Shown here one piece after another: positions 1 through 64,000 of a stretch of 64,000 nt of DNA. The first letter of the stretch is position 1, and each line of letters starts with the position of its first letter. This DNA is from Isoetes taiwanensis (taxonomy: Eukaryota > Streptophyta > Lycopodiopsida > Isoetales > Isoetaceae), in assembly GCA_021234155.1 (NCBI GenBank), contig JAJEKV010000006.1:11619317-11683316 (forward strand). The letters are read 5' to 3'. The position numbers and the translations under genes are program-made. The notes under the pieces are model-generated. The model was not told the DNA's origin. It was given only the letters and a program-made list of their open reading frames with translations, and made no database searches.

Positions 1-1400
1 AGACATAGCATTCGCGCAAGTCGACGGGGTCCTTAGTACGCCCCAATCACTTCCACAACTTATCCCGGTAAGCATCGCGGTCAAAAGCCTTTGCGAAATC
101 CACAAAGCAACAAGACAAATTCCTCGGCCGATTCCGCTATCCTCTATGAGTGTTCGCAGAGTGAAGATATGGTCAATAGTAGAATGCCGGGGCTGAAGTG
201 CTCAATGCGAAATTCGCGACTTCCATCCATCCTCTTCCAAAGTGTCAATCGGCCGCCAAGAATCCCGCAAGCAACTTGGCAAAGACGTAACCCACCATAA
301 TGGTACGATAGTTGGCTCAATGCGGGGGTCCCCCGCTTTGTATATGGGCACAACTCTACCGGGTAGTCCAAAGGTGGGGAAGCCTTCTTGCAATGCCCCG
401 TTGAAGAGTGCCGGGAGAACCGGCACCATTGGGGGCCCGCCCACTTGAGAAGCTCGCCGCAGATACCATCCAAATCTGCTGCCTTCCCCGCTAGCGAAAA
501 GCTGCAGGCCCATTATCACATCCCTTCGCAATGACCGCTAGGGCCCGGCTCATGAGGTAATCGGGTGCCCGGCTTCCCATTGGGTCATACAAATACCGCA
601 AGTATCTCACCCATTGTTCCGGTAATATTTCCCCGTATCGGCAAAGCTACTCAAGACCTTTCTCCGTATGTCTCTAGGGTGGCGGGTCTAGAAGACCAAA
701 CATCTGCTGGGTCGGGTTCAAGTTCAAGGTACCGGGCTTTCTGGTCTCTGGAGGAAGGAGCTTTATTGGACGGATGGCTCATTCAATGCTAATCGGTGGG
801 GTCCAGCACTTGGCGAGCCATCGCTTTCAGGCTCCGACATTCGGCTACTCCAACTGCTGGTTGCGGGGAAGGTGGTTGCAGCCCTCGTGGATCTACGAGC
901 CGGCTCCTCCCAGCATCCGTCCCCTACCGGCGAGCTTCACCGGACCGCCTGGCCGCTGAAGTGGGGGAGTTGCGCGCGACTTTCAGCTCATGCTCAAGCA
1001 TCCTCCGATAGACCGCATGATCATAGTCCGTGACGCGAACCTGCGGTACATGGGGTGTCAGGGGCTTATGGGCGCCTGGCTCCCGGCCAATCTATCCCGC
1101 AAGAACAAAATATGGTCCTGAAGTCTACTCGGCCCCTACCAATTCGTCTCCATTAACCGGAAGCGAAAGTGATCAAGGTAGGCATTGCTCGCCCAAGGCA
1201 GCATCATAATCCACCACACCGGGTGTCGCCGTTCTCCGCCCTGCCAAGTGAAGCGGCCGAGGATCGCCACCGTGCCAGCCCATTGCAAATGACCAGTCAA
1301 AGATATCGCCTCAAAGAATGTAGCCCGCCATACCGCGGTCACCGGTCGCCATCCGACGCCTTTGGCCAAACCATCTCAGCGGGTCCATTTGCAACACATC
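1..1400 (-). mobile_element. Degenerate LINE fragment (RT plus end of endonuclease)
   Basis: Read on the minus strand, 60-110 encodes the RT motif A block CFVDFAKAFD, and 200-450 encodes the preceding block with VVPIYKAGDP, both typical of L1-like non-LTR reverse transcriptases. Around 1140-1370 broken frames resemble the end of the AP-type endonuclease, with a VVDYDAAL-like string where LINEs have S-x-VDY. The order endonuclease, linker, RT from high to low coordinates agrees with a minus-strand ORF2. Stops and frameshifts break every domain, so it is dead. It is GC-richer than the DNA to its right and differs from the LINEs at 6.8-22 kb, so it is probably another family. The element continues beyond the left edge of the window. 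Confidence 0.8.
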
Positions 1401-4290
1401 CTCAGCTAGAGGTGCTAATTTTGGGATCTCGCTTCTTAGTGCAAGTAATTAAATCCAACTACCAGATTTGTTCACTAATTCTATGGTTGAGATTCGATGT
1501 GGTTGAGTTTAGGGCTACTATGGGTCGATGGTTTTACTAAAGTAGCGTGCAACCATTTGAAGGGGCCTCCGCCACAAGAAACAAAAATGTGTTCGGAAAG
1601 CTTTGTTTGGCTTTTGATTTATGGATTTTAGAATCGGCCCTTGTCGGTCCTGATCGGGTGCATGGGTTGTGATGTTGTGCACAAACCGAGGCAAATTTGG
1701 TTCTACTAGGTTCAAAGAAAAATACGTGGCGCGGGAAAATTGGAGACAACATGTGGAAACTCCGGGCAATTGGATCGCCATCGAGCAAAAGACAAAGAAG
1801 TGCGCGAAGCAGGGGCAAGGATTTGCAATCGGCTATGGAAAGCATAAGCAGTTGGGTAGCTGATTTCATGCTTTGACGAGTTGGGTCCAAGATTTGAACA
1901 GTTTTCATGGCGTTATCCATAGGAAGCAGCGTTTATAGTTCGGCTCTGATTTGCTGGCGTTATCCGTAGGAAGTAGGGTCTATGGTTTGGCTGTGATCCC
2001 TGCTTTGAACATTGTATTGTTTTATGTAACAATGAGGACTTGCAGGACCGGATTGAAATTGTAGAAGAACGAGTCCCTTTTTTTATTGGCACATGAGTTG
2101 AACATTGATTCTATGGAGTACGCAAAGTTGTAAAACGAGATATGTTCAAATAAGGACAGCACCATTCAGGAAAACAAGGGGTATTGTTTCACGGCTCCTT
2201 AGTGCAAACTCTCGGTCTTTTTGTTGATTTGGCTTGCTTTTTTTACGGTTCAGGTATTGAAGGGCACTAAGAATAACAAGGAAAATCTAAAATTCTTTGT
2301 TGGTTTAAGACAATACGATTTAAAACGAAAGCGTTTGTTAAGACAATAAATTGTTAAGATAATAAAGAAACTAACATGAAGTTGCCTGTTTCTTAAATCA
2401 GAGCGTGTTGAACCTAGAACCATGTGGAATTGGATATTGGGTTTTGACTGCATCTCAGGTTCCCATTGCATTTCTTATTACGTGCTGAATGGATATATAT
2501 GTCTGCAGAACTGTGCAAGAAGAACACATTATTACGGAGGTATAAGTCAAAACATTCTGCATTCTTCTTTTTGGGAAGACAACAAATCCTCATTGTTGCT
2601 TGCATTCTTTGCTGGAGTATTGGAGTTAGCCGTTAATCCTATTGTTTTGGAAATTGGAATGCACCCTTGGGTAAGTATTGAGAGGTGGGAACTTGAAAAT
2701 GTATAAGATTTTTCGATCAATAAATCAGGTAATGGCACAATTATGGCTCACTGGAAGCACGTTTAGCCTTCCATCAGAACGTCATGGCAGGTGACGTGCT
2801 TCTTATTCAATAAACAATATGTTGGGTTCAATAAAGAATCTATCTATTTGCTTTGGATTTGGCAGGAATTGATGTTTCTGGAATGCTATAATTGTTTTTT
2901 TTTGGGGTTCTTTTTTTGGGGGTCCAAGAGACCCGGTGCACAAGAACAAATATCCTATTTTACCACTACATGTGTCCTACCTGCACAAGACTATACCATC
3001 CATGTCAAGAATCATGAGGGATGCTGCTCAGCTAATATTCGAACATGTAAGTTTGAGATGGTATTTCGATCCCACTTATAGATGTTTACCTTCTATGGTA
3101 ACAACAAAACACAGATGTGCAGCTCCTCCATGAGTCATTCGCAAGAACCAATATGTTTGAACTATGATGTCAAGATGTTCTTGGCATATGTCAAATTCTG
3201 CAATGGCATTGCCCAATTTGACAGGGCATGCATGAAGAAACATAAAACAAACTGACCCAAAGGTGCCTTGCAGTTGCAAGGCAAAGACGAGCAATGATAT
3301 GTGGTACAGAAGAAGATGTGCCAAATTAAATATGTATTTGTCTATATCTACATTACATGTACTCCATAATATAAGCAAATTAGAAGGTCTTTCCAAAGAA
3401 TAAACATAAAATTGTAATTCAAAATTGTAATTCATGTCTTTTTCAACTGTAAAATGTCAATTTCCTTAAAGAGTATTTGTCAAGTCCCTTAAGGATATAC
3501 ACGATATAATGTTGAATTGTTAACAAAATCGATAATTATGTTACGTATCATTTTCAAAGATGTCTTTAATTGTTAAACGAATACATATTATATACAAACA
3601 TGTTGAAAAACAAGAAAACCTCCAATTTCAGCTAACAAAACTAGGGTTATAGGGAATGTTGTGCAAAAACAATGTCAAAGATGGTTACTGCATACGTCAA
3701 GCATATAGTAATTGTTTCAACCATCTTTGATAACATTTTTCAACCATCTTTGACAATATTTTAAATGCTGATAAACCCAATGAACATATAGGGTTTGCCA
3801 TCGTAATGGCACATGCCAAACTTGGAGAAGGCCAAAGGCCCTTCAGTTGTATCAATAAATGCAAATGTTGCTGATGAATCAAAAGACATGCAAATAGCTA
3901 GGTGGAAAACATTTGCTAAAGTTCAAGAAATAAGTTGGGACACAATTTGAAGAGAACATAAAATATGCTCCCAACAAGTTTCCCTGGGATGCATATTGAA
4001 GACACCATAACATATGCTCTCAAAATTGAAGACAACATAAAATATACTTCCAACAAGTTCTGCTGGATTGTGCAAGTTTTCAACATTTACAAATTATCAA
4101 ATTGTGCCCAACAACGCTGGGCACCATAACTAGTTTGCAATATGCCCTAGAACACCATTCAACATGTGGTTGACAAAAAATTCTTTATTTTTTTGGAAGC
4201 AGATAGAAATAGCGATTAGAACTATGTCATAAAACTTGCAAAACAATGAAAACATTTTGATGAAATTTCACGCCATTAAAACCCACATGT
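1400..4290. other. Unassigned AT-rich intergenic DNA
   Basis: No open frame here resembles a known protein. The longest frames (127 aa on minus at 1537-1920, 96 aa on plus at 2791-3081, 119 aa on minus at 3076-3435) have no recognisable motif and look like chance. The stretch holds a 47-bp tandem duplication, listed separately, and a short direct repeat of CAACCATCTTTGA around 3717-3760. I see nothing else. Confidence 0.5.
1908..2001. repeat. 47-bp tandem duplication
   Basis: Two adjacent copies begin TGGCGTTATCC(A/G)TAGGAAG at 1908 and 1955 and stay alignable for their full 47 bp with several substitutions. It looks like a local duplication of no evident function. Confidence 0.75.
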
Positions 4291-4680
4291 GTGGCATATG
4301 CCCCATCGCATGTGTGACACATGTTAAGGGGAGAGCACCCCATCCCAAATGCCTATTAATAGGTATTTGCCATAAACCCCACTTGCCGTGTGGCAAGGCA
4401 TCATTGGACCAAGTGGTCCAATCGCAGACCAAGGCCCCAATTTTGAGGCGTATATAGAGGAGAGAGCTTAAACTCTAAAACCTTTTAGGTTTTAAGCTAG
4501 CATCGACTTCGAAGCCTTCTGGAGGTCATTTTGGGCCTTGGACCAGAAATCAGTCTTAGAGCTCGAGTAGAGCTCACATATCTAAGGCGCTGCATGATGT
4601 TAGATGATCATGGTATGATACTCTATTTTGCACCCCTTGTGTATGGGGGTAAGGGGGGTAGAGGCCTCTCTCTCTCTCTC
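4290..4680 (+). other. Possible LTR or promoter-like stretch
   Basis: The segment has a TATA-like GTATATAGAGG at about 4449, then GA-rich leader-like DNA, then a stretch near 4590-4665 ending in a (CT)8 run. The part around 4590-4660 (TTGCACC...CTTGTGTAT...GGGGTAGAG) resembles 54280-54320 elsewhere in the window. Both could therefore be remnants of one LTR or other repeat family. No coding sequence is attached, and this reading is weak. Confidence 0.25.
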
Positions 4681-6610
4681 TGTGGAAGCACATTTGATGA
4701 TTGGTTTGATATAGAGGATGGGTGCATGACCATCTCATTAGAAGGAATTGGAGAGTCTGAGAAACGAAAAAAGAGCTCTATAGAACATATATAAATGCTA
4801 TACTCCAAGAAGCCAAGCATCTTTAGGAAGGTGTATCTTTAAGCAGGGAGACATTTAATAAGCAGGATGCGACTTAGCTCCTATAGACTTGGCTGGAAGT
4901 GGGACGTTGGAGTAATATTCATCATAAAGTTAGATAATATGATGTTTCCTATAGAAACATCATCATAACTAACTTTTAACATAAATAGGGTATGGAAGAC
5001 ACAAAAATTATGTTCCTTTAAGAGAAATTAACCCTTTTACTTATGAGGTTTCACTTAAAAATTTTGAGCTTGCCAAAATGGGCTCCACTACAACCCCATG
5101 AATAACTTATATAATGTTCATGTTCCTCAACTAAAAACCTTAACCCAAGATGTTATCCTTGCTAAATTGATATTTTTAAACCCCCTCCCACTATTAGTTT
5201 TTCATTTTTTTCTAAGTTATTAAAATTCTAAAATGGGCTTCACCAAAGATGCCCTTGAAGGAACAACCTTCCTACCTCATTGCCAAAAGTGGTCCTGGGA
5301 GAACCTTAGGAGTAATGGTCCACTTTTGGCAAAAAAGTTTTTTTGATCACTATCTAAAAGTTGCATAACTAGTTATTCTAGACTATTCCATTGTTCTATT
5401 GTCCGCCAACCCCCTATGAGAAAACTTTTCCATATTTTTGTTATCATAGTTTGAGATTCTTTTCCAAACTTCAAGTTCTACAAGATTAGTTCGAACCCTT
5501 CATGTGAAGTGAATGGCCGTTGTATTATGATCTTGACGCTATGTTGTTGATTGTTCCCTTCGTACCATTATATATGATTGATTATATGTATGTTGCTTGC
5601 TCCCATTACATAAGCCATGGAGGTCCATTGCCCTCGAGAAGAACAACAAGAAGCCATCCATTTTTCATCAGATCAACTGGAGCACCACCAAGTTGATGTC
5701 AAAATGGATGGCTTCTGTTGATCTCCGTACCAATCTCGTTGCATGAGTGGACCTCCATAGCTTATATGATGGGAGCATTGTATAGGTATGCTCACCACGG
5801 CGGGTGAGAACAAAGATCAACAACATAGCGATCAAATCATAATATTCACCACCATAGCATCACATGAAGGTTCTAACCCAAGTTTGGAAAGAATCTCAAA
5901 CTATGACCTCGAAAATATGGGAAAAGTTTTTCTCATAGGGTAAAATTGTACGGGGTGAATCTCTAGAATAAGTAGTTAGATAACAATTAGATAGTGATGA
6001 AACTTTTTTTTTTGCCAAAATTGGACCATTACTCATGAGTTGCACCAGGACCACTTTTGGCAAGCCCAAAATGCCCCCAAGCGCATCTTTGAGTGAAGCC
6101 CATTTTTAGAATTTTAATAACTTCAAAATGAAAAACTAATAGTGGAATCGAGCTTAAAAATATCAATTTAGCAAGGATAACATCTTGAAATACCCAATTA
6201 GTTGAGGAACATGAACATTAGAGCAGTTATTCATGAGTTGTAGTGGAGCCCATTTTGGCAAGCTCAAAATGCCCCCTGGTGCACCTCATAAGTAAAAGTG
6301 TCATAACATTTTTTTGGAACATAATTTTTAAGACGTATACCTTATTTATAAGAATATGATGATGTTTCTATATGAAATATGAGGGAAATTTTTAAGGAAA
6401 ACCCAACGCCCATAAGGGTTAAGTCTATAACCCCTCGCACACCATATTAAATGTCTTCCATTAAAGATACACCTTCCTAAAGATGCTTGGAGACGAGGTT
6501 GCCCCCGCCGTGTTCTATAATCTTTTTTCCTCACTAAGGTGACGATCATGCCTAATGAGATGGTCATGCACCCATCCCTATATCAAACCAATCATCAAAT
6601 GTGCTTCCAC
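4681..6610. mobile_element. Foldback element (long imperfect palindrome)
   Basis: The left arm starts at 4681 with TGTGGAAGCACATTTGATGA and the right arm ends at 6610 with its reverse complement. Homology in inverted orientation can be followed almost continuously inward. The blocks near 4830 (AGCATCTTTAGGAAGGTGTA) recur inverted near 6460-6490, those near 5045-5300 recur near 6060-6300, and those near 5450 recur near 5880-5910. The centre is near 5690, where GAAGCCATCCATTTT faces AAAATGGATGGCTTC. No transposase frame is present. Such structures are known as foldback or MULE-type non-autonomous elements; an inverted duplication is the alternative. A (CT)8 run abuts the left arm. A transcript would form a hairpin of almost 1 kb. 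No target duplication could be identified. Confidence 0.8.
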
Positions 6611-6711
6611 AACCGTAAGCTATCATCTCCCATCTCTAACTCCACCCCCTCATCCCTCATCAGAATTGGAATAAGTCCCCTATTCTAAGAGAGAGAAGGC
6701 CTAGGCCCACG

Positions 6712-6714
<3 letters not shown>

Positions 6715-6746
<32 letters not shown>

Positions 6747-6797
6747 TGTAATGGGAATTACATATGTCTAACTACTAGAGAGAGAGAGAGAGAGAGA
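6715..6797. repeat. (AG)n tracts at the LINE 3' end
   Basis: There are two pure AG runs, 6715-6743 and 6777-6797, separated by 33 bp of unique DNA. The inner run directly touches the 3' end of LINE copy 1, whose last bases read AATACACTTCACTTCA then (TC)n on the minus strand. It is best read as the LINE's tail or its target microsatellite. Confidence 0.85.
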
Positions 6798-6829
6798 TGA
6801 AGTGAAGTGTATTAAGTCTTTGGGAGGCC

Positions 6830-9400
6830 TCAAAGGCCTAAAAGACAACCAAAATTTTTACACAATATCATAAAAGAGTAGATGAGTTTCGTAGTCCTCA
6901 TCTAACTCATCGCCTCACTCAACATATCTTCATCATCTAAGATACTATTTAATCTTTTTCAAACAATTCTCTACATCTCAAGAATTCTAATAAGTATTCC
7001 CCAATCTTATCTCCCTTCCATATTGAAGAAGGTAATGAAGATCTTTTAGCTTGAACCCCATGTCGCGCCCTCAAAGAATGATATGCACTACAACGGCAAT
7101 GTGTGATCTTCATCTTCTATTTGTTCTTCTCCACAAATCTTGCAATATCTCTCTGCCTCTAGGAACAATATGCCCCCATCTCCCGCCCCACCCCCGCATG
7201 ATGTGAACTTAGACTCTAATCCTCCCTATTGCATGTCTTTTTCTTTTTATGGAGATATTTTCCCTCGTAGATATTTCGCCATTTCCAAGCCGTGGTTCAT
7301 GTTTTGCCTGTACATAATCATCTTTGTTTTAGGTTGAGACCACATCTTCTTATATACCTTATCAAAAATCCATTGTCTCAAATTATCCTTTATGAGAAGG
7401 GCATCCCCGCCAATCAATATCCCATTTCTTTAACCACTTAATCACATCCCGAACCATCCTTTATCCTTACTACCCAAAAGAGCTCTATGAGGAAGTCGTA
7501 GGTTATCCATGGTCACACCTTTTTCAAGTATCTAATGCATCCGACCAATGCTTCTCCTTCTAAAGGCATAAGCCCACATTCCGTCAACATCATCTCATAA
7601 GGGGTTTGAGCTTTTACACCTAATTCAAGGCGTATGAACTTTTTCAAGATCTGCTCCAAATCACCCCATAGTCCCTGTGGAAGGATGGGCCCCCATATCT
7701 CACTCCCATATAGTGCTACACTCGACAAGTGACACAAAAGTTTCGCTTGAGCCACCAAGACCATAAGTGAGCTTCCCCGCACAAACTTTGCATAGCATAA
7801 AGAGCCCTATGGCTTCCATCAATTCTCTGCTGGATACATGTATTCCATCTATGGTTTCGCGGAAAAATCAGTCCTAAATACTTATATGAATCACAAGTAC
7901 TCACCGCTTTTCTTTGTATTGAAATGAGCACTCTTGTTTAAGCCGCACCTACCGCCATGATATTTGTCTTCTAGGTTCACCTCGCATTCCCAAAGATCAC
8001 AAAAGTGGGCTAATCCATCCAAATGTTTCGCATGGAGTCCGGTGATCGAGCAAAAAATGACCACGCCATCAAGATACATCGCAGAGTTGCACTACATAAC
8101 CATGAATATCCGGCCCCTTCGACAATCATATGTAGCCAGCCTCAAGACCGCCAATAAATAATCCAAACAGTAGGTGACATTGGGCAGCCTTGCTTGACCC
8201 CAATGTTACTATCAATATATTCTCGATTTTCTATAGAAAGAGGAAAGGAAAGTCAGATAGTACCTTTTCATATAGCACTTGCACCGCTGCTCGTAATTGC
8301 TCGAACTCCCAAATTTTATCTAATATGTCCCATAGTCGAGGTCTAGGCACTTTATCGAAGGCTTTTCAAATCTACAAAGGCTACATAAGCAGTTTCTTGG
8401 TCCCCTTCACTCGTCAAATATAGATTTGAGCACCGTGAGATGATCTATCGTGGATCTTCCAAAATTCTAAAAGACGCCTGTTTTCGCATCTTTTGTGATT
8501 GATCTCCGCCCATGTACTTATTCTCTTTCCTCCAAAGATGGATGCCAAAGAACTTTGTTAACAATCCGGGCTACCAATATTGTTCTATAGTTATTAATAT
8601 CACCCACGCACCTCCTTTATGTACGTGTATCACCCGGCTTACTCGCCACTCCGCTGGCATTCCCTCGCTTATTGCTTTTGTGAACGTATCAGCAATGATT
8701 GATGGAGTTTTGGCCCCGCCCATTTCTCAGATGCTCGCACAAAGGCCTTGAATATCCTTTGCCTTTACCATTTGCTAGTCGTGATATGCCATCACCACTT
8801 CTTCACAAATTAACAAATTTAAGCCGATTATGTCAATAGAGCTAAGTATCCCGCCTCAATGATGATAAAGGTTGTGTACATGCTTCCAAAGGACATCCGG
8901 ACTAGAGGGAACTCCCTTTTCGCTTTTACGCAATGTGTTCCGTGTTTTTAGGATCGATAGGTAGCTATTGCATAGAAACTCTTGCTTATGATAGATAAAT
9001 CGCCTTTTCTTTTGCCTAAGTATCTTCCCTCGTAAGCTTTTTCTATATTGTTCTCTAGCCACCCCATCACTACTCCTCCATTTAGATTTTGCTTTTTACA
9101 AGCGTAATCATACCATGCATTACATGGTAGCCCTTTCATACTTCGCTTGGAGGTAAAACCTCAGAAGCGGTCCCCTCGATAGTGTGTCACATAATTGCTT
9201 GCTAGCCATTGACAAGTCTCAGGTTCCATTTAATGGTTGTCGATCTTTGCTCCAAATTTTAGCCTCGATAGCATTCTTTCAAACTAGGCCCGAGGTAATA
9301 TTTGGGTCAGCATGATATTCTCTCGCTTTGCACTCGGGTGCATTGACAAAGAATGGTTAGTTTCAATGGACAATGGTCTCATTCCAACCGCTTCTCCTAT
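6830..9400 (-). pseudogene. LINE copy 1 ORF2: RT and C-terminal region, decayed
   Basis: This is the reverse transcriptase part of ORF2, broken by stops and frameshifts. Visible on the minus strand are the block IGVKQGCP near 8190-8220, a mutated catalytic box reading MYLDGVVIF where YADDVVIF is expected (about 8055-8085), a YKYLGLIF block near 7870, and LYGSEIWGP followed by LGVKAQTPYEMM (about 7590-7710). The last two are the C-terminal signature shared with the plus-strand LINE at 27.1 kb and with copy 2. The two catalytic Asp of the box are not intact, so this copy cannot be active. The order follows directly from the endonuclease frame upstream. Confidence 0.8.
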
Positions 9401-9401
9401 C

Positions 9402-10163
9402 TCAAAAATCTATTACTTGATGTAACGTAGATCTCGCCATTATAACATAATCAACAATGCTTCTGGATCTACATGTGGTTCTTTCCGTCCCTGGAAATCT
9501 GGCCAAACCATTACATATAATCATATTAGTACTACAACATAATGTTAACAAAAACCGACCTGTTTTAGTAATGATGTGATCTTGTGAGTATCTATTCCAA
9601 CCATTTGCCGCTAATTCGACATTGTCCATTTGTTCTAACCAAAGCAGATCATGCATGTCTATATAAACTGCTGCCTGTTTTTCACCTGTTCGGCCATTAA
9701 AGTCTCCAGCTAAAATCACTTCTCCCTTATTTTGAAAATCCATAATGTCTTGTTCAATCCCAAAGAAAGGATCGTCCTGTGAGGCTTCAGTTTTATTATA
9801 AACTTTTTGATGTCTCGGGGCAAAGTAACAAATGGCCATGTAATATACTGCTTTTGAACCATTTATTTCCAACCACATATATTGGCCGTTTTTATCATGT
9901 TTAATTCCTGTCACAATTTCTCTATATCTTGTTCGTACATAACATGCCAGTCCACCATTACCAATATCTGTTGCTCCAAATCTGTTACTTCTAACTGAAT
10001 AAATTAAATCAAACTCAGGTATACTAGGTAGAGCATATAACTCATGTTCTTTGGTCTCCAGGAAGCATATCATATCTATATCTGTTAAGATTTCCTGCAT
10101 CGTAATTACTTTTTCTATTGTCAGTCTATTAATGTTCCATATGATTATGCTGAGACCTCCCAC
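9402..10163 (-). CDS. LINE copy 1 ORF2 N-terminus: AP-like endonuclease
   Basis: This 253-codon open frame encodes the nicking endonuclease that starts target-primed reverse transcription. Motifs in order are WNINRL near the start, FLETKEHE (metal-binding Glu), AGDFNGRTG about residue 152 (Asp-x-Asn), and RSIVDYVIM about residue 236. The final Asp-His block survives just past the end, out of frame, as DHCPL near 9365. The frame opens 30 bp after the ORF1 stop. The first codon is GTG with a TAG two codons upstream, so the original ATG is probably mutated. I infer a once-functional ORF2 now cut off from its RT by a frameshift. No host function is suggested. Confidence 0.85.
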   Translation of the reverse strand: MGGLSIIIWNINRLTIEKVITMQEILTDIDMICFLETKEHELYALPSIPEFDLIYSVRSNRFGATDIGNGGLACYVRTRYREIVTGIKHDKNGQYMWLEINGSKAVYYMAICYFAPRHQKVYNKTEASQDDPFFGIEQDIMDFQNKGEVILAGDFNGRTGEKQAAVYIDMHDLLWLEQMDNVELAANGWNRYSQDHIITKTGRFLLTLCCSTNMIICNGLARFPGTERTTCRSRSIVDYVIMARSTLHQVIDF

Positions 10164-10193
10164 GATGCCCTATTCAGTAATTATTGCCTTCCC

Positions 10194-11039
10194 TTATGCC
10201 CATTTACCTGCTTGATTCTTCAGTTTTGCCTCTTTGAACTTTTGAGCTTCTTGTTTTCTCTCTTGCATTTGCTCTTTAGTCAAATCTTCATTAACCCATA
10301 TGAACTTCCCTTTCAGATTGTGCTTGTGTTTCAGAACTTGCAGTCTCGTCTCACGATTAGCAAACTTTACCAAGATATGACGTGTTCCCTTCTCTTTTCT
10401 ACCAATTCTAAATGCTTCCATGATTTCTGTTTTAGCCATTTGCATATCATTTGTAAGAAAAGTTTCCACTACTTCCTTGGTTATCTCGTTCTCCTTCTCA
10501 GGCAGCCCGACTATTCGTAAATTCAGCATTCTCTGTTTCCTTTCTTGTGTTTCCACGTATTTATCAAATACGTCTCTGAGGTTGCTTAATTCCGCCATCG
10601 TGGTTTCTGCCCCTGTTTCAAATGCTCTTTCTTTTATTTCCAGCAGTCCGGATTTTAGTTCATTCATTTCCTCCTGTAGTTGCCCAAAGTTGTTTGCTTC
10701 CGATGGTTTCTCTTTCATTTCTAGCAGTTCAAACTTAACCTCATTCAGCTCTTCCTGCAGTTGTAAGAAATTGGAGTGCAAAGCATCATTTTCTGATCTT
10801 AAGTTCTTAATCTCATCAAAGAGTTTAATCTCCCTGATAGCTGATTCTTGTCTGAAGTTAATGAGTTCTGTCATGATATTGTTCAGGGTTTCTTTGATGC
10901 TTCCAGATTGTTCGCTATCTAAATCAGAAAAGGATGGAGTCCCCTTGCCATTAACAGATACCGAATCCTTATCTCCTGATTTTCCCTTATCTGCTCCTGC
11001 AATATTATCCTGCAGAGATTCAGCTGGGTCCAAAGCCAC
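10194..11039 (-). CDS. LINE copy 1 ORF1p-like protein (coiled coil, RRM)
   Basis: This is an RNA-binding nucleocapsid-like protein of an L1-type LINE. Residues roughly 45-165 are heptad-rich and strongly charged, predicting a long coiled coil with a repeated LQEE(L/M)NE(V/L)K module. Residues roughly 168-250 match the L1 ORF1p RRM pattern, starting MLNLRIVGLPEKENE and including RHILVKFANRETRLQVL. The tail contains WVNEDLTKEQ and is basic. The open frame starts at a GTG and continues in frame upstream to an ATG at 11168, interrupted by one TGA at about 11151, so the original protein was about 43 residues longer. From general knowledge, plant L1 ORF1 proteins often carry CCHC knuckles; this one has none. 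Copy 2 has the matching C-terminus at 14922-15062. Confidence 0.85.
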   Translation of the reverse strand: MALDPAESLQDNIAGADKGKSGDKDSVSVNGKGTPSFSDLDSEQSGSIKETLNNIMTELINFRQESAIREIKLFDEIKNLRSENDALHSNFLQLQEELNEVKFELLEMKEKPSEANNFGQLQEEMNELKSGLLEIKERAFETGAETTMAELSNLRDVFDKYVETQERKQRMLNLRIVGLPEKENEITKEVVETFLTNDMQMAKTEIMEAFRIGRKEKGTRHILVKFANRETRLQVLKHKHNLKGKFIWVNEDLTKEQMQERKQEAQKFKEAKLKNQAGKWA

Positions 11040-11552
11040 GCTTTTATCAGAGATCTTCTGCTTTCGATTTACTTTTGCTTGCTTCTTAACTGCTTCTGCA
11101 TTATCTGTGAGATCCGTAATCGCCCTCGCTAAGTCCGGAATCCGCAGGATTCAGCCGGAAATAAGCATCCGCTTTTTTTTATAGCCGATTTGGACGCTCG
11201 CAAACCAAAGATCCGCCTTTTGCTACCGCTTTTCCTTTTTCGGTTTTGCCATGTTGAACCCTCGCCAGTTTGTGTGGATCGCCCCGACTCGTAAAACCTC
11301 GCCGGCCGGCCAGCACCGCTATCTCGACCGCATTACACGCTTTTAGAGTCGCCGACAAGATGCCTGCTTTCCCAAAATCGCAGACCAGAGTAACCACTGT
11401 AAACTGCCAGAAAAATATCTGACTACTGTAAACTATCAGCAAGATGCTTGTTTGCCGAATCCCCAGGCCGAATAACATGCACAGAACAAGTCGAATCCCT
11501 TGCCCAGAATCACACGTGGTCACAAACAACGAAGTTCCTCTGCTTCGGATGA

Positions 11553-11554
<2 letters not shown>

Positions 11555-11591
<37 letters not shown>
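11555..11591. repeat. (GA)n tract, tail of LINE copy 2
   Basis: A pure GA run of 37 bp is followed by GGGTGAAGTGAAGTGTATTA, the same LINE 3' terminus as at 6798. On its other side it touches the 5' end of LINE copy 1. Confidence 0.9.
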
Positions 11592-11595
<4 letters not shown>

Positions 11596-11663
11596 GAAGT
11601 GAAGTGTATTATTTCGTCTTGTCAGACCATCAGGCCTATAAGACCGAGTATAAGCTTAATACA

Positions 11664-13905
11664 TCAAAAGTCAAATATGTCATCATCAGGCAAAAACTCA
11701 TCATCGAGTATTTCGCCATCACTCTCCTCTATCTCATCTCCACTAGTTTCAATAACATGTTTAATTGCTACCTCCCTTAGTTCTATCAGTTCTAGTAAAA
11801 AGCTACCTACTATTGTAGCTTGCATATCAAAAAACTGGTGTAGATTAGGCACTTTAATGCCAAACTTATCTCTCAAGGCTTGGTAAGCTGGACATCTTAT
11901 TATTGCATGCTTCGCTTTCTACCTCATCGCGATCCGCGATGCCCCCGCAAGTCCTGTACTCCCCGTGATGTTAAACCATCTTCCCACTTCTACATCCGTG
12001 GAAATTGCATGTCTCTTTGGACAAGGAAATATTTTCATTTAAATAGCTCATTCCTAGCAAAGATAGGATTCATTTCCTTCCTATAATGTGCCATTTTGAC
12101 ACCGGTGCATACCAAACTCTTCCCCGCGACTTTTTCCCCGAACCCATTCCCCTAATTCTATTTTTATTTCTTTGCCAAGTCTTGTATCAATATTCCCCAT
12201 TTTTCAGAACCGTGACTATCCCATCTCGCAGATACCACCCTTTTGTCAAATGTTGCTTTCAAGGCTAGCCTTGGGTAACTCTCTTCATCCAAATTTCCTA
12301 TTCTCGCCGATATGTTAAATATCTGCATAGAGCCTCCCCTTCTAATTGCATCATCCCCAAGACTCGCTAGGGACATATCATATGGAGTTTGCATTTTAAC
12401 CCCAAGCTCACTGTAAAAAAACTTTTTCAAGCACCCTTTCTATTTTTTTTTGCCATAGCTCCAAGGAGAGTCCAGGTTCCAAACTTCGCAGCCCATATAA
12501 CACCACCGACCGCATTAAGGATTTAAATAGTGTCCGCTTTTAAGCCAAAGTTCCAAATATCAGCTTTTAGACACCGCTTTTGCATGGCAAACAACGCCTT
12601 TTATTCCACCATTAACCCTTTGCTCCACTCGTCCGATTCCACCGAAATGTTTATCCACAATAAGCCCCAAGTACTTATATGAGTCCGGGTGATTTCTATC
12701 ATCTCCCTTTGTATGTAAATGAATAATTTTATCCAGATTAGTCCCAAAGAGCACAACCTTAGTCTTGTCCAAGTTCACTTTCATACCCATTGCATTACAA
12801 AAGCTCCCTAATGTATCTAAATGTCCCAGCATACCTTCTTTACTGACACCAAGACGATATCATCTCCCCATATAATAATATGCTAATCACATAACCTCGC
12901 AAGTTCATCCCCCACCATAAGTGGATATCCATCTTTCCAAATCATCTATAAAAATACCAAAAGTGTGGGCGAAAAGTGGACACCCCTGCTTGACCCCCCC
13001 ATATTACTTCCACTTGCTTTTACATTGACCATCAAATGGAAAAGACAACATGACTAATACCTTCTCATATAATACTCGCACTGCACTTCTCAAGTGTATA
13101 GGTACGTTTATCCGTTCCAAGCTCTCCCACAAGTTATCCCTGGGTACCATATCAAACGCCTTGGCGAAATCTACAAAACCCGCGAAACAATGGTTTTCGA
13201 AGTCCCTTTGATCGTGGTCCATCATCGCTTCTAAAAGTGACCAAATGGTCAATAGTGCATTTTCCGGGTCTAAACCCTGCCTGGCCCTTAGCCCGCACAT
13301 CATGTTGCTCAGCCCACATACTTATTTTATTCTCTAAAATAGTGGCAAAAAGTTTTGCAAATAAATTACTTACCATAATCATACGGTAATTATTCGGATC
13401 GCAGCATCACCGCTTTTATGAATAGGGGACAACTCTACTAACTTGCCATGTTGATGGAAACCCCTCTCGCGATCGCAAAGATTAAACATCTCCGCTATTT
13501 TATTGACTACCACCCATCATCTGCCCATTTAACCATTTCAGCCACTAAACCCAATGAATCGGCCGCTTCCATTAGCAAGTTTTTCTAACCCTTCCTCGCA
13601 CACATCATCCAAGCAGTGTAACTATAAGTTCAGATTTGATCGGTTGTTTCCACTTGAGACGGTGTCAACATGATATAGCTTTTAATCCGCATATGAGGTC
13701 CTCCACCGACAATTGTATATTATTTTGCTTCCTATTCTTCACCTTTTTCCGTAATTGATTTGGGTCAATCAGCCTTTCAGAACCAATTCTTTCCCCGCTT
13801 GAGAGCTAGGAATGCTCTTTTTTTTAAGGCCCGATAATAGTTTTAAACTCTTTGATCAACTTCAGCCTTTTCTTGCCCTTTGGGAACTCTTATAATCGCA
13901 TTCTT
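11664..13905 (-). pseudogene. LINE copy 2 ORF2: RT and C-terminal region, decayed
   Basis: Successive minus-strand fragments give RT blocks in order. These are FAKLFATILENKISMWAEQHDV and GQAGFRPGKCTIDHLV (13200-13380), FVDFAKAFDMVPRDNLW (13130-13200), LDKTKVVLFGTNLDK and YKYLGLIVDKH (12650-12790), and LGVKMQTPYDMSLASLG (12340-12410). An acidic ORF2 C-terminus ends near 11664 (SGDEIEESDGEILDDE). Single-base shifts separate the blocks. It is a retrotransposon polymerase remnant with no sign of host use. Confidence 0.8.
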
Positions 13906-14900
13906 TTAGTTTACATTCCTCATCGAACCAGCCATTGTGTGGCAGCCCTTTCTTTTTACGCCACGAATCAAAGCATGTTTTTTGTGATCTATTAGCAATG
14001 AGGTCAAAACCTCGCTCATCTTTGCCACCTCCTTTGGCCAAATTGCACTTGTCATACATTCTTCACAATACTTCATGTACTTCTCTCTTTTCTTTTGATT
14101 AACATGAATGCGATCTATGTTGACAAGTGCATGATGTTGCACTACTCCAGTAATAGAGATATGTGCAATTATTGGCACGTGGTCTGATTCTCTCCTCACA
14201 TCTGGCACATGCAAGTATGTGACCTGCTCTACAAAATGCTCAGATGCAATAAAGTAATCCACTATACTTTAATAAATTGAGTCCACTACACATACCTAAC
14301 AAATAATTTCCCATTGCAGTATGCCATTTGTCTTTATCTGAGGTTTCCCGGTCCCATCTTGCCAATTCTAGCTCATATTCATCCATCTGATCTATCCAAA
14401 CTGGATCACCATTGTTGCTCAGTAAAGGGGCCTGTTTCCCAGCAGTTCTACCGTTAAAGTCACCCACTAATACTATTTCCCCTGACTCCATTAGTTCAAG
14501 GCTATCTAGCTCCAGTTGTTGAAACGGGTCCTCCATGTCCAATCCATATTTCTGGTATGTAGGCTTTTGTAAAGGTGGGAAGTAGCATCTCGCCACATAG
14601 ATTTTACCTTGTTTCCCCGGTAATTCCACCCAAATGTACTGCTTAGATTCTCTTCTTTTTGTGACCTTTGCTAAATGTGCCATCTTTGCTCTAATATAAC
14701 AAGCTATCCCTCCAAACCCTCGTCTCGTACATCCCTTTTATTCCATACCGAAAGTGCAAAACTACAAAACCTGGTATATCTGGGAGACCACTCTCCTCAT
14801 GCCCCCAAGTCTCTAAGAAAAATACCATATCGATGGATGCTAGAATATCTCCCATCTCTGCAATCTTCCCATTGCTCAGATGATTGATATTCCATGCCAT
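13906..14900 (-). pseudogene. LINE copy 2 ORF2: endonuclease, frameshifted
   Basis: The AP-like endonuclease is split over three frames. An ATG at 14900 opens with AWNINHLSNGK and FLETWGHEESGLPDIPGF. The second frame (14240-14683) has VARCYFPPLQKP and LVGDFNGRTAGKQAP. The third (13906-14262) has MDYFIASEHF and the final RRESDHVPI block with the catalytic Asp-His. All endonuclease motifs survive, but two frameshifts disrupt the domain. It is clearly homologous to the intact frame of copy 1, with the same spacing of GDFNGR and the DY block. Confidence 0.85.
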
Positions 14901-14921
14901 AAGCCTAATGGTCTCTAATCC

Positions 14922-15062
14922 CTATTCATCCTCCTCGATGTGAACCTTTACCCCGCCTCCATACCGCTTTTTTATTGCTTTGTTTGCCGCTTTGAATTTT
15001 TGTAACTCCAATTTATGCTGCTGGAACTGTTCTTGAGTGAGGTCCTCATTGATCCATATATG
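14922..15062 (-). pseudogene. LINE copy 2 ORF1 C-terminus (left of the insertion)
   Basis: The minus frame ends at a TAG (14922-14924) and encodes HIWINEDLTQEQFQQHKLEL, then a basic Lys-rich tail. This matches FIWVNEDLTKEQMQERKQE of copy 1 ORF1. The frame stops being ORF1-like exactly at 15062/15063, where the DIRS-like element begins. It continues at 21755 on the far side. Confidence 0.85.
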
Positions 15063-15211
15063 TACGATTTATCTGCGTTTTGAGATAAGCAGATAAATCC
15101 GCTTCTTGAGTCTAGTTGAGGTGTCTTCCCCTTCGCGGTATTTATATCATACCCCTCTTGATTTCCCCATCAGCCGCCTTAGAGCCGCCTCTCCCTTCGC
15201 CGCCTCCTCTT
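15063..15211 (+). repeat. DIRS-like element: split direct repeat A1 (left end)
   Basis: This repeat is about 150 bp and matches A2 at 21107-21257, for example through TATTTATATCATACCCCTCT. Its first bases form a hairpin: GATTTATCTGC (15066-15076) faces GCAGATAAATC (15089-15099), a perfect 11-bp inverted repeat with a 12-nt loop. By analogy with other tyrosine recombinases this could be the recombinase binding site; that is inference. Confidence 0.85.
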
Positions 15212-16831
15212 AGTGACGGTAGCACTCCTCCCTCGTGTACGCCGGCCAGAGCTTTCGATATGTTTGGCTGAGCGTGCCACCGCGGTTAGATCTCCCTCAG
15301 TCTCAGTTGAGATGTCGCCTTCCTATGGCGCCTCCCGATTTCTTTGCCGGGACTATGGAGGGTCGTGATGGCGCTAGCGCTCCCCTGGGCGGTTTGTTGG
15401 GGTGCTTTTGCCGTAGAATCCAGTTTGGTTCCTCCCTGGTGTTTTCGCTTTGAGCCATCACAGTGTAGGCCTTGCTCGCCGTTCTTTGGCGGTGGATCTA
15501 GCGGAGTCCCTCTTCGGTCAGTTTGGTTGCGGCGGGCTTCTATTACGGTGGGCGTTTGAGTTCCCTAGTTTCACCATGTCTTGTTGCCGCCACGTGCTGG
15601 TTAGTTTGCCAGCCCTTAAGTTCCTGCAGTGTCCAATTTAAGCCTGCTGAGTAGCCTCCACTTCCATAGTTCTCCCCGCTTCCCATAGTTTCTCTATTAA
15701 GCCTGTTGGAGCAGTTGGCACGCTGGCGGATTACGCTGGCCAGCTTGGCGGATGCTCTTAGCTACTTGGCGGTCTTTTCAGTTCCCTTCCACGATGTTTG
15801 GATCTCGCCCGCTTCGGCTTCGATTATTGCTGGTTCCTCCTGGTAGGATTTTTTGTTGTAGTTCTTTGATAGCTTGGCGGTTTGGCTCATGGATTGACTG
15901 GTAATGCGGGTTTTGTTTGTGCTCGATTTCCATGTGCGCGGCCTTTGTGCGTACAAACTGATGCATAGCGATGGGGCCGACCCCCGCTTTTACCATACTG
16001 ATTACCTTGAGCCTATTTCAATTACAATTCGTGAGTTGGTTGGTTCTTGTTTCTATTCCTCTTTTACAGCTATAAGGGGTTCTACGGCAAACCCGCCCAC
16101 CTTTGCTCTACGCTCGCTCTTAGTTCTTAAAGCAGCATAGCCGTATCGGGTCGCGACCGTTTAGCGCCGCCCATACCCGGGTTGCCTTGGAGCCTATTTC
16201 CAATTGTCCAATTCGGAGTCGTTTCTTGTTTCTATTCTCTTTTTACGGTTCTGAGGGTTTCTCACCGCAGACCCCTTGTTCCCGCCCCCGCTCGTTCTCA
16301 GTTTCCCCATTCCCCATGAACTGCCGGGCTCGCCATACGTAGCCTCATCGGGCTTTGACTGATCTGTCGGCCCGCTTCAGTCACAGGCGCTGCCCTTCTG
16401 CATGGTGGAGCCCCTCCTCCCTCCCCGTGTTTCACCGGACTAGGGATTCTGGCCTCTGTGTTGGTGACCCCAGTTTTGTTGCCCAAGTTTCTAGAGTTTA
16501 TTGTGTCTCGATGTTTGTGTGTTCCATCCTTCCTTTCTGCCGTGTTCTTGTGTTTGCCTTTGTAGCGAGGTCTTAGCTCCTGACAGCTTGGAGTTTCGGG
16601 TGCTAGTTCTCTGCCTTCTTTACAGGTTTCGCTATTGTTTTTTTGTTGTACTTGTGGATTGGCTTGATAGATGACTTCGTGGAAGCATGGAGGCTTGGTA
16701 AGCGACCCTTGGAGAGCCGCGGATGATGCCATGGCCCGCTTCCTCGCCCCTCCACTGGTAATCACCAACAGCGCCCCACTGGTGAATAAACTGCCCCGGA
16801 TCTTGCTGAAGCCCCGGCGTGGGCAAGGGCC
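15212..16831 (+). other. DIRS-like element: leader before gag
   Basis: GC-rich leader without a convincing gene. It holds an imperfect tandem duplication of about 180 bp, with copies starting near 16008 and 16187 that share GAGCCTATTTC and TTCTTGTTTCTATTC, both followed by a run ending in a CCCGCC-type stretch. Frames on the minus strand here (for example 16298-16768) show no known motif and look like chance. Confidence 0.5.
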
Positions 16832-17437
16832 ATGGAAGTTCGGCTGGCCAATGCGAAGTCCGATTATTTGGCGGATTTGGAGGCTAAGATCTCAGCACTG
16901 CAGGAGGATGTTGAGCGTAAGAGCAAGAAGAGTCGCACGCCTGCCTTGAAGTTCGAGGGCAACATGAAGCAGTTTGACTTCTTGAATGAGGTAGAAGATG
17001 TGTTTTCAGATTTGGAGAGCAAGCTCCGGCTTCAGAAGGCTTTGGAGCCCCCAGTCAAGCAGTTGATTGATAAAGGTAATACATTGGTACGTAATAGGAA
17101 GCAGATTGTGTTCATTAGGGACCGTGAAGGGTCTAAAGTTGCTGATTGCTATGAATTGGGTGATCTCGTCCAACTTAGTGATGATGATAAGAGGCTTCGT
17201 GCTGCTCGGAAGTTGGCCATGGAATGGGACCCCAAAAACTCCAAGAAGAGATCCTCTGCTAATCCTTTGTTGTGTTTCATTTGTCAGAGACCGGATCATC
17301 GTGCGGCTGCTTGTCCTGCAAGACTTTTGTTATCCCCTAGCCCCCAGCAGCTCAAACTACCAAATTTTAACCCAACCAATGCTTTGTTTTATAAAACTGG
17401 TGTTCCCGGCACGGGCCCATCTGTAGCTAATCCTTGA
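16832..17437 (+). CDS. DIRS-like element Gag with CCHC zinc knuckle
   Basis: This 201-aa open frame is the structural protein of the element. Residues about 8-32 are coiled-coil-like. Residues 40-125 contain LKFEGNMKQFDFLNEVEDVF and an acidic-basic helical region, a layout that resembles the gag domain of other DIRS elements. Residues 148-161 form a zinc knuckle C-x2-C-x4-H-x4-C (CFICQRPDHRAAAC). The frame is open upstream without an ATG back to a TAA near 16795, so the real start may be earlier or lie across a frameshift. It is the only intact frame of the element. Confidence 0.75.
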   Translation: MEVRLANAKSDYLADLEAKISALQEDVERKSKKSRTPALKFEGNMKQFDFLNEVEDVFSDLESKLRLQKALEPPVKQLIDKGNTLVRNRKQIVFIRDREGSKVADCYELGDLVQLSDDDKRLRAARKLAMEWDPKNSKKRSSANPLLCFICQRPDHRAAACPARLLLSPSPQQLKLPNFNPTNALFYKTGVPGTGPSVANP

Positions 17438-18323
17438 ATCGACATTATGAACGTTGGCTGCTATTTATAGTTGTTTTTTGTTTAGTTGATAATTTGAGTG
17501 TGGTTTGTCTTGGCGCCCCTTGGTTGGCTGCTGTTTATAGTTGTTTTTGTTTAGTTGATAATTTGAGTGTGGTTTGTCTTGGTGCCCCTTGCTTGACGTT
17601 GAATTTCTTAGTTGCATGCAGCACGTGTTTGGGGGTAGCCTAGCTTGGTTAACGTGCATGGGGTGTTTCGTGTCCCCCCCCCTTTTTTTCATTTCAATTG
17701 GTTTTGCTTAGTCCCCTATCATTTTTTGGTTGGCCCCTTCATTTGGTATGCGGTTGTACTTCGCCCATGTTGTATTCTTTGAGGTTGTGTGTTCCCCACG
17801 TTTGTTAGCCTGGATAAGTCGCGTTAGGTGGTACACGTCCCTATTTGCTTTATGTGAACATTGCTTAATCGTCACTCCTTGTGCGCATGGGGTTTGATAG
17901 GACGACCATTTTTATAGTTATTCCTTTTCAAATGTTGCTTAGTCGTCCCTCCTTGTACGCATGGGGTTTGCTGCATGGTGCCTAGTTTGTTCCCCTTGAG
18001 TCTGTTGGCCCGTCGCTCGGCCCATTTTTCTTTGGTTGCCCTTTTGCATGGTCGCATTATCTTTTGTTGGGTGCCCCCATTTTGTTTGTCTTAGGGGTAG
18101 CTAGGTTCAGTTTCCTCTCCTTTGTTGGGTTCTCCTTGTTTGCGTGGGCTATGGGTCGGGTTTTGCCCTCCTTTGTTTTTTACCTTGGCTACGCTGGGTT
18201 TTCGCACACATTGCTTGTTAGTCGTAGGTCGTCCTTTGTGGTGATTTCCAGGTTCCTTTCCTGCTCCTTTGCAGACCCCTTAAAAGTTAGGTTTCATTTT
18301 TCTTTGGCTAACGCGGTAATCGC
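17438..18323 (+). other. DIRS-like element: spacer between gag and RT
   Basis: T-rich spacer with local duplications. A 70-bp unit is tandemly repeated at 17453-17522 and 17523-17592 (GTTGGCTGCT(A/G)TTTATAGTTG). A second, weaker pair sharing CGCATGGGGTTTG lies near 17885 and 17960. No protein motif was seen, although the RT N-terminus may be buried here beyond recognition. Confidence 0.5.
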
Positions 18324-19980
18324 TTGTCTTTTGTTGTTTTTTCAGAACTTCAGGGCCCCCCTCCCCCCCCTACTACTTTTCTCCGACATTGCCTGCGGCA
18401 TTGCTTTGATTTTTGGCAGTCCTTTTGCTATGAGACTATCAGTAGCATAGCCTTCCCTCCCCCACTCCTTGAGCCCTCAACCGGGACCGGTGACCATCTT
18501 TTTCACTTTAGATTTGCGCTCGGGTATCACCACATTGACATTAACCCTCAGCTTTGATTTGGCGTATTTGGGTTTCTCCTTTTGATGGCTCCTTTACATG
18601 TTCACATCCTGCCTTTTAACGCCTCTCCACGGTTTTCTTGATGCGGTTCACAATTAAAGTCATAAAGTCACCGCTGCCGATGGCGGTCCATGAGTTTTAT
18701 ACCGCATTCCTTATGTTGATGACTTTTCTTCGCTTGTAGACCCTCCTCCTTTCTCGACCACATCGGCTAGTGCTTGCCAATTTTGAGTCGGTTGGTTTCG
18801 GGCTGCTGCCCTTCATAAATGTCACCTGCTACCTTCTCACGAGGCCAAGTTCTTAGGGTTTGTCGTCAACGCCGGTCTGGTCTTCTCTCCATAGCTCCCT
18901 CGCGTCGTGCACTGCTTTTGGACGCCCCCGCGAACCTTTCGCGGCAACCACACAGTCCAAGCTGTAAACTCTCGCCTCTTTCTTTCTGTATGATCACCTC
19001 CCGCAGTCTAGTCTTTTGGGCCATTTTTGTATCCTCTCTTCCACTGTTTGCTGCCCTATCGCCGTTACCTCTTGGGAACAGATGGTGCCTCTCGTCTCAT
19101 TAAGCTATGGCGAGATCGAGCTTGGGGTGATCGGTTTGACCTACTTAACTCTGCCCATATTTGGGAGTCCTTTTCACCCGGTTTCCCTTTTTATGATGCT
19201 AGTGGCTCGGCTGGGTTTTCGCGTCCGCTTTCCGTGATCTTGCCCCGCCTCTCCGAGGCGCTTTTACCTCTTGAACAATCTATGTCTTCAACCTTCAATT
19301 TTGTCTTGCCTTCTTCACTTTCTTCAACCATCATGCCGCTTCTCTTGCGCTTCTATCATAGCTTATGGCGATAATTTGAATGCTTTCTTTATCCCGCTTT
19401 TAAAGGTGGCTTCGGTCCCCAACCTACATCTCATAGCGTCAAGATTTTTCCTTGTGCTTAAGACATCAGTTTTTGTCTCCAAAACCGCTCCGATACCCCA
19501 TACCCTAAACCAATGGGCGATTAATTCTTTCCAAGCTTGAAGAGTAATGATGATTATAGTTTGATGTACTTAGCCTTTCGCCTTTATTGAGTTTGCTTGG
19601 GGCCCTCATGATTGGGACCGCTTTGTGGACTTCGACAACCACCGCTTACCAAACTTTAATCTGGCGGTATTTGAAATACTTTGTTTGGCCTCCCCGGATG
19701 CTTTTGCTCATAATCGCACGGCCTCAATAATTATTTCCCCATTCCGCCTTTGGTTTTAAGGCCTTCAAGTTTGTTTCTAGCATGCACCGCGGACGCTACC
19801 TTAGTCATCTTCCATTGAGTCCGCTCCTTGGTGGCGCCCCGCATGATGAATTTGGCAATTGGCATCCCGCTTTTGTTGATAGCCTGTACTTTCCCTCGGG
19901 TGGACATTTCTTACGGCCCGGACTCGGTCAACCCTTCCATGTCGCAAACCTTCAAGTCCTTTGATTATGTCTTCTCGGTG
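18324..19980 (+). pseudogene. DIRS-like element RT and RNase H, decayed
   Basis: Broken frames carry DIRS-type polymerase landmarks in order. FCYETISSIA is followed by LFHFRFALGYHHIDINP (GYHHIDINP codons at 18522-18548), where active elements have D-x-x-x-GYHHI. Next come SGLLSIAPSRRALLLDA (about 18880-18930), ITSRSLVFWAIF, and PGFPFYDASGSAGF (about 19175-19215, the RNase H entry). SSTFNFV or SSTLREF-like strings lie near 19290, GDNLNAFFI near 19372-19398 and NQWA near 19512. The stretch near 19600-19660 (GPHDWDRFVDFDNHRLPNFN across frames) fits the tail seen after RNase H in this order. The YLDD box is not recoverable. Many single-base shifts make it a pseudogene. Confidence 0.75.
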
Positions 19981-20109
19981 GTTTCTGAATCCGGTGAGTT
20001 TCTTTTTGTGTTTCGATGTGTTTCTCGTCTAATTTTGAGCTTTCGATGGGGATGTTTGAGCTAGTTTGTCTTCTTCTTCTATTAACACTTTGAAGTCTTA
20101 TAACGGGCC

Positions 20110-20990
20110 ATGGTCGAAGTTCAAGAGTTGGTGCTGCCGAAACACCTTGTTCCCCTACCCCGGAACCCCTCTCCGCTTGTTTCATTACTGCGCCTTTTAG
20201 CCACCTCCCCCTCACTCGCTGTGTTTCAACCGTCTATTGATGCGATTGCTTTCCACCATGCCTTGGCGGGCTTTCGCAAGCCCACCGACCACCCCCTTGT
20301 CGACCTCGTCCGACTCCCCGCTGCCTTTAGTCTGTCCTGGGCGGCCAAGAAGAAGCCATTGCTGCCCCATTTGGTTAGGGCGTGTCATGGATAAGTTCGC
20401 GCCCTTTGCCGCGACCGCCCGGCGTAATGAAATGTTGTGCCTTGGTCTTGTCCTTTGTTGCTTTTTTGCGTAGTGCCGAGCTGCTTGCCTTGCGTTGGGA
20501 GGAGATTCTCCTCCTTCCATCCCACGCTAGCCTTTTTATTAAGTCTTCCAAAACCGATCAGCATGGTATGGGGTCTTGGGTGTCCATTGCTCGCCTGGGT
20601 GGTTTCTACTGTCCTGTAGGTCTCTTGGAGCGCCTTATTGCTTTAGGGGATTTTAGTCGGATAGACGGCCCCCCTGGGGGGCACCTGTTTCGTGGTGTAC
20701 GTGTCTCTCCACATGGTGTATCCATCCGCAAGAAGCCTGTCTCATATTCTACCCTGCGCTCTTGGTTCAAACTTTGCCTTGCCGCCATTGGTGAAGACCC
20801 TTCCTCCTTTGGTACCCATTCCCCGACGCCATGGCGGTGCCACCACGCCACCTGCTTTGGATGTACCCGGATAGCCTTTTAAGGCCCATGGTCGTTGGCG
20901 CTTCCAAGACGCCAGGATGGTTATGTCAATCCCTCCCTCCACCGGCAAGCTGGTCTCTGGCTCTCGGGCACGGTCGTTGAGGATGCCCGC
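20110..20990 (+). pseudogene. DIRS-like element tyrosine recombinase, frameshifted
   Basis: This is the recombinase that integrates the element's circular DNA. A 166-codon frame (20382-20882) contains FLRSAELLALRWEEI, with the first catalytic Arg at 20469-20471, and IKSSKTDQHGMGSW with the beta-strand Lys. GTHS follows at 20811-20822. A +1 shift then gives RRHGGATT, the second catalytic block (H-x-x-R with the following GGAT). HGRW comes at 20887-20898, and in another frame DGYV, whose Tyr codon (20932-20934) is the likely nucleophile. The N-terminal helical part starts near 20110 (LLRLLATSPSLAVFQP). All catalytic positions can be found, but at least two frameshifts separate them, so it is inactive. 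Confidence 0.85.
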
Positions 20991-21076
20991 TATCTGCCGC
21001 CTTATCCTCGGAGTTCCAATAGCACTTCTTTGTTCTGTATGAGTGCCTCCTTCCTCCCTCGCTTCTTTTTTCAGCT

Positions 21077-21257
21077 TGTTGTGTGTGTGCAACTGGGCTC
21101 TAGAAGTAATGATTTATCAAGCGTTTGAGATAAGCGAGATAAATCCGCTCTTGAAGTCCAGTTGAGGTGTCTTCCCCCGTGTATTTATATCATACCCCTC
21201 TTGGATTTCCCCATGTCGGCCGTCTTAGAGCCGTCTCTCACTTCGTCGCCTCCTCTT
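21077..21257 (+). repeat. DIRS-like element: B1-A2 junction repeats
   Basis: B1 (21077-21106) is TGTTGTGTGTGTGCAACTGG plus GCTCTAGAAG and is matched by B2. A2 starts at 21107 with the same inverted repeat as A1 (GATTTATC at 21111-21118 facing GATAAATC at 21138-21145). Having B1 joined directly to A2 inside the element, with A1 and B2 at the outer ends, is the hallmark of split direct repeats. Confidence 0.85.
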
Positions 21258-21724
21258 CTCCCCTCCCCCTCCTCCTAGTTGTCTTTGGTGTCTATTTGTC
21301 TCTCATTTTGCCTCTTCCCTTTAGGCGGTTGGTGAGCGTATGGGTGTGTTAGCCCTTGTGCTAGTTTGTCGTGTTCCATTTTTTTGATGATGGTCCCCGT
21401 GGTTGCAGAGTCTCCTGGGTTTGGTGTGCTCTCTCATGCACCTCGGCTGGTATGGGGTTTATTTGTCCCTTTGTTTTGCGAGTTGCAGGGAGCGCCCTTT
21501 GAGTTCCTCTCATAGGCCTTTGGTCCCACACCGCTTGACCCCCCCGTGGCTGTGGGAGTTTGTTTCATCCGGCTTGGACATTATGCTTTAGATTTCCTTT
21601 GTTGTCCCTATGCTTGTTCGCCCAACAAAGCTGGTCGGCTTTGAGGGTTTTCTTTTTATTTTGCAAAACTTGTACCTTTTGTATTTTGAATAAGGAGAGA
21701 TGCCTAGTGGCTCATTCATTTTGG
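21258..21724 (+). other. DIRS-like element: spacer between A2 and B2
   Basis: About 470 bp of T- and GT-rich DNA with no conserved frame. In elements with split direct repeats the part between A2 and B2 is non-coding. Confidence 0.5.
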
Positions 21725-21754
21725 TGTTGTGTGTGTGCAACTAGGCTCTAGAAT
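21725..21754 (+). repeat. DIRS-like element: split direct repeat B2 (right end)
   Basis: B2 matches B1 except for a GGG to AGG change and its last base. It ends in CTCTAGAAT, after which the LINE ORF1 sequence resumes at 21755. Confidence 0.85.
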
Positions 21755-22419
<665 letters not shown>

Positions 22420-22420
<1 letters not shown>

Positions 22421-23820
22421 AAAAACACTTTGAAAATCGTGAAAGGACCATTGCTCAACTAGTTAAACATCATTCAACTGGGTTGCGTAATGTTATGAAT
22501 ACACATTTAAGATGTTCCATACCTAGTGCATGCTCTAAATTTTTGGCACCATATAACTTAAGTTATTACACCTTCAAGTCTGCCTCGGACTTTGAGGAAG
22601 TTATTCCTGACGTCTCTACTAAGGTTCCCTCTCTTGCAAATTCAGATGAAGAACTTCTTGAGAAGGACGTCCCCCTTGATATTTAATGTGTGTAAAAGAA
22701 GTAGTTTAGTATGTGTGCCTATATTACTCTGTTGAATTATCCTCCTATATTATAATGTTATAGGGTGTTGCATCAAGCCCTAGATCCAACGGGCCCGATT
22801 TGATTGACGTAATTGAACGACGAGGATTAACTAAAAAGGACAACAATTTTTATTACTCTATCGAGCCTACTCAGCTGCTGCTTATGGCTATGGGGGTAAC
22901 ACCCGCTGATTGGTATTCTTCCGCGGGCTTCTAGCAACGGGTTCGACACTGCTATGGCTATGGCTATGTGCAACGCGTGGTTCGGGCTAGATAAAGCAAA
23001 AAGGGCAGCGCTTTAGCGAGGTTTGAACCAGATGGGAAGCATTGCTTTGTTTGCTAAGGACTCACTCGGCTATTGTTTCATCACACTACGCTTTTGTCAA
23101 GGAGAGCAATAACCCGGCGAATCCCTACGTATCGCCTCCTACTATAACCTATAGTTGGTTACTCCATTGCATGAGCTCATTGCTTCCTAAGTTTCCCGAA
23201 CCTTTAATAATCCTACATGGGAGCAAGGTCTTCGTTTTTGTCCTGTAATTCTTCGGCAAAGATCTTGGATCCGCGAACCGCTTTCGAAGTCTCAAAGCTA
23301 AGGTAAAATCTATTCAAAACGGTCCTTTCCTCATCGACTTCGCCAACTCGAGGATATTTTAGGCCGCTTTCTAGCCCGCTATCCGTGTGAGACCATTTTG
23401 CCCGTAGTCACAATATCACCGGAGTGCTTTCCATGTAATCAAGAGCTAATGATGGTGGAAAGAATTTTGGTAACACGAGGTAAGAAAAAGAGATATGGCA
23501 ATCGATATTCCGCTAGGTAGTTTGATCCCTTAAGAGCATCCATTGCTTTTTGAGATGCGCACTCGGCTTCTTGGCATAGAAGCCTTCCTGGCACACAAAA
23601 AAAAATTCCTACGTAGCATGTTTCTATTCAGGATTTATTGCATGTTGTTTTCATCACCGATGTAATAAGAAGCCATTGGCTTTCAGCACGAAATTCAATG
23701 TTTCATCAGATTCGACAAAAAACAAGAACCTCAAAGAAGAATGCATATCGTCAGACTAAGAATTCTCTTTACCCCTTTTTTATTCTCGGGTTCTCTACTT
23801 CCATTAAATGTTGCTACCGT
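22420..23820. other. Unassigned region
   Basis: No recognisable gene. The frame after the AG tract stays open to 22686 and ends in an acidic stretch (SANSDEELLEKD-like), but nothing identifies it. The part at 22750-23300 has more GC and several codon-like stretches with stops. It may be a decayed gene or repeat that I cannot name. Confidence 0.4.
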
Positions 23821-23825
23821 TATTA

Positions 23826-24420
23826 TGACTTTCTTCATTTAATCACTTCTAGGAGGTTTTATTTTTTCTTCTCTTGCAGACATTCTTGAGTTCTCACTAC
23901 TGGGTTTTTTTTTACCAGATTGATTATGTAGACTACACGGTTGTGCAACTAAGGAAATTGTGGCAGTAAATGGCAAATTTCCGTGGTCAACAATTTGTCT
24001 TAGAAAAGGAGACAATGTTATCACACACGTGACCAATTTGGTTACAGCAACCCTCACAAGCCCATTTCTTCTACCATCAAGAGGTTGGGAACAATGCAGA
24101 TCTGTAGACTAAAATTCTCTTACCCTTGCTTTTATTATGTCCGAAAGCTATCGATGGCATAAATGTCACATTCTTACTATGACTTTAAGGTCAATGTTCA
24201 TTTCATAATTCTAGGAGGCTTTACTTTTATTCTCTTTGCAAATAGTCTTGATTTCTTACAATTGGGTTTTCTACCGCATTAGTTATGTAGACTACGGTTG
24301 GTTGTGTCACTAAGGAATTGTGGCGAGAAATGGCAAATCTCCGTGTACAACAATTTATCTTAGAAAAGGAGACCGTGTTATCGTAAACATGACCAATTTG
24401 TCACAAGAAACCTCATAATT
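23826..24420 (+). repeat. Direct duplication of a laccase exon block
   Basis: The segment 23826-24060 recurs at about 24170-24420 with many substitutions. Shared strings include TCTAGGAGG, TTATGTAGACTAC, AAGGAA(A)TTGTGGC, TTAGAAAAGGAGAC and GACCAATTTG. Both contain the first laccase exon block with its preceding intron-like DNA, so this is a segmental duplication of about 345 bp inside the pseudogene. Confidence 0.8.
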
Positions 24421-25536
24421 TTGTTTGCATTTTCTATATTCTGCGAACATAATGATTTTTTCATAACAGAGTGATTTTGCGGTGGAATATAAAGGCATTC
24501 AGCTTGGGGCGTGATGGACTCACATATGTGATGCAATGTCCAATTCAAACCGCCATCCTATATATACAACTGCGGTACCGATCAACAAGGAACCCTTTTC
24601 TAACATCATATAGCCCGCAAAGGGCACAGCCTATGGAGCAATTATTATAGACCCCCGAATCGAGGCAACTTCTCTTGAAAGACTCATGGAACACACTGAT
24701 ATTGGGTAAGAAATGAGAGAATCTTTTCTAACATTTTCTTATGCTTTTACACCACTAATTAACAACGATATTTGGTCTATTTGTAGGGGAATGATGGAAT
24801 GTTGATATTGAGGAGGTTGAAAGGTAGGCATGCTTTACAAGCAATAGTCGGTGCTTTATCCAATGCTTACTCCGATCAATGGCCATCCCGGGTCCCCTAC
24901 AATTGCTCTAAACATGGTAAAAAGAAAGGGCATAAGATCGCTTAATAATTTTTGGTTGTTGAAGTTAAAACCCATATCATTTTTGAATTCTTATTTGCAG
25001 ACATAGGAATTGTAAAGATAAGCAAGGTAGATTATATTTTCTAAGGGTTATCAACAAAATCTTAAAGACCTCTTTCTTACAATTGCAAAATACAGGAATT
25101 TACATTGGTAGAAATTGATGCATCCTACATAAAAGCATATCACTTAACGCAAGTTCCTAATAAGTCCAGGCCAAATCTATACTTTCCTCCCCTCAATGCA
25201 AATCAACCAATAGAGCGCAGACTACATAGACGTATCTCTCAGACGAGGTCCAGACAAGGAGCACAAAACACATCAAGACTGGAATTCCGAAGTTACTGAA
25301 GTCTTTACCTCCAATTAGGGCCATACAATATCCTGTGCTTAATTGATAGTGCATTTTTCGATCAATCTTAAAGGCGTTGAGGTATCCGATTCAAAAGAGT
25401 TTTTGCAGGTTCCAAAGAATTTGCTCGATGCTATCTTTAAATATAGAGCCTTGCATTGTAAGCTCCACCTCTATGTTTAGTGGGCGTAAGCTTTGGTAAG
25501 CTCAAACTTTTGAAGACCAAACAACCTCTTCTCAAG

Positions 25537-25800
25537 ATGCTTACAACTATAATATCAAAGAGTGTACACCGCAAATTTTCCTTCACAACCTTTACCACTT
25601 ATAACTACACTAGCAAGCATCTTGACATCCTTAGAATTGCGCCAACTTATGGTACCAAGACCAAACACCTCTTCTCGCATGCTTACAACTATAATATCAG
25701 CCGAGTGTACAACCGAAATTTTCCTTCACAACCTTTACCACTTATAACTATACTAGCAAGCAGTTTTGACATCCTTTAGAATTGGCGCCCAACTTATGGT
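25537..25800 (+). repeat. Tandem duplication in laccase exon 5
   Basis: Two units starting GCTTACAACTATAATATCA (25538 and 25680) share TTTTCCTTCACAACCTTTAC, CACTTATAACTA and CTAGCAAGCA with few differences. The unit length is about 143 bp. The second unit leads on into the rest of the laccase-like sequence. Confidence 0.85.
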
Positions 25801-25859
25801 ACCAGGCTCACAGAAATCCCATTTGGTTCTAATGTTTAGCTGGTGCTCCAAGGTACCAT

Positions 25860-27030
25860 CCAAAACTATGGATCCTAACACATATCTTGCAAAAATTTCA
25901 TAGGTAAATTGTTGGGTTGGTGGGCTAACCACTATGGCCAGCATCGAGAAAAAATCAATCTTTGGCTTGGAAATGTAAGTCTTTTGAGATCTAGCTAAGG
26001 CTAGCCAAAAAGCATTCAGCTTAGGATATTTAAGGTGTCCCATAACAGATCATACTTTTTGTGTTGAACGAATGCCTTCCATTGAACAACATATAAAATC
26101 CTCACTACTTTATCTAGAACATAACATCCTAGGGGTAACTTCAACTTTAAGACAACATAGCTATTCTTGGAGCATGAGATATGGAGCATCAAGCAAGGGC
26201 GCTGCATCTTACAACATCCTAGGTGTCAATAAGACAACATGCTTATACTTAGAGCATCAAGCAAGGAAAAGAAAAAAAACATAGACACACAATCAATATA
26301 TGCCTCCTCAAAGAGCATCAAGCAAGAGAAAGAAAATAGACACTCAACAGGTATAACATGCACACATACTTTGCAGTAGGAGGGAGGGAGGGAGGCAGGG
26401 AAGGAGGGAGAGGGATTTTGTAAGAGAGTGAGAGAGGGAGAGGGAGAGGGGAGAGAGGGAGGGAGGGAGAGGGAGAGGGAGGGAGAGGAGAGAGAGACTC
26501 AAGCAAACCGTGCATATTCATTTCAGTTATTTTTTGAAAAATTTTGCTCGTGCCACTATGTGATCTAATAAATACTATGATGTATTCATTGTTTATCACA
26601 ATTGCAATTCACAAGAAATGGACAGGTTCTATAGTTTTACACCTTACCTACAAACATGTTTTTGAATCTTAATATCTTCCAATCTATGCACATATTATCT
26701 CTGATATGGTTTAAAATTATGACTCCGGTTTATCATTCACACATTGTTATCTTTGCCCCAAAGAACCGGCACCATTACTAGTTGAAATATAACTTCAAAG
26801 TCTATGCATGCATAGACATTCTTCCTTTCCTTTGCATTGTCTTAAAAAGTGTATTTTTAGTGGCTTAAAGCAAAATGTATCCTTTGCTTTTAGTATTGCC
26901 CTATTTGAACTGCGGCACCTTTGTTTAGTACTTGTTTTTATAAAAATAGGTCAAAAATGCCAAATTTTTGTGTTTTTGAAAAAGAAATCTGCAATTGCAC
27001 CACAGGTCATTAGTGCGTTTGCTAGGTCAC
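25860..27030. other. Unassigned AT-rich region with G/A-rich block
   Basis: No gene was recognised. At 26381-26496 there is a purine-only low-complexity block built from GGGA and GAGA units, which accounts for the proline/leucine/serine-rich minus frame there. Around 26100-26260 the phrase TAGAACATAACATCCTAGG and similar strings recur loosely (AACATCCTAGG at about 26119 and 26213), suggesting a small degenerate duplication. Confidence 0.45.
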
Positions 27031-27034
27031 CGTG

Positions 27035-27788
27035 TTAGAGAGTGAATGGGGGGCTTAAGGGCTTTTTCGCAATGCAAAGACAATGTGTGAAAGCAGATGT
27101 CTAGAAATTTAGCTTGAAGAAAATGCTATTTAAAACCCTAGTGCAGGTGGTTGTGCTATACGGCTGCGAAGTATGGGGGCCGGGTTTATCTTTGGAACTG
27201 TGGCAAAAAATAGAAAAGGTACAAAAGAAATTTCTGCATGCTGCGCTTGGGGTTAAACTGCAAACTCCCTATGAAATGATGTTAGTGGAATGTGGTATGC
27301 TACCACTAGAATGTGAGGCTATATGCCAATTTTTAACATACCTATGCAAGGTAGGTGGTTTAGCTGATGACAGCTATCCCCATTTAACTCTAAAGGAGTC
27401 ATTTGATAAGCGATGGTACGCAGATGGCATGACCTGGCTAAGAAAATGGGGGCTAAGCATTGAAGGGCTACGTCAGAATAAGGATAAGATTAGGGAATGG
27501 GTGGTGGAGACGGCTATGCGCCGTATATGGTCTAGTCCGGGCACAAAAATGCTGCATTACAGAGCACAAATGAATCTCACGTTGCAGAAGATGAGTTATT
27601 TGAGTTATCTAAGTGCTAACATATCGCTCAGGAAAAGGCATGTCATTTGTAGAATGAGGTTGAGCACGCATCATTTGAATGTGGAGATAGGGAGATGGAT
27701 GAAAATTGCATATGAATACAGAGTATGTCGAGCATGTGGAGCAAATGAGGTTGAGGACGAGGAGCATGTAATTCTAAGGTGTCTTTGA
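27035..27788 (+). pseudogene. LINE ORF2 C-terminal fragment (plus strand)
   Basis: The open frame 27114-27788 (224 codons) is preceded by an in-register stretch from about 27035 containing GLRAFFAMQRQCVKADV and one stop. It carries the post-RT signature VVLYGCEVWGPGLSLE and LGVKLQTPYEMMLVECGMLP, seen also in LINE copies 1 and 2, and ends with the C-terminal zinc-knuckle-like CRACGANEVEDEEHVILRC. The RT core and everything 5' are missing, as in a 5'-truncated LINE insertion. The sequence after the frame (27789 on) is unrelated and no (TC)n tail is seen, so the 3' end is also lost. It is better conserved than the other LINE copies here. Confidence 0.82.
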
Positions 27789-27789
27789 C

Positions 27790-28851
27790 ATTCAAGTTAC
27801 TGATCTTGTAACATTTTTCCACCTTCCAGCAACCCAATAATACTTTATGAGATGTCTGTGGAATGTGTGAGAAAATAAGAAACAACAACCACAAACAAAT
27901 TAGTCATAACACAACTAAAGACATGGGAAAAAAAGTTGCTAGCTATGGTTGAGGAGGAAATGTTGTTGAGCTATGCACATAGAGCCAACTAGAAGAGAAA
28001 AATGTTGTCATGTTATTGCCTATAAGGATAAAAAAATTGCCAAGCTCAGCGTGCAAAACCTACAAGGTGGAAAAGAACATAGCCAAGCTTTGTCCACATA
28101 ACCAATGTTGAGAAAAAAAAAAGGATATAGCTAGGGGCAAATGTTGCCGACTATGTTAGGACCTTTTCAAGCCATAAATGCAAAAAAAAAGATAATTGAA
28201 ATGTATGTAGGCAAATTGGAACCAAAATTAAAAGGATGTGGCATCGAATGACTAGGTTAGGAGTAAAGCATATAGGTAGGAAAATATTGGGTGGGATGTG
28301 GCGAGTACAAAACTAGTAGGTTGTTAAAAAAAGAGTAGGTGGAATTTTACCTGGTAGGTAGTGTCTATGCGGCCCATAGCAAAAAACTTTTTTTTTCCCT
28401 CAGAATTTTCTTCTGATCTTCAAGTTTCACACAATTTTTGGCAGTTTTTTTGTTACAGTGTGTTCCTGCCAGCTAAGAAGAAGGAGGAGGAGGTAAAATC
28501 TATGAAAAAAAGGGGCTTTTTGTGAATTTTTTGTGGCTTTGATTTGTGATGAAAAGCCTGGATTGGGGTCGGATTTTGCAGCTTTGGGTCCCAAATTGGG
28601 ACAATATTTTACCAGATTAAATGGATTAAGGCATCCTCGGAAATTAGTTCAAGGAAGCCTTTAAGTTTGAGACTGAAGAAATTATGGCCACTCATTCCCG
28701 CACTTTGTCGTTCTTAAGGCCTTTGTCCGAGGCGAAGGTCATGACGGCTATCAAAGTGGACCAAATCCTTCTAAATGTCCCCCTATTTTCCTCAACAAGA
28801 GATGAGTTAGAGATGAGCGAAGATGATCATCTCCGTATTAGCTGATTTCAT
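27790..28851. other. Unassigned region before copia A
   Basis: No gene was recognised. A frame around 28660-28840 (FETEEIMATHSRTLSFLRPL onward) is open for about 60 codons and looks protein-like, but I cannot identify it. Confidence 0.4.
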
Positions 28852-29014
28852 TATTCAAGAACGATTATTCAAGAACGGCTCCACTATCTCTCAGATCGCG
28901 CTTCTGCACCACCCATAAATATTCAAGAACGGCTCCACTATCTTGCATATTCAAGAACGGCTTCATGGCGCCATGGCTTCAGTATAAAATATGAATGCAT
29001 CTTGCATATTCAAG
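28852..29014 (+). repeat. ATTCAAGAACG repeats next to the copia A LTR
   Basis: ATTCAAGAACG occurs at 28852, 28867, 28921 and 28949, three of them followed by GCT(C/T)C(A/C)-type sequence. A last GCATATTCAAG ends exactly at the LTR start. The spacing is irregular and the units overlap in content, so it is a small degenerate repeat, not an array. Confidence 0.6.
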
Positions 29015-29290
29015 TGTTAGAATTCTATGGTTGGTCATCATATATTCCTGTAGGTTTAGATCTCTATGCAGCATAAGAGCTCAGACTGACACTAGAAATA
29101 TCACAGTGATCTTAGGGAAGAAGGAAGTTAAGTTGTTTAAGTTGCTAAGGGAATGATATGATTGAGAGGAAAGAAATATGGAGACTAAAGGTTATAGTTG
29201 CTTAATGGTTTATGAATTAAACCTTAAAGGTGACGGGTTATTTAAAAGATAAGTATCACTAAAAATATGCAAGAGGTTAAGGCCGAATAT
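29015..29290 (+). repeat. Copia A left LTR (approximate)
   Basis: It begins TGTTAGAATTC and matches the repeat at 37836-38096, for example through TTAATGGT(T/C)TATGAATTAAACC and CAAGAGGTTAAGGCCGAATAT. The right boundary is where the two copies diverge. No terminal CA was found there. Confidence 0.65.
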
Positions 29291-29700
29291 CTAGTAAGTC
29301 CGACAATCAGACTTAAACTCAGAAATAAATCTCCAAGGCAGATGTGGATGTATCTCTTAGAACACTGTGAACAAAAAACGTCTTCTCAAATAGATCTTCT
29401 TGAGAATGAACTGAGAGGACTTAAACTCCAGGAAGATGGTGATGTGGCTGAGTTCTTCAACAAATTTGATAACATAATTGCAGACCTAGCAGGAGCAGGG
29501 GTAAATGTGTCAGATAGAAGTCAAGTGCTACAAATTTCTACTGCCATGAGCCAGGTCATTTTAAGGGAGATTGCCCTAAACTAAAAAATGAGCTGACTTG
29601 TTATCATTGTGGAGGTAAAGGGCATTATGCATCCAAATGTACAACACCAAAGGAATATGGCAGAGGTAGAGGAAAGGGAAAAGAAGGTGGAGGAGGAAGA
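29267..29700 (+). pseudogene. Copia A Gag with CCHC knuckles
   Basis: The frame 29267-29584 encodes a copia gag (UBN2-like) core with RQMWMYLLEHCEQK, LLENELRGLKLQEDGDVAEF and an IADLAGAGVNVSD stretch. After a frameshift come PGHFKGDCPK, a partial knuckle, and CYHCGGKGHYASKC, a perfect C-x2-C-x4-H-x4-C (about 29598-29640). The second knuckle is intact, the first is damaged. The basic Gly/Arg-rich segment after them fits a nucleocapsid tail. Confidence 0.75.
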
Positions 29701-29703
29701 AAT

Positions 29704-30229
29704 ATGAATTATAGAGGGAGAGGATGCAGAAGATCATCTGGAGTTCACATAGCCCGAGAACACAATGAAGGAGAAAAATCAGAGATTGAGGATGAAAATG
29801 AGGTAAACCTTGCCTTACCTATTCTTGATAAGGGATTAGAGTCTAATAAAATCTCTGATGCGTTTGTAGTTGATAGTGGAGCTGAAAGATCCAGTAGTAC
29901 AATCATCTACACTCTGCCAAGAATATTACTCAAGCAAAGTTCAAGGAATATTGAAGTTGGAAATGGAGACTTATTGCAAAATAGAAGGAAGGTCCACAAG
30001 CGCTTATTAGATCTAGAAGGAAAAATAGTTGACATTGAAAAATGTCTTGTGTGTGCCTTGCATTGTCAAGAACTTAATATCAGAAGTCCAGCTTGTTGAT
30101 TTAGGATATCGAAATAATTTTGACTCTAAAGGATGTAGAATCTTTCTCAATAATGAATTGAAGTTTTTTGCCAAAAGATATGGTAATTTATTCCCAAATG
30201 GAAAATCAGTGCTACAATAGTGTGAACTC
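29704..30229 (+). pseudogene. Copia A protease and pre-integrase region
   Basis: The frame at 29704-30099 contains DAFVVDSGAERSS, the aspartic protease D-S-G-A site, followed by VGNGDLL. A shifted frame (30029-30220) gives VLCVPCIVKNLISEVQLVD and FDSKGCRIFLN, the conserved block that links protease and integrase in copia elements. Sequence identity to copia stops near 30230 and resumes at 31851. Confidence 0.75.
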
Positions 30230-30257
30230 TACCTGGTATGTCGTAAATGGAACTATG

Positions 30258-30857
30258 GCATAACAACCAAATACATAACAACCATTGACATCAACAACCA
30301 AATACATAACTACCATTGACATTAACAACCAACACATAATTGTTAACAACATAACATTCAATTGGGTATGGTCGACATCGATGGTTCATTGACATATCAA
30401 CTATCATTATAATTATATTATTGATGTTCAACATTAAAATTGTTCAAAACCTCCCCAAAACCCCCTTTGGTTTGGGTGCATATTCACCCGGGGTGACCCG
30501 CAACTAGAGCCGCTGGATAGGCATATATCACCCCTTATTCCTTAATCACACCGCACGAAGTTCCTCGCTTGTGGGGGTATGCAAAATTTACATAATACAG
30601 ATAACAAGATTCAAGTAAAATACTATAAGATTTCAAGCGAAAATACTATATGGTGTTGATTTTGTACTGCAAAATACAATATGAGGGCTCACTGCCCCAC
30701 GCCACCCCCTCTGTGAATATGCACCCAAACCAAAGGGGGTTTAAGGGGGATTTTAATTTAAATGTGTTGGACCCAATGGTTGTGTTAATTAATGTCAATG
30801 GTAGTTATGTTGGTTGTTAATGTCAATGGTTGTTATGTGTGTTGGTTGTTGTTGTTG
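30258..30857. mobile_element. Inverted-repeat MITE-like insertion
   Basis: The ends are inverted. ACATAACAACCATTGACATC (30273) mirrors the right end at 30811-30838, and AACCCCCTTTGGTTTGGGTG with CATATTCAC (about 30463-30490) mirrors GTGAATATGCACCCAAACC with AAAGGGGGTTT (about 30713-30743). The arms are roughly 230 bp, imperfect, and internally repetitive (CAACCA...CATTGACAT units). The centre, about 220 bp, is non-coding. No transposase is present. It sits inside copia A, so it inserted later. Confidence 0.7.
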
Positions 30858-31850
30858 GTTTTCATAAAAATTTGTTCTTCGCCTTAGGGACCCGTGAGAC
30901 AAAAATTTTAGAATTCAAACCAGAAAAATTAGAATTCATTTGAGGCTTTCATCACTTGTAGCTTTTTGAATTTCATCACAATAAAAACAAATAGAACATA
31001 AGTAAAAGTACTATAAAGATAGAGCGGATTGATCCCATTATTCCGAAGTCAAAAGTTTGGCAACACTATACACAAACATTTTTCAACTGGAATTCAAATT
31101 TTGGCCTCCATGGATTCTTGTGGTGAGAAACCAAAGTGGAAACTTTTTTCATGAAAGTTAGCACAAGGATCTAGAAGCCTTGGAATTTGCTTTAATAACT
31201 CGCAAAATCTAAAAAATGCATGGTAATTTTTGCAACCTTCATTCCTGAATGAGCTTTGGCAAACAATATCCAATAGCGCAACTCAGATAATCACCGGTAG
31301 GATGAAAGCCACCAAACCCGGCTGAAAATTGCTGTTTTAGCATACATAACTTAACCAAACATATCCATATCATACAATATCAAAAGATTCTCGAGAGCTT
31401 TCCAACACAAATAAAATCATCTCAAACAGAGCCTGATCAAAAAGTTATGATAAGAAATGTGTTGCCGGCGGGGAAACCTGACTACATGCACCCTTCAAGC
31501 TCCTTCATGTGCCCATTATGCACCACACACACAAAAAGATTAAGTTGTCGACCACATGCACCATACGCAAAAAAGAGGCTTTTGTTATGAGCTATTGGTT
31601 GTCGACCATTATGCAATACACGCGACAAAAAAAGGGCTTTGTTGTGAGCCATCAGTTTTGACCATTGGAAAAAAAAAGGCTAAAATCAATGGCTCAAATG
31701 GTGCACTTCTAGATGTAATGATTAGTACATCCATTTGAATACATCAATAAATCATAGGAAAAAAAAAAACCTTAGTGAAAAGCGACAAAATACAAAGAAA
31801 ACCCTATGCTATTATTATGCTACATATTAGGTTTGGGACATACAAATTGC
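30858..31850. other. Unassigned DNA inserted in copia A
   Basis: AT-rich, non-coding DNA separates the copia pre-integrase block from the zinc/integrase block. Two loosely similar stretches near 31500-31560 and 31590-31640 (CGACCA...AAAAAGGCTTTGTT(A/G)TGAGC) suggest an internal duplication. I cannot name the element. Confidence 0.45.
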
Positions 31851-32420
31851 AATAACCTCAAAATATTGGCAAAGGAAGGATGGATTGATCAGAAAATCAA
31901 AGAAACGAAAAGTTTTGTATGTGAAGGGTTGTTTACCTAGGAAAATTAAATAGATTTCGCCTTTCAAAAGGACTAAAAAGCAAGAGCAAGTCACATTGGA
32001 GTTGATTCACACTGATTTGTTGGTCCACTAAATGTAAGGGAAGATCAAACAAGAGATACTTTATATAACATTCATGGATGATTATAGTAGAATGTGTAAA
32101 AGTATTGTCTAGAAAGGAAATCTCAGGCCTTGGCGGGCTTTTAAAACAATATGTACAAAGGGTTGGGAGAGAAACAGCCTAAAAGTCAAATGTATAAGGT
32201 CCGACCGTGGAGGGGAGTATTTGTCCACAAAGTTCAAACTTTTTTTGCATTTCTAATGGCATCAAAAGACAACTTATGTAGGTATAGCCTCAAAGAAATG
32301 GGAGTAGAGAAAAGGAACTGAGAACCATTATGGATGTCGTAAGAGCTATGATCAAGCACAAAGGGGCTGCCAAACTATCTCTGGAGGAAGCACTCAAACC
32401 CGCCATTCTAATTCAAAATA
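31851..32420 (+). pseudogene. Copia A integrase, decayed
   Basis: Frames across stops give NNLKILAKEGWIDQKIKET, then PFKRTKK and QVTLELIHTDLL (about 31960-32020), TFMDDYSRM (about 32070-32095) and CIRSDRGGEYLSTKF (about 32190-32235). These are the zinc-binding/entry region and the catalytic core blocks of copia integrases, with both Asp positions of the D,D(35)E triad visible. Several frameshifts interrupt it. Confidence 0.78.
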
Positions 32421-32587
32421 AACCGCCTCTTCTCGCTCTAAAAGGTAAGGTGCCTCAACTTTTTGGTCAAATTCGTAAAATAAGATAGATCTTAAGTTGG
32501 CAGGTAGCATATGGCTTAGCAGCATATTCACACATTCCATCAGAGCTGAGAAAGAAATTAGACAACAAGGCTGAAATTGGATATCTT

Positions 32588-33202
32588 GTGGGATATGACA
32601 GTGAATCAAAGGGATATAGACTTTTTGTTCCAAATACTAAACAGATTATCATTAGCAGAGATGTAATTTTCGATGAGGAGGTTTTTTATAAGGACAGACT
32701 AAAGAAAAAAGAAGAAAAGATGAATGCATCATATGATGAAAAAAAGGTGACTTTTGAAGTAGATTTAGAATCTAATGATGGCAGTGATGAGCAGAATAAA
32801 GAGGATAGTATGACGCAAGAAGATACATCAAATCAACATCCATCAGCTGAACATGAGGAAGAGGAAAGTATACAAGATGAACCGTGCATCAAAAGAAGAA
32901 AAACACAAGCAGAAAAATTAGTAGAAGAGGCAAGAATTGACAATGTAGAATATGGGAGAACTGAAAGTGGAAAAAGCAAAAGATTGCAACAACTAAATCA
33001 TGATAATGATCAGATCTTGGCAATATTGGAAGATGTTGAAACCCCTCAGAGACTTGAGAAGGCTTTAACACTAGAGTGGTCAGGTGATGGACCAGAAATG
33101 GTCCATTTGAAGTGTTCACTTCAAAATTCATATAAAATCAATGGTATAAAATTTATTCGAAGTGTTCCTAGAAGTTCATATATGGCAGTCATAGTCCACT
33201 AG
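32588..33202 (+). pseudogene. Copia A integrase C-terminus and linker
   Basis: A 204-codon open frame starts GYDSESKGYRLFVPNTKQI and continues IISRDVIFDE, the GKGY-like block at the end of copia integrases, preceded by an out-of-frame PSELRKKLDNKAEI stretch. A long acidic, low-complexity linker follows. The last part (LEDVETPQRLEKALTLEWS) marks the approach to the RT, but the RT itself is missing here. It resumes near 36372. Confidence 0.75.
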
Positions 33203-36200
33203 AAAAATACCTAAAAATATATATACCTCCATTCTTGTAAGTTATGCTCTAGTAAACTCAGGGGGGTCAAGTACCAAAAGCTTCATGTTTACATAAAGTC
33301 AAACCCGTTCCCTGAAGAAACGACTAAATTTTTTGATTACCACCTATTTTTCTACATAAGATAGGAAAAATGATATGAAAAACCACATATCAATCCGAAG
33401 TCTGCGGAGAAAGATAGGGCCATTCAAACATGACTGGGGTCAAACCGCTTTCAGCCTCCTCGAACCAATTATGGTTCCTGCATGCGCGTTTAAATAAATC
33501 AACTTTTTCAGGAAATGCATTTTGAGCTAATATTTGAAGTATTTTGTAATTGATAAAGTTCCTCCATCCCATAAAAATATTGCTGGCCTTGAATTTGATG
33601 TTTGAACTTTCACTTTTGATCTCAATTTTAGGTAACTTGTAATAATGATTAATATTTTCCTATATACCTAAACTTTACTCTATGATGTCGCCCAAAAAAA
33701 TCATAGTATGAAAGTTCAAAATGATATAAAACAATACAAAAACAAGCTCATAAAAACGAAAAGACATATAGTCACAAAAATCAAGAAAGGTTTCAGTATT
33801 CGAGCCCACATTACTCCTGATGCATTTAAAAATCAATTCCTTAATGCTAATTGATCTCAAGTTGAATTTTGGGATATAACAGCTTCTATATACTAGTAAT
33901 GAAAATATTTGTTGATCATAACCTTGAATTTTTGTATTAAACTTTATAGCATCAAATTCAAATATGTTCTATGTTTATTCTAGATTTATGCCTTTCGGAT
34001 GTGACTTGAAAATCACATTCTCAAAATGTTCCATGTCATGAAAATCAATACAAAAAATTAAAGAAAAATATGGAAGTTTATTACTATAAAAAGTCAAGTT
34101 AGACTAGATGTGCAATTCTACTTGCAGAACATTATTGGTCCAATAGACTAAAAGTTTAAAAATTAATAAGGCAACATCTCAACTAATTTTGATCTCAACT
34201 TTTAGAATATAGTTTATGCCTACAATTTCATAGGATAAAACAATTGGTTAGACGAAGCTTGCATAATTTGAGGGGCAATGTTTAAGCAACAAACAACCAT
34301 GAATTTTATGGGGCACTTATTCGCCAATTGAATCTACACGGACTTCCATTCACACCTTTCAAAAAATTATGTTACAAAAAGAAACCATGATATCATTATG
34401 GGGATAGAATAGAATAGAATAGTTTTTTTTAACGTCCACTTAGAGACCAATAGGGTCATGGACCCATACAATGGGCTGGTAGAAATCATTACTACTAGGA
34501 TTAAAAACCCTTGCCTTCAAAGGTTTTCAAGGGAAAACCTTTGGCAAGAATGATGATACTAGACAAGCGAGATAATGGACTACCGAGGCTCGCAGAATTG
34601 AGACTTTATCTAGAACCTCTCAAACATGTATAATGCCAAGTCATGCACGATGGTGCTGCGGAAGTTGTGGAAGCGTGGAATGAAATGCTAAGGTCAAAAA
34701 TGATTCGGACTATCTCAAAAGCGAGGGCAACTCGGAAGAGTATGGCTTTCATCTTCAACAACCTCAGAATCAAGTAAAGTACATAGTCTCGCTTCAGAAA
34801 TTGCGGCCGCGCTCCCATCTACCTGTCTTCAAATAAGTCCGTGGGACCCTCGTATAATTGATGCAATAGCTACAAGCTTGTTCTCGACAATGAAGCAAGC
34901 AAATAAGCTTGGGGCTCGTGCCAAGGTGGATTTATGTGTGCATGATAATGACCAGCCACTTGGGCCAAAGTAATCAAGGCCCCATATCTTTTTGAGAAAA
35001 ACCCACCATTGAGATATTATTGAAAAAATCACAATTGAGAAGGATAGGGCTAGTGAGAGAGATATATGCTCTACACAATTGGTTTAGTTATGGACCATAA
35101 ATGGTTCATGCTTAATTATATTCGTATTCTTCAAATAATATGTTATTTCAATATGAAAAATAGACGTTATATTGCAAAGGAAGGTCCGTGATTCATGAAA
35201 ATATATGTATATGAAAGATGGCCTACTTGTAACATTATCCCACTAAAACTCTAATGCTTTGTTGCAAAGAAGGATATACATCTTTATACTAGAAAAAATA
35301 ACAATGTTTCTCCGTGATGTTTTTTTGTAAGAAAGCCACAATAACCTACATAGGGGACCCATATATATGTCCCTTGTCATATTTTGAACCATTTGGAAGG
35401 CTTATTTGGAATAATATAGCGTAGTTCTATTCTATTCTATAAAACCGAGAAAAGACGTGATCAAAGGTCATATGGTTTAATTTTTATTCTTATACTTCAA
35501 CTTCACGATATTTCACTTTCATTCATCAATAAACATCATTAGCTAGTAAATGATGAGTTTTTAGCCTATAATTTTGGAATTAACTCAAAATTTTAACCTC
35601 TAATGTGTTAATCCAATGGCTGCACATCATCTTTAATATAAATTAATTGCATGGTTAAATCCTAATTATACTATATGCAAGTTGATAAGTAATTTTTCTA
35701 TGTGGATATAAGAAGAACGATCATTCACATTAAATTTAGATACTTACGAATGGTGATTTTTGGAGCATTTTAACATATAATTTTGTCCTGAATTCGTATA
35801 GGAAATTTCTATTAGATTTTGAAGTTGATATACCTTATGAACACTGAAAAAACATAAGATTGTACTTTTATAATTTAAGAAACAATGGCCAAGAACTAAG
35901 CTAAAACTTGTAACTAATAAAGAAAAAATAACTTAAAAACGCAGCGGCGTTTTGAACAAAATAGGGTTTGCCGCTCCCACGGATGTTAAATATTAGCAAC
36001 CAAAGTTTAAAGATAAGAATCAATGTTTTCTATCATAAATAGACAAATACTTTTCAATTTTGCAAGGTCTACTTGTTTATGCTAAAAAACTAAGAATCGT
36101 TTTGGATAAGGTTGCAAAACTCCAAATTCTCTAATATTTGAACAATCACTACAATATATAGTGAGTTCATTATCTTGAAATTCTCAAGGTCATTAAGAAT

Positions 36201-36371
36201 CAAGTAAGGGATTGGGATATGGTGGTGGATGTTATAATGCGAATTGACATTTCGTTTCTATATATTGGTTTATGGCAAGGGTCAATTGGATCCAATTCCG
36301 TCCATGGACCAGGAATGGTCTCGGACCACTTTAGTGTTAACTTTGGGAGCCAAGGAGAAATGGTTAAAAGA
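33203..36371. other. AT-rich insertion inside copia A
   Basis: About 3.2 kb without coding signal separates the integrase linker from the RT. It contains (ATAGA)n at 34404-34422 directly followed by T8 and AACGTCCAC, and a run of (TTCTA)n at 35424-35441 in the opposite sense. These may mark one inserted element of about 1 kb. No transposase, RT or gene was recognised. Confidence 0.5.
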
Positions 36372-37825
36372 ATGAATGATGAATTAGAATCTTTCAACAA
36401 CTCAAACCTATGATATAGTGGATTTTCCTAATCAAAAATGTAATTGGCGAATGGTCGTATTAAGGTGAAACCAATGATGGCAAGGAAAGTTTAAGGCAAG
36501 CACTTGTGGCACAAGGGTTTATACAGAAAAAGGGGACAACTATTTCATGACTAGACATATTCTCCATTGTTAAGCTTTACTAGTTTGTAATGCTTCGTCA
36601 TTTAGCTAATGCATTAAACTTGGAATTCCACTACGGATGTAAAATCCCATTTTGAATGCTAAATTAGAAGATAGATTACATTTATGAGGTAATCGCGGAT
36701 TTGAGGTTGGCAAACAATAAGGTTTTTGAAGGTAAACATGATAAGTTTATGACCTTAAATGTACCAAGAGAATGGTATCTCCTGCATTGATAACTATCTA
36801 AGAGAGCAAAGGATTTGGTAAAATCTCGTGAATGATGAAATATGTACAAATATCAGCAAGAGAATGATTATTGCATAATAGCACTATAGCGTAGATGATC
36901 AGACATGGCGTTAGTAGGTAAAATGCTAAATCATTGCAAAAACATGTTGAAGCTACTATATCAAATGTCGGATTAGATGAACCTGCCAATTTTTGTGGCA
37001 TTGAAGTTGAAAGAGATACAATAGAAGAGAATGCTAAAACTGAAGCAAAGTAGGCATATAGACAATATGCCTCAAAAAGGTTTAACCCTTTGCGAAGTAA
37101 GCAAGCAGTAAAACTCCAATTGTGCCAGTCAACACTGACAAACATATAGCTTTATCGGGACCGAAAAAGAAGAGATGGTGCTGTGCCTTGCTGTGATTAC
37201 CGTTGGATGTCTGCATCTCAAACAATACCGCACTCAGAGCATTGTCATATTGTAAATATCCTATGGTGAAGGAATCTTCAAACCCAAGCCACCCTCATTG
37301 GATGCTAAGAGTTTTGAAGTATCTAAAGGGTACCAAACACCAGAATCATTCAACTCCGTAAAAATCTTTTAATCTACTCTTGCTGAGGCAGTGGAGGTTG
37401 GATCAGGAGGTGACCAAAAGGCTGTCCACTGGATATGTAATTGCTTGGGAGAGGTGTTGTCACCGGAAATGTAAAAGCAAAATGCAAGAGCTAGTGTCAT
37501 CCAGAGGTTAATATGCTTCTAAAGATCATTATTACAAAGAAGTTATCCGCTTAGAAGATTGTTTAAAGAAATGAAGTGCACCTGAATAAGTCAACTACTA
37601 TCTGACGATAGTCAAAGCCGCATTTCACAAGAATAAAAATCCCAGAGTATGGAAAGAACCACACATTGAGTTGAATATGCATTTTACCGGGGAAAGAGAT
37701 CTACCGCTAAGTAGCCTACTGGAATGAAGTATATATACCATGATCAAGCAGATGAGCCAAAGGCTCTGAAGGAAAGGTGTTTTACTTTCTATTTTAGACT
37801 GTTTAAATGTTCGTGAATATATGAT
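36372..37825 (+). pseudogene. Copia A reverse transcriptase and RNase H, decayed
   Basis: The part from 36372 reads MNDELESFNNSN, the start of the copia RT domain. In broken frames, stretches follow that correspond to the YKARLVA...QKEG...FSP region (about 36450-36580) and the block near 36700-36800. RNase H-side landmarks are VLKYLKGTKHQ (about 37310-37345) and STGYVIAWERCC (about 37422-37455). The catalytic YVDD box is degraded (ALYVDDQ-like near 36885). Stops occur every few dozen codons. It ends at the purine tract before the right LTR. Confidence 0.72.
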
Positions 37826-37835
37826 GAAGGAGGAA

Positions 37836-38096
37836 TGTTAGAGTTTTATGGTTGGTCATCATATTCTCAGAGGGTTTGATCTCTAAAGATAAGAGCCCGT
37901 GAACACCCACTAGAAATATCGCTGACTTTAGAAGCAGTTAAGTTGTTTGCTAAGTTAAGGAATGACAGGATTGAGAGGAAAGAAATAGGAGACGTTTATA
38001 GTTGTTTAATGGTCTATGAATTAAACCTTAAAGGTAAGATGGGTTATTTAAAGATAAGTACTACTAAAATATGCAAGAGGTTAAGGCCGAATATCC
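37836..38096 (+). repeat. Copia A right LTR (approximate)
   Basis: Direct repeat of 29015-29290, starting TGTTAGAGTTTTATGGTTGG right after GAAGGAGGAA. A 60-codon frame crosses it but is only LTR sequence. Divergence from the left copy is high, so the insertion is old. Confidence 0.65.
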
Positions 38097-38387
38097 GAAG
38101 TAAAGTTGACAAATCTAATGCTTAATCACGCCTGATCACCAGAGAAGATCGAACAAATAGCCCCGTGAATAATTAAATAAACACACGATTTGGAGATTTG
38201 CCAGTACCTAAATACCTGCATTTATGTTTTATTGAATGAATAAGACCTGAAATCACTGCTTCATCGGGAACCATTGAAGCGTTCATTGAAACCATTGAAG
38301 TGGGTCACCATTGCAATAGAATTACACGCGAATACCACTACTTGCTGATAAGGGTTTTGTAGTACAATGGATTATCAGATCGATCCG

Positions 38388-38960
38388 GTGACATCGATCG
38401 CCATTCTAGATCGGGATCGAGCATGTCATGCATGGATGCGATGCACATGCCCGCTTTGGTTGGAGTTCGCTATTTCGTGCTGCTTCTCGATCCATCGCCT
38501 CATCGACGCCTTCTCTCAAAGACTTTATTCCTTTGAATTGTTTCCTGCGCGTGGAGGGCTTTTTCCCCGCTGGTTGAATGACGGCGATCTTTCTTTGTTA
38601 TCCTTTACCGGGCTCATTCAGCCCCGTGACCTTTCGGCCCTCAATCCTAGTTTTGTGGGCGGAAAGTTCTTCCGGTAGTCAGCGGTTTGTTGAGCTATGA
38701 GTCCCATTCGACCGCATCGATCCAGACACTGGACGCCATTCTGGTCGGGATCGGCATGTACGTCATGCATGCGCTGGGCGCGGCACCGGTTTTGGTTGGG
38801 AGTTCGCCATTTCAAAGCGCTGCTTTCAGATCCACGCCTCTACTCCATGCTTCTCGCAGCCAGCATCTTTATTCTCTTTGAACCCACCCTCCCCCTTTCT
38901 TTGTTTATTATATTTTGTGCCAAGCTCAGTTTTATGTTTTTCACCCGCTGGTGATAAGTT
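38388..38960. repeat. About 325-bp tandem duplication, GC-rich
   Basis: Two units begin near 38388 and 38712. They share CATCGATC, CGCCATTCT(A/G)G, TCGGGATCG, GTCATGCATG, TTTGGTTG(G)GAGTTCGC and CTTTATTC(C/T)(T/C)TTTGAA. The second unit is cut short near 38900. Frames are open in places (103 and 85 codons) without any known motif. Confidence 0.7.
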
Positions 38961-39839
38961 TTTCATTCACCGGGTGATGCTATTCTCTCGTATGTTTTCT
39001 CGCTTGTTGTAAGTTGGTGATGTGCAGGTACAAAGCATGAAGCGCATCATTTCACTTCTCCGCGTTTTGGGAGCGATTCTATGCCTTTACGCTTGTTCTG
39101 CTTCCCTTGCCGGTTTACCAGGGTTTTTCTCAAAACCCGAAGGGTTGTGTTTTTAATCCTGCGGATAAGCTTTCTGCAGTACATCGCCCAATTACTCATT
39201 AGTGCATTGTATTTGTTTTAAATCAAATGATAATCATTTTCCTTATTTTTCGTGGGTAGTTCGCATAAAGGCTACCCACCATTCACAATTCATTGTAAAA
39301 TCACGAGACGAATGTGAGAAGCCCATTCATGGCTGTTTGTCGGTTTTTGCTAGAACCCATTCTGAATTCAAGTTAGAATTGCTAAAACTAGATTGATCTA
39401 AGGATGCATTGAGGCTTCAAGAATTCTAACATCAAGAAACGGTTCACCCCTCTCTGTAATCGCTACGCATCACCCTAAACCTTTGCATTCAAAATATGCA
39501 ACCTCATGTCATTTATTGGTTGTAGATGCTTCCACCTGGGCCTTTTTAGGTACATCAGATTCAGCCAAGAAAGACCGCACTCAGCGTATCGCCCAATCTT
39601 CAAGCTTCGAGCAAACCCTTGTTCTTTCAAATAGGTCAGGTTTGGCGCGATGGGCTTAATCCTTATTTTAACCTCGTAATGACGCTACCCAATAAGCTAG
39701 ACATTACGCCATAAAGCCGAGTTGAATGAGCGATTCGTTTGTTTCTATGTATTCTTTTTTTCAAGTTATTAGAGAGCATAAATACATAATTTCAAAAAAA
39801 GGATTCTTATATATGATTCAAGAAGATTTTATGCTATAC

Positions 39840-40050
39840 CGATTCGAAAGACAGACACAAAGTAAACAAGATTTTAATCTATGCTATGCTAATAGACAGA
39901 GGCACAAGATTTTATGTTGCAAGTTATGCGCGCATAGACAGAGGGCAACAAGATTTTATGTTATGCTATGCACATTTTGCAATTTCTGTTTTAGTTGTGT
40001 TTTTATAATTTTATGGCTTTGCCTATGCGCGCATAGCATGTTGTGGTTCT
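39840..40050. repeat. Repeats of ACAAGATTTTATG with GCGCGCAT palindromes
   Basis: ACAAGATTTTA(A/T) or a close variant occurs at about 39868, 39904 and 39950, near AGACAGAGG and TATGCTATGC. ATGCGCGCATAG occurs at about 39927 and again at about 40025. It is a small degenerate tandem repeat of unknown role. Confidence 0.55.
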
Positions 40051-40319
40051 CCTTGAGTAATAGAAAATGCACACGACTTCATTTCCACTGCTTCGCCTTT
40101 CACTATTCATCGAGATTTTGATGATTCTTTTCATTTTTCCACTTCATGTGTGTCCCAAACCACCTAAATTAGATTTTTTATTTATACCTAGGTGGCTGAA
40201 TTAACAAGAAGTTTCAACTTTTTTTTGTAAATTTGGGTCTCTAAAATGGTACGTAATCAGAAATTAGGGCTATTTTTAAGTGACCTTCAAAAGTGGCAAA
40301 ATTCTATGGTATTTTAGGG

Positions 40320-42640
40320 AATCTTTGAAAGATTCTTTTATTAGTGCAAACGCAGTCATTAGTGTGTTTATAGTCACCTTATTCTCTCGCTTCTACCTTG
40401 GTTTCACTCAAGTTCTTTATCTACCTCATAAACCCTTCTGCAGGACTGTAAGATGTATGCTATCTCAACAGATTTTTATGGAAGAGCATATACTGGCCCA
40501 GCCATGGTCTCAAAAATCATTACCTTTAGTTTTTACTCAATTCACTCCTCACTCTTTTAGCATCATAGAAATCAAATACAAAGGGTCTAAATGTTTTCGT
40601 GATCCCTTCCTTGCTCTCGCTATCAATACTATGTCATCAAAGATATAAAAGCAAGTTAATAACATAATTCAACAGTGATCCCCCTCCCCCATATTCGTAC
40701 TCCATTCTTTCCAATTCATCAATAAAATTCCAAAGTGAGGGTTTGAGACATAGGTGCACCCTGTTTCTGACTCCAATGTTACCAACACCATAAAGCAATC
40801 TTACCGCGATTCTATATATTCCTTTAGTAATAATTTATGCTACCCATGCTAATCCACAAATTATCCTCGTGATACCTGTGACAAAGACTCAGGTATGGCT
40901 TCATAAACGCCAATAAGTGGCTTTGAACCTTTGCGATCAATCATAAACTTAAAAGTAACAAGATGACCTATGGTGGATTTCTCTGAGGCCTAAAATCAAG
41001 GTTCTCTTAGTCTAACATCACATGTCAGCCTGCTAATTCTTATGCTCGAGTAACTGAAAGCATGCCAACTCGCATACAAATTACTAACCATAATCATTCC
41101 CAGAGTTGTCGATCATTTCTATCTCCTCGTCTTTACTGCATTGAATCACCCTATTGATCTCACAAATAAGCAGGAAGCCTTCCTCAATCACAGATAACAT
41201 TAGTATTAGTGCTCGACCATTTTGGGCCCCGCCCACTTTTAAAAGTTCAATTAATTAGGTCCGTAGACCGGCCTTTCTATTGGCAAGCTTATCAATCCCC
41301 ATTGATATCCGCTTTTAAAAGAAAAGGTGTACTTCCTTTTTTGCCATTCCATCCCGCTGCCCTTCCGCGATACAATTCTTACCATATCTAGTAAATCCTC
41401 CACATGTAACAGATTCTTTCATGCCTACCTTGTTTAAGTTTCTTCCAGAATGTAGCCGGTTCCACTAATAAATTTACTAATTCCTCCTCATGTAATTTCG
41501 CAAGAAAGCCTGCTTTTGCCTTTAGTAAGAGTTTTAAACTCTTTGATCAATTCGCCCAACCCGCCTCAAGGCTCCTTTGTATTGTTTTCTTTTTCTGCGA
41601 TTCACCGGTTAAACCAACCATTGTAAGGCGTCCTTTTCCCACGCCTCAAGCAAAACATGTGCGGTAATAGTAGTAATGAAGATGTTAGAAGAACACTTAT
41701 CCCATCCACCCTCAGCTATATCACCTCGCCATAATTGTTCAAACATGTTAAGATACGCTTTTTTCGTTCTCAACTGCGATATATTCGATCCGAATTTACA
41801 TGTGCCTCGCTATCTTCCTTTTGCCATGATAGACGAAGGATAGGTAATACATTTGTTCACTCACTTCTCTCATCCAAAATCTCGCAAAGAGATAACTTGT
41901 TTCTAGAAAAATGAGTCGCTGCAATAAAATAATCACCACGCCTTGCCTCTACATGTACATTTAGAAGCTCGAAAGTTTCTAGTTCCCATTATATAAGAGT
42001 AAATTTGCCACTACATGTTCAACAAAGCAGTAGTCATCGGGTAGGCCATCGTCTAAATCAAATGAAAAACGATCCCATCCGGACATCACGCAACTCCGCT
42101 TCATCTTAGCTGCTCCATCCATACAATGAAATACCCTCATAACTTCATATTACCGCCGTTTCTTCCATTGAAGTCCCCATAAGTACTAATTTCCTGCAGC
42201 CATAAAACCTAAAATTTCTTGTTCAAGCATCCGAATGGATCGCTCTATATCTAGATGATACAACCGATATGCCTGGGCCGCTTTTAAGGGGAAAAGTATA
42301 ACCCTAATAAATACCTTTACGCTTCCTTTCCCTTAAGTTCCATCCGCATGCACCGCTTAGAATCCTTCACTACCTTTTACCATATGTAATAATTCCTTCT
42401 AACATAACAAGCTACCCCATATCCTCTTCTCCCACCCCTTCCTCGCTCCATAACAATGCAGAGACAAAAGTCGGTATATCCGGCAGGCCAAATTCTTCAT
42501 TTTGCTCCTATGTTTCAAAATAAATCATTTAATGTCAGAACATCTTCCATGGAGTATACTTTATCATGACTCACTATTGATGTCTCCATGCCATACTTTG
42601 ACATAGATTTCAAAATACCGTTTTGTGTGAGTTCTACTAA
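40320..42640 (-). mobile_element. Decayed LINE (endonuclease to RT)
   Basis: On the minus strand the endonuclease is recognisable near 42400-42560 (LPDIPTF-like) and 42150-42190 (GDFNGRNGG-like block across a frameshift). RT blocks follow: ESETGCTYVSNPHFGIL near 40700-40780, where GVKQGCPLSPTLFGI is normal, and FDDIVLIARARKG near 40610-40650, the YADD box with its first residues changed. The order fits ORF2 of the L1-like type seen at 6.8-15 kb. No (TC)n tail or ORF1 was found. It is dead, with stops throughout. Confidence 0.72.
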
Positions 42641-42739
42641 TTCTATCGTATTTTTCTACATGTTAGTTATTGTTCAAGAATCCCAACAAACAAGTTTGCC
42701 GATAACAGGACAACCACGATTGTGTCGAAAGAGAATAGA

Positions 42740-43072
42740 TAGAGAAAGAGTAATATAGAGAGAAGAGAATGTAAAGAAATGAAGAGACGGAGAGAAATAA
42801 TAGAAAAAAATATAGAGAAGACAAATAATTACACTTAATGATTTCTATTCTTTTCCACCTAAAAGAACTGGTGGACCAACACGAAAAACCTACAAAGACT
42901 TCGTACATTCGCAAATGGACACTGTGCATGTGCAATCACTTGCAATAATTAAGTCTGATTGACCCTAAGCCTGATTTTTTTTATATTTAATAATTTTTTA
43001 CTACAATGCTCTATAGAGGCCTTATCAATATGCCATATAGCCTCCCATAACTTGCAAGTCTCATCTATATAA
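42740..43072. repeat. Tandem 0.4-kb unit, first copy (left part)
   Basis: This stretch (from AGAGAATGTAAAGAAATGAAG through GACAAATAATTACACTTAATG to CATAACTTGCAAGTCTCATC) recurs at 48030-48380. With copia B removed, its right part continues at 47987-48029 (CTCATGGTCTTATCATCATT), which is matched by 48380-48421. The two units were thus directly adjacent, and copia B split the first one. Confidence 0.8.
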
Positions 43073-43244
43073 TAAAGAAATTAGTCATGCAAGCAATCAG
43101 AAAGAGGAAAACGCAGTTTGGTGGAATAGGTAGATGGATTTTGTATTGAATAGAAACATATACAAAAGTATGCACTGTGAGATGACGGCCAGTTTATGCC
43201 GTGGATGCACTCCATGGTCGACTCTATAATTCCAGGCTTTATCA
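43073..43244 (-). repeat. Copia B 3' LTR
   Basis: 172 bp, aligning with 47817-47986 end to end (GGAATTATA(G)GAGTC, CACGGCATAA, TTGCATG(A/T)). It is followed on the plus-strand left side by the TATAA target duplication. Confidence 0.85.
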
Positions 43245-43299
43245 CTCCCACTTCACTGATCTCATTATAATCTTCTATATCCTATTGCGTCAAATTTGT

Positions 43300-43900
43300 C
43301 TCGAAAAGCTAATATTATGTCACTTAGCATCTCCGTAGAGTTGGGCAAGATAAGAAACCGACGCCACCATTTTGAACTTGGTCTTTTATAAAATGTGATA
43401 TCTTGTTCCAATGTGACGAAGTTCTTGACGATTAATTTCTAGAGAGTTAGCCATAGCAATTGCACTTGATTATCAACACATAATAAAGTAGGTGCTTGTT
43501 GCTCCAAACATAATTCCTCCCCACAGTTGACGAATCAGACATTTTAGCAAAGAAAGCTAGCCTAACATATTCGATTCTCAGATTAGATAGCGCCACTATT
43601 GTCCGTTTCTATTTTCCACGATATAATGTAATTCCAAGCAAGAAACAACCGAAGTAGATCTTCTAGTATCATGTTCACGCCTAATCAATCGTATCCAACC
43701 AACTGGAATGATTATTTATCATCAACCTAGAATAATATAAAGCATGATCCTTGTTCCTTGAAGATATCGCGATAATGCTTACCCGCTGTTCAATGTGTTT
43801 ACCCGGATTTTCCAAAACTGGCCGACTACTCCACCGCGATATGACAAGTTCGTCTTGTACATATTGTTAGATAAATCAAGGAATCCACATCGGGCGAGCA
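43300..43900 (-). pseudogene. Copia B RNase H
   Basis: Minus-strand frames give EELCLEQQAPTLLCVDNQ (about 43450-43510), where the RNase H Asp-Asn pair is seen. Then come HWNKISHFIKDQVQNG or its shifted partner (about 43370-43430) and SEMLSDI-like and RDKFDAIGYR strings (about 43265-43340). Upstream, NPGKHIEQ (about 43790-43815) fits the RT-RNase H connection. It is broken by stops. Confidence 0.78.
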
Positions 43901-45250
43901 AGGAACTCACGCATGTGAGCTATCTCTAATCCGCTTTAGAGACATATCGATGTAAGTTTCACACGCCTCCATGTGTTGAGACCTGGTTTGCTATCTTGCA
44001 TATTGAATCTTTTAAGCACATCATCATCAATATATTTGCTTTTGAACTAACCTCAACCAACCTCTTCAATGATTTCTCACCACCAGAGCAAGCAAGACAA
44101 TAACTGATCTCCCCATGTCTTTCATGTCGACTCCCGAGAGTCGCTTTCACTTGAAGCAATGAAGACATATGATTTGGTAAGAATGATACAATCGCTGCAA
44201 CGACAAGGCGACAATGACAAGAAATTTCCTCCTACCTGCTTTTAACATAAACATTGCCATCTCATTGCAAGCACTGAAACCAAGAGATAAAGATAAGCAT
44301 TAATAATGACATACCATGCCCTTTGGGGATTGCCCGAGCCCAGATAATGCTTCTTTGTCTAACTTGCAAAACAAGATGTTCTTGTCCTCATGACATAACC
44401 TCCTTCGTGTTGGGAAATAAAATCTCCTCTTGAAGCTCTCCTCCATGATGAAAAGCAAAGGCATATCCGCTTCCAGGTTTCAAGATTAGCATGGAGCAAA
44501 GCAGGCAAGTGTGATTCGAATGGAAGACATACGCGACTACAGTGAGAATGTGTCAAAGAAATCAATGCCTTCCACTTGGAGAGAGAAACCTCTCGCAACA
44601 AACCTTGCCTTCCACCGCCCCATTTGGCCACGCATCTCGCTTTAACCTTAAACAACTATTTGGTGTCGACTATCGCTATGCTTCAAAGGAAGATGAGCAA
44701 GCTCCCACGCGTCATTCCTTTCTCATCAAAGAGGCATATTCTTCATCCATAGCCGCCACTCACTTGCATTCTCTCCTTTCTAAAGCTTCTGAACACTTGG
44801 TGTTCAACAAGAGTAGGATCATGACTGACCATTAAGTTCTCTTGATTTTGTTCTCCTAAGAGGTGACTCGTTTCAATTGCTGGCGCTTAAGATAGCTAGT
44901 GCGCCGATTTAGTAGTGCCCCTATTTGGCCGAGGATCATCAGAGGGCTGGGCCTCTCCTGATGGGATGACCGGCCATAAATTCAATGGATGCCTCAGAAG
45001 TAAATTATACTTGGGACTTCCTCAATATCCATGATCGGCTGTAAATGCATCGGGGGCTGATTTTCATATCATAGTGAAGGGGAATCTTTGTCTGTATGGT
45101 TTCATGACTCACCACTTTTGATGATGCTTCATGTGTGAAGGTGGTGGCTGGAAAATCGACTCTTAAATCTCCCACTAGAGTGTTATCCATCATGCACACC
45201 AATCATCATGTAACAAAGTCATCCAAACCGGGGAAGCTATGCGGAAAACT
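43900..45250 (-). pseudogene. Copia B reverse transcriptase, decayed
   Basis: Landmarks on the minus strand are KARCVAKWGG with RQG (about 44600-44650, the KARLVAKGF block), FISQHEGGYVM (about 44390-44420, the QPEGF-like block) and KRFNMQDSKPG (about 43975-44010), which follows the RT core in copia elements. The YVDD box is not recoverable. Frame changes between all blocks show loss of function. Confidence 0.72.
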
Positions 45251-46250
45251 GCTGAGGTACTCCCATCGTTTCACACACTAGACATGCCATTTGCTCCCCA
45301 TACACCCATTTTCATTGAAGATGACATTCTCTACAATCACAGTTTTTCCAAAGTAAGCTATATATAATTCAGATGCTCTCTACCAAGTGGCATATCCAAC
45401 AAGCACACATTTTTCACTTGCATATCCAACTTCTTCTTCCTTATGAACATGGGCATAAGCAACACATCCTAATATCCGGATATGGCTAAGGGCTGGTTTC
45501 TTTCTCGTCTATGCTCATATGGGGGTAATGCCATTCAATTCTGACGTAGGCAACCTATTTCAAGTAACTCACCGCTTGTTACCGCTTTCCCTCTTTAACA
45601 TGTTAGGCATACTAGCATAATTCCAACATTGCTTAGCACTTTCCATCATATAGTCCTATTCATGCTCTGCAACTCCATTTTGTTGTGGAGTATATGGAGT
45701 GGTGTGTCAGGAATAATGTCTGCCTCTTGCAATAGTGATCAAATTCTCTAGTACTCTCCACCACTATCGCTTTGGTGAACCTTAATTAAATTGCCCTTGT
45801 CTTTCCATTTGAATGCTGAACTCTAAACATAGCTAGTAATTTCTAGATTTTCCGCAAGAAGTTCAATCAGCTACAAAACCTCGAAAAAATCATCTATGAA
45901 GGTCAACATATAGCTGCTTCTTCCCATAGTCAGTGGTCTCAGATTGGCCTGGCCATATGTCGTGAGTGTACAATCTCCAAAGGCACTAGTTCCTCCCACT
46001 TTTCCCATCGAAATGATGCTGTCTCTACTATGCTTTCCCATCACAGTCTGGCTGTAATTCAAGCATATCATCTTCTCAAAGGGTTCAAGATCATCAACCA
46101 TCCTCTCATTTGCTTCTTAAGTGTTTGAATATTTGGATGTCCCATCTTTATTATGCCATTGTTGAATGTGCCACATTTGCCTCACTCATAGGGCTTGTGC
46201 TGCCTGGGTCCTTCATTCTTGCATCAAGTTTTATATAGACTATCACTCTG
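45250..46250 (-). pseudogene. Copia B integrase, decayed
   Basis: The frame at 45871-46101 contains KHSRDSIISMGKVGG, YGQANLRPLTMGR and YMLTFIDDF, the entry of the copia integrase core with the second Asp block. Shifted frames then give SDSGGEY (about 45745-45770), an IPDTPLH-like string with QNG-type residues (about 45670-45715) and MNRTI (about 45640-45660), the Glu-containing third block. Later parts are too damaged to follow. Confidence 0.78.
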
Positions 46251-47790
46251 TGCCACTTGCAATTTGATCTCCAAACTCATCAAATATAGTGCATTTAGTT
46301 TTCTGCAAAGAGGGCACTTAAACTCACCGCACTTTTCCTAATGAGCAATAAAAGATTAAGTGCCAACCCTGCACACATAATGCACATTTTTGTAATCTCT
46401 TTGACCTTTTGCTCCACACTGACCATTATTGAGCTCTCTCCCACTGATCTCAAGTGATCTACTATCCTCATGTAGACCTGTCTCTTTATTTGTAAAGGGC
46501 TCCAGCTGTATGGGAAACTTCTCCATTGGAGTCATGCATGGATGCACCGTAGTCCAGCCACAAGACCCCATCTTCTCCACACTCCACCGGGAGTTTCAAG
46601 ACCATAAATAACTTCCCCATCATGCCCCATATCCTTCGTCCCTTTTCTTCACTATGGGCTCAATCACATTTACTCATTGGGCACTCGACTTCTACAATCT
46701 CTTCATGTCCCGGCTTGTTACATCTATATAAGGCCTCGGTGGTTCTCTCTCCACTCTCCCACTGCCAGATCTCCTCTTCTCGCCATAGATCCCCCGCTTG
46801 TCCTGCCCAATGATCCAAATATAATGGGCTTCTTTCCTGCCGCTTCTTCCTTTTGTGAAGAAAGATTCTTTTGATTCCCTTTCATCTTCAACTCCTCTCC
46901 TCTTCAAGTAAAGCTGATACTACGAATCAAATTCCATTTGGGATATTTGTTAGTGGTCACCGCTGCCCAAATTCGTAACTCTAAGCAATACCGCTTATCC
47001 GACCTTCCACGGGATCTGACTTTATCGCTGTGGCATTACCACCAAAGATCATAAAACTCTGCTTACACTCGCCACACTTTCCCCGACCTGATCGTAATTG
47101 CAAACAATTGCCGCTTTTAAAGATAATTCACAATTTTGCCACTGATCCTCACAAATGCCTTAGTACGAACCAATTTGTTTTGTAGTATTCTTTTGCAAAT
47201 CAACTAGATGGACATAGTTTTCTCCCAAAGGCTGCTCCCATGGTAGTGACCGCCTTTTTATCCCTTTTCTCCCACTCAAGCTTTTGTCAAGATCTCATTT
47301 CAGTTACCCACTAAATACAATCTGTCCCATGTGGATTCCCGTGACATCACCATTTGCAATTTCAAGGACCGTGTATGAAATTCTCCCCAAGAATTTTTCC
47401 AAGAATTTTTCTAGAAACTAATAATGCTTTAGTCAGGTTTGTTATTTCAAATTCAAAGGAATTGAAATTTATAAAATAATTTTACAATTCTTCAATAGAA
47501 TGACAATGTCAAAATTGTTCCATGGCTTGAACGGGCTTATATGATTTGGCGAATCCAATTGATGAATGCTCTTCTGCTTTTAGGGTAATCTTCGCTTTTG
47601 GTCAAGAACAGTCCTCCAAATTTGGGCTATTGGACTTATCTTCCTCAAAGGGCCAAGAATCATTTCTATTTTTGGCTTCTGAAAGGTTTTGATTTTATGT
47701 CCGCAAGATGTCGACTGGATTATACTGCTAAACATGATTGAGGGGTAAGTAAGGCAAGTCGAATTTTATCTCTCTCCCACGGTCGCCTCT
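46250..47790 (-). pseudogene. Copia B Gag and protease, decayed
   Basis: In minus-strand order, HEIWDRLYLVGN (about 47280-47330) is the gag core W-x-x-L block. YRCNKPGH with ECP (about 46680-46730) is a zinc-knuckle remnant. LWLDYGASMHDS (about 46530-46570) is the protease active site with DSGA changed to DYGA. KGQRDYKNVHYVC (about 46370-46410) follows in the pre-integrase region. Several frameshifts lie between these blocks. Confidence 0.72.
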
Positions 47791-47796
47791 GTTTTA

Positions 47797-47816
47797 CCCA
47801 TCACGGGCTCATACCA
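47797..47816 (-). other. Copia B primer-binding site
   Basis: TGGTATGAGCCCGTGATGGG begins at the first base after the 5' LTR. It resembles the plant TGGTATCAGAGC-type site complementary to initiator methionine tRNA, with substitutions. Confidence 0.7.
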
Positions 47817-47986
47817 TAAAGAAATTAACATGCAAGCAATCAGGAAGAGGGAAAACGCAGCCAGGAATAGTAGATGGACTTTGTAATGAAGGAACGATAC
47901 AAAAGTGAGCGCATCAGAGATGCGATGTTCGCTTATGCCGTGTGGACAGTATTCATGGTTGACTCCTATAATTCCATATTTTATCA
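47817..47986 (-). repeat. Copia B 5' LTR
   Basis: 170 bp, direct repeat of 43073-43244. It is flanked outside by TATAA (47987-47991). Confidence 0.85.
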
Positions 47987-48421
47987 TATAACTCATGGTC
48001 TTATCATCATTTCTATATCACCCAACATATAGAGAGAAGATAAGATAAGATAAGATAAGAATTTTTACGTCCACGAGAACGTAAAGAAACGAAGAGACAG
48101 AGAAAGAGAATAGAGAAAAGATAGAGAAGACAAATAATTACACTTAATGATTTCATTCTTTCCACTGGTACATCTGGTGGACCAACAGGGAAAACCTACA
48201 AAGACTTCGTACATTCGCAAACGGACATTGTGCATGTGCAATCACTTGCAATAATTATGTCTGATTAATCCTAAGCTTGATTTTTTTATATTTATTATAA
48301 TTTTTTACCACAATGTTCTATAGAGGCCTTACCAATATACCATATAGCTACCCACAACTTGCAAGACTCATCTATACAGCTCATGGTCTTGTCATCATTT
48401 GTATATCACCCAACATATTCC
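47987..48421. repeat. Tandem 0.4-kb unit, end of first and whole second copy
   Basis: 47987-48029 is the end of the first unit. 48030-48421 is the second unit, ending CATCATTTGTATATCACCCA. Relative to the first unit the second carries about 38 extra bases at 48039-48077: (ATAAG)n followed by AATTTTTACGTCCACGAG. Confidence 0.8.
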
Positions 48422-49100
48422 CTAGTCAGCTGAACTTATCCTCAAGACTCCAGAGTTTTGCTGCCTATTTTGGTATTGTTGTTAGAAGCTTTCTATTGAC
48501 TATTAGGTTGTGTAAAGGTACTCATAAAGAATTGCATATAATAGGAGTTTTGTTTCCTCCCTTAGAGATACGTATGATGTATGTAGACGATCCCTTGAAC
48601 TTAGAACCTTGACTGACCTTAACTTGGTTTTCCACCATTCTTCTATCAAATGCTTCTATTCTTGGTTTTGTTTCCTCCCTTAGAGATACGTATGCTTCTA
48701 TCATATATATACACATCAAATCCTAATCATCATGTCTAAATAAAAGACCAATAGAGTTAATATGATTTATGTAACAAATCATCACGAGTATCTGAGTACT
48801 ATTTGAAATTTGGTTCTTCCATACTATTAGATCTGGATATTTTTACTAAATAAAACATAAATTACATCATGCAAACCTCATCAAGATGCGTCACTTACCT
48901 ACAATACATGTTGTTAATCCATGCAAAGTAGTTTCAAAGATGAGTTGTGGAAGCAAGTGTCATGAATAAACTACATTGAATTTAGGAGATAGAAGCTTGA
49001 TCATAAAACAGATTGGCAAAAATGAAGAGCGTGCTAGAGGAAGGAGAATGCCTACATATGTATAGTATCTACATGACAATGAGAGCCTCAACATAACGTC
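48422..49100. other. Unassigned region with a 30-bp exact direct repeat
   Basis: No gene was recognised. GTTTTGTTTCCTCCCTTAGA followed by GATACGTATG occurs at 48547-48576 and again without a mismatch at 48665-48694, 118 bp apart. The rest is AT-rich. Confidence 0.55.
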
Positions 49101-49650
49101 TTGAGAAGGTATTGGAACTCAGCATCTCGACATTGTTGTGCTATAAATAGAGGCTTTCTAAAAGTTAGATTTGTTGAAAATATGGGCCACAAACATGGCG
49201 ATCAATGTTCGAATCAAGTGACCGAATTAGCAGGTAAGTTATATAGCTTCATATATTTTGGCTGGGCATTTTTTCATAAAGAGATTTTGATATTATACAG
49301 ATTTTGCATTGTTTGATCAGGTTTGCAGCGATGTGGTAAATGTTGCAGGTTGAGATGGCTTAATTATCTAAAACTGGCATAAAGCACGACGATTTCTCTG
49401 CTCAAGAAGAAAAGATCATTCTAGAACTGCATAGCACATTAGACAACATGCAAAACTATTGTGTTTGAAGACTTGATTAAGATAACCTATGAGGAGATTA
49501 ATTTTTATGTTGGTTTTATAAAGGAGGTTTAAGATTGCAACACAAGTTGCTGTGAAGAACGATAACGGTGATCAAGAACCATGTTAACTCAAAGAAGGAG
49601 ACTAAGAGGCTAGGCTTGGCTATCACTCACGTCCGGCGTCGGGCGAATTC
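49100..49650 (+). pseudogene. R2R3-MYB transcription factor pseudogene
   Basis: This is a DNA-binding MYB of the plant R2R3 class in exon pieces. Exon 1 (to 49233) ends VENMGHKHGDQCSNQVTELA before a perfect GTAAGT donor. Exon 2 starts at 49321 after TTTGATCAG with GLQRCGKCCRLRWLNYLK, the end of R2, at the conserved first intron position of plant MYBs. A one-base shift then gives TGIKHDDFSAQEEKIILELH, the first half of R3. A further block (about 49553-49640) reads IKNHVNSKKETKRLGLAITH, the end of R3 and following tail. Normal MYBs have N-x-W-N in this block; here the Trp is Val. Frameshift, lost middle of R3 and missing N-terminus make it non-functional. Sequence to about 50030 may be its variable C-terminus. 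Confidence 0.82.
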
Positions 49651-50049
49651 AAGGGGGTGCTAAAGAAGTTGCCTTCGGTGTTCGAATGTGATTCAGAAAT
49701 GCTTTATGGATGAAGCACAAGTTGGTATAAATTCTGATGTTGGAATGGGCGGTCCAGATTGTCCCGTGCAAGATCATACCACATGGATGACAGAGATCAC
49801 ATATCGTTCTAAATCAATGCAATAAAATTGTCCTGCTTCAAAGGACAATTGTTTAGTTGACACATTGTCGTCCCCATTGCGTTCTTTGTCGAATTCTTCA
49901 TGGAGATGCTGGCGGACCTCGAAGTTGGAGGTGCAATAATGCCATGGTGCTTATATCCTTAGGACTCGGATCCACAAAGTCTACCAGACATGCCCATCAA
50001 CTATGACTAGACAACGTGTGACATAAGCACACTTTGCACATACATATCA

Positions 50050-52154
50050 ACCAAATGAAATCGCGTCGCATTGATTTTTGTTGCGTATACAGTAGTAATG
50101 TATACAGGATGCTATAATCATCTCCCTATTTGCCCATATGGGTCCTCCTTATAGTAGCACTATATACCTTCGAGATGGACAATTGGTTGTTTCTTCTTTA
50201 TTTTCTTCTAGGTTCTGTTTGGATGTTGAGTTGACAAATAATGATAACATTTATAAACATACATCAAAAACAAAAAAATTCACTTTTTTGTGGATTATTT
50301 TTTCTGGTTTCTGGATCTGGAGAAATAGACTGCACTTTTTTTTTCTTTTTTATTGATTCAGATTCTGCCTGATCGATCAGGGAAGCTCTGATACAACAGA
50401 ATGAGTTGTGATTGTAGAATCTTCGATTTACTTGGGGCTGCTGTCGATTTCTCAACTGGCTATATGAAGAAAATGATGGCTTGCTCTATGAAGCTATCCG
50501 GATGTGGGTTTCCTTCTGTTTCCTTGTTTTTCTGTTTCTTTCAGGTGTTGCACCTCAATGAAGATATAGAGTTATGTTTCGCTTCCTCCTCTTCATTTCT
50601 CTGAGTTATTCTGTTTATGCAAAAAAAAAGGATGTGTCTGTCTATGCAAAAATCTTTCTCTTGTTGGAGCAGCCTTGTCAGTCACTCTGTTCAGATTTCT
50701 TATCAGTCTGCCATAAACTTGTAATTCTACTGCCTTATGGGTGCCAGATTCGAGATTTTTCTTTTGGGTTGCTGCCATCGATCCTACATATATGATAGAG
50801 TCATATATAGCTTAGTTTATTTTAATAAAGACAGAAACTTCCTCCTCTTTCATTTTATTTTGCAGCTCAGATCTTCTTCTTCCACATTAAGGATTTCCTT
50901 CTAGATATGTGCTAAGATCTTCTAGATTTCTAGCTAAGTTAAGTGCTTGATTTCTTTGATGTAGTTAAGTTAAATCTCTGATAGATTATGCTAGTTGATT
51001 TGTTTTATTTAGTTGCTCTTTGCTAATTTTGTCATTTCTGAAAATGGCATAAGCATGCGGAATCTCATATAATGGTCTTCTTTTTCTTCCTCTTTAGAGC
51101 GAGCAATTTTGATTCAGCTGCGGGCTTCGAGTATGTGGTATTGTGTGCAGCGAGAAAATGCAATTGAACCTTGGCTTTTTTGCTGCTTCAGATGACCCAA
51201 CATATGATAGCCCTCCAGATAAAGGCAAGCTTCTTCACGCGAGGCCAATCTGCAAGAAACAAACCCAACAGCAAGTATTGAGGACCGCCGTATTTAGAGT
51301 CCCCGGATGTGGTATTTCCGGATGGGGTATTTCCGGACTTTTTTTTTATTTTCGGCCACCCATTATCATCCATTATCATCCAGTGTACACTTCGCAGTTT
51401 CAAGCCTAGAACCAACAGTTTTGGAGTATTTTTGGATCAACTCGATTCTATCTGAGCTCAAATTGCTTCTTTTCTTCAGCAAACCAACATCAAAGAGGCA
51501 GACAAAGTGATTAGAAGGGCTTTTGAAGCAGCTCAAGCCGCCCACGAAGCTGCAAGAATGATTTGACCAAATATCCTCAGCTCACAAGACAGCTACGCTT
51601 TTGTTTTGTGGGCCGTAAAAGCCACTTTTGGCCGTGAATACCATTTTTTGGCTCTAAATACCACTCGATCATAACGTACCGGAATACTCACCTCAAAAGT
51701 CCGGAAAATTATTACATCTCGGACTCTAAATTACGGACGCCCATTGAGTAGACATCACTCTCAAGGAGAAAGTAAAATGCGCCCATTCCCAAATACATCA
51801 ATGTCGATTAAAATGTAGAAGCAATGCTCATCAAGCAATGCTAATGGTTTCAAGGCATTTTACAAACTTGGCATAAAGGGCTTCCAAGAAGGTCAAGCAG
51901 ATCAAGCGAGAACGACGTTGTCCTAAAATCGCCAACACTCCTTTCAAATTTACCATATTACTATTTACCTTTCAAAATGACAAAGTATGGCTTCTTCATT
52001 AGATGCTTTACACGTAATTTTAAAAGCTAACTTTTCCTTTAAATCTTGCTAATGAAGAGATGGATCACTAGCATAGTAGGAAGCAAGCGAAACATATTCG
52101 AAGGTAAGATTTTAAAACACAAATGTACAAGCAAGAAATTGGAAGGGTTGAGGA
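50050..52154. other. Unassigned region upstream of the four-TM gene
   Basis: T-rich DNA at 50180-51110 looks intron- or UTR-like. Short open pieces at 50401-50604 and 51143-51300 have no known motif. At 51484-51570 a frame encodes IKEADKVIRRAFEAAQAAHE with a stop shortly after, a strongly helical segment of unknown origin. No promoter could be pinned down. Confidence 0.4.
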
Positions 52155-53090
52155 ATGGCAATGCAGGAGAGGACTCTATTTGCTGCACTGATATCAGTAA
52201 TAGTGATATGGCTAATAGCTCTAGGAGTGTTCGCCATCAATGTGTGGGGGTTAATAATAAGTGCACAAGCCCTGGGTGGCCATGAATTAAGAGAATGTGA
52301 CTTTAAGCTAAAGTGGGTATTCTTCATTGGCTCTCTAATGGCTTGTGGCTTATCCTTAGTTGCAACAGGGGGATCCCTTAGGTACCATAATGCCCCCATT
52401 TTTGATGACCCTATCCCCCCTCCTCGTGCTACTTGGATTTCCATTGAATCCCTTGCCTCTCTTGGGATTCTTGTCTGGGCCATTCTTGCATCTGTTTGGT
52501 ACCACGATATCCGTTTGGCTGGCGTATGTTCTCCATGGTTGGTCCATTCTGCTAAAAAGATGGTTTTCGTGCTATGGGTGGATGTTACTTGGGGGTTGTT
52601 TGTCCTTTTCCTTGTCTCTATAGTGTATTTTCTATTGGTGTTCTTCCTTTCTATTCGTCGTTCACAGTAAGTTTTTCTATCATAATAAAACTAACTCGAT
52701 TTCTTTCATGTGCCCCATAGCCCATTCAATATTAAATGTAATCTTAGATCCCAATGCTATGTACGTAAATCACATATCCAATGGATTTTTAACACACGAT
52801 GTAGTGAATCAGTTTTGAGATTCTCATGAGTAGATAGTCAAACAAGCCAACTCTAGTATCTCGGACCTTACACAACCTTCCATTTGTCGTTCTATCGTTT
52901 ACCACTTCTACAGATATAGCATTACTCTCTAAAAATATGAATATGCAATGCAGGTTTTTAGGCTAGTTTAGAAATTTCTTTCAACCATCCCCCCTACCCC
53001 TTCCTTTTGTTCCCCTTTTTTCACATTGCTTAAAAAATAATATTCTTGGTCATATGCAGGTCAGTGCTTGAAGATGTAACACATGTGTAA
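52155..53090 (+). CDS. Two-exon gene for a four-transmembrane protein, family unknown
   Basis: Exon 1 runs from ATG at 52155 to 52666, exon 2 from 53060 to 53090. The exon 1 frame stays open for 170 codons and meets ACAGTAAGT, where GTAAGT is a consensus donor. After a pyrimidine-rich tract and ATATGCAG the frame continues SVLEDVTHV and stops. The 180-aa product has four hydrophobic segments (about residues 8-36, 53-73, 98-116, 134-165), short ends and a hydrophilic loop with HNAPIFDDPIPPPRATW. Topology resembles MARVEL/CASP-like or tetraspanin-like proteins, but I recognise no family signature. If the donor is not used, the protein ends one codon later at TAA (52668-52670). It is the only undamaged host-type gene here, with no codon break. 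Confidence 0.65.
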
Positions 53091-56000
53091 AGAGCATCAT
53101 AGAGCTATTGAGATTTTGATCTACATGATAGGTTAAGTGTTATCTAAATTGAATTGAGGAAATGACTTTCATCCTCATTTCTCTTGTATTATTTTGTTAG
53201 AGGCTTGGTTTTATTAGCCTTGGATTCACAATGAAGATTGAAATCTATAGATCGGTTTGCTCTTTCCTTCTTTTGTACTATTTGGTTGAATTGTACAGTT
53301 GCTTAAAGACTTTGTTAATATGTCTTTATCGTAATCGAGCAAAGGCAAATCCAACAAATTAAGGTCAGTTTATCACTAGTTTTGGCCTACTCTAGCAAAT
53401 ACATCCCTTGAAATCTATATTTTTCAAAATCTTATTGAAATTCCTATACCCCAATATGCTACATTGGAAAATGTTCAACCCAAACCTTTATGTCTCTAGC
53501 GATGCTTTTTAATAAAATTTGAAGGACGATAAACTTTATCAACATCCAAGCTAAAAAAGACGTGGCTAACATATGCAGCAAAGAAAATGTCGAGGTTAAT
53601 GATGATCCGCTAGATGTTCTTCGGAAATATACTTCATAAATACGATATTTCTAGGTTTCATTCACCTGCATAAGCCTATCATTATAGCCTTGTACAATTA
53701 TAGTAAGTGGAAAAGGGAGCATGGCTGCTATTATATAGCTTAGCTAACCTTTAGCTTAAGGCCATTTCCACATGGCCTCAACCTAGTGGGCACCCACCAC
53801 ATGGAAGCACCCCATTGGAGCCACGGGCGTTGATATGGAACCCTAACCTATAAGTACCCTAACCCTAACCCTAACCCTAGGCCACTTTTGGCTCCAATCT
53901 ACCTTTGCGGAGTTGTTCACTGGAATCTGCTTTGAACACTGCTCGTCAAGCACAGAACTCGTGATCGTAGGGATGGCCAAAGGCAAAGACGCCATCAAGG
54001 GGAGGAGGAATCACTCGACTCATCATCAAGTCATGGAGACCCCTGTGGAGTTAGAGGAAGTTCGTCCGAAAGGTGGTATTCATAGTAGCTTCATAGAGAC
54101 TATCCGAACCCAGGGATTCCGCATGAGCTAGTATCTTATCTTTGCTAGTAGAATTCCTAGAACCCTCGAAGTAGGGTTTGGAATCAGAATCAAACCCCTA
54201 ACTCAAGTTAGATGCATGTGATTAGATTGATATATTCCTCATTATTGATCATGTTACGTGATGTTGGTTGGATCTTATGTTGCACCTCTCTTGTGTATTA
54301 AGGGGTAGAGACCTAGTGGCTATCTGTAGTGATGATGCTTCTACTAGACCCCTTAGTTCCTAATATTATTATGTGGCTCCTCGTGTATAGAAACCCACCC
54401 TGGGCCACGGGCTATGGAATGACTTAACACCATACAATGGCAAAGAGAATGGGGTCCCTCAATGAGCGTATAATCGGGAGCCATAGTGGCCAGGGGGCTT
54501 ATACCGGGTCATTTCGCTTGAGCTGCATGGGTCCGACACTTCCTAGGTCAACGGTGCTGCCCTCACCCTCAGAGCTGTGCTGTTGGCTCATCTCTTGTTT
54601 TGGGGAGTTCGCTGGGGACGATCGTAGGTCGCCACGACCCCATAGCCACCCATGGAGCCACTTCAGGACTCCTGAAGGGGAGATGGAACCCTTCCTACCT
54701 CATCTAACGCAGATGCAAACCTTAGTAGACTTGGATGGGTGATACCATGACTAATGTGATCCCAGTTATAGGAGCCCATAGGGAAGGGGCCCCTGGGCAC
54801 CTCCGTCCCTTCGCATAGGAGGATATCTTGAGTGTGGGATAGATGGTACAATGGTCGAGGGTCGATGGGGGATTTCTACTTAGATGTATGACCCAAGGTC
54901 AGATATTTAGTAGGAGCATTATAATGGTCGTGAGCAATGTTCTTGGTTGAACAAGAGCTAGCAATCACCATATCTCCTCGACTTTAATAGTTTAACCGGG
55001 CCAGCAGGATGGAAATTTAGCATTGAACTCAAAAATGGGAGAGAAATTTTTTCTCCTAAGGTAGAGTCACAGTTAGGATAAAATTATAGATGCAGGGAAA
55101 AGGATGAGCCAAACATATTCTAGTAAGATTGAATAGAAATTCATGCATGAGCATCAAATTTCACCCAAAATGGATCGTAAGAATCATCCCAATCCGAGAC
55201 CTCAATGAAAAAATGGCTAAATCCATAATTAACACACCAAACTACTAGAAAAATTTCAAATTTTAATTATAATAAGGAATAACTATATAGTAGAGATATT
55301 TATTTGGGGGCTAATTAATAGGGCTATTAATAGTGAGGGAATATTCCTAGCTCCAAGAAGCATCTTCCTTTTAAATACTATTCTTGGGCCCCACTCTCCT
55401 AACGCACCCCCAAACCTCTCTTGATCTCCAGCCTTAAGCTAATCCAACTTTAACCAAGATACTTAATTCTCCAAATGCACAGCTAAGGAAATATAGGAGC
55501 CTCTGTGCGTGACCTTTCCCAAATGAAGCCCTCAAGCAGTAGGAGGCCTTCCATGTCTTTGACTATCTCTTTGATCTCCATGCAACCTTGACTCAACCCA
55601 TTACATGGACATCGATGCCAAGATGACTCGCCAGCTTCCACTGGGAAGTCACCCTTCCTTCAAGCAAGGGGGTGCACCTAATATGCACGATTGTTCAAGT
55701 GCATGAATGTAAAGGGTTTTTTATTTCTATAGTCGACCGGCCTACTACCGAAGTCTACTTCCAGCCTTGAACGGATCTCGAGCAAAGGCGTGGAAGGAGA
55801 GATCCCTAGGTATTCCATTTGGGGCGCCTTGATCCATTTCTACGACTTGGAGCTAGTGATAGGAGCCGGTAACAAATGTGTCTTCAAAAGCTCTACATAA
55901 ATATTGTGTATCTCTATGGCTTAAGATATCCTACAGTTTAAAGTACAGCCTAGATGGTCCGCCTTTGTGGCCCCTCGTCCGATTTATGATGGTGGTTTCG

Positions 56001-56140
56001 AAGTTTATGACTTAGTACTCCTTTGATCTTGCTTATAGCAATCATTCATAAGGCTTCCGGGATTTTATGCAAAAACAGCTCTATTTGTTCTATTCAAATT
56101 TCTTTTGCCATTTCTTTGCTGTAATTTCTAATTTTCAAGC
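53091..56140. other. Unassigned intergenic DNA
   Basis: No gene was recognised. 53857-53880 holds CCCTAA units (separate entry). A 72-codon frame at 53913-54131 has a basic start (MAKGKDAIKGRR inside) but no known motif. 54280-54320 resembles 4600-4660, perhaps a shared repeat. Frames at 54437-54742 and around 55600-55900 look protein-like in places but are unidentified. Confidence 0.4.
53857..53880. repeat. Short (CCCTAA)n telomere-like run
   Basis: ACCCTAACCCTAACCCTAAC followed by CCTAG gives about four units of CCCTAA. That is the TTAGGG-type motif, not the TTTAGGG type common in plants. It is too short to be a telomere and may be chance. Confidence 0.6.
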
Positions 56141-56149
56141 TTGTATTTT

Positions 56150-57000
56150 ATCCTTAGTTGTGGTCGAAGGAAACACAAAATTAAGAGGCCATGGATTTTC
56201 GCAAGGTTACATGGCTATGTTCTTGATTCTAATTTTGTAAGTATTGCCCGTAACTTGTTATTTTGTGCGTTAAAATTAACTTCTTTGATGAGAAGAGCTC
56301 TTCAGATAGTTTCATTGAGACTCATTCATTTCAAGACTATTGTCCCTCGATTTTCTTCATGAAAATAGTGCAAAGACCAAATTTTGCAAGATTTGCTCTT
56401 TGAAAACTCTATGATGACCTCTAACGTGGAAAGATTTTATGGAATGGTGGACTTGGTGAATGTATGGGGTCTCAGCTTTGGATAGCAATGCTTTTAGTGT
56501 AGTCTCCATTATATGTTAACTGGGTGTGCTTTTATAGATTTATTTGAAACCAATTGAGGGATGAAAGTAAGAGTGGTGAAACAAATTGACTATGATAGGT
56601 ATTGTTGCGGGATCAATCTTGAGGATGATGGCACTTTCATTTGTTGTGTCCTTAGTTAGTTGAACCCTCTAGAGGAGAATCCCCTTTTATTTGCAAATAT
56701 TTCAATGCTGCTTAATTACACGCTGTAGAAGAACAATGTAGATACTGGCGATTACTTCTTAAAACCTCAAAGAAGGAAATGCTCTACAATTAAAGTCACC
56801 ATAATTACCCGCCAGTTTCCGGAGCGATGCAAAGAGCTTAAAGCTATAGGATTCAATGATTAACCAATTGAGTCATGGTCACTAACATTTATAATTGGTG
56901 TTTTGACAAAACATAAAATGCCTTCATTTCAGAAGGGTGATGCGCATCATAAGAACATCAAGTTCCCACCATTCACAAAAGTATGTACCTAAATTAAAAG
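56150..57000 (+). pseudogene. Possible PPR-gene remnant
   Basis: Plus-strand frames give ARLHGYVLDSNFVSIARNLL (about 56200-56260), reminiscent of a PPR motif. Near the end, KELKAIGFND, SW and KHKMPSFQKGDAHHKNI (about 56828-56960) resemble the E-type tail of PPR proteins, where a VGD-x-x-H string is typical. PPR proteins edit or process organelle RNAs. Only the end piece is reasonably persuasive. Stops are frequent and no repeat register can be followed, so identification is tentative. Confidence 0.3.
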
Positions 57001-60000
57001 TTTTTCCTGCTAACCGTTTTTATCTTTTAAGTTTGGACATTGATATTTAATGGCACCGCCATATCATTTGACCAAGATATATCAATCTTAAAATTCCTTC
57101 CATTCTCGTACACTTTTGTGTCAGACGCAAAGACTTTTCACATGATCATCCAAAGGCTTTGCATATATAAGTATATCCTTTCATATCATAATAAATTTTC
57201 GCTTATGGTCAATGTGGAATGTACATAGGAACATTAATCATGATATGTCAAAGCAGATCATACCTTCAATATTTCGCAAATATAGTTTGGGTAATTCCAG
57301 AGTGCTAAAGGTAGCCATAAGTTTTTAAAATGGATTCTCACAGCCTAGATCCTTGCATGAGCCATCGCTTTCCAGACAGAGCTAATATTGGCTCGTCTTT
57401 TTTCTCGCCTTTACTAGTCCACTCAATCCTTCAATCAAGTAAAACCGATGTATAAGACCGTAAACAAATAAACTAAAAATATCTAAGGCAGCTTGTTTGA
57501 AAGCCATAAAAGAACATCCGCATTTAATAGATAGGATTCTTTTGACATGAGGGATTTCACCTAGATTGACCCACATAATTGCCACTTTTTTGGAATGACA
57601 TTGTTCTAGACCCGAAAGTGACATGGATTAGTTGTTTGCCAATGCTTTTGCAATGGCACCGTTTCTAGACCTAATCGACATGGATTTGTTGTTAACTCTC
57701 AAACAAACGCAATGAGTTATGTGTATGCAAAACAAATTTCACATGTTGATAAGACATCAATTAGGAATGAAAAAATGTTAAAGTCCCAAAGCTCCAAGAC
57801 ACTTGAAAATTGAAGTTCTCCAACTACATAAACTTTTCCTCGGGCCAGGACTCTTTATAGTGCCCCCAAGCCAATAAATATATGTAACAAGGAATGCGCA
57901 TTGTCCGACTTACTCCCTCCATCCAACAACAATAAAGCATAAATGGTCCACTTAATGCCTCCTGGGTTGGATCGGGCTTTTACGCAGTAATTCATGGGAC
58001 ACATGGGACAAATTCCCATGCATCTATCTTCTTTGAGTCCAAATAAGAGTATCAGTGGTCTAGATGTGCATCCTCTGTATCCAAGATAAACAATATTTAT
58101 ATTCTTGTTTCGCTCTAGATTGCTTGTAAGAAAGATGAGGGCATTTCCGTTTACCATATCCACTTCAAAATGTATTTTGTTTCTTTTTTTTTCCAAATCC
58201 TTTTAATAAATAATAACTGCTTTCTTTACCGTGTGCCTTCAAGTGAACGCTAATTTTGTACCTTCCAATTATTTGTAGTCAGAGTGATAAAGATGCTCGC
58301 TTTCAAATTTAAAAGTGAAGTTGCTACTGATTCCACCATTACAATAATAGAATCTATTGTCCTCAAGGAAAATTATTAGTACGGAAGGCTACTTTTAAGC
58401 ATGGGTTTCAAAATATCTAACATTCCAAGGACATTAAATGCTTTATAAAGTCAAGATGCACTACTCAAAGATGTGCATTGGGAATATGACATGGAATATT
58501 CTCACAATGAATGGTCGAGATTGAGCCGGAATATAAGCATTCGAGCTGCATTATATGGATTATATGCATTGTACAAAAAATTGGGAGCAATATTCCCAAT
58601 CGCGTTATATGGATTATATGTAATGTACAAAAAATTGGGAGCAATATTCTTCAATTGCAAGTGGTTATCTTCAAAATGCTTGCACACATAATGTTCCATT
58701 TAATTTTGGTAGTAACTAGTATTTTTCTCATATGTGGCCACAAACGTATTCACATGTTAATAGTTTTTGGTACCAACATCCAAAATCGCTCGCCCGGTCT
58801 ATACCATATTTCTTTTCCCTATAGTTCTCTAAGCTAGTTCTCATACATCATTCTAAGTTATAAGCCATTTCCATTCTAATATCACCTCTAATAGCATCTT
58901 CTAAGCTAGTTCTCAAGTCCAATGGTGTAATGGGAAAACATTTCGATTATTCACCTCCTCTCATGATAGACCTTGATCAATGTGCCATGTTTACCCCGAA
59001 CGTGGACTAACTAACGTGGATCAAGGTCCATAGGGTCCGCGTAAGCATATGTACTTTAAATGGAACCCCTTGTGACCTATGTCCTCGCCAAAAGGCGCCA
59101 AGCCCGGAAGGGATTATATAATTTGGTACAACTAATCGTGAATCTACTGATAGGGCTTTATAGTATGGATTTCACCCAAAAAGCCGTATATGTGGGTTTC
59201 TTGCATGACCCTCGAACGCATGGTGCCATCTCAATTCATATATAGAGGTGTGACTCGCCTCCAAGAGGAGGCAAGGGTGCCCTCGAGCTAAGTCAAGTCT
59301 TAGGTGGGGAACTGTGAGTCAAGAGTCAGCTTGTGGGATAGGACGAAGAACAGCCTCGCGGCCACGTTCAAGTACCAGAACCTTCTTTTATATCCAAAGT
59401 GGTGAAATAGACTTGGCCAAAAGTATACAACCATTGAGACTTTTTAAAGCTTTATCAAATGTTGCTTCAAACTTTTCAAATTTTAAGACTGTGACTCTTC
59501 TTCTTACCTTTGGCTAAACTTCTTTTATTAAAAACAAAAAATCTTTCTATCATTTGACTATTTTGCACTAATTCAAGATTTAAATATTAACCGGCATAGT
59601 AGAAATAAAGGTTATAGAGTATCATTAAAGTACACCAAACTTTGATGTAAAGCTTCTAAGTTTTGGCTAAACTCTTCCAATTTTTGCACTTATACTTTTT
59701 GTGATTAGCTAAAGTTGGACCTTAAATGGAGGTGTGGACGCGAAATAGACTTGGCTAATATTTTTTGGCCCAAAGGGGGACATAGTATAGCCGCTTTTTT
59801 CCAAAAAGGCCACAATTTTGCCATTTGGCTAAGTTTAGCCACTAATTTTACCCCGATGACATGAGTTGTGGCGCCCGCACGATATATCTCAAGACACGCA
59901 GCCTTCATCTCCTATTCATGCACTTCAAAAAATAATCACCGTGGTGGGGAATTCACTCTTGACCTCGCGACTCTCAACACGGTAGATCAAGTAAATCCAC

Positions 60001-61680
60001 GAGATTGAGGCCTTGGGAGTACGCCTACCACGACATCTCAAGCGAGGGACTTCCAAATTGAAGAAGACTACTTAATGTGAAGGGGATGACGCATCAAGAT
60101 GAGAAGAGAAGGCTAGCAAGAAGGATGGAGCCAGACAGCAAGGCATGATGAAGATATCGAGGGCCAATGAACCACCTTATAGGCGTCACTTCTATCTCCA
60201 AAGTGGTGATCATGATATAGAATATCTTTTTGCCTACATCCTCCATCTTCCATACCGCCAGCCGTCGGGCTCAGATCAACGGTGCTCATGGGGCCGACAG
60301 AGGGATCCCCATCGACTACTCCTATCAAGAAGTCCGAGAGGTGGCATAACGACATTCTGGCGCTCTGGAAACGGCTGTCCGAGCATTATGCATAATGAAA
60401 AGATAAGGCGATGTATCACCACCACCGCTTAGAAGGTCATCCAAGAGGGGAGGAGTTTCAAGCAAAAACGCAAAAGCAGTTGCAAACCGTGAGAGTTCGG
60501 TTTCAACCTAATCTGCTCGGCGCGTAATCATGTGGGAGGGCTGGCAAAGATCAACTTAGATAATGCAACCACCATGTGGAGGGGACCATGAAAAATCTCC
60601 TAGCAATACACATCTATGGTGAAGCCGCAAAAGGAAGGGTACAGATCACAATTTACGGACCCCAAAAGGAAGGCCCTTCAATACTATCTTCCAATCCTAA
60701 GCCAAGGCCACGATGATAGTATTCCATTAAGGACATCAGCCCACAAGTGGCAGTGAGTGAGGCACTTGTGATGGCGCCATAACATCCTCTTCAAAAGATC
60801 CGTGGTATTCCCATACCGACTTCGGCCAGGGTCATCTAAGACACGCTACGATGATGTAGTAGCAACACAAGACCACCACTTCCAGCCCTCAAATGGCTCG
60901 GTAATTAGAAGAGGGAGATCATCCTAAATATCTATGCAATGTCGGGTAAGGGTCTTCAACTCAAGGACATGAAGAACTTCAAGTCTATATACGCCTTTAT
61001 GACAAACCCCTTTACCCCTTTCTATGTACCAAAGATGTTTTAAAATTTCATGTACTATTATCTATCTTCTAAATAAAATTTTGCTTTCCACCGTATATGC
61101 TTGATATATCAACTATTATATAATATATCAACCATTATAACTCATTGTTAACTTCTATAAGTTGAGTTTCAACTTGATTTCCTTTTTATGGCTAACAAGA
61201 AGCTCTATTATAAATGACATCATGATGTATAACTTTGAATAACAACTGGCAGACTACTTGCAAGAAGGGAATACTCAAATGGTCCCAAGATCGCATGCAT
61301 AACAACAACAAGGCAACCTAGGAACCTTTCTACCGGTGAAATGATGAGGAACAAGAGATGACAACCTAAGCTATCAACTGGTTGCCATTCGACGCTGCGA
61401 ACTGTGATGCAAAGAACTGATACAAGGCCACGCCTTTGATGCATGCACAGTGAATATGGACCAATGGCTTCCACCACCAATAGGAGTAATCCTTTCTCCC
61501 ACCCAAAGCATTCATCGCTTTCTCCAGCTTTTACCTTCTCACCAAGATACATGCCAAAGCCCTTAAGTGATTCTTTCACTACCACTCCAGATAGTAGTCT
61601 AGGGCCATGCACTCTGGCAAAGATAATGCTGATCAAAACATCTAAAGCTCTATTCCTTCATAACCTTTCACCTCGATTTA
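57001..61680. other. Unassigned region
   Basis: No gene was recognised. Frames up to 138 codons (minus, 61220-61636) and 113 codons (minus, 57855-58196) have no motif I can name. A 54-bp tandem duplication lies at 58551-58649. Phrases shared between 59395 and 59730 (GAAATAGACTTGGC(C/T)) point to a small repeat. A TATA-like CATATATAGAGG occurs at 59236 without an attached gene. Confidence 0.4.
58551..58649. repeat. 54-bp tandem duplication
   Basis: TTATATGGATTATATG followed by ATTGTACAAAAAATTGGGAG or the same with TAATG appears at 58551 and 58605 with only a few changes. Confidence 0.85.
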
Positions 61681-62460
61681 CGCCCGAATAAGAACTACTC
61701 AGCCAAGTCGATTTGGGGCTACCTGATTGGAGTCGCTGTTCCCTTGCAAGCAGTGGCCCCGGGCCTCGCCGTTGAAAATCATATTCAAGAATGCGATAAA
61801 CTTTAGGCATATCCGCCAGGGACACGAAATAGACAAAAAAAAAAAAAGGATTGAATCACTTTCTCGAATCAAGCTCCTCCTTACATTTACACGCGATCCA
61901 ACGGTAACAAATAAAGAGTAACCTTGTATGCCGCCCCAAAGTTGCGATTTTATTCCGGGTTTGGGGTGCCGCCATATTCCTTTCTATCTATGCGCCTTCT
62001 ATCCGATGTGAGTCGTAAAAACGTAATGATCACTACGCCAATTGAGCCGTAAAATTGGGGAAGAAGGCAAAGGGACTAAGACTGCGGGACGCGAGTGCAT
62101 TGGGAAGAAGACGGTCCTTAGAAGAATCAGGCTGCGCCTTCTGGATCCGGGTTTATGGAGAAGCTTAAGGATGAGTTTCAGTTCTGGGTCAGCCGCTATA
62201 TCCGGTGGGCCGGTAGAACCGCCGATAACTGGACAAGCGAAAGATAATCCTGCTGTCCTCCGGGCTAATCGGTGGAGCTTTCATCCAAGAGGTTAAGCTT
62301 GAAAGCTCACGCGAACCCAAATTGTTTCAGGGAGGAAGAAAGGTATCGTAGCCTAATTGGAGCAGTGAAAGGAAGATTGTCAAGTAGAGGAAGAAAGAAA
62401 GAGGGCGAGCCGCTAACCCTCGTGACAACAAGAGAGCACTCTGCGACGTCACACTAATAG
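61681..62460. other. GC-richer block of unknown origin
   Basis: Base composition and word use differ from both sides (for example CGTAAAAACGTAATGATCAC and GGGCCGGTAGAACCGCCGAT). Frames of 60-84 codons are open on plus, with no motif. An organelle-derived insertion is one possible reading, but no organelle gene was identified. Confidence 0.3.
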
Positions 62461-63165
62461 AATTTAGTTTTCATTTTTTACTTTTCATAGGGCAATGGTC
62501 ATGCCCACATTTTCGTAAGTAAAATATTAGGTTCAAACAAAATTTGTATATGACTTATATCATATCATAACATATATATGTTCTTATGTTTGTTCTCTCC
62601 TCAATCCCATTGCTGATCCGAGATCCACGCCATGTATTTTGGATGTATCCTGCCTACCGCATGACTTGGGAGTTTGTTCTGATTATATGTGCTTCATCCC
62701 ACGTATCTCGTGTTGACCGATCCCGATCGGGCCGATCCGAGATCCTATGCTCACGTGGACATCCTACTGCTGCTTTGGAATTATAAGGTAATTGATCCTA
62801 CTTGCCTAGGTTGATCCGATTCCTATTGTCGATCCGGTATATCCTACTCTACCACTGGCTTGACAACATATCCTAATACTTGCACATGACTTGGGGAATT
62901 ATATGTAATAGATCCTATGGCTCATGTTGCTTTAATTATTGTCACTATGGTGAGATCTCGACTTCTGATCGAGTCCAAGATCCCACGGTCCAAGTTGAAT
63001 GCTCATCCCTTTAGGAAAAGGTTTTAAAATTTTATGTTATGTGGGGGATTCAACTCCCCAGCCATTCACCCCCAAAATTTCCATTCTAATCAATCGGACT
63101 AAGCATTAATTCTATAAATAAATTCAGGTACTTCAAATATACTTAAGGATAATGTTCCCATTAAG
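62461..63165. other. AT-rich spacer, nothing recognised
   Basis: GATCC-containing phrases recur loosely between 62610 and 62960 (CCGATC, GATCCTA), hinting at a degenerate repeat. No gene is visible. Confidence 0.4.
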
Positions 63166-63169
63166 ATGT

Positions 63170-63890
63170 ATTAGGACTATATAACATTCTAGCTAGTTCA
63201 AGAAAGTTCTAGGAATGTTCCGAAGGTTTGTGAAAGTTCTAGAATCTTCTTAGAACGCTCTAGGAACATAAGGGAATCTAGGGGATCTAACAGCACTCTT
63301 CCGTAAAGTTCCACTAGAATATTCTAAAATGTAGGGGAATCACGAATGTAAGGAAATTTAGGGAACACTTCCGCAGTTCTAGAATATATTGAAAGTCTTA
63401 TAATATTTCTGGAAAGTCTTAGAATGTTCTAAAAAAAGTTCTAGAATGTAAAGGAACTTTAAGAATCTAATGGAATCTAAGAAAATCTTATAAATGTAAG
63501 AAAATCTAGCAAAATATTTACAAGCCTAAGGGAATTTCTTTAAACTGAGGATCTTAAGGGAATCTTCTATAAATCTAAGGAATCTAAAAAAATGTTGATG
63601 AAATCTTTTGTAGTATCTAGGGGAATCTTTATAGAATCTCTTGAATCTCATATAATGTAAGGCAAAATTCTAGGGCAATCCCCATAAAGTCTAAAGGGAT
63701 GTAAGCAAATTCAAGGGGATCTAGGAGGGATCTTCATAGAATCTTGGAGAATCTACTAAATATAATGGAATCTAGAGGAATCTTATAAATTTAGAGGATC
63801 TCCACTAAACCTAAGAGAACCTTAATCTTAGAGAATCTTATGAATTTAGAGTATTCTCAAAAGATTCTTTTAGGAATGTAGGGCACATAC
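63170..63890. repeat. Degenerate short repeat rich in TTCTAGAA and GGAATCT
   Basis: For some 700 bp the sequence is built from variants of TTCTAGAAT, GGGAATCTA and AATCTTA in no fixed register. The first part (63195-63260) contains runs of alternating GAA and TTC blocks two or three bases apart, for instance GAAAGTTCTAGAATCTTC at 63232-63249. That is the arrangement of heat-shock elements, but here it probably follows from the repeat composition. Confidence 0.6.
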
Positions 63891-64000
63891 ACGAAAAGAT
63901 AGGAACATGCTAAATCCTATTAATGACCGTAGGACGATAAATTTCTTTGTATATATACACAGATAGCAGTGATATCCGTCAATAATGAGCACAAAATAGC

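Follow-up and report, generated by a model that had tools for sequence, protein, structure and literature searches.

An interrupted LINE and the insertion within it

The window, by which we mean the whole stretch of 64,000 nucleotides of Isoetes taiwanensis DNA that was analysed, contains a single insertion of a split-direct-repeat (SDR) tyrosine-recombinase (YR) retrotransposon. This copy is dead and degraded. Its parts follow one another in the order A1, gag (with CCHC), reverse transcriptase (RT), RNase H and tail, YR, B1 A2, and B2, with the coordinates given below.

13909..15061, minus strand: left-hand portion of the interrupted LINE, with endonuclease frames; LINE copies span the site
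15062..21753, plus strand: whole insertion, GTACGATTT...CTCTAGAA, 6,692 bp, within the LINE; ends fixed by the empty site
15062..15212, plus strand: A1, left terminal repeat, pairs with A2
16691..17437, plus strand: gag with CCHC knuckle, open over 16832-17437 but broken nearer its N terminus (tblastn of P0004)
16800..18420, plus strand: mosaic block of young-lineage sequence (substitutions relative to L009)
18324..19560 (right bound approximate), plus strand: frameshifted RT and RNase H; a YVDD lies near 18712 (tblastn of P0001, three frames)
19560..20000 (approximate), plus strand: pol tail, may be a degenerate Dam-like (methyltransferase-like) region (weak PF05869 in two other families)
20004..21003, plus strand: frameshifted tyrosine recombinase that contains the R, K, HxxR, HGRW and Y blocks (P0002 aligns by tblastn with E 7.5e-92)
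21077..21105, plus strand: B1, internal repeat, pairs with B2
21106..21257, plus strand: A2, internal repeat abutting B1, pairs with A1
21725..21753, plus strand: B2, right terminal repeat, pairs with B1
21754..21860, minus strand: right flank of the interrupted LINE, the stretch tested; LINE copies span the site

The preliminary description had proposed split direct repeats in the arrangement A1...B1A2...B2, and both pairs score far above shuffled sequence. The A repeats give an alignment score of 106 as against at most 22.5 across 500 dinucleotide shuffles, and the B repeats, which are 97% identical across 29 nt in this copy, score 27 as against a maximum of 16 in the same number of shuffles. 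Terminal inverted repeats of at least 20 nt were not found in the window element, and the sole inverted pair (22 nt) is internal.

The ends of the element were established by comparison with other copies of the interrupted LINE. Ten copies (L029-L034 and L037-L040) were examined among 39 places listed, and every one of them carries an empty site with equal spacing. Seven of the ten are letter-identical across the site, reading ...CCATATAT|TCTG.... The ends defined in this way, 15062 and 21753, lie no more than one base from those originally drawn, and the insertion neither duplicated nor removed target bases. An exception within the same family is L012, in which B2 is missing and 12 bp of target are duplicated, and therefore the YR route is not behind every copy.

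Coding regions and their relatives

The gag region was located with P0004, which matches positions 16691-17434 at 88%. By comparison with other copies the frame starts near 16690, and two stops interrupt it, such that the segment 16832-17437, previously described as an intact gag, is only the open C-terminal part. The CCHC assignment itself stands, given that a CxxCxxxxHxxxxC pattern is directly visible. The corresponding profile-HMM search is weak, with the Pfam zf-CCHC match to the window gag (E 0.0053, 17.2 bits) falling under the cut-off of 20.8, as do the matches across gag sequences (E 0.0039-0.0074).

Divergence from L009 is uneven along the window copy, amounting to 5.7% substitutions in 16800-18420, 15.7% in 18420-20100 and 21.1% in 15062-16800. 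This pattern points to younger sequence, derived from a younger copy, that was patched into an older element. Older copies, too, resemble the window element more closely across gag than across pol (L016, for instance, at 88% versus 78%). Slow evolution of gag was considered as the cause and rejected, since the block extends beyond gag into 17437-18420 and the contrast between gag and pol is absent in young copies. The number of short indels relative to substitutions is 46 to 253 in 18420-20100 of the window, compared with 4 to 91 between L012 and L009 and 18 to 119 between L010 and L009. Although this enrichment makes some error from unpolished reads possible, substitutions dominate, and we rejected such error as the explanation of the decay.

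When the proteins of better-preserved copies were used as tblastn queries, pol was traced across 18324-20029 and the YR across 19979-21003, each in three frames. None of ten RT and YR fragments taken from the window had a relevant Pfam match (one hit was spurious), and thus the identity of these regions in the window rests on the other copies. There, RVT_1 is matched with E 6.5e-18 (L012) and 1.6e-18, RT_RNaseH with E 8.3e-4 (under the cut-off), and the closest solved relative of the RT is the Ty3 RT (E 2.6e-19). The proposal of a decayed RT and RNase H is consistent with these worn, frameshifted remains. A 22-nt GT...AG segment at the border of pol and YR was weighed as a possible intron but dismissed, being too short and frame-inconsistent in L045.

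The YR is encoded by the strand that also carries gag and pol, and is thus in sense orientation. Its blocks can be read directly in the window as LRSAELLALRW, GTHS and RRHGGATT (across two frames), HGRW and DGYV, which agrees with the motifs originally listed. A PHROG integrase match was obtained with E 1.5e-6. Pfam Phage_integrase gave E 4.3e-9 for L056 (over the cut-off) and 7.1e-5 for L046 (under it); in the nearest of the long YR frames the values were only 0.24-0.29. A YR profile search of the PDB gave no match, and comparison with HP1 integrase likewise yielded nothing. The one YR relative found outside the genome is a bacterial-type integrase (26% identity) on a viral contig, an integrase that we take to be actinobacterial from its neighbours; the YR profile matches a bacterial-type integrase with E 7.3e-20. 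Scans of viral contigs found no RT relative, with the queries labelled A2 and A4 giving nothing and A3 giving one bacterial-type integrase, and a scan of prokaryote genomes found no relatives. In this genome, however, the YR forms one unit with RT and RNase H, with gag and with split repeats.

Genome-wide matches number 116 for YR, 150 for gag and 58 for Phage_integrase (all 58 over the cut-off). The search for copies with matching A and B repeats recovered the full set of four in L009, L015, L017 and L018, out of 20 copies fetched, and part of the set in more. A second family (L046), with a YR 42% identical, has split repeats arranged alike. In the stretch retrieved for L045, split repeats were not found. 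Copies therefore display split repeats rather than ordinary LTRs, and a DDE integrase or integrase-core family was absent from Pfam scans of their pol and YR frames.

Several attributes mark the lineage as recently active. Other copies retain gag, pol and YR as long open frames, A1 and A2 are identical at 145 of 145 aligned bases in L015 (with two gap columns) and at 145 of 146 in L009, and dN/dS is 0.10-0.35 in 14 of 15 comparisons and 0.57 in the remaining one, for frames picked for being open. L017 is the one copy in which concerted A repeats are clear, and in the window copy and L018 the A1/A2 pair is no closer than some pairs from different copies. B1 and B2 differ from each other in the window copy, L022, L025 and L026.

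Affiliation and host

Taken together, the sequence comparisons make us highly confident that the window holds a degraded SDR YR retrotransposon of the DIRS order, of PAT or Ngaro type, native to a lycophyte genome. The features of the order that were found are an RT with RNase H, a YR in place of a DDE integrase, and insertion without target duplication. The PAT- or Ngaro-type layout proposed earlier is reproduced by the repeats in the window, in its copies and in the second family.

A different assignment would regard the locus as a decayed Ty3-type LTR retrotransposon that adjoins an unrelated integrase fragment, with repeats arising by chance. The affinity of the RT to Ty3 among solved structures would fit such an origin, but RT, RNase H and YR succeed one another in order across several families, the repeats exceed shuffles by a wide margin, neither an LTR nor a DDE domain was found, and the insertion is precise and free of a target-site duplication (TSD). 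This assignment is refuted by the second family as well as by the empty sites, and we judge it to have almost no chance of being correct. Only slightly less improbable is contamination of the assembly by fungal or algal sequence. YR retrotransposons are known in fungi and green algae, according to portions of two reports (PMC3783388, PMC3266345); against this, the copies are spread over many scaffolds, which reach 53 Mb in length, and the insertions sit in repeats that are present many times elsewhere in the same genome.

The choice between PAT and Ngaro turns in part on the region following RNase H. If the element is of Ngaro type, which we rate a little short of an even chance, this region is a mere pol tail and not a methyltransferase (MT) remnant. 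The position of B1A2 downstream of the YR is as described for Ngaro in part of one source (PMC4157794), and the Dam signal is weak: PF05869 gives 0 matches in the genome at E <= 0.001, a comparison with HP1 Dam yields E 0.47, and L012, a member of the window family, has no match. However, PF05869 is weakly matched in two other families only (2 of 5 members, best E 0.011, and further matches at E 0.023 and 0.16), with overlapping profile intervals, and related families read PPP where HP1 Dam reads PPY. These same signals, together with SDRs, a CCHC gag and a sense YR, favour the PAT type, the form described from sea urchin with SDRs, a zinc-finger gag, an MT-like domain and a sense YR. This affiliation likewise falls marginally below even odds in our estimation; the MT match is not significant alone and is missing in L012, the first member of the window family to be scanned.

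Likeness to named elements extends across these groups. The A1...B1A2...B2 order, gag, RT/RNase H and YR are shared with the PAT elements Pat1 and Toc3, and the zinc-finger gag resembles that of Pat1, whereas algal Toc3 is given without a zinc finger in an excerpt of PMC4157794. Here the host is a lycophyte, and the hints of an MT are weak and come from related families, not from the window's own. Ngaro shares SDRs with B1A2 downstream of the YR, gag, RT/RNase H and a sense YR, but portions of PMC4157794 and PMC3266345 describe it without an MT, in contrast to the weakly suggested Dam-like remnant of related families here. DIRS1 has in common RT, RNase H, YR and insertion without target duplication (a DIRS property in the pertinent passage of PMC8969392), although the window element does not have the terminal inverted repeats of Dirs1-like elements. 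Kangaroo of Volvox shares the split direct repeats and the green lineage, but its YR is inverted and its gag is devoid of a zinc finger according to an extract from PMC4157794, unlike the sense YR and CCHC gag seen here.

The element type is known; the host is unexpected. Quillworts are lycophytes and hence vascular land plants, and the land-plant host proposed earlier is upheld. A passage of a 2022 review (PMC9033089) excludes DIRS from land plants, and the relevant part of a 2011 survey of 274 genomes (PMC3266345) reports green plants as devoid of DIRS1-like elements, with PAT-like elements in Chlamydomonas and Volvox. The suggestion that the order is rare in land plants thus agrees with the review, but it is qualified by automated 'DIRS' tallies for a fern (PMC6890710) and a conifer (PMC13415678), whose pertinent passages describe no structure.

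Mini-elements and a proposed route of propagation

A 654-bp mini-element consisting of A2 to B2 is also present in the genome. Its joint is spanned by all 40 scored target places, 16 of them with exactly 160 bases for 160, where the counts refer to spans rather than letters. Another element, L047, ends at B1, and one LINE copy reads through its site, with a gap of one base next to the joint. The mini-element, the window copy and L047 are precise insertions without TSDs.

In the propagation scheme we propose, transcription would begin inside A1 and give a 3' end immediately ahead of B2, where copies are truncated, and the predicted transcript would end near GGCTCATTCATT. Splice acceptors may lie upstream of pol and of the YR. 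Gag would package the RNA, and RT and RNase H would make cDNA, in keeping with their known roles. The missing ends may then be rebuilt from the internal B1A2 copy, a step that is partly supported by variants that B1 and B2 have in common within a single copy and by differences in the left border of B2. A circle with a B|A joint is expected to form, and the YR would recombine this joint with the target, thereby inserting the circle without target duplication. The outcome of this last step is evident from the empty sites.

Given that the B1|A2 junction is identical to the circle joint, the circle may itself be resolved by the YR into A2...B2 mini-elements and A1...B1 elements, and both candidate products were found. 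Once the element is inserted, recombination within either repeat pair (A1 with A2, or B1 with B2), of the kind that forms solo LTRs, would leave the same products, which weakens the split-circle reading. Both repeat pairs are direct, A1 and A2 are near-identical in young copies, and identical structures with clean flanks would result; conversely, the B repeats of only about 29-45 nt are short for homologous recombination. We consider this origin of the mini-elements and B1-ended elements nearly an even bet. The chances seem evenly balanced for the broader proposal, namely that a large, recently active radiation of SDR YR elements exists in a vascular land plant, and that its recombinase uses B1|A2 as a second circle joint to yield non-autonomous A2...B2 copies of about 650 bp.

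If correct, the split-circle route would be a built-in source of non-autonomous copies that is testable through its genomic products. In our judgement, the empty sites and mini-elements are natural material for testing end restoration and insertion of split-repeat elements. A well-delimited, recently active population of several families in a lycophyte shifts the border of DIRS that has been drawn in print at the green algae, as placed by passages of PMC9033089 and PMC3266345.

Repeats, coding remains and related copies

The element in the window is real, and the preliminary description of it was right in substance. The repeats and frames described there are present, and a repeat search shows the two pairs of split direct repeats in A1...B1A2...B2 order. 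The A and B repeat alignments of the window copy score 106 and 27, respectively, versus maxima of 22.5 and 16 among 500 dinucleotide shuffles. Its coding remains were located by tblastn, with natural proteins of other copies as queries.

Coding remains of the window copy (window positions)
16691-17434: gag remains
18324-20029: pol (RT, RNase H and tail) remains, in three frames
19979-21003: tyrosine-recombinase (YR) remains, in three frames

A Pfam scan of ten single window fragments gave no relevant match, and this copy is an old, dead one. Elsewhere in the window, LINE-like frames lie at 9402-11150 and 12167-14737 on the minus strand and at 27105-27785 on the plus strand. Also on the plus strand are frames resembling, as judged by reading, a worn Ty1-copia element with CCHC and a copia-type tail (29246-33199), and a 171-aa open frame with several hydrophobic stretches that perhaps encodes a membrane protein (52155-52670).

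We searched an assembly of 1,658,258,908 bp in 1110 sequences (published as 1658.30 Mb, with 204 scaffolds, 909 contigs and a scaffold N50 of 17.40 Mb; PMC8566536); Isoetes taiwanensis is classified by NCBI under Embryophyta, Tracheophyta and Lycopodiopsida. As a DNA query, the window YR region found at least 40 places with 66-100% identity, counting the window itself (40 of 83 candidates scored). Of the 39 others listed, 20 (L009-L028) were examined as copies. Copies with matching A and B repeats do exist: all four repeats are present in four of the 20 (L009, L015, L017 and L018), and L020 has a partial A1 plus A2, B1 and B2. The others show fewer, owing partly to truncated elements and partly to the end of the examined stretch; in L015, most of the 5' region is missing.

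The longest open pol frame has 661 aa (L012); YR frames extend to 367-368 aa (L009, L011) and gag frames to 255 aa (L009, L010). Open frames of the copies match Pfam RVT_1 (E 6.5e-18 and 1.6e-18) and, below the cut-off, RT_RNaseH (8.3e-4) and, in gag, zf-CCHC (0.004-0.007). These YR frames reach Phage_integrase only at E 0.24-0.29; a PHROGs integrase match has E 1.5e-6. Genome-wide, there are at least 116 matches to the YR protein (111 of 1631 candidates scored), at least 150 to gag (149 of 857) and at least 58 to Phage_integrase, all over the cut-off (148 of 246). Among the matches listed, many gag relatives align only up to query residue ~167-177, often in open frames, which suggests that additional families may exist whose gag has another C-terminus.

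Age, selection and mosaic structure

The A1 and A2 repeats of L015 match at all 145 aligned bases (two gap columns) and those of L009 at 145 of 146; identities are 0.986, 0.979 and 0.931 in L012, L017 and L018, and 0.935 in the window copy, whose alignment has 14 gap columns as well. In 14 of 15 pairwise comparisons (gag, pol, YR and an extra frame of L046 and L047, members of a second family), dN/dS is 0.10-0.35, for frames picked for openness and hence biased to low values; the outlier, 0.57, is pol of L012 and L015, where the L015 N-terminus reads differently. Judged from these sequences, the lineage has replicated recently and under selection.

Differences between the window copy and L009 amount to 21.1% at 15062-16800, 5.7% at 16800-18420, 15.7% at 18420-20100, 12.5% at 20100-20400, 7.3% at 20400-20880 and 12.1% at 20880-21754. 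The second block differs from the third (Fisher p 9e-20) and the first (p 1e-35), and divergence is uneven elsewhere too. Since L010 and L012 show no such gag/pol contrast to L009 (p 0.38 and 0.43), the window gag block was most likely acquired from a younger copy, via gene conversion or template switching. Such an origin would explain the contrast between gag and a decayed RT in the preliminary description.

Insertion and proposed restoration of the ends

The joined flanks of the window copy found at least 39 places, the window's own two flanks among them. Spacing across the site is identical in all ten LINE places cut out for inspection, and therefore the element is GTACGATTT...CTCTAGAA, 15062-21753. 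The letters on the two sides of the site (...CCATATAT and TCTG...) are identical in seven of the ten and diverged in three. The window copy was inserted without duplication and without loss of target. LINEs are likewise the targets of L012 and L047.

Of 21 sequences (the window plus 20 copies), 10 have exactly CTCTAGAAGTACGATTT at the internal joint; the rest carry variants or lack the stretch. Variants specific to one copy occur in both B1 and B2 of L017, L018 and L019; the two B repeats of L022, L025, L026 and the window copy differ from each other, and the left border of B2 is not constant between copies. The A repeats of L017 are 0.979 identical within the copy versus 0.781-0.894 to any other copy, and only L017 is clearly closer to itself; within- and between-copy values overlap for L018 and the window copy. 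These variants fit a cycle in which the element ends would be restored each time from the internal B1A2 and would decay after insertion.

Were the B1-A2 boundary used as a second joint, a circle could be cut in two. An A2-B2 stretch as query gave at least 50 matches (40 of 120 candidates scored), and three mini-element candidates (L049-L051) were chosen for having no listed YR neighbour. Each has ~560-630 bp of upstream flank, and B1 does not directly precede A. One of the three is complete, as L050 lacks B2 and L051 is cut short. L049 (654 bp) has both ends, and its joined flanks are spanned in all 40 scored places (of 1815 candidates), exactly 160 bases for 160 in 16 of them, counting spans only. 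The complementary form, ending at B1, occurs in L013, L014 and L047; at the L047 site, one window LINE copy reads through, apart from a 1-base gap lying a few bases off the joint. Because the same forms would result if A1 recombined with A2, or B1 with B2, once the element was in place, they do not on their own prove circle splitting.

Four copies (L010, L012, L016, L050) lack B2 and stop near GGCTCATTC, a common end that suggests the 3' end of a transcript. L012, on the minus strand, has a 12-bp flanking duplication, and its single-copy target measures exactly 219 bases for 219 in 24 of 40 scored LINE places (two being its own flanks). The duplication argues that the recombinase probably did not insert L012, at least; repair or LINE proteins, for instance, may have done so.

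Classification, further families and host

The element belongs to the YR retrotransposon order and the split-direct-repeat class; its repeats and YR orientation exclude Dirs1-like and Kangaroo types. The published feature separating PAT from Ngaro is a Dam-like methyltransferase domain (PMC4157794, PMC3266345). Past RNase H, two of five alignment members match Dam (PF05869) weakly (best E 0.011), but the window-family member L012 gives no match. Searched alone, L047 (E 0.023) and L056, from a further family (E 0.16), match weakly over overlapping profile intervals. A PF05869 search of the Isoetes genome found none at E <= 0.001, and comparing the region with HP1 Dam gave no significant result. 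Gag and the pol tail may resemble those of animal Ngaro-like elements.

The recombinases of L046 and L047 share 42% and 40% identity with the L009 recombinase, and R183, K210, H299, R302, H322, W325 and Y334 (L009 numbering) are invariant in L009, L045, L046 and L047. Both L046 and L047 have coding regions for gag, RT and RNase H as well. Split repeats of its own are present in L046 (A 91% over 188, B 91% over 45); the examined stretch of L045 yielded none. The L046 YR matches Phage_integrase (E 7.1e-5) and a SAM-like N-terminal domain (E 9e-4) below the cut-off; L056, with RNase H followed by YR, matches Phage_integrase over it (E 4.3e-9). With the YR profile as query, a bacterial-type integrase on a viral contig scores E 7.3e-20.

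An extra open frame lies 5' of gag on the minus strand in L046 (5865-6551, 229 aa) and L047 (5712-6425, 238 aa), with dN/dS 0.28 and no Pfam match at E <= 1. In several families, a tract rich in pyrimidines and ending in AG directly precedes the conserved start of pol (L009, L012, L015, L017, L020, L046, L047) and of YR (L009, L011-L013, L015, L016, L045-L047), as if both were reached by splicing.

In automated tallies, C-fern has 361 entries (45 kb) labelled 'DIRS' (PMC6890710) and the label covers 8.26% of the genome of Cunninghamia (PMC13415678); PlantRep includes DIRS among its categories (PMC9035001); the available parts of these sources describe no repeats or recombinases behind the entries. 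'DIRS' does not occur in the main text of the Isoetes taiwanensis genome paper (PMC8566536), and the accessible part of PMC11630846 describes no such lycophyte element. We found none described in the literature covered; RepBase and most subscription papers lay outside the search, and an earlier description may exist there. The element is of a known kind, its host is unexpected, and it provides clean natural evidence for precise insertion.
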